From IMG/VR virus record IMGVR_UViG_3300035698_020457, positions 1 to 38,258 of that record: DNA of 38,258 nt. One strand, given 5' to 3'. The translations under genes and the position numbers were made by a program. Shown here piece after piece: positions 1-38,258 of the stretch. Below the pieces are notes generated by a model that was given only the letters and a program-made list of their open reading frames with translations, had not been told where the DNA came from and did no database searches. Within the stretch, counting starts at the first letter, position 1. The number at the start of each line of letters is the position of its first letter. Source of the DNA: a virus.

Positions 1-910
1 TAAATATATTTATCCCTAATTCTTTTGCATTGAGCATTTTCATATATTCTATATGTTTTTTGTCGTAATATAAACTAAGAAACGGTGTTCCAGAAGCAAA
101 TGACATAATGTTACTATGCATTTTGGATCCTATTGTAAACTCACATTCTGCATAAGTTCTTAACATTAAATCTAAATCATCTGTATTGAGACCTTGTATT
201 TCTGGAACTAACTTTTGCAAATCAAGAATTAAAGAATGTTCGAGAGCGTCATGAGCTATAAACACAACTTCGAAATCTTTAGTCATTAAAAATTTTGATA
301 TTTCTGCAAAGGACTTTACATTGTAATCTCTTAATTTTGTAGTGCCATCAAAACGACCTAATATAGGAGCGTGTTGTGCAATTTGAATAGCTACTCTTCT
401 TTTCTTAGGAACTTGTCTTACTCTTAAAAAATTTGCAGGGTCCAACATTAGTTTATGCTTTGTTATATCTAAACTTGAAAGTAAGTCATAAGTTCTTTTA
501 TCTCTGACAGACGATATAGTAGCTAAATCATTTATAAGTTTAATACTTTTCTTTGTCTCTTCTTTAAGCTCGCTGTTTAATACATTACCTTGTAAGTTTT
601 GATTATTTCCAAGTCCTACAAGCATTATAGGAACTTGTATCTTTTCAAATAATTCTGTCTTACATGGAAAATACCAATTACTACTTTTTGAATAATTAGT
701 ATATAAACCACTGCCAGCAATCATCAACCCAGAGCAGTTCGTGTTTAATTGTTTTAATATACGTTGTTCAGTTAGCTCATCATTCTTTACACTCATAAAA
801 GCAAAAGGGACATCTATTCTTTCTTGAATAGCTTCTGTTAAGCTCTTCTTAATAGCCCAGTCGCCTCTATTAGAAGTATCTACATGATAATACATTATAG
901 GTTTATACAT
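1..910 (-). CDS. Polysaccharide pyruvyl transferase family protein (C-terminus beyond window)
   Basis: An open minus-strand frame runs from an ATG at 908-910 off the left edge, giving 303 visible residues. The start has a GGAG ribosome site upstream. Family features seen: an N-terminal segment with NRGDWAI, a central GLGNNQ, then an SSVRDKRTYDLL stretch, and near the visible end GSKMHSNIMSFASGTPFLSL followed by a Tyr and a Lys. This matches the conserved G-x-(R/K)-x-H-S/N-x-I plus G-x-P motif of the PS_pyruv_trans / CsaB / WcaK group. Members add ketal-linked pyruvate to glycans or act as GT-B-like glycan enzymes. In a phage such a gene would plausibly modify host surface glycan or virion glycan; that is inference. 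It is the last gene seen of the left unit, two bases after the preceding gene. Confidence 0.75.
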   Translation of the reverse strand, partial: MYKPIMYYHVDTSNRGDWAIKKSLTEAIQERIDVPFAFMSVKNDELTEQRILKQLNTNCSGLMIAGSGLYTNYSKSSNWYFPCKTELFEKIQVPIMLVGLGNNQNLQGNVLNSELKEETKKSIKLINDLATISSVRDKRTYDLLSSLDITKHKLMLDPANFLRVRQVPKKRRVAIQIAQHAPILGRFDGTTKLRDYNVKSFAEISKFLMTKDFEVVFIAHDALEHSLILDLQKLVPEIQGLNTDDLDLMLRTYAECEFTIGSKMHSNIMSFASGTPFLSLYYDKKHIEYMKMLNAKELGINIF

Positions 911-912
911 TT

Positions 913-1143
913 TTATTCTCCCTCTATTTTCTTTCTAATCTCTGCTCCTCTTTGGTTGTATCCTCTGTCCATTTCATTTACAGGTTCACAAGAAGTAGGG
1001 TCTATATCATATGTCCTATCTTCTCCTACCAACCTAGAGAATATCTTCTTTATTTCGGCAAGGGCTTTATCTGGGGTGCAACAACCCATAGTAGAATCTG
1101 CTTCTCCTATTAACTTTTCTAACACATCTCTAATCTCTTTCAT
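913..1143 (-). CDS. Hypothetical protein, 76 aa
   Basis: A small acidic protein starting MKEIRDVLEKLIGEADSTM. I prefer the ATG at 1143, with an AGAGGGAG stretch just upstream, to the GTG at 1194, which has no ribosome site and overlaps the previous gene. It contains a CC pair and a later single Cys, not a clear zinc-binding arrangement. The N-terminal half looks helical. No family recognised. It stops two bases before the pyruvyl transferase start, so the two are probably co-translated. Confidence 0.55.
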   Translation of the reverse strand: MKEIRDVLEKLIGEADSTMGCCTPDKALAEIKKIFSRLVGEDRTYDIDPTSCEPVNEMDRGYNQRGAEIRKKIEGE

Positions 1144-1177
1144 AACTCCCTCTCTACTTGTATTGACTTCTCTTTTT

Positions 1178-1384
1178 TCATTGACTTTCTCCACATCTAG
1201 GACAACACAATCCTATGCCACTCTTGTATCCCTGAACATTAAGGCTACCACAAATATTACAATTATGTGCTTTCTTAAAAAACCATCTACCAATATCCAT
1301 CATTGTAAATGCAAATAAAAGATGTCCTGACATTTCTTTTCTATTAAATAAAAACATTCTAAATCTATGGATAAACTTCTTCAT
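1178..1384 (-). CDS. Small zinc-ribbon protein, 68 aa
   Basis: The C-terminal third carries CNICGS and CCPRCGES, two CxxC knuckles about 16 residues apart, typical of a zinc ribbon. The N-terminal part is basic and has a hydrophobic stretch (HLLFAFTMMDIG). It overlaps the upstream gene by 20 bases. Function unknown; it is one of many small zinc-ribbon proteins in this window. Confidence 0.6.
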   Translation of the reverse strand: MKKFIHRFRMFLFNRKEMSGHLLFAFTMMDIGRWFFKKAHNCNICGSLNVQGYKSGIGLCCPRCGESQ

Positions 1385-1640
1385 CTCTCCCCCTCTTTAA
1401 CTCTCTGGCTTTAATTATAGCTTCTACTATACCACTCACAGAAATTCTATCGGGGTGTCTACAGACTTCTTTCCCTACTATTCCAGCTATCTCATCTTCC
1501 CCCAACTCACGCTCATCTAAGGCTTTGAGGTATGCCTCATATTCATCACAGGCTTGGTTGTAGCCATATAAAGAATTTATATTATTACAAATAAGGTCTG
1601 ATTTACTATGGTCTATCTTTTTCTTCTTCGGCTTATTCAT
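1365..1640 (-). CDS. Hypothetical protein, 91 aa
   Basis: ATG at 1638-1640 is chosen over the TTG directly before it, because an AAGGAGG ribosome site lies six bases upstream of the ATG. The protein begins with a lysine-rich stretch (NKPKKKKIDHSK) and continues as a mixed, mostly helical sequence with the segment YEAYLKALDERELGEDEIAG. No motif or family recognised. Confidence 0.55.
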   Translation of the reverse strand: MNKPKKKKIDHSKSDLICNNINSLYGYNQACDEYEAYLKALDERELGEDEIAGIVGKEVCRHPDRISVSGIVEAIIKARELKRGRDEEVYP

Positions 1641-1673
1641 CAACAGCCTCCTTTCTCTTTGTCGGTTAATCTT

Positions 1674-1760
1674 CTATGAACTGTGTTTCTTTAAATCTTT
1701 CTTTGATATTTCATAAACTATTTTAGCATTCTTACCTGCGTGTAATCTCCATATCCTCAC
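1674..1760 (-). CDS. Possible 28-aa peptide, GTG start
   Basis: A short frame from GTG at 1758-1760 encodes a basic peptide containing RLHAGKNAKIVYEISKKDLK. An AAGG motif lies five bases before the GTG. It overlaps the end of the 37-aa gene in another frame. Composition looks protein-like and the spacing fits the packed operon, but there is no independent support. Confidence 0.3.
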   Translation of the reverse strand: MRIWRLHAGKNAKIVYEISKKDLKKHSS

Positions 1761-1845
1761 CTACCTTCTTTCTAAAAGGTTTCATAAATAATTCAAACAA
1801 ACATTGTATCGCTCTACCAAAACTATCTATAGCACCATTTATCAT
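1732..1845 (-). CDS. Small protein, 37 aa
   Basis: ATG at 1843-1845 lies one base after the stop of the upstream gene, with GGAG seven bases upstream inside that gene's end. The peptide is MINGAIDSFGRAIQCLFELF followed by a basic tail, predicted amphipathic helix. No family recognised. Confidence 0.45.
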   Translation of the reverse strand: MINGAIDSFGRAIQCLFELFMKPFRKKVGEDMEITRR

Positions 1846-1846
1846 T

Positions 1847-2065
1847 CTATTCTCCAAATTTAAATCCTTCTATCCATATTTTTATTTCTTCTATGAAGCA
1901 TTGACGATAAGATTCTTTATTCTTATTAGGGAATGATTCTAAAAATTTTTTGTTACTATAAGCTCCAATTGGAATCATTACTATCATAAAAACATTTAAG
2001 ATTCTTAATAAAGTCTTTCTAATGACTCCAAGATGTCTAACGTAATATGTCATTTGATAACACAT
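1847..2065 (-). CDS. Small membrane-associated protein, 72 aa
   Basis: A hydrophobic segment around residues 19-36 (LLRILNVFMIVMIPIGAYS) suggests one membrane-spanning helix, with a charged C-terminal tail ending EGFKFGE. The start overlaps the upstream zinc-ribbon gene by 16 bases. A second ATG at residue 5 is also possible. No family recognised. Confidence 0.5.
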   Translation of the reverse strand: MCYQMTYYVRHLGVIRKTLLRILNVFMIVMIPIGAYSNKKFLESFPNKNKESYRQCFIEEIKIWIEGFKFGE

Positions 2066-2208
2066 TTCGCTCTGCCCTTACCATCACACCAAAGACATCC
2101 ATTCTTTGTGAAAAACGAAATTGACGGAACGTTTCTATTACAGTAAGGACATATTTTACAAAACCTCTTTGCCAATGCTTCAATTGATATATCTATAAAT
2201 TTACGCAT
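2050..2208 (-). CDS. Small zinc-ribbon protein, 52 aa
   Basis: The frame from ATG 2206-2208 to TGA 2050-2052 has CKICPYC and CLWCDGKG knuckles, consistent with one zinc ribbon. It is below usual ORF length cut-offs but sits exactly in the gap between its neighbours and overlaps the next gene. Function unknown. Confidence 0.55.
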   Translation of the reverse strand: MRKFIDISIEALAKRFCKICPYCNRNVPSISFFTKNGCLWCDGKGRAKCVIK

Positions 2209-2210
2209 TA

Positions 2211-2549
2211 TTATACTTTCTTCTTCTTTTTTATAGCCACGAACTTTCCATCTTCTCTATAACTATATCTATACTCAACATCTTTATCTAATCTTAACTT
2301 CTTATGAGCATATTCTATCTTACCATTTAATGCTTCTGTGTTATTCTTTAACTTAATGAGAAGCTCTTGTTCTCTTTGAACAGCTAAAGCTCTCTGAAGA
2401 GAAACGTCCATGAATTCACGCATTAATTCTCTTCTTGCCATACGCTTTTCATCTATTTTTTTCTTCATATCTTCAGGTATTTCTACTGTTTTTGGTTCTG
2501 GTTTAACCACTGCTTTGCCATCGGGCCCTAATATCTTCTTTTCTTCCAT
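2211..2549 (-). CDS. Hypothetical helical protein, 112 aa
   Basis: A charged protein with a proline/lysine-rich N-terminus, then a long helical region (about residues 25-85) likely to form a coiled coil, and a C-terminal segment ending in five lysines and a valine. A strong AAAGGAG site precedes the ATG. No enzymatic motif. It sits among small genes of unknown role. Confidence 0.6.
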   Translation of the reverse strand: MEEKKILGPDGKAVVKPEPKTVEIPEDMKKKIDEKRMARRELMREFMDVSLQRALAVQREQELLIKLKNNTEALNGKIEYAHKKLRLDKDVEYRYSYREDGKFVAIKKKKKV

Positions 2550-2579
2550 CGTATTTCTCCTTTCAGTTAATGAAACAAA

Positions 2580-2699
2580 TTAACAAGTTCTTAGATAATA
2601 GTTAATACACAATGCTATAGCCAATAATATATAACAACTCAAATAAACTATTACCCAAGTGCCATATAATTTACATAATACTTTAATTGGATTTAACAT
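2580..2699 (-). CDS. Small single-span membrane protein, 39 aa
   Basis: ATG at 2697-2699 abuts the previous stop codon (TAAATG) and has AAGGAG upstream. The middle of the peptide (TWVIVYLSCYILLAIALCI) is a clear hydrophobic span flanked by short polar ends. No family recognised. Confidence 0.5.
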   Translation of the reverse strand: MLNPIKVLCKLYGTWVIVYLSCYILLAIALCINYYLRTC

Positions 2700-2963
2700 T
2701 TATTTCTCCTTTCTTATAACAACAACTGCATGGTCTGGTGATGCATCTGATGGTCTATATATTTTGTTCTCTGGTTTTGAAACTTTTATTTCGCATTTCT
2801 CACAACTAAAAATATGATATACAGAGCATTTAATTTCTTTTGGAAATAATATTCCTTCGTCATGAACTGGAGTTAAATGAGCTTCCGGAGAACCGAATCT
2901 CTTCATTTCTTTTTTACATACTGGACATTTTATTTTTATATCTTTTAACTTTATATCTGCCAT
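2700..2963 (-). CDS. Zinc-ribbon protein, 87 aa
   Basis: Contains an N-terminal CPVCKKEMKRFG knuckle and a second pair CxxC (FSCEKCEI) about 40 residues later, spaced by a segment with several His. AAGGAGG precedes the start. The arrangement suggests one treble-clef or zinc-ribbon fold. Role unknown. Confidence 0.6.
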   Translation of the reverse strand: MADIKLKDIKIKCPVCKKEMKRFGSPEAHLTPVHDEGILFPKEIKCSVYHIFSCEKCEIKVSKPENKIYRPSDASPDHAVVVIRKEK

Positions 2964-2974
2964 TTGATACCTCC

Positions 2975-3082
2975 TTACAGGTCTGTTAGTTCTTTTAGTT
3001 TACTTTGACATTTATCACATGTTACAGTTTTATCTTTTACTACCACAATCGTATCACACTTAGGGCAGTATTTTGTTGTCAT
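2975..3082 (-). CDS. Tiny zinc-ribbon protein, 35 aa
   Basis: The frame encodes MTTKYCPKCDTIVVVKDKTV followed by TCDKCQSKL. Two CxxC pairs 15 residues apart make a minimal zinc ribbon. It overlaps the end of the kinase gene upstream by 23 bases and ends 11 bases before the next start. Confidence 0.55.
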   Translation of the reverse strand: MTTKYCPKCDTIVVVKDKTVTCDKCQSKLKELTDL

Positions 3083-3563
3083 TAGACACTCCTTTTAATT
3101 TTAGTATAGAATCAAATCCTTCTTCATGTGTTGGGTCTTTGTATATTTTATCGAAATGAATCCAAACTTCTTCCCAAAGTTTTTTATCTGGTTGACCATG
3201 TGGGTTTTTTATTCTTCTACTTACTGCTTCTTTCATATTTAAACGAGGAAGCACTACTGCTTCTACGCTATAACCAAATTCTTTTCCTACCTTAATATAT
3301 TTTTTTCTTAATTTCTTAGAAACTCCAACTTCATCTACTACAATATTGACTCCTAATTCAAGAAATTTTCTAAGCATATATTGTTCTGTCTTCCAAATTA
3401 TATATTCATAATCTCTATTAAAAACATATTGTCCATCTCCTATAGCATATCTTAATTGGTCTCTTACAATAGCGATATAGCCATCTTTTACATAGTCTTG
3501 AGCTATGGTTGATTTACCACAACCGATATTACCTACAAGCACTATGATGCGTTTTTTAGCCAT
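3060..3563 (-). CDS. Polynucleotide kinase-like P-loop kinase
   Basis: 167 residues with a Walker A motif GNIGCGKST at residues 11-19, a following VRDQLR segment like the substrate/acceptor loop of T4 Pnkp-type kinases, and VVDEVGVS corresponding to the second beta strand. The Arg-rich region near residue 118 may be the lid. The family phosphorylates 5'-OH ends of RNA or DNA. No HAD-type phosphatase domain is present, unlike T4 Pnkp, so 3'-end healing would need another enzyme. It overlaps the preceding metallophosphoesterase by 8 bases, and an RNA ligase lies 3 kb upstream in the same unit. A small-molecule kinase of the AAA_33 group is the alternative. Confidence 0.7.
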   Translation of the reverse strand: MAKKRIIVLVGNIGCGKSTIAQDYVKDGYIAIVRDQLRYAIGDGQYVFNRDYEYIIWKTEQYMLRKFLELGVNIVVDEVGVSKKLRKKYIKVGKEFGYSVEAVVLPRLNMKEAVSRRIKNPHGQPDKKLWEEVWIHFDKIYKDPTHEEGFDSILKLKGVSNDNKILP

Positions 3564-4188
3564 GTTTTTGTCCCTTTAACCATTTATTATATTTGTTTTT
3601 AATCTCATCATAAGTAATAGGATAGAAATTATGCATATCAACACCCACGTTAAACGCATCAGTGAAACTAAATCCTTGTTTAATTCTCTTACAAACCCAA
3701 GCATTATGAACATGCCCAACTAAATTAATTTCATAATTCATATCTGCTCTTGCAGGGTCATGAACCAAATTAATATAATGATTATCAATATTAAGCACTA
3801 AATTTTGAATTCGAGTCTTGCATGTGTTATTTCTATCATGATTTCCTTTAATAAAAATAATCTCTCCGTTTAATCTATCTCTCCAAGAAGTTGCTGTAAC
3901 ATTTATTCCTTCACCTCTATTTAATGAATTCTTAAAACAAAAATCTCCGATATGATATACCTTGTCGGTTTTTCCAACTCTTTCATTCCATCTCTTGATG
4001 ATACCTTCATCATGTCTGTATAAAGATTCTTTGCTTACTTTAAAAGAACGTTGTTCTTCTTCAGAAGCAGTAAGATAATGATTATATTTCTCTTTATCTT
4101 TATCTGTCATAAAAATAGTTCGACCGCAATATTTCATAATGTTAGCGTGTCCTAAATGTAAATCTGATGTGATATATGTATTATTCAT
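3556..4188 (-). CDS. Calcineurin-like metallophosphoesterase
   Basis: 210 residues with the metal-binding series of the family: ITSDLHLGH near the N-terminus, HIGDFCF, IKGNHDRN in the middle, and LVGHVHNAW near the C-terminus. Phage members of this small YfcE-like type are often annotated as phosphohydrolases of unknown substrate. It overlaps the kinase gene downstream by 8 bases and the SbcC-like gene upstream by 8, so it is co-translated with both. A role in RNA end healing with the kinase is possible but is inference. Confidence 0.8.
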   Translation of the reverse strand: MNNTYITSDLHLGHANIMKYCGRTIFMTDKDKEKYNHYLTASEEEQRSFKVSKESLYRHDEGIIKRWNERVGKTDKVYHIGDFCFKNSLNRGEGINVTATSWRDRLNGEIIFIKGNHDRNNTCKTRIQNLVLNIDNHYINLVHDPARADMNYEINLVGHVHNAWVCKRIKQGFSFTDAFNVGVDMHNFYPITYDEIKNKYNKWLKGQKHG

Positions 4189-5605
4189 TTAAATTAATTA
4201 CCTTTACTGATGATGGCATATCTGGTGCATTGTGTAGAACTAAGAATAACTGAAAAGGGTAACACTCAAAAATACTTACAACGTGCAGGAGATTATCTTC
4301 ATCAAGACTTCCTAATCCTTCATCTGCAACAATAATACCTGTTTTATTTTGAGATATTAATAATGATAACTTAAATGCTATCTGCATAAGTGTAGCTTGT
4401 CCTGTTGATAAATCTTTTTGTGTATATGTTATTCCATCTTTATTGTAGAGTATTGTAAACTTTCCTTTGTCATCTATTGTAAAGCTAACAGTAAATCCAA
4501 TTTTTTCAAGCACTGAATTAATAATTGGCTCAAGGACTTTGATACTTTCTTTTAAGTAATATGAAGATAAGTTATCTAACTCACTAAGAGCTTGTTTCAC
4601 TATAAGAACGTCTTTAGTGCTATATATAAGATTTTTCTGCTTCATACGAGCTTCTAAGCGAGTTTTAATACTGTTTAACGTGCTAATACGTGCTTGTATT
4701 TCTTCTTTATTAGTCTTATATGTCTGCATTATATCGTTTTGCATACCAAGAGATTCTATGTTCTTTTTAATTTGATTGTTCAATTGTATAACTTTATTAT
4801 TTATTTCGTCAAGCTGACGTTTTTGATTGTCTTGAGAAATAGCTTGTTTACAAGCATAGCATGTTTTTGGCGCTGAAAGTATTTTATTTTTCTGAGAAGT
4901 ATAATTAGTTTTCTGTCCTTCAGCATTACCTTTTTCTCTTTGTTCTATACGATACTCTTTTTCAAATTCGTTTAATTCTTTAACAACGTCTCTATATTGT
5001 TCTGTAACATCTGATATACCTTTATTTAAAATAGCTAATCTCTTGTCGCTTGGATGATGAGTATAAACTGTCATACCATCTTTATTTAATCTTTCACGTT
5101 CTGATTTGATAGTCTGAAGTTTAGTCTTGGCATTATTGAATATCTCCTGCGTAAGAGTGAACAATGTTTTTTTGATTGTTGAGGGTCCAGCACTCAAAAT
5201 ATCTGACTCTGGAGAGTAAGCATCTATAATTCTAAATTTAACAAAATTATCTCTTGAGTCGAATAAATTCACAATATAATTATTAGCTTCTATAGAAGTA
5301 GCAAATTTTAACTTTTCTCCATCCTTTATTATTTCTACAGAAGTAGGATAACTTCTTTTAATAATATAGATGCTTTTCTCATGACTAATTTTTAATTCTA
5401 CTCTACAATTCTTACATTCTTTATTTACAAGACTCGCTAAAGAAGAATAAGAATAGCCATATAATGCAAATAATATAGCAAATAACGATATAGTAGATTT
5501 GCCTGTTCCATTTCTTCCAGAAATAAAATTCAACTTCGAAAAATCGTATTCATGATTTCCTTTGAAATTTCTAAAGTTATATAATTTAATCTTTAATAGT
5601 TTCAA
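4181..5605 (-). CDS. Recombination endonuclease subunit, gp46/SbcC/Rad50-like
   Basis: 474 residues. Walker A is GRNGTGKS at 30-37, a coiled coil runs about 160-330 and is broken by a zinc hook CYAC at 249-252. The ABC signature is LSTGQ at 399-403 and Walker B with catalytic Glu is VADEG near 426-430. This is the short phage gp46 form. With the nuclease subunit gp47/SbcD it resects DNA ends for recombination-dependent replication. The likely partner is at 8300-9034, separated from it by an HNH gene, a phosphatase and an RNA ligase. It overlaps the HNH gene by 20 bases. Confidence 0.9.
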   Translation of the reverse strand: MKLLKIKLYNFRNFKGNHEYDFSKLNFISGRNGTGKSTISLFAILFALYGYSYSSLASLVNKECKNCRVELKISHEKSIYIIKRSYPTSVEIIKDGEKLKFATSIEANNYIVNLFDSRDNFVKFRIIDAYSPESDILSAGPSTIKKTLFTLTQEIFNNAKTKLQTIKSERERLNKDGMTVYTHHPSDKRLAILNKGISDVTEQYRDVVKELNEFEKEYRIEQREKGNAEGQKTNYTSQKNKILSAPKTCYACKQAISQDNQKRQLDEINNKVIQLNNQIKKNIESLGMQNDIMQTYKTNKEEIQARISTLNSIKTRLEARMKQKNLIYSTKDVLIVKQALSELDNLSSYYLKESIKVLEPIINSVLEKIGFTVSFTIDDKGKFTILYNKDGITYTQKDLSTGQATLMQIAFKLSLLISQNKTGIIVADEGLGSLDEDNLLHVVSIFECYPFQLFLVLHNAPDMPSSVKVINLNE

Positions 5606-6257
5606 GTTTATTCTCCATTATATAAGTAAAATAAGCATAGTAAAAATCTCTGCTTCCATTAGTTTTCATATGACAATATAAACATAAACTAATCAAATTA
5701 ATTTCTTGTAAGTTTTCTTTATTATAATCTATATGATGAATACATAATGCTCTTTTCTCCTGATTTTGTGTCTGACCACAAAACTGACAAGCATAATTAT
5801 CTCTGTATCTAATATGTTCTTTAAATGTTTTAGTCCATTCAAGTGGGTATGGTTCAAAAGATTTTCCGCCTTTCCAATTTGGATTATTTCTTCCTTGATA
5901 AGAACAAAAATTACACATTCCTTGACCTTTTCGCCATGTTTCATAAGTTATTTCATTAACATTACAAATTTTACAGTGATATTTTTTATGTTTTTCGTGA
6001 TTATATCTTCCGTTGTTTTTTCCATATGCATTTAAAATTCCAATTTTATGTTTATATTTTGCAGAACATGAACAACATCTTTTATGTTGATAATTGCTAA
6101 TTTCTTTATCACAATCTACACAGTAATGCTTTTTTAGTGTTTTACCGTGTTTAATTTTGGCACAACTTTGACACATTTTTAGCCCATAACGTGCTGTTGA
6201 TTGACAAATTCTTTTGGCACATACCTTACATTTAAGTGTTATCTTATTTATTCTCAT
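5586..6257 (-). CDS. HNH homing endonuclease with zinc fingers
   Basis: 223 residues. The N-terminal 120 residues carry a run of CxxC pairs (CKVC, CQSC, CVDC, CSCS, CKIC, CNFC) forming several zinc fingers. Then comes a GRNNPNWKGGKS motif, common in HNH proteins, and an HNH core with CQFCG, ALCIHHIDYNKEN and LCLYCHMK. Such enzymes are free-standing mobile genes that cut cognate DNA near their insertion site. It sits between a phosphatase and the gp46-like gene, overlapping both slightly. Confidence 0.88.
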   Translation of the reverse strand: MRINKITLKCKVCAKRICQSTARYGLKMCQSCAKIKHGKTLKKHYCVDCDKEISNYQHKRCCSCSAKYKHKIGILNAYGKNNGRYNHEKHKKYHCKICNVNEITYETWRKGQGMCNFCSYQGRNNPNWKGGKSFEPYPLEWTKTFKEHIRYRDNYACQFCGQTQNQEKRALCIHHIDYNKENLQEINLISLCLYCHMKTNGSRDFYYAYFTYIMENKLETIKD

Positions 6258-6657
6258 AATGTTCCTCTAAAATTGTTCGATAAACTAATCTATTAGGTAT
6301 AAATTTCTTAAAATAAATAGTATCATCATTATTTATAATCTTACTTAAAGCGCCTGCAATGCCAGCGCTTCTGCTTATTCCAGCTTCGCATTGACAAATA
6401 ATTAAATCTACTTCCTTTTTATATCTATTAACATTCGTCAATATCTTTTTTGCCATCTCTTTAGTAAATATAACATAAGCAAAACTTGGCTTTGCCCAAT
6501 CTACATCAGAAAATTCTAAATCCAAAACAGATAAGCGAGATTCTAATTTTGGTAACTCTGCATGTTCTGAATCAGGGTCTCTTACAGAAATTACAATATG
6601 TTTGTCATCTGTTATAAAATTCTTTATTGCATCTCTACTTAAAACTTCAAACTTCAT
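6244..6657 (-). CDS. Dual-specificity/tyrosine phosphatase-like protein
   Basis: 137 residues with the Cys-based phosphatase signature CEAGISRSAG (C-x5-R-S) preceded by a hydrophobic strand, and an upstream Asp-containing segment that could supply the general acid. The length is that of compact phage phosphatases. Substrate could be a phosphoprotein, or RNA 5' ends as in the baculovirus PTP/RNA triphosphatase family. The neighbouring RNA ligase makes RNA an attractive possibility, but this is not shown. Confidence 0.78.
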   Translation of the reverse strand: MKFEVLSRDAIKNFITDDKHIVISVRDPDSEHAELPKLESRLSVLDLEFSDVDWAKPSFAYVIFTKEMAKKILTNVNRYKKEVDLIICQCEAGISRSAGIAGALSKIINNDDTIYFKKFIPNRLVYRTILEEHYENK

Positions 6658-6659
6658 CT

Positions 6660-7742
6660 TTAATGATACTCCGTTCGGTTTTTACTGCATAGATATTCTG
6701 GGTTAATGCTCTTTAATATCTTTCTTCCTACTCTTTTATTATATTCTTCTGTTAAAGATTTAACTACACAACCCTCTGCTATATGGTCTGAGTTACATAT
6801 CCTATATGCAAGAACAGAACTTGTTTGTGTATGATTACTTAAATCTTCTTCTTTGTATTTTCCTATATATAAAACAGGAACAATCGGAAGATTTCTGTTA
6901 CCACAGAATTGAGAATATTCTATAGAATCTAAATATTTTCCTTTATATTTAACATCAAAGAATACAACGTCTATATCTTTCATTCCATATTCCAATTCTT
7001 GAATTCCTTTTCCGTATATTTCCCCATATAGAATGTAATCTTTTGGAATAATTTCTTTCAAGTTATATTTCTTTGCTATCTTGCCATATACATCTTCTCC
7101 ATAGAATCCCATTTTCCTATTCGTAACTGTCTTTTGAACTCTATGACTTCCATATACAAATTCATACTTCCCAAAGAAAAATGCTAATATCTTACCTAAT
7201 AGATTATCTTTATATCTCGGCAAATTGCCAGCTCTAAAATTTGTCCCGTGTATTTTTTCTGTAATAACTACTTCATCTCCATCTTTAAATACTGTATTGT
7301 AATTCTTAATATTTTCTATATCAGTATATTTATCAAATAAAGGATTTCTTTTTTTCTTAGTAGGTTGATTAAATCCTTTTTGTAAGTTACAAGATATAGG
7401 TGGCTTATATTTAATTATTCCTAATTCTTTAGATACTTCTTTTCCCTCTTTCCAATTCTTATCTTCTGGAACGTTTAAAATTAATCCTTGTGATATATAC
7501 TTTCTTAATTTAATAGTGCCTACTCTTCCATTCTTCTTTAAAAATTCTAAGTCATATTGTTCTATAATGTTATCAGGTATAATAGAATCAGGTGGGCAAT
7601 AAATAACTAAGTCTCCAACTTTGTAATTATCTTTACCTACAATACAAGTCCAACCCTTCACAGTAGCTAAGTCTAAGCGATTGGCATTTGGGTGTTTTTC
7701 AACATTATTTATTTTACAAACTTCTACAATTAAAGAACTCAT
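6660..7742 (-). CDS. RNA ligase, DraRnl-like with N-terminal OB-type domain
   Basis: 360 residues. The N-terminal ~110 residues resemble the OB-like domain of the Deinococcus Rnl family (pattern HPNANRLDL...GDLVIY.PP). The nucleotidyltransferase domain has motif I EKIHGTNF with the adenylated Lys near 163, YGEIYG (motif III/IIIa) near 239-244, VVFFDV near 259-264, EGCVVKS (motif IV) near 323-329 and RKILKS (motif V). It seals 3'-OH/5'-phosphate RNA ends using ATP. GAGG precedes the start. Together with the nearby kinase it forms an RNA repair set. Confidence 0.88.
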   Translation of the reverse strand: MSSLIVEVCKINNVEKHPNANRLDLATVKGWTCIVGKDNYKVGDLVIYCPPDSIIPDNIIEQYDLEFLKKNGRVGTIKLRKYISQGLILNVPEDKNWKEGKEVSKELGIIKYKPPISCNLQKGFNQPTKKKRNPLFDKYTDIENIKNYNTVFKDGDEVVITEKIHGTNFRAGNLPRYKDNLLGKILAFFFGKYEFVYGSHRVQKTVTNRKMGFYGEDVYGKIAKKYNLKEIIPKDYILYGEIYGKGIQELEYGMKDIDVVFFDVKYKGKYLDSIEYSQFCGNRNLPIVPVLYIGKYKEEDLSNHTQTSSVLAYRICNSDHIAEGCVVKSLTEEYNKRVGRKILKSINPEYLCSKNRTEYH

Positions 7743-7987
7743 TATTTTTTCCTCTTTATATCTTTTATAATTCTATTAAATTCTCTGTGAGTTTCAGTTG
7801 ACTCTATTTTTTCTTTGACAAGCATATATCCCTGCATTAGTATTTCTTCAGATAATACAAACTTTTGTTTAATAGTGCTATGATTTTTAAACATCTTTTT
7901 TAGAGTCGTATATTGTTTACGCATTGTATGATAGATGTCGTTTAATTTTTTTATTTTTTGAGTAAGATTATCCAATTTATTCTCCAT
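7742..7987 (-). CDS. Hypothetical coiled-coil protein, 81 aa
   Basis: Almost entirely helical, lysine-rich, with heptad-like spacing from about residue 4 to 75. No motif. It overlaps the preceding zinc-ribbon gene by 11 bases and touches the RNA ligase start (its stop codon overlaps the ligase ATG). Confidence 0.55.
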   Translation of the reverse strand: MENKLDNLTQKIKKLNDIYHTMRKQYTTLKKMFKNHSTIKQKFVLSEEILMQGYMLVKEKIESTETHREFNRIIKDIKRKK

Positions 7988-8168
7988 TTATAAATCTGTT
8001 ATATTCTTCTAATGTAACTTCTTCGCCAGCAATATAATATCTTAAAGGTGGGTTTGTTATATTTTCAAGTTCGCAATGCGGACAAATCATATCTGGGTTA
8101 GGAGTGCCATGTAAAATATTTCTTAAATAATTTTTACCACATATAGGACATATATGAGTTAAATTCAT
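7977..8168 (-). CDS. Zinc-ribbon protein, 63 aa
   Basis: Has CPICGKNYL and CPHCELEN knuckles 19 residues apart. The start ATG overlaps the TGA that ends the tail downstream of the SbcD-like gene (ATGA), which implies ribosomes arrive there by translating that tail. Function unknown. Confidence 0.6.
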   Translation of the reverse strand: MNLTHICPICGKNYLRNILHGTPNPDMICPHCELENITNPPLRYYIAGEEVTLEEYNRFINGE

Positions 8169-8299
8169 TTTAAACTCTCCTTCAAAAGCTTTCTTACTTC
8201 TTTATCTTTAACTTTAGCAATGCCTTCTTCGAGTATTTCTTCCAACTTCTTATTAGATTCTGTAGCTTTTTCTATTACAGTTACTTCTTTTTCAAAATC
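8165..8299 (-). other. In-frame coding tail after TGA of the SbcD-like gene
   Basis: Directly after the TGA at 8300-8302, and in the same frame, 44 sense codons encode a typical charged helical sequence (starting DFEKEVTVIEKATESNKKLE) that ends in a TGA overlapping the next gene's ATG. There is no good start codon or ribosome site for it as a separate gene. It therefore looks like the original C-terminus of the nuclease, cut off by a nonsense change, or translated by readthrough. The same codon with one changed base would be TGG (Trp). Confidence 0.6.
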
Positions 8300-9034
8300 T
8301 CATTTAACTTTAAACTGCTTAAATTTGGATTTATATTTATGTATTTCATTAATAGATTTCTTAAATTGTTCAAAAGAAGATATAATTAATCTTACTTTAT
8401 AATTCTTATCTAAATTATCTAAAGAAGATATAGATTTGACATCTAACATTTTAATTGTAGATTTTAAAGGAATAAACTCTAACTTATTATTATCTGTAAG
8501 AATAGCAACATACTTATTTATATCTCCTGATTCATTAAAATTCTGATAACGTATAGACCCTAAATGATATACTTTATCATTAAATTGCTGAAAACTATGC
8601 TGATGAGCAAGTATAGCGTAATTATATTTAGCTAAGTCTTTAAGACCACATTTCCCAGTGCCATATTCTAACTTAGATTCATGTAACATATGGTGACCGT
8701 AATAAACATTATCTTGAATAAAATGGTCTTTAGTTTCTATCTTTATTTTTCCGCTTAATTCTTTTAAATATTCAATAACTGCTACATTATTTAAAAATTC
8801 ATGTGAACCATTGCCTGCTAACAAAGTAACATTTTTATATAAAGTTGTTGATTTGTGAATTAACTGAGTGGCGAATTTGAGTTCTTTAGGGGTAGGGCGA
8901 TTCTTGTTGAAAAGGTCTCCTAATTGAATAACTCTATCTGCTTTAATTTTAAAAATATCATTATTGAAGATAGAATCTATTTCTTCTATAGCATTATCTT
9001 CTATATGTATATCAGCAATTAACAGCGTTCTCAT
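8300..9034 (-). CDS. Recombination endonuclease subunit, gp47/SbcD/Mre11-like, apparently truncated
   Basis: 244 residues up to a TGA. Phosphoesterase motifs: LIADIHIED, IQLGDLF, LAGNGSHE (GNxxHE), YGHHMLH and ILAHQHSF. It is the expected nuclease partner of the gp46-like ATPase at 4181-5605. AAAGGAC precedes the start. The coding frame continues for 44 codons after the TGA, so the gene either carries a nonsense mutation near its 3' end, a sequencing error, or a readthrough stop. All catalytic motifs lie before the stop, so the nuclease core should be intact. Confidence 0.85.
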   Translation of the reverse strand: MRTLLIADIHIEDNAIEEIDSIFNNDIFKIKADRVIQLGDLFNKNRPTPKELKFATQLIHKSTTLYKNVTLLAGNGSHEFLNNVAVIEYLKELSGKIKIETKDHFIQDNVYYGHHMLHESKLEYGTGKCGLKDLAKYNYAILAHQHSFQQFNDKVYHLGSIRYQNFNESGDINKYVAILTDNNKLEFIPLKSTIKMLDVKSISSLDNLDKNYKVRLIISSFEQFKKSINEIHKYKSKFKQFKVK

Positions 9035-9061
9035 TAAACATGTCCTTTGGGTTTAATTCGA

Positions 9062-9313
9062 CTATTCTTTTTCTTCTACTATAACGAATTTACTATCGGC
9101 ATCTACAAGATTGGTTTTACCTTTGACTAACTTTAAATTAGAAAGAGTAATTCCAATATCCATAACTTGTTTCCATCTTGCAAAGTTTCTCATCTTTGGA
9201 TAAAGACAAGAGTAATAGGATTTCTTATTATCTACGCTTTTGAAGAACACGTAAAAGAAATGCCCACCATATCTTGAACTCTTTTTTTGAATCTTAATAA
9301 TGGTCAATATCAT
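9062..9313 (-). CDS. Hypothetical protein, 83 aa
   Basis: A beta-rich small protein with N-terminal MILTIIKIQKKSSRYGGHFF, then aromatic residues and a C-terminal strand ending VIVEEKE. The pattern of short strands with Gly and basic residues could fit an OB-like fold, but no family is recognised. It lies between two metallophosphoesterase genes, four bases after the upstream one. Confidence 0.55.
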   Translation of the reverse strand: MILTIIKIQKKSSRYGGHFFYVFFKSVDNKKSYYSCLYPKMRNFARWKQVMDIGITLSNLKLVKGKTNLVDADSKFVIVEEKE

Positions 9314-9317
9314 ATTA

Positions 9318-10475
9318 TTATCCTCTTAGGTCGATTTTATATCCCCAAGTTTCAATTCTTTTTTCATTACAGCCAAAGAAATGTTGCTTAGGAATACTAT
9401 AATTTTTAAACTTAACAAATCCATAATTATCTTTAGGAATCCAACATCCGTTTTGTTTTACAATTACGCTGTCTGATATTTCTCTTTCTTTAAGTGAATG
9501 AAAATGACCATAATGTAAAGCATCAAAGCCACCGACATTAAGTTTCAGGTCTTTAATCTGTTTTTCTATTGCTGTATCAGTAGAACCTCTCATATTGTCT
9601 CCGTGTTCTATCAAATGTTTCCAACCACAAATATCGTGAATGTATCTTCTTGTTTCAGGAACAATAATAGTAACTCTTTTACTGTCTTGAAACTGTTTTT
9701 GTAATGTTCTATAAATAAAATATTCAAAATTATTTTCAACTGGTTCATTATAATGAGTAGGATTACTTCTACCGTGATTTCCTACTACAGCTACTACTTT
9801 AATATTTTCATATACTGTTAATAGATTGTTTACAAGTTTTGTAAGATAAGATATAGCATCAAAAACTTGCAAGCCAACTACCTTTTCTATTTCAAACGTT
9901 TGCTCTGGAAAAATTCTATCATTAGTTACAATATCACCTAAAATATTAATAACTAAGTTGGGCAATCTGTAAGCATTTGATAATAGTTTATGTATCTCAA
10001 AAACAGATTGTTGTAGAACTTCAAGTTCTTTTTCAAATATATTCATATTATATGTAATTTCTTTCTTTCCTGTCCTGCTATCAAAAACTTCATTTATCAT
10101 GCCTAAGTGAATATCTGATATATCTAATATAGAAGTCTCTTCTTTTTTCGCTTTGCCTTTTGGTGCTTTAGGTTCGTCTAAAGGAATAACTTTGTAATGA
10201 TTATATACTTCTTCACCTATCGCTTTTGCCATAGTAACGATGTCTTGACGTTTAATCTTTTTATTGCCTTTTTGTATTATATCGTCTCTTGTATCTTCTT
10301 TTACCTTTTGAACTATTCGAGTCTCAATACCCTGTCTGAGATTATATCTACTGATAGCATGTTGAATTGAGTCTAAAGAAATTTTCGAAGCTATCGAAAT
10401 CTCCGGTATAGTCATACCTGATTTAAGATAAGCTCTTATTAATTTCTTTTTATCTTCAGTCCATTTTGTAATCAT
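9318..10475 (-). CDS. Metallophosphoesterase with N-terminal helix-turn-helix
   Basis: 385 residues. Residues 1-45 look like a homeodomain-type or sigma-like HTH (TIPEISIASKISLDSIQHAI). The catalytic domain has SDIHLG at 120-125, LGDIVTND near 179-186, VVGNHGRS near 230-237, EHGDNMRG near 290 and YGHFHSL near 322. Similar proteins occur in large phages and are usually called DNA repair exonuclease or phosphoesterase. The HTH suggests it acts on DNA. AAGGAG precedes the start. The substrate is unknown. Confidence 0.8.
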   Translation of the reverse strand: MITKWTEDKKKLIRAYLKSGMTIPEISIASKISLDSIQHAISRYNLRQGIETRIVQKVKEDTRDDIIQKGNKKIKRQDIVTMAKAIGEEVYNHYKVIPLDEPKAPKGKAKKEETSILDISDIHLGMINEVFDSRTGKKEITYNMNIFEKELEVLQQSVFEIHKLLSNAYRLPNLVINILGDIVTNDRIFPEQTFEIEKVVGLQVFDAISYLTKLVNNLLTVYENIKVVAVVGNHGRSNPTHYNEPVENNFEYFIYRTLQKQFQDSKRVTIIVPETRRYIHDICGWKHLIEHGDNMRGSTDTAIEKQIKDLKLNVGGFDALHYGHFHSLKEREISDSVIVKQNGCWIPKDNYGFVKFKNYSIPKQHFFGCNEKRIETWGYKIDLRG

Positions 10476-10476
10476 T

Positions 10477-11202
10477 TTATATCTCCTTTTTTGTTTTATG
10501 TAATAAATAAGTTTCTGTTAATTTATGACAATCTTTGCATAAAGTTTGACCATTATCTATTTCCCAAAATGGTTTATATTTCATTGCTAATCTTACAAGA
10601 GTTTCTTTATCTTCAAATGGTGAGAATTGGTCGTATTCTTTTAAGAATTCTGATAATATTTTAGCATAAGATGTTTTATGATGAACTTCCAACTCGCCTC
10701 CATATTGACCACATTCTTGACAAGTAAAGTTATCTCTTTCAAATACTTCTTTTCTCCATTGAATGTATTCATCTATATTTTTTATTCTTTTAGTTAAAGA
10801 AGTTCTACCATTTTTCCAATTAGAATTATTGCTTCCACGATGATTTCTTTCTCCAGAATCAAAGCTATTTTTAATCCCACAAGACCGACATCTTTTTCCA
10901 TTAGAACTTTTTTCTGCTCCACAATCAATACAATAATATTTTTTAGTTAAACGTTCTTTTGAATTTTTGACTTTATATTTCATTCCACAGGAATGACATC
11001 TTGATGAATATGGAGTGATTTCTTTATTACAGTCTATACAATGATTTCTTTTTGAGTTATCTAATTTACTATGAAATCCGTTTTTATAATTTGGATTATG
11101 AATAGACATCTGAGAATATTTAGTATAACATTTCCAACAACGAGTAGTTTTCCAATAACTCGTTTGATTCCCACAGTCTATACATATTCCTCTTTTACTC
11201 AT
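10477..11202 (-). CDS. HNH homing endonuclease with zinc fingers
   Basis: 241 residues, built like the HNH protein at 5586: repeated CxDCG/CxxCG zinc knuckles in the first 120 residues, the GSNNSNWKNGR motif, then an HNH core with CQECGQYGGELEVHHKTSY and LCKDCHKLTE. The two are probably members of one homing family. It is inserted between a nuclease gene and a metallophosphoesterase gene, overlapping the former by four bases. Confidence 0.88.
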   Translation of the reverse strand: MSKRGICIDCGNQTSYWKTTRCWKCYTKYSQMSIHNPNYKNGFHSKLDNSKRNHCIDCNKEITPYSSRCHSCGMKYKVKNSKERLTKKYYCIDCGAEKSSNGKRCRSCGIKNSFDSGERNHRGSNNSNWKNGRTSLTKRIKNIDEYIQWRKEVFERDNFTCQECGQYGGELEVHHKTSYAKILSEFLKEYDQFSPFEDKETLVRLAMKYKPFWEIDNGQTLCKDCHKLTETYLLHKTKKEI

Positions 11203-11468
11203 ATTCTCTCCTTGACTATATCAACTTTTAATAACCATCTTTCATTTGGTTGTTCTATTATAATTCCAAACATAGGAAATTTATTTTGGTCAAAAGCTTC
11301 ATTTCTAATTTTTTCAAGTAAATCAATAGAAAGACGAAAAGATTTTTTCTCAGTAAATTTAATCTCAAGACAATGAGTATCGGAAACAGCATCTCCTTTT
11401 TGATAAAAAGCTCCACTGTTAATAGTCTTGATAAACTTTTCTTCTGCTTTTCTACCTTTATTTTTCAT
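11199..11468 (-). CDS. Small PD-(D/E)XK-type nuclease, resolvase-like
   Basis: 89 residues: an N-terminal helix GRKAEEKFIKTI, then GDAVSDTHCLEIKFTEKKS, which fits the D...ExK core of the PD-(D/E)XK fold, then a helix and two strands. Small phage proteins like this resemble the core of Hjc-type or VRR-NUC-type nucleases. It is the first gene after promoter P1 (11.5 kb), with AAGGG before its ATG. The family call rests on the core motif only. Confidence 0.55.
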   Translation of the reverse strand: MKNKGRKAEEKFIKTINSGAFYQKGDAVSDTHCLEIKFTEKKSFRLSIDLLEKIRNEAFDQNKFPMFGIIIEQPNERWLLKVDIVKERI

Positions 11469-11496
11469 CTTCTATCCCTTCTTTATTCTTATCTTT

Positions 11497-11539
11497 ATTA
11501 TAGCATATTTATGAGTGCATTGTCAAGCAATATAGTCAA
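11497..11539 (-). promoter_or_regulatory. Promoter P1 with upstream TGACT element
   Basis: On the minus strand: -35 TTGACA (11521-11526), 18-base spacer, extended -10 TGCTATAAT (TATAAT at 11497-11502). A further TTGAC lies at 11535-11539, shifted 13-14 bases from the -35. It drives the unit starting at 11468, with the ATG about 28 bases past the -10. Same layout as the promoters at 23.7, 36.1 and 37.5 kb. Confidence 0.85.
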
Positions 11540-11553
11540 TAATTCAAGAAAAG

Positions 11554-11583
11554 TAGAGGAGAGCTGTTTTTGACTCTCCTCTA
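11554..11583 (-). terminator. Intrinsic terminator
   Basis: A perfect 10-bp stem (11554-11563 with 11574-11583, TAGAGGAGAG and its complement) with a 10-base loop. On the minus strand it is followed by a T-rich run (CTTTTCTTG). It lies just after the 68-aa gene and just before promoter P1, so it separates two transcription units. Confidence 0.75.
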
Positions 11584-11592
11584 TATAAACTG

Positions 11593-11799
11593 CTATTTTT
11601 CAGAGGAATCAGCGGTTGGCTTTGTTCTTAGCGTAACACCGGTCTTCTTCATAATAGCTGTTTGATTGCTTCTCATATCTTGCAGGAGTTTAACAACCAA
11701 AGTTATAGCTTTAGCTATATTATCAAGAGTAACTTCTTTCTTTTCTATAGCGCCATCTATGACCTTTAACTCTTCTTTGATGTGTTCTGAGCGTATCAT
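11593..11799 (-). CDS. Hypothetical protein, 68 aa
   Basis: A short helical protein (HIKEELKVIDGAIEKKEVTL...) with a Ser/Thr/Lys tail. AAAGGAGG precedes the ATG. It is the last gene before the terminator. No family recognised. Confidence 0.6.
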   Translation of the reverse strand: MIRSEHIKEELKVIDGAIEKKEVTLDNIAKAITLVVKLLQDMRSNQTAIMKKTGVTLRTKPTADSSEK

Positions 11800-11828
11800 A
11801 ATCTTCCTCCTTTCTAATTAACGTTTTT

Positions 11829-11972
11829 TTAACCTATTTCTAAATCTCTTGGTAACTTTCTTTTCTTTCTTACTTTTACATAACCATTTCTTATAACTAA
11901 AAACATCATCACAGCTCCACCTATCATACCTATAACTGTGCCTGATACAAACGCTTTAATTATTGCTATCAT
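11829..11972 (-). CDS. Small membrane protein, 47 aa
   Basis: The peptide starts MIAIIKAFVSGTVIGMIGGA and continues VMMFLVI, a single glycine-rich transmembrane helix, then a very basic tail (KVRKKRKLPR). AAAGGAG lies upstream. The inside-positive tail predicts the C-terminus in the cytoplasm. Confidence 0.55.
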   Translation of the reverse strand: MIAIIKAFVSGTVIGMIGGAVMMFLVIRNGYVKVRKKRKLPRDLEIG

Positions 11973-11973
11973 C

Positions 11974-12159
11974 TCATATCTCCTTTTGTATTTGTCTTTT
12001 AATTTTAGCTCTATTATACTTTCTTTTTTTAGGTTTAACGCTTGTTTTTTTGTGAAAAGTGATTCTTATTTTATAGATTAGTCCACGACATATAGAGCAT
12101 ATCTCGCAATTGCCTATTATTTTTGGTTGTGGGTTTTTGCATTTACATTTTTTCAGCAT
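11974..12159 (-). CDS. Small zinc-ribbon protein, 61 aa
   Basis: Cysteines occur as CKCK near the start and CEICSIC after about 14 residues, enough for one zinc site, then a strongly basic C-terminus. The ATG at 12157-12159 has AAGGAG at a seven-base spacing, better than the ATG six bases earlier. It overlaps the end of the polymerase gene. Confidence 0.5.
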   Translation of the reverse strand: MLKKCKCKNPQPKIIGNCEICSICRGLIYKIRITFHKKTSVKPKKRKYNRAKIKRQIQKEI

Positions 12160-15100
12160 TATCATTCTCCTTAATGAGATAAACTGTATTTGGTCTTGGT
12201 AATTCTTTCATAACTTTAAATAAACTGTCATCTATTATTTCATCTATGCTTTTTCCCTTAGAGAATAATTTTACTATTTGGCCCTTGTAACGATTTAATA
12301 TATTCTTAGCTATACATTTAACTTCTTCTTGCTGTTCTGCATTTAGAGTCTCAAATACTTTTTGATTATATTTTGCACTTGATAATAGTGATATGTTATA
12401 TCCATATTTTTCTAATTTAGAAATCTTCTCAGTTCTTTTAATATCGCCTTCTGTATCTACTCTTGTCATACCCGCCCTTTCAAAGAATGGGTTATAATTC
12501 GCCATAACTGCTACAGTTTCTATATATTTAGTATCTGCAAATCTTTCAAAATATTCGCCTATCATATAATAAGACAAACCGATACCTCTATATTTTGGTA
12601 ACAAGACTACTCTTGAAATACAAGAAAAGTCTTTATTAATCTGTGTGCATATTTCTTTGCTCATTTTAGAATATTTTTTATCAGTGTATATGTTTCTTCC
12701 TTTAAGAGCAAGATGAGGATATGTTATTACTATGACTCCTATTACATCATCTTCATAAGTCATTTTATAAATATTCTTAACTGCTCCCAATTTTGCTTGT
12801 CTGTAATGAAACTTAGATAACTTCTTATAATCTTCCTTTGTTCCTAATTCTACTTTGACTTTATCATGAATAGATAGTCTTTTAGGATAATCTGTTATTT
12901 CATGTCTTTCTACTGTAACATCTGATTCATATCCTTTTTTGATGAATACACTTGGTTTTAAAGCGTCTTTTAAGTCAGTGTGAGTTGTTGCGACTACTAC
13001 CATTTTATTAAGCTTACGTGCTATTTTCTGTAGATTAAACGATACTATTTTAGCAGTTGTTCTATCAAGAGTTGCACAAAACTCATCAAGAATCCAGACT
13101 CTTTTATCTGCATCAATGAACTTGGCTATTCTATATCTATATTTTTGACCATCTGACAACTGTTTATATTTTCTTAAATATAAGAAAGCATCTCCTAATC
13201 CAGCTGTGTTTAACTTTTTCAAAGCATCATTTAAATCTTTGCCGACTCCTTCTATTAATATCTCTTCATCATCAATCTTTAAATCATTAAACGAAATAGA
13301 ATCTTTCATCTTAGAAAAGACATTATTTACTATCCAGCTCTTACCTGAGCCACTATCTCCTGTTATATATATAATATCATTAGATTTTATTTTAAGCTTG
13401 AAATTGTCATATATTGTAAATTCTTTTGTCTCATCTATACCTAAACCAAATGCTTCAGCAATCATGATTGTTCTATCTGTTATTCCTGAATCGGTCTTGA
13501 ATGAATGAGATACATTAATCTCATCATCTTCAATATAATTTTGACAAATTTCTGCTGTGATTGGCTTTGATTCTTTTAAATTTAATTCTAACTGATTTTC
13601 TTTAATAGTTACTTCAGGTTTTTTCTTTTTGTTAGAAGTTGCTTCTTTCGCTTTTTCTTTTTTTACATATTCAGCTATCTCATCTACAGGTTTAGTTGTC
13701 TGATTTACAGGTGCCATTTCTGTATCTTTTGATTCTACTTTAGGCGGATACATGATTGACTGTTTCATCTTACTTGCTCTTACTTTTCTCAAATCCCAAT
13801 CCATAGCTTCGAAAATCGTATCTAACTTCATCAGAATATTCCTCTCTTTTATCCTATCCCAATCAATATCTTTTATAGTATCTATAGTTTTCTTATCAAA
13901 TGCCATGACATCTTTTGCTTTACCTTTTACTTCTATTTTTTCTGTTGTTATTCGTCCTTTTTCTTCTAAATGATTAATTAATTCTTCTTTCTTTTCTTGA
14001 GTCATATCTTTAACTAAAATTTCTTCTCCAAAGTATTCTTTCCATGAATCTTTTAATTTCCCCGCTGTTAATTTTTTACCATCTATAAACTCTACTGATT
14101 CTGTTTTCATTTCATATTCTGTTGGATTTACATATATATAATTAAAACCTTCTCCAACCTTTTTAGTCAAATTAGCATTCTTTAATGCTCTTACGAAAAT
14201 AGGAACATTCTTATAATTTTCAATAGGTCTTCCTAATTTACAAGGAAATGCTACCTCTTCTAATGAAGCTTTTTCGATAATTTCTAATTGAGCTTTTATC
14301 CATTCAAAGATTTCATTTTTATCTACTTCATTCATTATCTTTTTAATGAGTTCTTTCTGAAATTTTTTCTGAAAAATAGTAGAATCTTTTCGTTTGGCCT
14401 CTATGCCTTTCATTTCTTCTTTCATCTCTCCGTTCGGTTTTTTAAGGTCTCCTACATATCTGCATAAAGTCAGAAGCAATAGTTTCTTAAAAATCCCTTG
14501 ATATTCGAACTCAATACTGACATCTTCTTTTCCAAAAGTCTCTTTTCCCCATTGCTTAATTAAATCATTTAAAATTACTGTTAGATTTTCTTCACTCTTA
14601 ATAAATACACTATCTGTATCTATATATATAATTTCATGTCCAAGAGCTTCTACTTTATCTTTAACATAATGCAGTAGCGACCGGACTATAAAGGTCGTAG
14701 CTGAAGCTACTCTTTTATCATACATTCTGAAAAAACGATTACCAAACACGCCATATGCACTATTAACAATAGATTTTATTGCACTATACATTTGTTCTAC
14801 ATTTTCATAATCAGAATCGTTTTCTGACATTGTTGACATCTTCTTCTTAATATTATTTTTTAAAGATAACAACTTATCAACAACTGTAGGCAATATAGCA
14901 TTTTTGGTTTGTTTGAAATGTATATTATTTACTTCTATCGAATCTTGTTCTTTAGTCAATGTAATATTTGCAGAATCGAGACAAAAGTCTTTTATTGCAG
15001 TCGGGTATGCAGAAGTCAAATCATAGACTCCTATATTTTTAAATAGTCCAGTCTTAAATGCTTCTCTATAAGCGCCTTCAAAATCTTCTTTCTCTGTAAG

Positions 15101-16072
15101 AGTTCCTCTCTCTTCTGAGGGTTTCATAGGAAGAACTACATTTTGTTTTTTTGCTTCTTGTAATAATAGCATATCTATAATGCGAGAAGTCCAAATCATA
15201 TCTTCCCATTCTACTTTACTTAATCTTCTTATTTCATCAAAATAAGGTATAAGATTTTTCTGTTCTTCTAATCTTACAAGTTGTTCTACATCAAGTTTAT
15301 TTTTTGCTTTTAAATCTTCTGATAGAACATCAAAAGGAATTTCTTTTTTTGGAGCATCTCCTAAGTATTTCTGAGAGATGTCATCTAATTTATAAGATTT
15401 TTCTCTATTCTGAGTTATCTGTTTAAACCAAGAATAATAATCAACTATAGATATACCTGCTGGATATGGACAATCTCTTCCATAACGAGTTTCATTTATC
15501 GGACTGATTCGTTCTGAGAAATCAGGAAATCGATTCGCTAAATAAGGCATATCGAAGTTAGTCATATTCCAACCTAATAACAAGTCAAACTTCTCTTTTC
15601 GTATATATTCTATAAAAGCGTCCATCATCTTATATTCGGATTCATAATCTTTCATATAGAAAGTATGATATTCTTTACTGAAATTATTATAAATTGTAAC
15701 GCACGATATAGGATATTTAGCTTCTAATACATCTGGTAGTTCTGTTGCTAATACTTCAATATCAAGCATTGCCCATTTTATAGGAGTTTTCTCTAATGAA
15801 TCTACTTTATCTATTAGATACCTTTTACAAAACAATACATCAGCTTCCCAAGCATCAGAGGTTCGTTTTGCTCTTACCTCTTTAGGGTCTGAGACTATAA
15901 TCTTCTTTACAAATTCTCCTGTAACACTTTTAAGCGAGCCGAAGGCCTCTTTTGCAGTCTCGTAATAATAAGGATAAAAAGATTTTTCCTTAATAACAAT
16001 TTGCTTTCCAGAAGCGTCTCTTGTAAATAGAGTTATATTTCTACCTTTGTTATGAATATTTATTAATCTCAT
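12143..16072 (-). CDS. Family B DNA polymerase fused to ABC ATPase and GNAT acetyltransferase domains
   Basis: A single 1309-residue frame. The 3'-5' exonuclease has LDIEVL (Asp/Glu near 104/106), LLGWNMTNFD (near 165-174) and NKLDVEQL (Asp near 261). The polymerase has motif A YDLTSAYP near 350-357, motif B KSIVNSAYG near 433-441 and motif C YIDTDS near 483-488. After a charged linker (about 770-840) comes an ABC-type ATPase: Walker A GDSGSGKS (905-912), signature LSDGQ (972-976), Walker B WILDEF (993-998), H-loop His near 1031. Then a GNAT domain with RVVLLPKYRGIGLSYYMI near 1154-1171 and NPFFERAGM near 1194. The C-terminal pair matches the architecture of COG2401, an ABC ATPase joined to a predicted acetyltransferase. 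I know of no polymerase carrying it. ATG at 16070-16072 with GGAG upstream is preferred to the TTG one codon earlier. Confidence 0.93.
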   Translation of the reverse strand: MRLINIHNKGRNITLFTRDASGKQIVIKEKSFYPYYYETAKEAFGSLKSVTGEFVKKIIVSDPKEVRAKRTSDAWEADVLFCKRYLIDKVDSLEKTPIKWAMLDIEVLATELPDVLEAKYPISCVTIYNNFSKEYHTFYMKDYESEYKMMDAFIEYIRKEKFDLLLGWNMTNFDMPYLANRFPDFSERISPINETRYGRDCPYPAGISIVDYYSWFKQITQNREKSYKLDDISQKYLGDAPKKEIPFDVLSEDLKAKNKLDVEQLVRLEEQKNLIPYFDEIRRLSKVEWEDMIWTSRIIDMLLLQEAKKQNVVLPMKPSEERGTLTEKEDFEGAYREAFKTGLFKNIGVYDLTSAYPTAIKDFCLDSANITLTKEQDSIEVNNIHFKQTKNAILPTVVDKLLSLKNNIKKKMSTMSENDSDYENVEQMYSAIKSIVNSAYGVFGNRFFRMYDKRVASATTFIVRSLLHYVKDKVEALGHEIIYIDTDSVFIKSEENLTVILNDLIKQWGKETFGKEDVSIEFEYQGIFKKLLLLTLCRYVGDLKKPNGEMKEEMKGIEAKRKDSTIFQKKFQKELIKKIMNEVDKNEIFEWIKAQLEIIEKASLEEVAFPCKLGRPIENYKNVPIFVRALKNANLTKKVGEGFNYIYVNPTEYEMKTESVEFIDGKKLTAGKLKDSWKEYFGEEILVKDMTQEKKEELINHLEEKGRITTEKIEVKGKAKDVMAFDKKTIDTIKDIDWDRIKERNILMKLDTIFEAMDWDLRKVRASKMKQSIMYPPKVESKDTEMAPVNQTTKPVDEIAEYVKKEKAKEATSNKKKKPEVTIKENQLELNLKESKPITAEICQNYIEDDEINVSHSFKTDSGITDRTIMIAEAFGLGIDETKEFTIYDNFKLKIKSNDIIYITGDSGSGKSWIVNNVFSKMKDSISFNDLKIDDEEILIEGVGKDLNDALKKLNTAGLGDAFLYLRKYKQLSDGQKYRYRIAKFIDADKRVWILDEFCATLDRTTAKIVSFNLQKIARKLNKMVVVATTHTDLKDALKPSVFIKKGYESDVTVERHEITDYPKRLSIHDKVKVELGTKEDYKKLSKFHYRQAKLGAVKNIYKMTYEDDVIGVIVITYPHLALKGRNIYTDKKYSKMSKEICTQINKDFSCISRVVLLPKYRGIGLSYYMIGEYFERFADTKYIETVAVMANYNPFFERAGMTRVDTEGDIKRTEKISKLEKYGYNISLLSSAKYNQKVFETLNAEQQEEVKCIAKNILNRYKGQIVKLFSKGKSIDEIIDDSLFKVMKELPRPNTVYLIKENDNAEKM

Positions 16073-16182
16073 CAAACAACTCCATGTTTTTTATACTTAC
16101 CATTCCCTTTTTTAGCAAGACGTTTGTTTCTTTTCTTTCTGTTCTTTCTTCTTAATGCTCTTAATCTTTTAAGATGTCTCAT
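16072..16182 (-). CDS. Very basic 36-aa peptide
   Basis: The frame from ATG 16180-16182 encodes MRHLKRLRALRRKNRKKRNK and further basic residues, over half Arg/Lys. Its TGA overlaps the polymerase ATG and its 3' end contains the GGAG used by the polymerase, so it may couple polymerase translation. The composition resembles nucleic-acid-binding or ribosomal-tail peptides. Confidence 0.5.
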   Translation of the reverse strand: MRHLKRLRALRRKNRKKRNKRLAKKGNGKYKKHGVV

Positions 16183-16580
16183 AGCTTCAGTAACCCTTTC
16201 TTTTTCATTTCATCTAAAGTCATTTCTTTACCATCAACTATTCTTCCGCCTTGAGATATTCTAACAATATCATCAGCATCTATTTTGCCTTTTTCTACAT
16301 AAGCCACTTCTATCATTACGCTGTCTTCAGTTGCAATGAATCTGTGTTGTAAAGTTGGTCTAACTTCGAATTCTTCGCCTTGTGTTAATACAATAAATCC
16401 ATATTCTGATTCTATTCTTACTTCACCAGATATTAATATAAACTTGTTAATTTTATTTTTGTGATAATGAGAAGAACAAAAACAATTTTTATGGACATTA
16501 AGCAAATCTATTTCTGATGTATCTGTTAATAAAATTCTTCTTCGAATACCCCAAATTTTAAATATGTTAGAATTGTCCAT
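16179..16580 (-). CDS. Cupin-domain protein
   Basis: 133 residues with cupin motif 1 (HYHKNKINKFILISGEVRI, with His, His and Glu-like positions and a conserved G) and motif 2 around PTLQHRF. It resembles phosphomannose isomerase type II-like cupins, which are sugar or metabolite binding. The protein ends with a helical tail. AAGGAG precedes the start. A metabolic or regulatory role is possible; substrate unknown. It lies just upstream of the polymerase. Confidence 0.75.
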   Translation of the reverse strand: MDNSNIFKIWGIRRRILLTDTSEIDLLNVHKNCFCSSHYHKNKINKFILISGEVRIESEYGFIVLTQGEEFEVRPTLQHRFIATEDSVMIEVAYVEKGKIDADDIVRISQGGRIVDGKEMTLDEMKKKGLLKL

Positions 16581-16618
16581 TTACCCATCTCCTTAAAGTA
16601 TTAATCGCAAACGCTTTT

Positions 16619-16650
16619 ATTATAACACAAATTATAATTATTACTCTCAA
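16619..16650 (-). promoter_or_regulatory. Weak candidate promoter before the cupin gene
   Basis: Minus-strand extended -10 TGTTATAAT (TATAAT at 16619-16624) and a TTGAGA at 16645-16650 with a 20-base spacer. It lacks the upstream TGTCA element of the four strong promoters. The extended -10 could compensate for the poor -35 spacing. Confidence 0.4.
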
Positions 16651-16659
16651 GTTATCCCC

Positions 16660-17106
16660 TTATGATTTTGGTTGATTATATTCTTTATTAACATCTTTCA
16701 ATATCGATTGAATTGTTACTATTCTTTTATCAGCAGATTCTTTATATGCTTGAACTATATTTCTAATTCTTCTATATTCTTTTACATGTAAAGAAGCTTC
16801 TTTATCGGCTTGACCAGATACAAACTTTTTACCATCAGCTTCAGCTTGTATTTTTAATTGTTCATAATATTCAACTTCGCCATTTCTATATTTAGTATCT
16901 GCGACTCCTAAAACTATTCTTAAATTGCCATAAGCTTTTGATAGTTCATCTAATGCTTTCTTTAATTCTTCTGTGTTGTCATTAAAATCAGCTAAAGTAT
17001 TAGAAACCCATTTATCTACTATTTCCATATCTTTAGCTACATCTTCTAATACCAAATCTAAAGTTTTATCGTCATCGAACAATTTCTCTAAATCTCTGAT
17101 TCTCAT
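16660..17106 (-). CDS. Helical phage protein, possible recombination mediator
   Basis: 148 residues, almost wholly helical and charged, starting MRIRDLEKLFDDDKTLDLVL and with a middle segment YRNGEVEYYEQLKIQAEADG. Size, start and position next to the RecA gene recall T4 UvsY, which loads UvsX on SSB-coated DNA. There is no clear sequence identity, so this is a context guess. A Gam-like or structural helper protein is also possible. Confidence 0.45.
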   Translation of the reverse strand: MRIRDLEKLFDDDKTLDLVLEDVAKDMEIVDKWVSNTLADFNDNTEELKKALDELSKAYGNLRIVLGVADTKYRNGEVEYYEQLKIQAEADGKKFVSGQADKEASLHVKEYRRIRNIVQAYKESADKRIVTIQSILKDVNKEYNQPKS

Positions 17107-17230
17107 AATCTTGCTCCCTTTGTTTTACAATAGGCAAGTTTTCTATTAATCCAGAAAGCAAATCCCATTGTTCTTTGGTTATTTCTTTATCTCCATGATA
17201 GTATATATATTCTTCTTGTTTATTTTTCAT
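17072..17230 (-). CDS. Small protein, 52 aa
   Basis: The frame from ATG 17228-17230 overlaps the RecA stop (ATGA) and runs 35 bases into the next gene. It encodes an acidic peptide starting MKNKQEEYIYYHGDKEITKE with one Trp. Its translation would carry ribosomes from recA into the next gene. No family recognised. Confidence 0.5.
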   Translation of the reverse strand: MKNKQEEYIYYHGDKEITKEQWDLLSGLIENLPIVKQREQDYENQRFREIVR

Positions 17231-18207
17231 TTGTTTATTTTAAAAATATCTTTCTCTATCTTTATCCAATCTTTATCTGTCAATGCTTTTATCATATTAT
17301 CTTTACCAACTACTTTAAGGTCTCCATAAGTATATGTTTTTCCGCTAAGATTAATAACGTTGTATTTAACTCCAGCAAAAAATATACTCTTCTTATTATC
17401 AACTTGACCATTTGTATAAAAATCTATAACAGCTCTTCTGAAAGCTGTTCCTTTTTTATTCTTCTTACCGAATAAATTTATTTCCATTCCTATTCTTTCT
17501 TTCTTATCACCACTACCTACATCCATTGGTTTACCAGCTCTAAATTGAATACGAGTGTCATATAAATGCTTTAATGCTCTACCACCTGCTGTATGTTCTG
17601 GATTGCCATACATAACTCCTACTTTTTCTCTAAGCTGATTTATAAATATTATAGTAGTTTTATGTCCATTTCTTACTTTATTTATTTTACGACACATTGG
17701 AGAATTAACTTTTGCTTGAGAGGCCATATTTTTATCGCTTAATGTTTTCCCTTCTTTTAATTCTTCTTCTGGAACTAAAGCAGATATACTATCGATAACT
17801 ATTAAGTCAACTTGAGATATAAGCTCTATTAAAGCTTCACCAGCTTGTTCTAAGCTCTCTGGATGAAGAACTAATAGATTATCATTATCTACACCACAAA
17901 TCTCTGCCCATTGAGGGTCATAAGAAGCTTCTGCATTGATATAAGCACATGTTTTATCTAAAGATTGATATTTCTTTATTACATGCAAACAGAAAGTAGT
18001 CTTGCCGGAAGATTCTCCACCATAAAATTCCATTATATGACCACCACTATATTGAGATATGCCACCATCAAGAACATAATCCAAAGCATATACGCCTGTT
18101 CTTATCTTTGGCTCTACAACTATATCTGATGCTTTATGAGCCAGATATTTCTTTTCATACTTTTTTAACAATTTATCTAACTTGTCATTCTTTTCTTTTT
18201 TATCCAT
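17227..18207 (-). CDS. recA: RecA/UvsX-like recombinase
   Basis: 326 residues. Walker A GGESSGKTT at about 63-71, catalytic Glu in YINAEASYD, Walker B LIVIDSISALVP, and the L2 region IIFINQLREKVGVMYGNPEHTAGG with the conserved GGRALK. It forms filaments on ssDNA and pairs homologous strands. There is no long acidic C-terminal tail as in bacterial RecA, fitting a phage form. AAGGAG precedes the ATG. It lies in one unit with the RuvC-like resolvase, primase and polymerase. Confidence 0.95.
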   Translation of the reverse strand: MDKKEKNDKLDKLLKKYEKKYLAHKASDIVVEPKIRTGVYALDYVLDGGISQYSGGHIMEFYGGESSGKTTFCLHVIKKYQSLDKTCAYINAEASYDPQWAEICGVDNDNLLVLHPESLEQAGEALIELISQVDLIVIDSISALVPEEELKEGKTLSDKNMASQAKVNSPMCRKINKVRNGHKTTIIFINQLREKVGVMYGNPEHTAGGRALKHLYDTRIQFRAGKPMDVGSGDKKERIGMEINLFGKKNKKGTAFRRAVIDFYTNGQVDNKKSIFFAGVKYNVINLSGKTYTYGDLKVVGKDNMIKALTDKDWIKIEKDIFKINK

Positions 18208-18219
18208 GATTTTTCTCCT

Positions 18220-18438
18220 TTAGAACCATATGCTATTTTTTAAAGTCTGTTCAAGCGTATTGATAGATTTCACAGTTTGAATAACGTTATTGCTCATTTT
18301 ATCAATAGTGCTTCTCATCATCTTCATTTCTTTTCCTGCATAAATCAAGACTACAATTATAATTAAATTCAAAATCATCATAACTATTCTTTGAAATATT
18401 TTAAATATTTCTATTTTCTTATTCACTTTATATATCAT
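18220..18438 (-). CDS. Small membrane protein, 72 aa
   Basis: A basic N-terminus (NKKIEIFKIFQR), a transmembrane helix around residues 19-34 (IVMMILNLIIIVVLIYAG), then a helical tail (MMRSTIDKMSNNVIQTV) that could form a coiled coil. No family recognised. Confidence 0.55.
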   Translation of the reverse strand: MIYKVNKKIEIFKIFQRIVMMILNLIIIVVLIYAGKEMKMMRSTIDKMSNNVIQTVKSINTLEQTLKNSIWF

Positions 18439-18489
18439 ATTTTTATCTTCTTTAAATAACGTTTGAGTAAAATGAATTGTAAAATTGTA

Positions 18490-18696
18490 TTAATTACCAT
18501 TTTTTTCCTCCCAAGAAGATATATCTTTTAATGATTGCACTATACCAACTCTTGCACCGTCTCCACCTATTATAATCGTTACTTCTTCAGCTCCAGCATG
18601 GTATTCAATTACATCATGATAAGTAATATCATATCCTGCTCTGTGATGAAATACTAAAATTAATAACATTAATAAGATATTAATTGTTTTATTCAT
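18490..18696 (-). CDS. Small exported or membrane-anchored protein, 68 aa
   Basis: An N-terminal hydrophobic segment after a short basic start (NKTINILLMLLILVF) looks like a signal anchor. The remainder has a histidine pair and a Gly/Val-rich strand region (EEVTIIIGGDGARVGIV). GAGGAG upstream overlaps the stop of the RuvC-like gene. Function unknown. Confidence 0.55.
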   Translation of the reverse strand: MNKTINILLMLLILVFHHRAGYDITYHDVIEYHAGAEEVTIIIGGDGARVGIVQSLKDISSWEEKNGN

Positions 18697-18698
18697 TA

Positions 18699-19280
18699 TT
18701 ACTCCTCAACTGTTAAGCCACCAAGAGCAAGCACTAAAGCATCTGCTTCGTCTGTTTGGTTTGACTTTAGTTTTAAATTTAATCCTGTATTAATATAATG
18801 TATTATTTCTTTTTTCAATTTTGGGCCCTTGGATCGTTTAGTTTTCTTTTTAAATCTTATCTTTCTTCTTGCTGATGTAGGTAAATCAAAATAAACTTTT
18901 TTAGAACACCCTCTAAATCTTTCATAAACTAATATACCAAATCTTGCAAGAGCTTTAAGTGTTTTGGCATTGGAACCAAAGAAGCAGTCTTCGATGACAA
19001 CTCTATCTAATGAAAAATTAGATATTATGGCTCTTTTTATTTGGTCTAATTGCTCCAAAAATGAATCAGCGCCTATTAGAAAGCTATTAGAAGTTTTAGG
19101 AACTTTAATAACATCAACTTTTTCTACAACCAAATAAGTATCTGTAGTTCTTAATAATGCTATTCCTGTGCTATACATAGACACATCTACTCCAAGAGTT
19201 ATTTTATTACGAGCTAACTCTATATCGTAAAATGTTTCTACAGTTTCAAGCTTAATTTTTTTTATATATGATTTTTTCAT
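18699..19280 (-). CDS. RuvC-like Holliday junction resolvase
   Basis: 193 residues with an RNase H-fold catalytic series: TLGVDVSMYSTGIA (first Asp), VVIEDCFF (Glu) and a C-terminal NQTDEADALVLAL (Asp pair). A basic loop (RFKKKTKRSKGPKLKK) lies between. This matches phage and poxvirus-type RuvC resolvases, which cleave four-way junctions and clear branched DNA before packaging. The gene starts at the stop of the primase-ATPase gene. Confidence 0.85.
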   Translation of the reverse strand: MKKSYIKKIKLETVETFYDIELARNKITLGVDVSMYSTGIALLRTTDTYLVVEKVDVIKVPKTSNSFLIGADSFLEQLDQIKRAIISNFSLDRVVIEDCFFGSNAKTLKALARFGILVYERFRGCSKKVYFDLPTSARRKIRFKKKTKRSKGPKLKKEIIHYINTGLNLKLKSNQTDEADALVLALGGLTVEE

Positions 19281-21163
19281 TATTTATTTTCTTCCTGTTG
19301 TATTTCTTCTATAGTCTTTACTAATTTAGTGTCCCAATCATAATGACAAGGTATTTCCCACTTCTTGCCTTTTATTTTAGGGTCTCTACAAGAATCTATA
19401 ACAAACTTCGTATTTTCTCCACTTTCATCTTCATACATATAACGAGTTATTATTGCTGGAAACTGAGCTATTTGGTCTTTTGCAAAGAAAGTATCATCAG
19501 TTCTTAACTGAACAAAACATATTAAAAATCCATGAGTTCTCTTTACTTTTTCTACAAGAGAAGCAAATACATTATCTGTTCTTGCAAAGTCTGTTGGTTT
19601 TACCCAGTCAAATATAGTTACTTTATTTTTTCTCAAAATAACATTAAATGGATCCGTAGTAAAAGCAGAATCAAAATCGTCATCTTTCATTCCAAGTTTT
19701 AAAGCTGTTTTTGCATATCTACCACCGGACTCATTATAAATATAGTCAGGTTTTATACCTTGGTCTACAAATCTTTTAACTAAATTCATAGCAAGTGTGG
19801 TTTTACCATATTTATTTTGAGAACCAATCAAAACCAAGTCTTCATAATTCAAATGAGCCCATTCACTGAAGAAAGGAACATTAAATTCAACTGGTCTTCC
19901 TATATTTAATAATTTTCCTGTCCATTCTAAACTATTTATTATAGAATAAATACTCTTACTTTTTTTAGAGATGATTTCTTCTTTAACTAAATAGCTTAAT
20001 ACTTTATCTACTCTCTTCTTATCTTCGCCTCTATTTGTTCCCACTACTGCCATGGCTATTTCTGTTCTGTTTGCTTCTTCAACATTTTTTAAATAATCAA
20101 CTATTTCATGAGCTAACTCTGTCTCATCAAATTTAACATATTTATCTAATTGTCTAAGCATATCATTTATAGCTTTAGGATTCATTGGGTTAGCTAATAG
20201 ATGCTTATTTAGAGTATGAAGCACATAACCTGTCTGTTTGATATTTAACTGCTTTCTAAAAATTCCACCTAACTTTGTAAATGAAGAATTACGACATCCT
20301 TCTAATCCTTTATTTATTAAGTCAAACTCTTTAGGGTCTATCTTAAAAGACCCAGAGTTGATAGCTTCTCTTATATCTTCACTTACTGTCGGGCGAGCAA
20401 CGGTGACTTTACTTTTGATTAGTTTCTTTAATTCTTCGGGCATTTTGGTTATAGGATTTATAGTTATTTTACGTGCTATATTATCAATCTTAGATGGAGC
20501 TATTACAACTTGACCACCGTCATTTTCTAAATCTATTTTATATTCGTCTATACGAGTCTTTGGTAAATCAGATTCATATTTATAGAATAGATGATAACCA
20601 TGTGTGCTTTCCTGCATAAGTGTCTTACCCATTAGTTTCTTTATATCTTCTGGGATAGGTTTTTGGTCAATATCAAGAATAGTAATGCCACTCATAACTC
20701 CTGTTTTAACTCCTACATTAAGACCGTCAACTAACCATCTCTTCCATTCCACAATATCTTTATGTTCTTTCTTTGTCCAGCCAGTTTCAATTGGAATTTT
20801 TTGATTCTTGGCTATTGCAACTAAATCAAAATTATTGTCTTTATAAAATTTTAACAGTTCTTCTATATTTTGCTCATCTACAGAAGTAACTATGTCAATT
20901 TCTAATAATTGTTTCATATAATGAATCTGTTCTTTTTCTATAGTTGAATATTTAATTTCTAATTTTCCAGCTATATCAAAAATATTCATCTTTTGATTAC
21001 ATGCATGACAATTGAATTTGTGTATATTAGGTATTTTTATACACATTTGTTTTGCATCACAAAGAGGACAATCAATTATTACAGTGGGTCCTTTTTTAGT
21101 AATTTTAATACCTTTTAATTTTAAGTAATCCAATAACTTACTTTCAATAATTTGTTTATGCAT
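19280..21163 (-). CDS. AEP primase-polymerase fused to RecA-fold ATPase/helicase
   Basis: 627 residues. An N-terminal zinc finger has CPLC (32-35) and CHAC (52-55). A primase-polymerase region follows at about 115-245 with VGVKTGVMSGITILDIDQ (Asp 164 and 166) and a THGYHLFYK stretch (His 188/191), as in the bifunctional primase/polymerase family. A winged-helix-like linker spans about 360-410, and a P-loop ATPase has SQNKYGKTT near 448-456. It probably primes and unwinds at the replication fork. The first P-loop glycine is replaced by Ser. AAGGAG precedes the start. Confidence 0.82.
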   Translation of the reverse strand: MHKQIIESKLLDYLKLKGIKITKKGPTVIIDCPLCDAKQMCIKIPNIHKFNCHACNQKMNIFDIAGKLEIKYSTIEKEQIHYMKQLLEIDIVTSVDEQNIEELLKFYKDNNFDLVAIAKNQKIPIETGWTKKEHKDIVEWKRWLVDGLNVGVKTGVMSGITILDIDQKPIPEDIKKLMGKTLMQESTHGYHLFYKYESDLPKTRIDEYKIDLENDGGQVVIAPSKIDNIARKITINPITKMPEELKKLIKSKVTVARPTVSEDIREAINSGSFKIDPKEFDLINKGLEGCRNSSFTKLGGIFRKQLNIKQTGYVLHTLNKHLLANPMNPKAINDMLRQLDKYVKFDETELAHEIVDYLKNVEEANRTEIAMAVVGTNRGEDKKRVDKVLSYLVKEEIISKKSKSIYSIINSLEWTGKLLNIGRPVEFNVPFFSEWAHLNYEDLVLIGSQNKYGKTTLAMNLVKRFVDQGIKPDYIYNESGGRYAKTALKLGMKDDDFDSAFTTDPFNVILRKNKVTIFDWVKPTDFARTDNVFASLVEKVKRTHGFLICFVQLRTDDTFFAKDQIAQFPAIITRYMYEDESGENTKFVIDSCRDPKIKGKKWEIPCHYDWDTKLVKTIEEIQQEENK

Positions 21164-21187
21164 TATAACTATCTCCTTTTAAAATTT

Positions 21188-21361
21188 TTATCTCTCTTCT
21201 CCTGCATTAGATATGTAATTCCACTCATATTCAAAATTAACAAAAACCCACTCCCAAAATCTATCTTGTTTAGGATTATAATATTTTAGAGTTTCGTGTA
21301 TTATATGAGGAAGAGCAAGCAAGAAAAAAGCACTTGTCAGATAACGTTGCCAATATTTCAT
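21188..21361 (-). CDS. Small protein with hydrophobic N-terminus, 57 aa
   Basis: ATG at 21359-21361 with GGGAG nine bases upstream and an ATGA overlap with the previous stop. It begins MKYWQRYLTSAFFLLALPHI, probably a membrane anchor, and continues with an aromatic, acidic segment. No family recognised. Confidence 0.5.
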   Translation of the reverse strand: MKYWQRYLTSAFFLLALPHIIHETLKYYNPKQDRFWEWVFVNFEYEWNYISNAGEER

Positions 21362-21474
21362 TCTCTAAACTCCCTTATTGTTTGTTTCGTTGTATCTATA
21401 AATATTAACATAGCAAAAATAATAGCTAATATTAGATTTATTATTATATTCTTTATAAATTTGAGTAGTTTCAA
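21358..21474 (-). CDS. Small membrane protein, 38 aa, TTG start
   Basis: A TTG at 21472-21474 preceded by AAAGGAC encodes MKLLKFIKNIIINLILAIIF and a polar tail; one transmembrane span. Its TGA overlaps the next ATG. The GTG three codons earlier in another frame stops at once, which favours the TTG. Confidence 0.45.
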   Translation of the reverse strand: MKLLKFIKNIIINLILAIIFAMLIFIDTTKQTIREFRE

Positions 21475-21489
21475 AGTTGCACGTCCTTT

Positions 21490-21714
21490 TTATTTTAAAG
21501 AGTCCCCTCCAAATGCCAAGTTACCTACAATGTGTATATAATGATATTCATTAAATACGCCAGAGCCATGACAAGCTCTACACGTTATTTTTTTATATAT
21601 TTTAGGACAGTGTATATTCCCCGGTCTTTCCATCTCTCCTGTTTCGTTACATATATAACATTCTTTACTATCATCTACTTTAATTATCTCTACCTTTTTA
21701 TTTTTCATCTTCAA
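21490..21714 (-). CDS. DnaJ-type zinc-finger protein, 74 aa
   Basis: Two knuckles, CYICNETGEM and CRACHGSGVF, resemble the CxxCxGxG repeats of the DnaJ zinc domain. The N-terminus is charged and the C-terminus ends GGDSLK. AAGGAG precedes the start. Stand-alone DnaJ-like zinc fingers are frequent in phages with unknown roles. Confidence 0.65.
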   Translation of the reverse strand: MKMKNKKVEIIKVDDSKECYICNETGEMERPGNIHCPKIYKKITCRACHGSGVFNEYHYIHIVGNLAFGGDSLK

Positions 21715-21719
21715 TCTCC

Positions 21720-22076
21720 TTATAATCGTTTACGAATTCGATTAGGCAATAAACTGTTAATAGCATATAGAACTATATTAGGTCTTTTAAACCCATTCAA
21801 TCCTCTTCTACGATAAGGATAATAAACATAAGTTACATAGAACAAATACAACATACATGTTAGCGCCAAAGCATTGATAGCGAATAAATATAAATCATTA
21901 ATAATTACAGAATAACTTATTCTCATTAAATCATTTATAATAGCGGCATTTGTGAATTTACGTGATTGTCCTTTAGCTGATTTGACTTTGATAATACGCC
22001 TTGCTTGCCAAGTATATTTATAAGCGTCAAATATGCCAGTTATTACTAATAAAATTCCAACTACAGTTCTTATCAT
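21720..22076 (-). CDS. Membrane protein, 118 aa
   Basis: Two or three hydrophobic segments: residues 3-18 (RTVVGILLVITGIFDAY), about 55-85 (YLFAINALALTCMLYLFYVT), and a basic C-terminus (RRRGLNGFKRP...RIRKRL). No family recognised. The start overlaps the previous gene's stop. Confidence 0.6.
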   Translation of the reverse strand: MIRTVVGILLVITGIFDAYKYTWQARRIIKVKSAKGQSRKFTNAAIINDLMRISYSVIINDLYLFAINALALTCMLYLFYVTYVYYPYRRRGLNGFKRPNIVLYAINSLLPNRIRKRL

Positions 22077-22438
22077 TATTTTCCCTTATTTTCTTGTTTC
22101 TTTAATGATTCGTGAAATAACTTAATCTTATCATATAAATCTAAATGTCTTTCATTAGCAGTTTTTGTTTTGTTTAATTCTTCTAATTGTTTAATAATTA
22201 TTTCTCTTTCTGTTCTTACAAGTTTAATATCTATTACTTGCTTATGAGCTTTCTTGTCCCAGACTATTTGACTACTTCCGTCTGGATTTGTAACCGTTCT
22301 GATTTTATATTCTTTTAATTCTTCTGGCTTAAAACTCAGTTTTTTTGTCATTTCTCTTGTTACTCTTAAAGTAGCAAAATCGCTATTTTTTGGAAGTATT
22401 CTTTTAAGCATTATTCTATCAAGTATAGTTAATTTCAT
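22076..22438 (-). CDS. Hypothetical phage protein, 120 aa
   Basis: A basic, mixed fold protein. The middle has TVTNPDGSSQIVWDKKAHKQ followed by a long C-terminal helix rich in Glu and Lys. No catalytic motif recognised. GGGAAG precedes the ATG. It lies among small membrane and basic proteins. Confidence 0.6.
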   Translation of the reverse strand: MKLTILDRIMLKRILPKNSDFATLRVTREMTKKLSFKPEELKEYKIRTVTNPDGSSQIVWDKKAHKQVIDIKLVRTEREIIIKQLEELNKTKTANERHLDLYDKIKLFHESLKKQENKGK

Positions 22439-22545
22439 TATTTTCTTCCCTTGCCAGATTTTTTAGTTCTTTTACAACCACCCCTACCTTTGTTAGCTCT
22501 TCTTCCTTTTCCACTGCCATCTTTTTTTGGACCATTATATCCCAT
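22438..22545 (-). CDS. Gly/Lys-rich basic peptide, 35 aa
   Basis: The frame encodes MGYNGPKKDGSGKGRRANKG and a GRGGCKRTKKSGKGRK end. Low complexity, strongly basic, one Cys. AAGGAG precedes it. It resembles small nucleic-acid-binding or disordered peptides; function unknown. Confidence 0.5.
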   Translation of the reverse strand: MGYNGPKKDGSGKGRRANKGRGGCKRTKKSGKGRK

Positions 22546-22562
22546 GTTATTTCTCCTTTTTA

Positions 22563-23639
22563 CTATTTTTCAAGTATTCCGTTTAATCTTCTATCACATA
22601 AAAATTCAGTCAACAATCTTGCTCCGTTTTTTAAATCTTTCATATTGATTATTTCAACAGGAGAATGCATATTTCTTAAAGGAATGCCTAAATCTACTAT
22701 CTTAATTCCACCATATAAATTAGCAACTGACTTAGCATTTGTTCCACCGGCATCTGAAGTAGCTAAATATTGAACTTGAATTTTTTTATTTTTAGCAACA
22801 TAACCTAACAAGTCAACTGATTTACGATGAATATTAATACCTTTATATATAGCTAAACCTTTCTCAAGAAGACATCTTCCTGTTCTTCTCTCATCTACAT
22901 CTGATTGGTCTGTTGCAAATGTAACGTCAACTCCTACAAATAAATCTGGCTTAAATCTATAAGCCATCTCTTTAGCGCCTTTACACCCAACTTCTTCTTG
23001 TGAAGTAAATACAAATTTAAGAGTTGGTAATGACTTTAAACGTTTACGCATAATAGTTTTTATTGTTTCAATTAAAATAAAACACCCAGCTTTATCATCA
23101 AATCCTGAACCTGTATAATATCCATCTATTAATCTATCAAATTCTGGACTTAAAACAACAGGGTCTCCTATTGAAATCAAAGATGCTACTTGTTTTCTTT
23201 TTCTAATTCCGACATCTAAAGTTACGTCTGATGTTCTATTTGGCAATTCATCTGTTTCATCATCAATCAAATGAATAGGTTTAGTTCCTATTACTCCTTT
23301 TATAACTTTATTATGAGAAGTCAAAATCGACACTTTTCTGCCTCTTAATAGAGAAGTATCATGACCTCCAATAGCAATTAAACTAATATACCCACCTTTA
23401 TCAATATTATTCACTAAAAATCCAAGTTGGTCTTGATGAGCGTCTATTACAACTACTTTATCAGTCTTGCCTTTGATAGTAGCAATAACATTATTATGAA
23501 AATCAATTTCAACTCTTGTCCGAGGTAAGTATTTGAGTAGTTCTATTTTGATATATTCTGATAGTGGTCTTTCGAATCCACTGGGCGAAGGAATATCTAC
23601 TAAATCTTTTAATAGTTTAGTTTCTTTATTATATGACAT
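22563..23639 (-). CDS. M42 family metalloaminopeptidase
   Basis: 358 residues from ATG 23637-23639, which has AAGGAG upstream. A longer frame to 23696 would run through the promoter and is rejected. Family residues: PSPSGFERP at the N-terminus, IDAHQDQLGF (zinc His and the next Asp), GSGFDDKAG (bridging Asp), FTSQEEVGCKGA (Glu pair), VGVDVTFATD and a C-terminal NMHSPVE (zinc His). M42 enzymes form large dodecameric peptide-trimming shells (TET, glutamyl aminopeptidase, deblocking aminopeptidase). It is the first gene after promoter P2. A complete M42 peptidase is unusual in a phage and may complement the proteases encoded upstream. Confidence 0.92.
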   Translation of the reverse strand: MSYNKETKLLKDLVDIPSPSGFERPLSEYIKIELLKYLPRTRVEIDFHNNVIATIKGKTDKVVVIDAHQDQLGFLVNNIDKGGYISLIAIGGHDTSLLRGRKVSILTSHNKVIKGVIGTKPIHLIDDETDELPNRTSDVTLDVGIRKRKQVASLISIGDPVVLSPEFDRLIDGYYTGSGFDDKAGCFILIETIKTIMRKRLKSLPTLKFVFTSQEEVGCKGAKEMAYRFKPDLFVGVDVTFATDQSDVDERRTGRCLLEKGLAIYKGINIHRKSVDLLGYVAKNKKIQVQYLATSDAGGTNAKSVANLYGGIKIVDLGIPLRNMHSPVEIINMKDLKNGARLLTEFLCDRRLNGILEK

Positions 23640-23666
23640 TTTTGACTCCTTTTTTTGTCTATTATC

Positions 23667-23709
23667 ATTATAACATAAGTTATATCTTACTGTCAAGTAA
23701 TACTGTCAA
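23667..23709 (-). promoter_or_regulatory. Promoter P2 with upstream TGACA element
   Basis: Minus strand: TTGACA at 23691-23696, 18-base spacer, TGTTATAAT with TATAAT at 23667-23672. A second TTGACA sits at 23704-23709, exactly 13 bases away. The stretch between matches the promoter at 37.5 kb over 18 bases. It drives the M42 gene and probably the whole replication unit down to 11.59 kb. Confidence 0.88.
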
Positions 23710-23751
23710 TTAATTAAAATAATTTAAGTTCTTATAGGTAAACAAGTTATA

Positions 23752-24285
23752 TCAATCCCACAATGAGAAGAAATACATTCTAAACAATTTCCACCCCTCA
23801 TCATATTCTCGTATTTCATGAGCTGACATACATCTATCATTGTTATCGTATTTTTTATTAAGTTTTTCAAGAGACTTATCCCATTTTACTCGTTTCTTTT
23901 TATTTCTAATCAAAAACACCTCATTTATACTCATTTTTTTAGCAAGATAAAAAGTATAAGAAATTTTATTTAAAATATCAACCCATTGACCTTCTGTTAA
24001 TTGGCCAGAGCCACCATCTCCATCTTTCTTTAATTTTCTAACTCCGTGTTCGATAACATCTGACAAGTAATAAGCAAAACCCCAAACATCAGAATCGGCA
24101 TACCCTTTTTTTCCTCTCTGTATAAATGATTTTATATTTAAAGGAATCATATCAATATAACGTATTACGCTATAATAAGAATCTCGTATGAAATATAAAA
24201 TTGGATGACGTTTTCTTCTTTTTCTTTCTCTTTTAAAACTTCTCATGAGTGTTTTATGTGAAAGAAGTTTGTATTTTTTCTTCAT
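23752..24285 (-). CDS. Conserved phage protein of unknown function, 177 aa
   Basis: ATG 24283-24285 with AAAGGAG upstream is preferred; the frame extends further but overlaps the membrane gene upstream. The N-terminus is very basic (SFKRERKRRKRHPILYFI). Residues 50-110 include KGYADSDVWGFAYYLSDVIE, a pattern seen in a family of uncharacterised proteins from many phages. No enzymatic motif. It is the last gene of the long operon, before promoter P2. Confidence 0.65.
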   Translation of the reverse strand: MKKKYKLLSHKTLMRSFKRERKRRKRHPILYFIRDSYYSVIRYIDMIPLNIKSFIQRGKKGYADSDVWGFAYYLSDVIEHGVRKLKKDGDGGSGQLTEGQWVDILNKISYTFYLAKKMSINEVFLIRNKKKRVKWDKSLEKLNKKYDNNDRCMSAHEIREYDEGWKLFRMYFFSLWD

Positions 24286-24521
24286 TTTATATTCTCCTTT
24301 TGAGTCTTTCGCCAGTTTATAATACCATAAACATTCATAGCAAGTAGATATACAGAAATAGCAACTATACTTGATGACTTGAATAACACACCCAGCCAAA
24401 TATATATTCCATTTGCTATACCAAAATATGCGAACCCAGAAACTTTTTTTCTTGCTATAAGAAAGGAACCCAAAATAAATCCAATATTAGCTACCCAACC
24501 TAAAATATCTGTTAATTGCAT
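24282..24521 (-). CDS. Small PnuC-like membrane protein
   Basis: 79 residues with three hydrophobic segments and a C-terminal AMNVYGIINWRKTQ, which resembles the end of PnuC-type nicotinamide riboside transporters, where a conserved N-x-Y-G-x-x-x-W motif occurs. The protein is about a third of the usual PnuC length, like the half-size transporters of the SemiSWEET type. It might work as an oligomer; transport and substrate are inference. Confidence 0.55.
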   Translation of the reverse strand: MQLTDILGWVANIGFILGSFLIARKKVSGFAYFGIANGIYIWLGVLFKSSSIVAISVYLLAMNVYGIINWRKTQKENIK

Positions 24522-24530
24522 GATAGTCTC

Positions 24531-24986
24531 CTATTTCTTATCTTTCAGATTCTTTGGCAAAATGCTCATTACATTAAAATCAGTAATTTTAAATCCAAAT
24601 TTTCTATAATAACTTTTCTTGCCTTTAGCCGATGTTAAAAAGATAGACATAAATCCATCTTTTTTACAATACTCTAAAGTAGCTTTCATTAATCTTCCTC
24701 CTATACCTTGACCTTGAAAAGAAGGAATAACCATTACTTCGCTTATATAATATTCATAAGTAGAATCTCCTTTTATTCTGACTATACCTATTAATTTATT
24801 ATCTTCTTGCCTACGAGCAGTAATATAAGTAGAATGCTTCATAGCATTTATCTCTTTATCTTTATTTCTTACCTTGTAGTAAAATATTTTAGCAGAATCA
24901 TATTTGTCTGAATTATTCATTTCTTTGAATAATATTTTTAATTCTTCATATACAATTTTTTCATCATTAACTATAATTTTAATCAT
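24531..24986 (-). CDS. GNAT family N-acetyltransferase
   Basis: 151 residues from ATG 24984-24986. A TTG two codons earlier has better spacing to the AAAGGAG, so it may be the real start. Motif A is SEVMVIPSFQGQGIGGRLMK with the Q-x-x-G-x-G/A acetyl-CoA loop, and the C-terminal GKKSYYRKFGFK matches the usual YxxxGF end. It acetylates an amine on a small molecule or protein. It overlaps the transporter gene by one base and is next to the amidoligase gene. Confidence 0.85.
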   Translation of the reverse strand: MIKIIVNDEKIVYEELKILFKEMNNSDKYDSAKIFYYKVRNKDKEINAMKHSTYITARRQEDNKLIGIVRIKGDSTYEYYISEVMVIPSFQGQGIGGRLMKATLEYCKKDGFMSIFLTSAKGKKSYYRKFGFKITDFNVMSILPKNLKDKK

Positions 24987-26203
24987 TAACAATCACTCTC
25001 CTTTAAATCTTCTATTCTTAGATGTGGTATAAGTAATAAACACATCAGAGTTGCCACGCTTGAAATAATCACATTAGCATTATAACCGAATTTATCAAAT
25101 ATCACACCTCCAAAGAAATTACCGCCTCTGGCACAGAAATTAGAAACAGAAGTTACAAGTGCATAAAAGAATGCTTCGCTTCCTGAAGGAATAATTTTAA
25201 CAAAAAATGCTAATAAAGTCATAAAAGTAATACCCCCAAATGCACCAAAAGCAATATTATAAACTACTAATACCCATTGATTTGGCAAGTAGAGATAAAA
25301 TAGATTTGTTACTGCTGAAAATATTACCATAAAATATAATAGTTTTTTCATTGGAAATCGATAAGCCCATTTATAATAAATAAAGTAACCTATTACACCA
25401 AGAACAGTTCCCATCGCTCCCAAGTATCCTAAGAAGAGTTTATCAACTTGCAATACTTCTCTGCATCTTATCATTAAAGCTGTCCCGAACGAAGGACAGA
25501 ACTGTAAACAAGCTACAAATAGAAGTCCTATAAGCAGGCGTTTGTTTTTTATTTTTTTAATATTGCTCTTTAAGGTCTCTAAAACTTTTATCTTATTTTT
25601 CTTACGACTCTTATGCTCTTTAAATTTAGTTATTATATAAAACAACATAAACAAAGGTATAATCCCAGCTAAAAGATAAGCTACTCTGTAATTGATGTGT
25701 TCTGGTAAATACTTAGCTATAAACGCTCCCAATAGAGCTACAACAAGACCTGCAATACCTAAACTTGACCATTGAAGAGATTGTAAACGTCCTTTTAAAT
25801 TTAGTTTCTTTTCTGTAATTACCATCTCTCTATCAACTGATACATCTGCAAAAGCAATACCAATATTGATTATTATGCCAGTTATTATTAACGCTAATAA
25901 ATTTAGACCAAATACAATTATATATAAATAACTCAATAATATTAAAGCACAACTACCAATTAAATAATAAGTAGTTCTCTTTCCTTTGATAGATACATTA
26001 TCTACAAAATAACCGAATACAATCTTGAAATACCATGCTACTCCTACAATCCAACTAATTAGACCTAACATAGTAGCTGATAAACCCCAAGATTCACGTG
26101 TAAGATAGTATATACATTGACTTGGCAGACCGCTAATTCCCTGATTAGCATATTGCAAGATGCAAAGTAGTGCTACTATAAATGGTATTTTTTTATTATG
26201 CAT
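24986..26203 (-). CDS. BT1-like (folate-biopterin) or MFS transporter
   Basis: 405 residues with about 12 hydrophobic spans. The N-terminal LLCILQYANQGISGLPSQC, then a WYFKIVFGYFVDNVSIKGKR segment, fit the first part of BT1 family transporters, in which a K/P-x-x-G-x-x-D sequence precedes the loop. A second-half motif FCARGGNFFGGVIFDKFGY fits too. The central loop is basic. It is in one unit with a GNAT enzyme and an amidoligase. A full-size transporter is rare in phages. MFS membership is clear; the BT1 assignment is tentative. Confidence 0.75.
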   Translation of the reverse strand: MHNKKIPFIVALLCILQYANQGISGLPSQCIYYLTRESWGLSATMLGLISWIVGVAWYFKIVFGYFVDNVSIKGKRTTYYLIGSCALILLSYLYIIVFGLNLLALIITGIIINIGIAFADVSVDREMVITEKKLNLKGRLQSLQWSSLGIAGLVVALLGAFIAKYLPEHINYRVAYLLAGIIPLFMLFYIITKFKEHKSRKKNKIKVLETLKSNIKKIKNKRLLIGLLFVACLQFCPSFGTALMIRCREVLQVDKLFLGYLGAMGTVLGVIGYFIYYKWAYRFPMKKLLYFMVIFSAVTNLFYLYLPNQWVLVVYNIAFGAFGGITFMTLLAFFVKIIPSGSEAFFYALVTSVSNFCARGGNFFGGVIFDKFGYNANVIISSVATLMCLLLIPHLRIEDLKESDC

Positions 26204-26822
26204 TTTTTATACAGAATTCCACTGCCCATTTTATATAACGTGTGATTTTGCTAAATTGAATAGTTCCATTAAATAATCTGAATTCTAAAGTATTATGTTC
26301 TTGTAATGATTGTAGATTGAGCAAATAATCTCTTTCATCAAAATAATCTTCAGCGGTAGTTTTGCCTGTTTTGATAGCTTTAATTATAAAATAATTCAAT
26401 CTTTTTATAATCTTATGAGGTATTTTTCTTTGTTCTTCTAACCTTACTTTTAAAACTTTAAAATCTTTAATTATTTTGTTTTGTTTTTTTATAAATGACT
26501 TCACTATTTTTGTAATTTCTTTGTTATCAAAATTTCCCATATCTACATGAATATGAAGTCCACATGAGGGTCTGATTTTGCCTTTGTGAACTTTTATAAG
26601 TCCTATTATTTCTTGAATCTGCATCAAAGATTCTTCATTGAAATAGAGCTTATTTTTCTTACATGGTCTATATTCAGCGCCGTTGTTAAGAGAGCCATCA
26701 TAATCCATTTCCCAACCTGAGATAACTTTATTACGCTGTATTAAATCCCAGCTATCTTTTTCTGTAGAAAATTCCACTTCAATCTCAACAGCGAATCTTA
26801 TGTTTTCTAATTCTCTTTTCAT
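26196..26822 (-). CDS. Amidoligase family enzyme (GCS/GS fold)
   Basis: 208 residues with FAVEIEVEFSTEKDSW near the start, WEMDYDGSLNNGAEYRP near 37-53, SCGLHIHVDMGNFDN near 85-99 and LEFRLFNGTIQFSK near the C-terminus. These are the conserved segments of the Amidoligase_2 family, related to gamma-glutamylcysteine synthetase. Family members form amide bonds in peptides or metabolites with ATP. The usual R-Y-x-x-L-N segment is RDYLLNLQSL. It overlaps the transporter gene by 8 bases. The product is unknown. Confidence 0.82.
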   Translation of the reverse strand: MKRELENIRFAVEIEVEFSTEKDSWDLIQRNKVISGWEMDYDGSLNNGAEYRPCKKNKLYFNEESLMQIQEIIGLIKVHKGKIRPSCGLHIHVDMGNFDNKEITKIVKSFIKKQNKIIKDFKVLKVRLEEQRKIPHKIIKRLNYFIIKAIKTGKTTAEDYFDERDYLLNLQSLQEHNTLEFRLFNGTIQFSKITRYIKWAVEFCIKNA

Positions 26823-26832
26823 AAACTCTCCA

Positions 26833-27480
26833 TTATATAAAGAATCTCTTTTTTATTGCATTATGCTCTTTATCTATAATAGCAATAGCTTCATCTATAT
26901 CATCAGTTACTTTAAATAAATTTAAATCTTTTTGACTAATCTTTTTTTGTTCTTTGAGATAATTCATCCAATCTAATAATCCCTTATAATATTCACTTCC
27001 GAATAATATAAACGGTCTTGGTGGAATCTTTTCATTTTGTAATATAGCTAATTGGTCAAATATTTCATCAACAGTTCCATATCCGCCTGGCATGGCTATT
27101 GAAGCAAATGAATACTTAGCAAACATTACTTTTCTGGTATAAAAATGTTTAAAACAAATATAATTATTTATATAATCATTTTTATCTTGAAATTCAGGAA
27201 GTTCTATATTTAGTCCTACTGAAACTCCTTCAGCTTCATAAGCGCCTTTATTACAAGCTTCCATAATTCCTCTGCCTGCGCCTGTTATAATGCTATAATT
27301 TTTCTTAGCTAATTTATATGATAAATCATAAGCATGTTTGTAATATTTATCTTTTGAATCTGTTCTTGCAGAACCGAAAATAACTACGCCTTTTTTTATC
27401 TGACTCAAACAACTAAATCCTCTACCAAATTCGTCTCTTATTTTATTAAGTCTTCTTCTATCGCTTTTCTTCAATACCAT
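26833..27480 (-). CDS. LOG family protein (nucleoside monophosphate phosphoribohydrolase-like)
   Basis: 215 residues from ATG 27478-27480, with AAAGG eight bases upstream. Earlier in-frame ATGs lack a ribosome site and lie inside another reading frame. Motifs: VVIFGSARTD, IITGAGRGIMEACNKGA (nucleotide-binding), and MPGGYGTVDEIFDQL, the GGxGTxxE signature. The family cleaves AMP-like nucleotides at the N-glycosidic bond and is often mis-annotated as lysine decarboxylase. In a phage it could release free base for modification or degrade nucleotides. Confidence 0.85.
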   Translation of the reverse strand: MVLKKSDRRRLNKIRDEFGRGFSCLSQIKKGVVIFGSARTDSKDKYYKHAYDLSYKLAKKNYSIITGAGRGIMEACNKGAYEAEGVSVGLNIELPEFQDKNDYINNYICFKHFYTRKVMFAKYSFASIAMPGGYGTVDEIFDQLAILQNEKIPPRPFILFGSEYYKGLLDWMNYLKEQKKISQKDLNLFKVTDDIDEAIAIIDKEHNAIKKRFFI

Positions 27481-27607
27481 CACCACACCTTTCATCATAT
27501 AATCTTTGAAACGCTGTAGCATATACACTACAAGCTCCATTTATATATTCAAGAAGAGAATCTATAGCTCTTAAATAATAAGAATTATAATGTTTTTTGT
27601 ATAACAT
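27458..27607 (-). CDS. Small protein, 49 aa, hidden in overlap
   Basis: A frame from ATG 27605-27607 to TAG 27458-27460 encodes MLYKKHYNSYYLRAIDSLLE and a further INGACSVYATAFQRLYDERC stretch. It overlaps the end of the ImmA-like gene and the start of LOG, filling exactly the gap. GAGG lies 11 bases upstream. Aromatic, helical; function unknown. Confidence 0.5.
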   Translation of the reverse strand: MLYKKHYNSYYLRAIDSLLEYINGACSVYATAFQRLYDERCGDGIEEKR

Positions 27608-27914
27608 CTAAAGCAAAATCCTCTGCTTGATATTCTTTTTCTACTAAAGTCAAATAATGATTAGTTGTTAAATGCTTCTTTCTTATATGACCTAATTCAT
27701 GAGCTATTGCAATTAGATTATCTGATTTATTTTTAAATCTTTTAAGATTGTAAGTCAACATATAACATTCTTCTTTCATGCCATCTGTATATGTGTATAA
27801 ATTAACGGAAGCTCCTCTTATTCTATTATCTTTTTTACAAAAGATGTCTTCTTTGAAATGAAGAAGAGATTTCATTTCTTTTAAAATATCTTCAAATAAT
27901 TTTTGATTAATCAT
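27585..27914 (-). CDS. ImmA/IrrE-type zinc metallopeptidase
   Basis: 109 residues with IAIAHELGHIRKKHL, the HExxH zinc motif, and a downstream KEYQAEDFALDV, where a Glu serves as the third zinc ligand as in ImmA/IrrE peptidases. The N-terminal region is short and there is no HTH domain. Such peptidases cleave phage or host repressors (ImmA-ImmR, IrrE-DdrO). No repressor partner is seen next to it. A target in the host is possible; this is inference. Confidence 0.8.
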   Translation of the reverse strand: MINQKLFEDILKEMKSLLHFKEDIFCKKDNRIRGASVNLYTYTDGMKEECYMLTYNLKRFKNKSDNLIAIAHELGHIRKKHLTTNHYLTLVEKEYQAEDFALDVIQKTL

Positions 27915-28074
27915 TTTTTGTAATAGCTTTTTCTTTTTTTGCTCTTATTGCATGCCCCACGTTGCAATAATATCTTCCTTTATAATAATAACCTAAATTT
28001 TTTCTGAATCTCTCCTTTGTGCATTTTTCATAAGAGCATTTTGTTCTTCTTTTATTCTTTGTCGTTTTTCTCAT
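27907..28074 (-). CDS. Small Cys-rich basic protein, 55 aa
   Basis: The frame encodes a basic peptide with CSYEKC and a later CNVGH, a likely zinc site with three Cys and one His. It overlaps the next gene's start by eight bases. It starts MRKTTKNKRRTKCSYEKCTK. Function unknown. Confidence 0.5.
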   Translation of the reverse strand: MRKTTKNKRRTKCSYEKCTKERFRKNLGYYYKGRYYCNVGHAIRAKKEKAITKND

Positions 28075-28089
28075 AACATACCTCCTTTT

Positions 28090-28776
28090 TTATCTGGATA
28101 ATATAAAGTAAGCAATAATGGCTCCTTGAGCTAACATAAGAAACCAAAACCCAATCTTATTAACTTTATTATTAAAATTTTCGAAATCTTTCTTTTTCTT
28201 AAATAATTTTTCAAACCACGCCAGCCAAATAAGCCCACCGTCAAGACATGGTAATGGTAATATGTTAGTTACTAAACAAAATAGATTAATAAAACTTATT
28301 TGAAGCAACCAAACGTTAATTTTGTAATGCTCTAATAGATATATCAAAGACATATAGTCTCTTGTAAATAAAATCTTCATAAAAGTAAAATCTATTTTTA
28401 ATCCTGTTATGATTGATTTATACATTATCAAATAGCATATACAAGCTAAAAGAAAGTTCATAGTAACTCCCGCTAATAATATAGCTACTTTTTTAGACCA
28501 TCTTTGAGCTAAATATCCCTTCTTTTTCTTTATACTTGTCTCTCCATATAAAGAAGTATATCCACCAAGTAACCATGGTGTGATTTGCCAAGTTATACCT
28601 TTCCATTTTCTTTTCCAAATAACAGGTTTACCAAACCCAATGCAAAAAGTTTCTACTGGCACTTTGCACCATAAAGCAACAAGCAGATGTCCTAATTCAT
28701 GAACCATTATAGATAACATAATTACAAACCAAAAATAAATATATTCTAAACCTATAAATAATGCTATTTTATTCAT
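28090..28776 (-). CDS. Site-2 protease-like M50 intramembrane metalloprotease
   Basis: 228 residues from ATG 28774-28776, six bases after GGAG and overlapping the deformylase TGA. HELGH at 26-30 in the first transmembrane helix, GGYTSLYGE near 71-79, and NILPLPCLDGG at 171-181 (the NxxPxPxLDGG motif, with Asp as metal ligand) are all present. Four or five membrane spans are visible and no PDZ domain fits in the length. M50 enzymes cut transmembrane anchors of regulators such as anti-sigma factors. The gene lies in one unit with an anchored trypsin-like protease and ClpP. Very unusual for a phage. Confidence 0.9.
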   Translation of the reverse strand: MNKIALFIGLEYIYFWFVIMLSIMVHELGHLLVALWCKVPVETFCIGFGKPVIWKRKWKGITWQITPWLLGGYTSLYGETSIKKKKGYLAQRWSKKVAILLAGVTMNFLLACICYLIMYKSIITGLKIDFTFMKILFTRDYMSLIYLLEHYKINVWLLQISFINLFCLVTNILPLPCLDGGLIWLAWFEKLFKKKKDFENFNNKVNKIGFWFLMLAQGAIIAYFILSR

Positions 28777-29210
28777 CGTTTTCTCCATTTCGAATCTAAA
28801 ATTAATCTACCGTTCATATGGTCAATCTCATGCTGTATTGCTATTGTAACAATTCCATCTATTTCCAATAAATCAAAGAAATATTTTATACTGTCATTAT
28901 CAAGAACAATTTCTTTATAGCGTAGAGTGTCAAGATGAATGCCGGGCAAGCTTAAACAACCTTCAGATTTCATACGGAATTTGTCAAATTTTTCTAATAT
29001 AATTGGATTAATCAGATTTACTTTTGTCTCTCCATATCTAATAATCCCAACTCTTTTAGGAATACCAATTTGAATAGCTGATAATCCTATTCCTTTTTCT
29101 ATATCTAAACTATCTTCTAAATCTTTAATAATGTCTTGAGCTTCAGCAAAAGAACAGATTTCGCTTTTTTTTCTAAGCTCTTTTATATTAGTTACGATTT
29201 TTCTTTTCAT
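28773..29210 (-). CDS. def: Peptide deformylase
   Basis: 145 residues with motif I GIGLSAIQIG at 40-49, motif II EGCLSLPG at 83-90 with the metal Cys, and motif III QHEIDHMNG at 126-134. It removes formyl groups from the N-termini of nascent proteins. Phage-encoded deformylases are known from marine phages and probably speed maturation of new proteins. The N-terminal conserved Asn/Arg helix is shorter than in bacterial Def. It overlaps the S2P gene by four bases. Confidence 0.92.
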   Translation of the reverse strand: MKRKIVTNIKELRKKSEICSFAEAQDIIKDLEDSLDIEKGIGLSAIQIGIPKRVGIIRYGETKVNLINPIILEKFDKFRMKSEGCLSLPGIHLDTLRYKEIVLDNDSIKYFFDLLEIDGIVTIAIQHEIDHMNGRLILDSKWRKR

Positions 29211-29313
29211 AATAATTAAACTTTATGCATTTATCACATTTCTTATTACGATTAATACAATCTGCTTTCATACAAAAATTAATTCTATAATTGCTTTTTG
29301 ATTTATAACTCAT
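29188..29313 (-). CDS. Cys-rich small protein, 41 aa
   Basis: The frame from ATG 29311-29313 has CMKADC and CDKC spaced to bind one zinc, in a basic background. It overlaps the deformylase start by 23 bases and ends the gap after the Fic gene (1 base apart). Function unknown. Confidence 0.5.
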   Translation of the reverse strand: MSYKSKSNYRINFCMKADCINRNKKCDKCIKFNYYEKKNRN

Positions 29314-29775
29314 TTAATATTGCTTTCTTTGTGTAGCATTTAAAGTTTGATAATAATACATTTGTAAAAATGAAATTTTAAATGTATAACCCTCCTCGAC
29401 TGCTTTAGATAACCATATCAATCTTCCCACTCTGCCATTTAAATCTTGAAATGGATGTATTCTTTCAAATTCGTTATGTGCTACAAAAGAATCCATATTT
29501 TCAAAATTACTCATATATCTTTTCATTAAACGAGGAATTTCTTGATGATGAGGTGGCACGTGGTTACCAACATATACTTGACAAGTTCTCCATTTACCAA
29601 CCCAATTTTTATTTAAATATTTTCCAAGTAAAGAATGTATAGTTAATAAATCACTAATATCTTCTATTCCTAATAAAACATACTCAATAGCTTTCATATC
29701 ATCGGGATTAAGTCTATTTTCTCCTTCTATTTTATTACTTTTAAGCATAAAAGATTTGAGTTTTTTTCTATTCAT
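29314..29775 (-). CDS. Fic domain protein with N-terminal inhibitory motif
   Basis: 153 residues. The Fic signature is HPFQDLNGRVGR at about 107-118; the classical DGN is DLN, so the second glycine position is Leu. The catalytic His and the metal Asp/Arg remain. Near the N-terminus SNKIEGE (13-19) matches the [S/T]xxxE[G/N] inhibitory motif, and Glu17 would block ATP placement until relieved. Fic enzymes transfer AMP or other nucleotides to protein hydroxyls. The small size resembles stand-alone class III-type proteins, although the inhibitory motif is N-terminal. Confidence 0.88.
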   Translation of the reverse strand: MNRKKLKSFMLKSNKIEGENRLNPDDMKAIEYVLLGIEDISDLLTIHSLLGKYLNKNWVGKWRTCQVYVGNHVPPHHQEIPRLMKRYMSNFENMDSFVAHNEFERIHPFQDLNGRVGRLIWLSKAVEEGYTFKISFLQMYYYQTLNATQRKQY

Positions 29776-29912
29776 CTTTTGTTATTCTCGCCTTCTCTCT
29801 CAGCCATCATATATTTTTTTATTTTTCTAAAATATTTTATAACATCCATCATCTCTTTATTCAATCTTAATTTTCTGTAAAACTGTCCATTTGCTCTGTT
29901 AGAACGACTCAT
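29772..29912 (-). CDS. Small basic protein, 46 aa
   Basis: The frame from ATG 29910-29912 to a TGA overlapping the Fic ATG encodes MSRSNRANGQFYRKLRLNKE and a helical basic continuation. Position and overlaps at both ends support it. Possible antitoxin-like partner of the Fic protein, but nothing in the sequence shows this. Confidence 0.5.
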   Translation of the reverse strand: MSRSNRANGQFYRKLRLNKEMMDVIKYFRKIKKYMMAEREGENNKR

Positions 29913-30793
29913 AGTAACGCCTCTTTCAAGAACTTTTGAATTTCATTTAAACTCACAGCTCTACCATAATTCTGAGTAATAATTCCAAAAGGATTTAGAT
30001 TACTTAATGGAATAAGCTGACTTAAAACTCCAACTATTTTTCCTTTATACAGCAAAGCGCCTCCACTATTACCAAAATATACTTTATTAGTTATTATAAA
30101 ATATCCAACGTTATCTATCTTAGTTACAATTCCATCTGTTATCATATCTACCATACCTGAGGGATTACCAATTACTAAAACTTCACTTCCTTGTTTAGGA
30201 GATACTTCAGATATTTCAAGATAAGCTGTATGTTTTAGTTGAGAAACTTTCAGCAATGCTAAATCTTTTTCTGTATTAAAGCTTACTATTTCTGCTTTGA
30301 CTGATGTTCCAGAATCAGATACTATATATAGAAGATTGTCTTCTTGAGTGGTATCTATTAAATGTGCTACTGTAAGAACATAATCTTCTCCATCTATCTT
30401 GATGTGAGTTCCAGCACCGAGACACCCAACAGTTACATTTCGAATTAATACATTCGCTTCTTTTATCTTATCTACATTTTCTAAATCTATAGATTTTTTA
30501 GAATTAATCTTTTTTTCTAATTGTTTTTGATATTGTTTCATAACAATAACTTCTGTTTCAACTTTTTCACCTCGATTATCTATATTGACAATACTTCTCA
30601 TAACAATTAAAACTAAATCTTCTATTTCTTGAATTCTTTCTTCTTGATATTGAGCAAGTATGTCTATTTTATTTTCTAGCATTATAATAAATCCTACTTG
30701 ATTGTAATTAATATAAGATAAACTACCTAATGCAATCATATTAACTGCAAGAAGTAGAATCAATATTATTCTACCAACTTTACAATTCTTCAT
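29909..30793 (-). CDS. Membrane-anchored trypsin-like serine protease (DegS-like without PDZ)
   Basis: 294 residues from ATG 30791-30793, which has AAAGGAG upstream. Residues 8-30 form one membrane anchor; a coiled segment runs about 35-110. The protease domain has TVAHL (His 144), EKDLALLK (Asp 177) and YFGNSGGALL (Ser 243), the full triad in the S1C/HtrA order. No PDZ domain follows. Anchoring and the adjacent site-2 protease and ClpP genes recall the DegS-RseP-ClpXP cascade. The predicted protease domain would be outside the membrane. Confidence 0.88.
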   Translation of the reverse strand: MKNCKVGRIILILLLAVNMIALGSLSYINYNQVGFIIMLENKIDILAQYQEERIQEIEDLVLIVMRSIVNIDNRGEKVETEVIVMKQYQKQLEKKINSKKSIDLENVDKIKEANVLIRNVTVGCLGAGTHIKIDGEDYVLTVAHLIDTTQEDNLLYIVSDSGTSVKAEIVSFNTEKDLALLKVSQLKHTAYLEISEVSPKQGSEVLVIGNPSGMVDMITDGIVTKIDNVGYFIITNKVYFGNSGGALLYKGKIVGVLSQLIPLSNLNPFGIITQNYGRAVSLNEIQKFLKEALL

Positions 30794-30810
30794 AATTAAC
30801 TCCTTTCTCA

Positions 30811-31413
30811 TTACAGAATCTCCTCTATAATGCCTTTCTTTTTACATTCTTCTGAGTATAACCATAACTCTCCATGTCTTGATTTCTCTAACTCTTCTTC
30901 TGTTAGTTTAGTTCTTTCTCTAAACATTTTCATGACTTTTGTTTGTAATATTTCACTATTTTGAAATCTGTCTTTTACTTTAGTAACGTAATCAAAATTC
31001 ACACAAGCCATATCATGAGCCATCCAGACTGAATTTTGAGTCATATATCTCTGTGCGCCAAATATTGAGATTATTCCTCCCATAGAAGCGGCCATACCAT
31101 TTATTATAGTAATTACAGGAGATTGCATAGAAATCATACAATCAATAATAGCAAAACCATCGTATATTGAACCACCCGGTGAATTTATCCAAAGCACTAT
31201 AGGTTTACCAACATCATATGCATTTAAAGCAGTCATTGTAGTAACTACTTCATGTGCTTTTTCAGTATTTATTACTCCTGAAAGAAATATTTGTCTATTA
31301 TGCAATAAAATTTGGTCTATCTTTATCTCGTTTCTGTAAGATAGTTTTTTTATTTTTTTCACTATCTTTTTCTTCTTCTTTACTGGTTTTTTTATTATTT
31401 TTTTCTTAGTCAT
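30811..31413 (-). CDS. clpP: ClpP-like serine protease
   Basis: 200 residues with a lysine-rich N-terminal extension (about 25 residues), then the ClpP fold: VLWINSPGGSIYDGFAI, GMAASMGG (Ser 110) and WMAHD (His 133). The Asp position near 182 reads GELWLYSEE, where Glu takes the place usually held by Asp. No ClpX/ClpA ATPase is seen in the window, so it would use host unfoldase or work alone. Phage ClpPs usually act in prohead maturation, but no head genes are nearby. AGGAG precedes the start. Confidence 0.9.
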   Translation of the reverse strand: MTKKKIIKKPVKKKKKIVKKIKKLSYRNEIKIDQILLHNRQIFLSGVINTEKAHEVVTTMTALNAYDVGKPIVLWINSPGGSIYDGFAIIDCMISMQSPVITIINGMAASMGGIISIFGAQRYMTQNSVWMAHDMACVNFDYVTKVKDRFQNSEILQTKVMKMFRERTKLTEEELEKSRHGELWLYSEECKKKGIIEEIL

Positions 31414-31424
31414 ATCTTCTCCTG

Positions 31425-31961
31425 TTAGAATGTTTTTAGAATATGTTGTGCTAAGTCATCTAATTGAATTTTTAAAGTCGCTATATCTGCAATCTGGCCG
31501 GTAAAGACTTGAATTGCTATCGAAGCACATTTATAAGCTGACTGTGTTTTAATTGACATCTGAACTTCAGGACTCTTCTGAGTATATTTACCTTTTGAAG
31601 GAGTCTTTTGATTACAGTCATAACACTTTTTATATTTATCATCTTTTAATTCTTTTTTGCAATCTTCACAGAAATAACCTTCTTTTTTAGTAGATTGTTC
31701 TTCTTTAGATTCTTCAACAACTTCTTCAGCTTTTTCTGCTTCTTTCTCTACACTATCACCATCTTTATTTACTCTTGTAACATGATAGAGTTTTCCATTT
31801 TTAGTATATTCTATCCCTATCTTATCACCATCTTCAAAATTTTCTTTAGCATAATTATAAACAGCTTCAGTGGTATTCATCCAAATATCTTTACCCTCTT
31901 GTTCTATTTTTAATAAATGCTTTGCGCCTTTCTTATATGCTACTTTAAATATATTATCCAT
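31425..31961 (-). CDS. Protein with zinc ribbon and helical C-terminus, 178 aa
   Basis: N-terminal strand-rich domain (residues 1-65), then an acidic Glu/Lys linker, a zinc ribbon with CEDC and CYDC at about 98-116, and a C-terminal helix pair containing QSAYKCASIAIQVFTGQI. The layout with an acidic linker and possible OB-like start suggests a nucleic-acid-binding role. An ssDNA-binding or recombination-annealing protein is conceivable given the exonuclease next to it, but I do not recognise the family. Confidence 0.5.
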   Translation of the reverse strand: MDNIFKVAYKKGAKHLLKIEQEGKDIWMNTTEAVYNYAKENFEDGDKIGIEYTKNGKLYHVTRVNKDGDSVEKEAEKAEEVVEESKEEQSTKKEGYFCEDCKKELKDDKYKKCYDCNQKTPSKGKYTQKSPEVQMSIKTQSAYKCASIAIQVFTGQIADIATLKIQLDDLAQHILKTF

Positions 31962-32830
31962 TACTTTTCTCCTTTTCTTTTTTTAGCTAATCTTTTTTTC
32001 TTTCTTTCTTCAAACCCAACTGACCAATCATAAGTAACAATTGATTCTTGTTCATTATAAAGAGTTTCTATCTTTTCTCTTAAATTTCCGAATGGAACAT
32101 GATTAATATTTATTTCGATTTTTTCTTTCAAATTCTTAAAAACAGTTTCAATTTGTTTATCTATAAAACCAGGAAGAGTGGTTAAATCAACTAACATTTT
32201 TCTTGTTTCGTAATCTTCTTCAGTAACTATCTTAGATATTAAATTATCCGCTTTCTCACAGCGAATTTTCTTTGCAAGTTCAACTGCGAAATTGTATTTT
32301 GCTGGTTTAATTTTATAACGTCTTGGCTTCATTTTAGGACTAAAAATTTTAACCTTATCACTAACTGCCCACATCTGTTGCCAATCTGAATCTATTGTGC
32401 ATAAAACAATATCTTTGTCTTTATTATTTCTTACTATATAGGAAGCTAAATCATCTGCTTCAAGATGTTCCCCTTTTAATATTATCCAATCAGTTCCATT
32501 ATCTAAATTCTGTAAGAGCTGATTAAACGCACTATATTCTTTCTTCCAATCAATATCAGTATAAGATTCTTTCATTGCTTTACGATTAGCTTTATATTCT
32601 TCTGCGTATTGTTTTCTCCAGCTTTTAAGAAAATCGCAAGCTAAATAAATGGTATCTTGAGGTTCAATTCCGATTTTTTTGAGACAAGAAACAATCATAT
32701 TTAATCCAACATAAGTAGATGGCATACTGCCTGCGTGCCGGGCGCCAAATATCGCCATGTGGACAAATACATTCCAATCCAATACGACTATTTTTTCTTT
32801 AACCTGCTTTGTCTCTTTGGAATTCTGCAT
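31961..32830 (-). CDS. 5'-3' exonuclease / flap endonuclease (T4 RNase H-like)
   Basis: 289 residues. PIN-like catalytic sites: VVLDWNVFVHM (Asp), ACDFLKSWRKQYAEEYKANR, GEHLEADDLAS (Glu and two Asp) and CTIDSDWQQM (two Asp). The C-terminal part is basic (KKKRLAKKRK). The family removes RNA primers and 5' flaps during lagging-strand synthesis. The ATG has AAGGAAG upstream, even though it overlaps the previous gene by 43 bases. Confidence 0.88.
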   Translation of the reverse strand: MQNSKETKQVKEKIVVLDWNVFVHMAIFGARHAGSMPSTYVGLNMIVSCLKKIGIEPQDTIYLACDFLKSWRKQYAEEYKANRKAMKESYTDIDWKKEYSAFNQLLQNLDNGTDWIILKGEHLEADDLASYIVRNNKDKDIVLCTIDSDWQQMWAVSDKVKIFSPKMKPRRYKIKPAKYNFAVELAKKIRCEKADNLISKIVTEEDYETRKMLVDLTTLPGFIDKQIETVFKNLKEKIEININHVPFGNLREKIETLYNEQESIVTYDWSVGFEERKKKRLAKKRKGEK

Positions 32831-33093
32831 ATCTTCCTTTTTATTTTGACTTTTCGATTATTTTCGAGTCTTTCTTCTTTAATAACTTTATCTTGACTCA
32901 TATTGCTCATTTGATAAGTTTTTATGTTTTCTGTTATTTTACTGCCACACGTAGGACAGTTTTGATAAAATATTTTGCCATCTGCGTCTTCAGATATTTC
33001 ATCGGCTATACAAAAATTAATCATTTCTCCATTTTTGTAATATTGTCCGATTATATGATATTTACATCTATCTCTTCTTCGTTTGTTTCCCAT
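32788..33093 (-). CDS. Zinc-ribbon-like basic protein, 101 aa
   Basis: Starts with a basic patch (GNKRRRDRCKYH), has another Cys near residue 28, then CPTCGS, suggesting a zinc site, and finishes with a strongly basic tail. AGAGGAG precedes it. It overlaps the bS21 gene by 26 bases. Possibly RNA or ribosome associated; no family recognised. Confidence 0.55.
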   Translation of the reverse strand: MGNKRRRDRCKYHIIGQYYKNGEMINFCIADEISEDADGKIFYQNCPTCGSKITENIKTYQMSNMSQDKVIKEERLENNRKVKIKRKICRIPKRQSRLKKK

Positions 33094-33304
33094 TTTCTGT
33101 TCTCCTCTTGTTACTGCGTTGTGCGGCCATTCTCTTCTTACGTTTTTTCTCGCTGGGTTTCACAAATACAGAATGGTCTCTGTATTGTCTTATAATATCC
33201 CAATCACGTGTTAATTTCTTAAACTTGCGTAAGATTTTATCAAACGATTCTTGAGAAGAATTGTCTCTATCAGATAGAGTAATTTGACGTCCTTTCATTT
33301 TCAC
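33068..33304 (-). CDS. rpsU: Ribosomal protein bS21 homologue
   Basis: 78 residues. The central part (SQESFDKILRKFKKLTRDWD, IIRQYRDHSVFVKPSEKKRK) aligns by eye with the bS21 pattern: F-x-x-x-L-x-x-F-K-x, an Arg/aromatic segment, then F-x-K-P-S/T-E-x-K-R-K and a basic tail with A-x-R. bS21 sits on the 30S platform near the anti-Shine-Dalgarno sequence and affects mRNA initiation. Phage copies are known and thought to redirect host ribosomes. The start is a GTG at 33304 with GGAG at good spacing, or the ATG at 33298. Confidence 0.82.
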   Translation of the reverse strand: MKMKGRQITLSDRDNSSQESFDKILRKFKKLTRDWDIIRQYRDHSVFVKPSEKKRKKRMAAQRSNKRRTENGKQTKKR

Positions 33305-33357
33305 ACTTTCTCCTTTCTATCAAAATTATTAACTATATAATCTAAGAGTTTTTTCAT
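33301..33357 (-). CDS. Possible 18-aa leader peptide before bS21
   Basis: A short frame MKKLLDYIVNNFDRKEKV from ATG 33355-33357 ends at a TGA that overlaps the bS21 GTG. The ribosome site of bS21 lies inside it. It could couple or regulate bS21 translation. Support is position and GAGAG upstream only. Confidence 0.3.
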   Translation of the reverse strand: MKKLLDYIVNNFDRKEKV

Positions 33358-33368
33358 TAATGTTCTCT

Positions 33369-33554
33369 CTATTTAGAATCTGTTTCAGTTTCGTCAAACG
33401 AATCTAAATCAATACCAAAACTATCACTCTCAATGAGGTCATAACAAGCTGTGTGATATTTATTATTTTGTCTGACAACGTAATCATCTTTATCATAAAT
33501 CTCAGATTTGCAATAGATACAATATCCTATTGTCTCTTTTTCGTTGTCCATCAT
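33369..33554 (-). CDS. Small zinc-finger protein, 61 aa
   Basis: GYCIYCKSEI and a later YHTACYDLI give Cys-Cys...His-Cys, like a LIM-type or short treble-clef finger, followed by an acidic Ser/Asp-rich tail. AAAGGAT precedes the start. It is one base after its upstream neighbour. Function unknown. Confidence 0.6.
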   Translation of the reverse strand: MMDNEKETIGYCIYCKSEIYDKDDYVVRQNNKYHTACYDLIESDSFGIDLDSFDETETDSK

Positions 33555-33555
33555 C

Positions 33556-33921
33556 TTATCCTTTCTTCTTTTTCAAGTATTCATATAAATAACCTTGAAT
33601 ATTAAATAGTATGGCACAGAGAGCTTCTTCTATGCCGTCTTTGCTTTTATATCCTCTATGCTCTTTCCATAAATCCATAAAATGTCTCCATAATGATTTC
33701 ATATAAGCATCCATCGGAATACCTTTTTGCCAATTATCAGAATCTCTTAAACTTCCATCAGATTGTTTTCTGTGTTTGTGCATATATTCAGCAAATCTTT
33801 CAACAACTATTGGAGAATAGAATCCTTCATAATCATATTTCCCTACTGACGTGTCTCTTGTTGCGCCTGATTCAAACTTTCTAATTACTCCTGTATCAGT
33901 TGTTTTCTTTGCCTTGGACAT
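33556..33921 (-). CDS. dATP/dGTP diphosphohydrolase-domain protein (DUF5664/MazZ-like)
   Basis: 121 residues with RKFESGATRDTSVGKYDYEG, an ERFAEYMHKH helix, SDNWQKGIP, a YMKSLWRHFMDLWKEH helix and EEALCAILFNIQGYLYEYL. These follow the pattern of the phage family with an N-terminal nucleotide hydrolase fold related to MazG and MazZ (G-A-x-R, NWxKGIP, SLxRHxxxW). MazZ enzymes clear dATP/dGTP in phages with 2-aminoadenine genomes, but many members occur without that. No aminoadenylosuccinate synthase-like gene (PurZ) is seen here. Confidence 0.75.
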   Translation of the reverse strand: MSKAKKTTDTGVIRKFESGATRDTSVGKYDYEGFYSPIVVERFAEYMHKHRKQSDGSLRDSDNWQKGIPMDAYMKSLWRHFMDLWKEHRGYKSKDGIEEALCAILFNIQGYLYEYLKKKKG

Positions 33922-34228
33922 TTTTTTGTTCTCCTTTTTCTATTTTTTCAAGATTATCTGATATTTTTTTAACTTCGTCTATTCTTAAAGCAACAAAATG
34001 GTCAAATACTTTTTTACAGTTTTCGCATATTTCTACTAATTTAATAGTTTTAGACCTTTTTTGCATTCTCGCCATAATATCTTCTAAAGGATTTCTATCT
34101 TCTTCGTAAGCATTATATGGGTTTGTTTCTGACTCTTCCTGAGTAGTTGTGTTAAGTCCTAAAATATACTTCTTATCTCCAACTTTAACAACCGATTGAC
34201 AAATATCACAAAGACATAGATAAGACAT
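33896..34228 (-). CDS. Zinc-ribbon protein, 110 aa
   Basis: N-terminal CLCDICQSVV and mid-protein CENCKKVFD form a likely zinc ribbon split by a long, acidic insert (about residues 28-55). The C-terminal segment is a charged helix. Overlaps the downstream gene by 26 bases. No family recognised. Confidence 0.55.
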   Translation of the reverse strand: MSYLCLCDICQSVVKVGDKKYILGLNTTTQEESETNPYNAYEEDRNPLEDIMARMQKRSKTIKLVEICENCKKVFDHFVALRIDEVKKISDNLEKIEKGEQKNVQGKENN

Positions 34229-34234
34229 AATGTA

Positions 34235-34891
34235 TTATTCCTTTGTTATAGCGCCGTCTTTTATAAGGCGCCCTGTTGGAGCTTCTGGTTTAGATTCTTG
34301 TAATTCTTTTAATGTTCTTTTACTTTTATTTAAAGTATATAGATATATGTGTTCTTCTATCAATCTAAATACAGCTTTAATTGATTGAACAATTTTAACT
34401 CTTAAACTTTGTATTTTTCTATCATATCTTATAGTAAGAAAATCAGTCAATTGCTTTTTATTATCAAATAACTTTCCTCCAGAATCTATAACAAGATATA
34501 ATGCCCATTTTGAAAGTTTAGTTTTTGCATCAGACCATATAAGATATATCGGTTTATGCAATCTCCAAGCTTCAGCCATTTCATGAATAGTTCCTGTTGT
34601 TGGAATATCGGGAAATAAATGAACTATAACAAAATCGCTTTTATGAACCATGCGTAAATCTTTCGTAACTACTCTCGCAAATTTTTCGTTAAATTTATCA
34701 TAGTGCCCAGAGCCAATCCAAGCATTGAATTTCTCTTGGGCTTCCATTACAGTCATGTCAGTAACAAGTGGCTCCGTCTTACATGGGTCCTGAACGTATA
34801 TACCAGTCTCATCTAATGCCGGAGTTATAGCGTCTCTCCAAAGCACACCACCGTCTTTCTTAGCGAATTCAATTGCGCCGGCTACCGTCAA
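34235..34891 (-). CDS. Nucleoside 2-deoxyribosyltransferase-like protein
   Basis: 218 residues starting TVAGAIEFAKKDGGVLWRDA, with YVQDPCK, then VHKSDFVIVHLFPDIPTTGT and IHEMAEAWRLHKPIYLIW, the Rossmann-like core of the family (substrate loop GAI, Asp/Glu in the second half). It transfers deoxyribose between bases or hydrolyses nucleotides. The frame has no ATG. The only plausible start is TTG 34889-34891, preceded by a hairpin instead of a ribosome site, and overlapping the stop of a 14-codon frame that does have a perfect one. The N-terminus is therefore uncertain. Confidence 0.8.
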   Translation of the reverse strand: MTVAGAIEFAKKDGGVLWRDAITPALDETGIYVQDPCKTEPLVTDMTVMEAQEKFNAWIGSGHYDKFNEKFARVVTKDLRMVHKSDFVIVHLFPDIPTTGTIHEMAEAWRLHKPIYLIWSDAKTKLSKWALYLVIDSGGKLFDNKKQLTDFLTIRYDRKIQSLRVKIVQSIKAVFRLIEEHIYLYTLNKSKRTLKELQESKPEAPTGRLIKDGAITKE

Positions 34892-34932
34892 AGGTAGGTA
34901 TAAAATAATTTAATATTCTTTATACCTATCAT
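34888..34932 (-). CDS. 14-codon leader frame before the deoxyribosyltransferase gene
   Basis: ATG 34930-34932 has a full AAGGAGGTGAT ribosome site at ideal spacing within the end of the HNH gene. It encodes MIGIKNIKLFYTYL and stops at a TGA overlapping the TTG of the next gene (TTGA). It may be a leader peptide, or the former N-terminus separated by a frameshift. Confidence 0.45.
   Translation of the reverse strand: MIGIKNIKLFYTYL
34893..34930 (-). repeat. Inverted repeat / RNA hairpin in the leader
   Basis: Arms 34893-34904 (GGTAGGTATAAA) and 34919-34930 (TTTATACCTATC) pair over 12 positions with one mismatch, loop 14 bases. In the transcript it separates the strong ribosome site from the TTG of the deoxyribosyltransferase gene. 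No T-run follows, so it is not a simple terminator. Confidence 0.7.
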
Positions 34933-35447
34933 TGAGCATCACCTCCTTCAAGCATTTCAGACACATGATAACCTATTATATCATGCTCTTTTTTAACATG
35001 TTCAAAATATTGTTTGATTTGTCCTGTCTTAACTAAATAATTATATGCTAAATGATGAATTTTTTTATGATGACTATTTGAAGTTATAAATAAATTATTT
35101 AACTTGTCATTCTTTTTATCTTCATCTATATGATGAATATGTTCTAATATATCTAACGTTCTTCCTATAAATTTTTCAACTAAACTTCTATATCTGTATT
35201 GTGTTTTATCGCATTTATCATGAACTAACATTCTTCCCATACTGCCAAGTCTTATTTCTTTATAATTATAAGGTCTTTTCCCTTTGCCAGCTTCACTTAA
35301 CTTTTTACGAGTTTCTAATGTAACTCCAAATTTATTATGACAATTAGTTGAGCAGTATTTTGCTGAATCTTTTCTATATGAATATACTTTAAACTCTTTC
35401 CCACAATATAAACATTTTTTCAGTATTTTGCCACCTTTATAATTCAT
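34929..35447 (-). CDS. HNH homing endonuclease with NUMOD3-like motif
   Basis: 172 residues. N-terminal zinc finger CLYCGKEF...YCSTNCHNKF, then TRKKLSEAGKGKRP, a NUMOD3-type DNA-binding helix, and an HNH core ILEHIHHIDEDKKNDKLNNL followed by SHHKKIH. It differs in build from the two other HNH proteins of the window. It begins at the stop of the previous gene (TAATG) and ends 38 bases before the deoxyribosyltransferase frame, so it may have inserted at that gene's 5' end. Confidence 0.87.
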   Translation of the reverse strand: MNYKGGKILKKCLYCGKEFKVYSYRKDSAKYCSTNCHNKFGVTLETRKKLSEAGKGKRPYNYKEIRLGSMGRMLVHDKCDKTQYRYRSLVEKFIGRTLDILEHIHHIDEDKKNDKLNNLFITSNSHHKKIHHLAYNYLVKTGQIKQYFEHVKKEHDIIGYHVSEMLEGGDAQ

Positions 35448-35791
35448 TATTCTACGTCTCCGTTAGATTCTATTTTTGTGTTTTCATAAAGTGCCATTTC
35501 ATTATCATAATTATCTAAAATAGTAAGCAAGAAATCGGCATCTGTTTTTAATCTTCTTTTTATTTCTTTATAACAGCACATTACAGCTCCAGTTAGGTCA
35601 TTGTATTTTTGATAATTTGGTTTTTGACCTACAAAATTACATATAAACTGTCTAATTAAAGCTTCGGCATGTTTTTGTTGATGATGTTTTACGTGATAGA
35701 ATATTTGATAATTTAATTCACCTGCTAATAATGCTCTATCGCCTTTTCTTAAAGCTTCTCTTCTTCCATCATCTTTATTTATATAAGGCAT
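35447..35791 (-). CDS. Conserved short phage protein, 114 aa
   Basis: Begins MPYINKDDGRREAL, has GELNYQIFYHV near residue 24, then a DLTGAVMCCYKEIKRRL helix and ends YENTKIESNGDVE. This pattern (MPYI..., ELNY..., G-x-x-x-C-x-x-E/K-x-x-R-R, ...K-x-x-x-NGDV) is shared by a family found in many phages and metagenomic contigs. Function unknown. AAGGAAG precedes the start. Confidence 0.7.
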   Translation of the reverse strand: MPYINKDDGRREALRKGDRALLAGELNYQIFYHVKHHQQKHAEALIRQFICNFVGQKPNYQKYNDLTGAVMCCYKEIKRRLKTDADFLLTILDNYDNEMALYENTKIESNGDVE

Positions 35792-35792
35792 A

Positions 35793-36038
35793 TTATTCTT
35801 CCTTTTCTTTTATCATATAACATTTCGTATATTTGAATCCGTATTTATTCATAGTTGTATCTACATCTAACTTTTTCTTTTCGCTATATATTAATTCATA
35901 TCGTATTAGCTTGCCAATAGCTCCGAGATACTCTTCGCCTAACTCTACTTTAATTAATTCAGAAGTTATATTTTCTTTTCTTGTTGTTATGTAATCAAGA
36001 AGTTTTTGTTCTTTTTCTGATAATCTTATATCGCTCAT
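35793..36038 (-). CDS. Small helical, possibly winged-helix protein, 81 aa
   Basis: LSEKEQKLLDYITTRKENIT followed by a helix and LIRYELIYSEKKKL fits a compact winged helix. It is the first gene after promoter P3, a position often held by a regulator. AAGGAG precedes the ATG. The DNA-binding role is inference. Confidence 0.55.
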   Translation of the reverse strand: MSDIRLSEKEQKLLDYITTRKENITSELIKVELGEEYLGAIGKLIRYELIYSEKKKLDVDTTMNKYGFKYTKCYMIKEKEE

Positions 36039-36056
36039 CTCTTTCTCCTTTAGTCT

Positions 36057-36099
36057 ATTATATCATGATTCTAAGTTCGTTGTCAAGTAATATTGTCAT
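36057..36099 (-). promoter_or_regulatory. Promoter P3 with upstream TGACA element
   Basis: Minus strand: TTGACA at 36081-36086, 18-base spacer, TGATATAAT with TATAAT at 36057-36062. A TGACA copy lies at 36094-36098, 13 bases away. It drives the gene at 36038 and probably the 12-kb operon down to 23.75 kb, as no other clear promoter or terminator is seen within it. Confidence 0.87.
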
Positions 36100-36113
36100 C
36101 TTTTGAAAATAAT

Positions 36114-36272
36114 TTATTTTGCTTCTGATTGCTCTTTTATGATGATAGCAATACAAGCATTACATACTCTGACAGGTTTAACTCTACCAGATTTATTTCT
36201 TGCTGAAACAGTTGTAAGATATTGCATAGGTAAAGTTAATTTACAACGATTACATTGTTGAAAGTTAGGCAT
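36114..36272 (-). CDS. Small zinc-ribbon protein, 52 aa
   Basis: The frame starts MPNFQQCNRCKLTLPMQYLT and later has CNACIAII, two CxxC pairs about 30 residues apart. The ATG overlaps the previous stop (TAATG). It ends just before promoter P3. Function unknown. Confidence 0.6.
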   Translation of the reverse strand: MPNFQQCNRCKLTLPMQYLTTVSARNKSGRVKPVRVCNACIAIIIKEQSEAK

Positions 36273-36451
36273 TATGTTTTGCTTTCTTCTTTAACATCGT
36301 TTCTATAATCTTCAATCTCTTCTAAAACAAATTTTATTGACTTTCTCAATTTTTTTATTTCTTTAATGATTATAACATCACAAGTCATAATACAACTACA
36401 GATTCCTAATATTGAAATTATCAAAACTATTACTTTTCCCCAAGTCAACAT
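36272..36451 (-). CDS. Small membrane protein, 59 aa
   Basis: The N-terminal half (WGKVIVLIISILGICSCIM) is a transmembrane span; the rest is a charged helix (IKEIKKLRKSIKFVLEEIED). AAGGAG precedes the ATG. Possible membrane anchor with a coiled-coil tail; no family recognised. Confidence 0.55.
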   Translation of the reverse strand: MLTWGKVIVLIISILGICSCIMTCDVIIIKEIKKLRKSIKFVLEEIEDYRNDVKEESKT

Positions 36452-36467
36452 TAGTTATCTCCTTATT

Positions 36468-37142
36468 TTAAAATCTTATACTGAAGTAAGCCATTATTCT
36501 TTTGTCTTCAAGAAAATTATTATACCCAGTGCCTACAGCTATACCTACTGCTGAGTTATCTAAACCTATGCCATCGAGCTTATACGATACTCCAAGAGGG
36601 TATATACCAGCAGTTGTTATGATACTGTCTAATCTGAGCTTCCAAGCTTTAAACCAACTGATTCCAACTCCAGCTTCGCCAGCAAGTGAACCGTCTGTTC
36701 CTATGCTTCCTCCCACTACTGCAATTGGCTCTAATATAAAGCCGAAAGGTTTAAGTTGTTTTCTAAGACCATCTAAATCTTTTGCTTTCAATCTCTTTAA
36801 AACATTGCCATCTTTATCTTCTACTGTAACGTTACCATTTTCATCTATATGAAGCACTGTATCGTCATGTAGTTTGATAAAAGATTCTTTATAGTCTCCT
36901 ATATCAATCTTGAGAGGTTGATTCGCTCTCCCGGTATACCAGCCATATCCAAAAATCGATACAACAATTATGGCAAATATAATTAGCTTTCTTATATTAA
37001 ACAATGAAGCAATATCTTTTCCCCAATCTTTTGGAGAAAACAATCCAAACATACCTGAAACAAATTTACCTATAGAAAAAGGTTCTCTCTCTTTTATTTC
37101 TGTTAGCTTATACTTTTGGCCTACGCTTGAATTGGTTTTCAT
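36468..37142 (-). CDS. Membrane-anchored protein with beta-rich C-terminus, 224 aa
   Basis: A charged N-terminal 45 residues, a transmembrane helix near 50-68 (IRKLIIFAIIVVSIFGYGWY), a helical/strand region with DENGNVTVEDKDGNVLKRL, and a Gly-rich C-terminal 90 residues of alternating hydrophobic strands ending in AYFSIRF. The C-terminus looks like repeated amphipathic beta strands. It may be a lysis or envelope-interacting protein; not recognised. AAAGGAG precedes the start. Confidence 0.6.
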   Translation of the reverse strand: MKTNSSVGQKYKLTEIKEREPFSIGKFVSGMFGLFSPKDWGKDIASLFNIRKLIIFAIIVVSIFGYGWYTGRANQPLKIDIGDYKESFIKLHDDTVLHIDENGNVTVEDKDGNVLKRLKAKDLDGLRKQLKPFGFILEPIAVVGGSIGTDGSLAGEAGVGISWFKAWKLRLDSIITTAGIYPLGVSYKLDGIGLDNSAVGIAVGTGYNNFLEDKRIMAYFSIRF

Positions 37143-37143
37143 T

Positions 37144-37272
37144 TTAAATCTCCTTTATACATCTTTGCCCGCATTTAGGACATACGAGTATAGTTTCCAA
37201 ATCAACAATGAACTTAATTATTTTATCTTTATATTTACAGTTTGCACATATTACTTCTTTATTTTTATTCAT
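37144..37272 (-). CDS. Small zinc-ribbon protein, 42 aa
   Basis: The frame from ATG 37270-37272 has CANCKYKD and CPKCGQRC, two knuckles 19 residues apart. It overlaps the upstream gene by eight bases and its end contains the ribosome site of the next gene. Function unknown. Confidence 0.6.
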   Translation of the reverse strand: MNKNKEVICANCKYKDKIIKFIVDLETILVCPKCGQRCIKEI

Positions 37273-37492
37273 TTCTTGGAATCTCTTTTAATTTTATTGT
37301 TGCCATATAAACTTCCAACTTTGGAAATTTCTTATGAAAAAAAGAAGAGCGAGCTTTTCCAGCTTTCTCAGCTTTCTCGCTCGCTTTATATAATTCTTTA
37401 TATCTTTTTTCTAATCTTCGTAATTTATTCTGATGTGTTGCTATGTAATGACTCTTCTTTGGCTTCGTGCGGACATAAGGTATATAAGTCAT
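37265..37492 (-). CDS. Basic helical protein, 75 aa
   Basis: Strongly basic (KLRRLEKRYKELYKASEKAE...) with a likely coiled helix and a C-terminal strand (KLEVYMATIKLKEI). First gene after promoter P4, AGGGAGG ribosome site. No family recognised. Confidence 0.6.
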   Translation of the reverse strand: MTYIPYVRTKPKKSHYIATHQNKLRRLEKRYKELYKASEKAEKAGKARSSFFHKKFPKLEVYMATIKLKEIPRNE

Positions 37493-37522
37493 CTATCCTC
37501 CCTTTGTTTTATCTTCTATTTG

Positions 37523-37565
37523 ATTATATCACATTTCATAGTGGTGTGTCAAGTAATACTGTCAT
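37523..37565 (-). promoter_or_regulatory. Promoter P4 with upstream TGACA element
   Basis: Minus strand: TTGACA at 37547-37552, 18-base spacer, TGATATAAT with TATAAT at 37523-37528. The second TGACA at 37560-37564 lies 13 bases from the -35. Same layout as P1-P3. It drives the 75-aa gene and the three after it. Confidence 0.87.
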
Positions 37566-37851
37566 TTATTTTTAATAAGTCAAAATGCTCAAATTCTGAG
37601 TCATATTGGATACGGGCTCTGCCCAGTTTTAGAATCATGCAAATGTTTGTTTGAAAAATGGAATTTCATTTTTCTACGTTATCTTTGATAACGTATTATT
37701 TCTATGAGTATCTTCGTAGAAGATACGAATAGTAACGTAAAGTAGTATTATTATATACTAAGTAGTTATATACTCTATATCACTATTACTACACTATACT
37801 CAATATTTATATTTAGTATGTCAAGACTTACTTATATATACATATATACTA
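37566..37851. other. Structured AT-rich non-coding region
   Basis: About 285 bases without a convincing gene, the longest such stretch here. It has three hairpins in a row: arms 37653-37660/37667-37674 (8 bp, 6-base loop), 37675-37683/37687-37695 (9 bp, loop TTT) and 37708-37715/37719-37726 (8 bp, loop GTA). A GGGC/GCCC mini-stem lies at 37614-37624. From 37740 on it is nearly pure A/T with repeated TATACT/TAGTA words. Candidates are a replication origin, a regulatory RNA or a terminator cluster of the PC4 gene. Confidence 0.6.
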
Positions 37852-38052
37852 TTATAAGTTGTCAAAGACCTCAAGTCCAGCTTTCAATACAGATTCAGCA
37901 ATATCAATTGGAATGGTAATTCCTTTTCTTGTTGGTTTGAATTTTTTAGTTTCTTCATCTAAATAATATTTTCTAATATCAATATAAGTTTTATTTTTAT
38001 ATTCAGATTTTTGAATTCTTATAATACTATTTCCATAACCTATATCTTTCAT
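37852..38052 (-). CDS. PC4-like ssDNA-binding protein
   Basis: 66 residues. KTYIDIRKYYLDEETKKFKP, then TRKGITIPIDIAESVLKAGL match the PC4/Sub1 fold: the strand V/I-D-I-R-x-Y/F-x-x-D, a turn, the P-x-x-K-G-I-x-L/I motif and a C-terminal helix. PC4 proteins dimerise and bind single-stranded or melted DNA; phage and bacterial versions are known. AGGAG precedes the start. A role at promoters or at replication forks is likely. Confidence 0.8.
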   Translation of the reverse strand: MKDIGYGNSIIRIQKSEYKNKTYIDIRKYYLDEETKKFKPTRKGITIPIDIAESVLKAGLEVFDNL

Positions 38053-38053
38053 A

Positions 38054-38258
38054 TCACTTTCTCCTTAAAATTCTAAATTTTTTAGCAATGAGTCTTATAT
38101 TATCTTTTTTAATTATATCTTTTTCTCTTACATAACATTTTAAAATAGAATTGATTTGTTTTTTTGAATTTATTTTCATACAACGTTGATATTGTTTAAG
38201 TTGAACTTTATTATTTTTTACACAAAAGTGAAATCCTTCTCTATTAAACTCGCTAAGA
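38054..38258 (-). CDS. Partial CDS at right edge, unknown
   Basis: A frame open at the right edge gives 67 visible residues ending at TGA 38054-38056. It is basic and helical (KVQLKQYQRCMKINSKKQIN, KKFRILRRK). It overlaps neither strand's other frames and ends with the ribosome site of the PC4-like gene. No family recognised. Confidence 0.55.
   Translation of the reverse strand, partial: LSEFNREGFHFCVKNNKVQLKQYQRCMKINSKKQINSILKCYVREKDIIKKDNIRLIAKKFRILRRK

What the first reader, a model, noticed from the sequence alone, without database searches (positions are those of the whole stretch)
28090..31413. Phage-encoded regulated intramembrane proteolysis set: anchored trypsin-like protease, site-2 protease and ClpP
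Seen: within 3.3 kb of one operon lie a membrane-anchored S1C protease (His144/Asp177/Ser243), an M50 protease (HELGH and NxxPxPxLDGG) and ClpP (Ser110/His133). Known: DegS, RseP and ClpXP carry out the three steps of bacterial anti-sigma factor destruction. Inference: the phage may carry its own version of the full cascade, to trigger or hijack a host envelope stress response, or to process a phage membrane regulator. Site-2 proteases are very rare in phages.
Basis: partly seen in the sequence, partly recalled or inferred. Interest (0 to 1): 0.88.

Follow-up and report, generated by a model that had tools for sequence, protein, structure and literature searches.

The report
Phage stripped-down membrane and cytoplasmic proteases
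A group of uncultured phages carries its own membrane-anchored serine protease, a minimal protease that cuts inside membranes, and a ClpP-like protease; both membrane enzymes lack the safety domains that make the bacterial versions act in sequence, so they are probably ungated tools for clearing membrane proteins rather than a copied bacterial stress-signalling cascade.

Summary
In detail: at 28090-31413 (minus strand) lie a trypsin-like S1C protease with one N-terminal membrane helix, an M50 site-2 protease (S2P) and ClpP. Nucleophiles and metal-binding motifs are intact. Peptide deformylase (PDF) and Fic lie between them.

Genome-level co-occurrence is real. Further low-GC viral lineages, with M50s 29-55% identical, carry S2P; all have S1C and all but one ClpP, against S1C in 1 of 18 comparison phages. 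But the tight cluster is clade-specific. In four distant records S1C lies about 20-27 kb from M50, whose constant neighbour is PDF. One close relative (G002) keeps ClpP, S1C and PDF and lacks M50.

Both membrane enzymes lack PDZ domains. M50 is an RseP core with the PDZ region removed: HExxH-to-LDG spacing is 121-202 residues in 13 phage S2Ps, against at least 265 in nearly all bacterial relatives. Published RseP mutants with disrupted PDZ domains cut RseA without site-1 cleavage, so this architecture argues against a DegS-RseP-ClpXP cascade. No sigma factor or Clp ATPase was found in the closest records.

Best reading: ungated membrane-protein clearance enzymes in a protease-rich phage lineage. 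Substrate unknown. New variant of a known kind.

The parts
30811..31413 (-). ClpP-like S14 protease, 200 aa, Lys-rich N-terminus, Ser110/His133/Glu182
   Evidence: PF00574 E 9e-35; best PDB matches are ClpP, E 3e-26; 60-65% identical in G001/G002
29909..30793 (-). Membrane-anchored S1C (HtrA/DegS-type) protease, 294 aa from Met7; one N-terminal membrane helix, helical linker, no PDZ
   Evidence: PF13365 E 9e-19; Foldseek to HtrA1, DegQ and PDZ-deleted DegS, E about 1e-9; triad, anchor and missing PDZ shared by 8 phage homologues
29772..29912 (-). 46-aa ORF between S1C and Fic, overlapping both
   Evidence: read from the sequence
29314..29775 (-). Fic-domain protein, HPFQDLNGRVGR, possible SNKIEG inhibitory motif; window only
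   Evidence: PF02661 E 2e-13; no homologue in G001/G002
28773..29210 (-). Peptide deformylase, 145 aa; constant upstream neighbour of M50
   Evidence: PF01327 E 2e-26; PDF precedes M50 in all 8 low-GC M50 records
28090..28776 (-). M50 site-2 protease, 228 aa from Met5, ATGA overlap with PDF; RseP-like core without PDZ
   Evidence: PF02163 E 3e-36; matches Aquifex RseP-type protease in two pieces, the PDZ region missing; HExxH-LDG spacing 152
27585..27914 (-). Small zinc metallopeptidase with HELGH, ImmA/IrrE-like by eye
   Evidence: PF01435 at 20.0 bits, just under its cut-off; conserved in G001/G002
22563..23696 (-). M42 aminopeptidase, further member of the peptidase-rich region
   Evidence: PF05343 E 2e-72; 66-72% identical in G001/G002
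24986..26203 (-). MFS/BT1 transporter, near PDF-M50 also in distant lineages
   Evidence: PF03092 E 1e-21; homologues in L152, L153, L154, L157
18220..18438 (-). 72-aa single-span membrane protein, candidate S2P substrate
   Evidence: homologues in G003, G004, G005, G009; none found in G001, G002 or the searched part of G006

Best explanation
These are several stripped-down proteases that a deep lineage of low-GC phages keeps for membrane and cytoplasmic protein turnover during infection. S1C is tethered by one helix and trims proteins on the outer face of the cytoplasmic membrane (topology inferred from the positive N-terminus). M50, a PDZ-free S2P core, cuts within the membrane without needing a site-1 cut; likely substrates are signal-peptide remnants, small single-span membrane proteins (a host toxin or regulator, or phage-made) or stubs left by other proteases. 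PDF, overlapping M50, removes formyl groups in the cytoplasm. ClpP degrades cytoplasmic peptides or proteins, probably with a host Clp ATPase. They may feed each other but are not a gated S1P-S2P-ClpXP relay. Shown: gene content, catalytic motifs, missing PDZ, PDF-M50 proximity, cross-lineage conservation. Inferred: activity, topology, substrates, benefit to the phage.
For: Motifs intact and under purifying selection. No PDZ in either membrane enzyme: M50 matches Aquifex RseP at residues 17-125 and 156-214, skipping the intervening PDZ region; spacing 121-202 in 13 phage S2Ps against at least 265 in all but 2 of the bacterial relatives with a recognisable LDG; S1C ends soon after its protease domain in 8 homologues. 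RseP with disrupted PDZ cuts RseA without site-1 cleavage, and PDZ-less SpoIVFB works without an S1P (PMC10202637). E. coli RseP degrades remnant signal peptides and small membrane proteins including the toxin HokB (PMC10470546). PDF lies just upstream of M50 in all low-GC lineages. Further peptidases nearby: M42, ImmA-like, and by eye M16 (L152), M17 (L157) and M14-like next to S1C. ClpP sits with replication or accessory genes, not with the terminase.
Against: No substrate is known and no activity is shown. Genome-level co-occurrence of S1C and M50 (5 of 5 lineages against 1 of 18 comparison phages) could reflect stepwise action after all; the lineages are related, so this test is not phylogenetically independent. 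From memory, not checked here: Hizukuri and Akiyama 2012 reported that the PDZ domains are not strictly needed for sequential RseA cleavage. The M50 structure model is too poor (pLDDT 44) to confirm topology.
Confidence: 0.45

Rival explanations
1. One reading: S1C makes the site-1 cut, M50 the intramembrane cut and ClpP with host ClpX finishes a host anti-sigma factor or a phage membrane regulator.
For: All three types present and linked in the window and G001; genome-level co-occurrence across lineages; S1C fold matches PDZ-deleted DegS.
Against: No PDZ in either enzyme; G002 keeps S1C and ClpP without M50; S1C about 20-27 kb from M50 in G004-G006 and G009; G004 lacks ClpP; M50 overlaps PDF; no sigma factor or Clp ATPase over cut-off found. 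In Bacillus the listed site-1 proteases are PrsW or signal peptidases, not HtrA (PMC10202637); the host here is unknown.
Confidence: 0.15
2. Counter-defence: M50 (with or without S1C) removes small membrane toxins or membrane-anchored defence effectors that the host uses to abort infection.
For: RseP neutralises the small membrane toxin HokB by cleavage (PMC10470546); the PDZ-free form suits short substrates; M50 is present or absent among close relatives, as accessory genes are.
Against: No direct evidence; conservation across lineages with PDF suggests a general need; host and its defences unknown.
Confidence: 0.2
3. Protein and peptide scavenging: the enzymes plus exopeptidases and the MFS transporter recycle host protein to amino acids.
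For: Clustering of PDF, M50, ClpP, M42 and an MFS transporter, with other exopeptidase types in distant relatives.
Against: Transporter substrate unknown; a membrane-tethered HtrA domain and an S2P are poor bulk degraders.
Confidence: 0.12
4. ClpP is simply the phage's head maturation protease and its proximity to S1C and M50 is accidental.
For: Its best PHROG is phrog_94, head maturation protease, E 8.5e-33.
Against: In G001 it lies about 33 kb from the putative terminase, on the other strand, among replication genes; PDB sequence matches are cellular ClpP. The 785-807-aa protein downstream of the portal candidate resembles a prohead protease only by eye; searches did not confirm it.
Confidence: 0.1

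Closest known systems
RseP / group I site-2 protease (E. coli RseP, Aquifex aq_1964)
   Same: HExxH in helix 1, GGY beta region, NxxPxPxLDG in the later core helix; best solved-structure relatives
   Different: No PDZ domains; 121-152 residues between the motifs in the low-GC phages; encoded after PDF, not in the dxr/uppS/cdsA-rseP neighbourhood of bacteria (seen in E. barkeri)
PDZ-less S2Ps (SpoIVFB group III; groups II and IV)
   Same: No PDZ; SpoIVFB needs no site-1 cut (PMC10202637)
   Different: No CBS domain by Pfam; nearest by sequence to RseP-type proteins. Groups II and IV were not compared here.
DegS / HtrA (S1C)
   Same: One N-terminal membrane helix, trypsin-like domain, His-Asp-Ser
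   Different: No PDZ domain; linker of variable length between anchor and protease
ClpP (S14) and phage ClpP-type head proteases
   Same: Family profile, Ser and His
   Different: Glu at the acid position in all but one of the phage copies aligned; Lys-rich N-terminus; no Clp ATPase over cut-off in the closest records

Membership tests
M50 site-2 protease family | HExxH and LDG motifs in hydrophobic segments, family profile match | tested here: met
Group I (RseP-type) S2P | PDZ domain(s) between the second and third core helices | tested here: not met
   the PDZ region is missing; kinship by sequence only
S1C / HtrA protease | Trypsin-like fold with His-Asp-Ser | tested here: met
   triad by alignment only
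DegS-type site-1 protease | N-terminal membrane anchor | tested here: met
   (hydrophobicity)
DegS-type site-1 protease | C-terminal PDZ sensor domain | tested here: not met
   all 8 homologues end soon after the catalytic Ser; no PDZ match
DegS-RseP-ClpXP cascade | The three genes always kept together | tested here: not met
   G002 lacks M50 with an intact PDF-to-zinc-finger junction; no ClpP found in G004; records are fragments
DegS-RseP-ClpXP cascade | Anti-sigma / sigma substrate pair | tested here: inconclusive
   no Sigma70_r2 in G000-G002; a host pair could be the target; anti-sigma factors not searched
DegS-RseP-ClpXP cascade | Sequential cleavage of one substrate | not testable with these tools
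   needs biochemistry
ClpP peptidase (S14) | Ser-His-Asp triad | tested here: inconclusive
   Ser110 and His133 met; acid position is Glu182
Phage head maturation protease | Encoded in the terminase-portal-capsid module | tested here: not met
   the terminase match itself is weak, E 2.7e-4

The most novel reading that the evidence does not exclude
Phages of at least one deep lineage have turned the site-2 protease into a constitutively open intramembrane degrader (all PDZ gating removed) that, with a tethered PDZ-free HtrA protease, forms a viral membrane-clearance system, possibly against membrane toxins or defence effectors.
Probability: 0.25. Interest if true: 0.78.

Novelty: new variant of a known kind. 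Interest (0 to 1): 0.55.

Why it matters
I know of no characterised phage-encoded site-2 protease; a 2023 review of bacterial S2Ps does not mention phages and the literature searches made here found none (open-access papers only). Viral S2Ps that uniformly lack PDZ domains are natural examples of an ungated intramembrane protease, at 200-230 aa convenient for biochemistry, and would make the role of PDZ gating directly testable. They also raise the question of which membrane proteins a phage needs to destroy.

Tried and rejected
AlphaFold of M50 (two rows, pLDDT 44, pTM 0.29) is unusable and was not searched; the S1C model was usable only for its protease domain. GenBank phage hits to M50 and S1C come mostly from unverified or bacterial-looking records: discarded. 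Independent PDZ losses in the two phage M50 groups are not claimed, since one phage clade is not rejected (AU p 0.73 for the two groups, 0.42 with G018). The head-protease reading of the 785-807-aa protein was suspected by eye and not confirmed. The promoter scan found no more than chance. Searching papers for the IMG sample numbers, to learn habitat or host, found nothing. A single-protein scan for S1C found no relative; the two-row alignment did.

Full report
What is there. The window is a whole IMG/VR virus record of 38,258 bases, a linear fragment, 27-33% G+C, with nearly all genes on the minus strand, among them PolB, RecA, RuvC and Prim-Pol. At 28090-31413 the order of transcription is ClpP, S1C, a 46-aa ORF, Fic, a 41-aa ORF, PDF and M50, with overlaps of stop and start codons at several joints. 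M50 most likely starts at Met5 and shares ATGA with the end of PDF. In ClpP the acid position is Glu182.

Relatives. Close relatives are G001 (70,058 bases, L002) and G002 (69,856 bases, L010), found through M50, S1C, LOG and the 5'-3' exonuclease. The block is syntenic: exonuclease, g178, ClpP, S1C, PDF, M50, zinc finger, ImmA-like, LOG, MFS, PnuC-like, M42. In G002 a homing endonuclease sits between ClpP and S1C, and M50 is missing: PDF is followed directly by the zinc-finger gene, and neither the protein nor the Pfam profile finds M50 anywhere in the 70-kb record. Fic, amidoligase and GNAT are in the window but not in these two.

Wider search. An alignment that spans the M50 motifs found 16 further IMG/VR loci. 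Six low-GC records are remote kin of the window's phage: G003 (55% M50 identity), G004, G005, G006, G009 and G010 (29-35%). In all of them PDF precedes M50: directly in G004, G005 and G006, with an HNH-like gene between in G009/G010 and two genes between in G003. ClpP lies in all but G004; in G003 it is a divergent copy at another place. S1C lies in all but the 49-kb fragment G010: close to PDF-M50 in G003, but about 20-27 kb away in G004, G005, G006 and G009, beside exonuclease/g218-type genes and an M14-like gene. The simplest account is that two ancestral neighbourhoods, S1C with the exonuclease genes and PDF with M50, lie side by side only in the clade of the window, G001, G002 and G003. 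A second group (G007, G008, G011-G017, 41-44% G+C in the fetched stretches) has M50 without PDF, often with ClpP, and with S1C only in G011. G018 (61% G+C) has M50 alone.

Is the co-occurrence more than chance? S1C is found in 7 of 8 low-GC M50 records, or 5 of 5 lineages, against 1 of 18 comparison phages that carry the LOG gene (Fisher p about 1e-4 to 2e-4). This is a real association, but the lineages share ancestry, so common descent of a core gene set explains it without any joint pathway.

Architecture of the S2P. The profile of the window and G001 M50s matches Aquifex RseP (9j82) at residues 17-125 and 156-214, which correspond to 4-112 and 352-409 there; the 239 residues in between, which hold the PDZ region, have shrunk to about 30. 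HExxH to LDG measures 152, 152 and 151 residues in G000, G001 and G003, 121-122 in G004, G005, G006 and G009, and 187-202 in the others; bacterial RseP relatives with a recognisable LDG have 265 or more, apart from two at 190-192. The bacterial set was picked by likeness to the PDZ-free query, so it is not biased towards PDZ carriers. The tree gives two well-supported phage groups (SH-aLRT 99 and 97); a single phage clade is not rejected.

Architecture of S1C. Eight phage homologues all have an N-terminal membrane helix, a linker of variable length and a protease domain with His, Asp and Ser, and end soon after the Ser, so none has a PDZ domain. The protease domain of the model matches HtrA1, DegQ and PDZ-deleted DegS, although overall model confidence is low (52.6).

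Meaning. In E. coli the order of cleavage depends on PDZ domains: that of DegS senses misfolded porins and those of RseP exclude uncut RseA; disrupting the RseP PDZ lets it cut RseA without DegS (PMC10202637; PMC7728848). A phage pair that lacks both is therefore unlikely to be a faithful copy of that relay. RseP also destroys leftover signal peptides and small membrane proteins, among them the toxin HokB (PMC10470546); small membrane proteins need no site-1 cut, and a minimal S2P fits them. The overlap of M50 with PDF, the many other peptidases and the MFS transporter make a protein-turnover setting more likely than a signalling setting. No sigma factor and no Clp ATPase over the cut-off was found in the three closest records, with the caution that they are fragments.

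A candidate substrate. A 65-72-aa single-span membrane protein is shared by the window (18220-18438), G003, G004, G005 and G009, upstream of PDF-M50 in G004 and G005; it was not found in G001 (which has M50), G002 (which lacks it) or the searched part of G006. This is a lead, not evidence.

Verdict. Observation confirmed; interpretation partly supported. The finding is a lineage of phage-encoded, PDZ-free site-2 proteases that co-occur with a tethered PDZ-free HtrA-type protease, PDF and ClpP.

Noticed in passing
window 29314-29775: Fic-domain protein with HPFQDLNGRVGR and a possible N-terminal inhibitory motif SNKIEG, absent from both close relatives.
   Followed up: partly
L002 13207-13668; L151 12971-13438: MgtC-family membrane protein in G001 (PF02308, E 6.5e-30) and, by eye, in G003: unusual in a phage.
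   Followed up: no
window 26833-27540; L014-L055: LOG/SLOG protein (PF03641) shared at 35-45% identity with 42 other viral contigs, many of which also carry a distant ClpP a few kb away.
   Followed up: no
window 12143-16075: 1310-aa family B DNA polymerase ORF with an ABC-ATPase-like C-terminal region; the relatives' copies are 763 and 1087 aa. Fusion, insertion or intein not examined.
   Followed up: no
L002 2830-4680; G002 23138-24925 (reverse complement): The exonuclease in G001 and an integrase-like protein in G002 appear interrupted by intein-like sequence (by eye).
   Followed up: no
L167-L170: An M14-like (AstE-type) gene lies beside S1C in four distant relatives, and amidoligase-like genes lie nearby in two (by eye).
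   Followed up: no
window 18220-18438: 72-aa single-span membrane protein ending in WF, with homologues in four other M50-bearing phages.
   Followed up: partly
G002 1919-4276 (reverse complement); G001 502-2925: 785-807-aa protein after the portal candidate may fuse a prohead protease with a scaffold; profile searches did not confirm this.
   Followed up: partly
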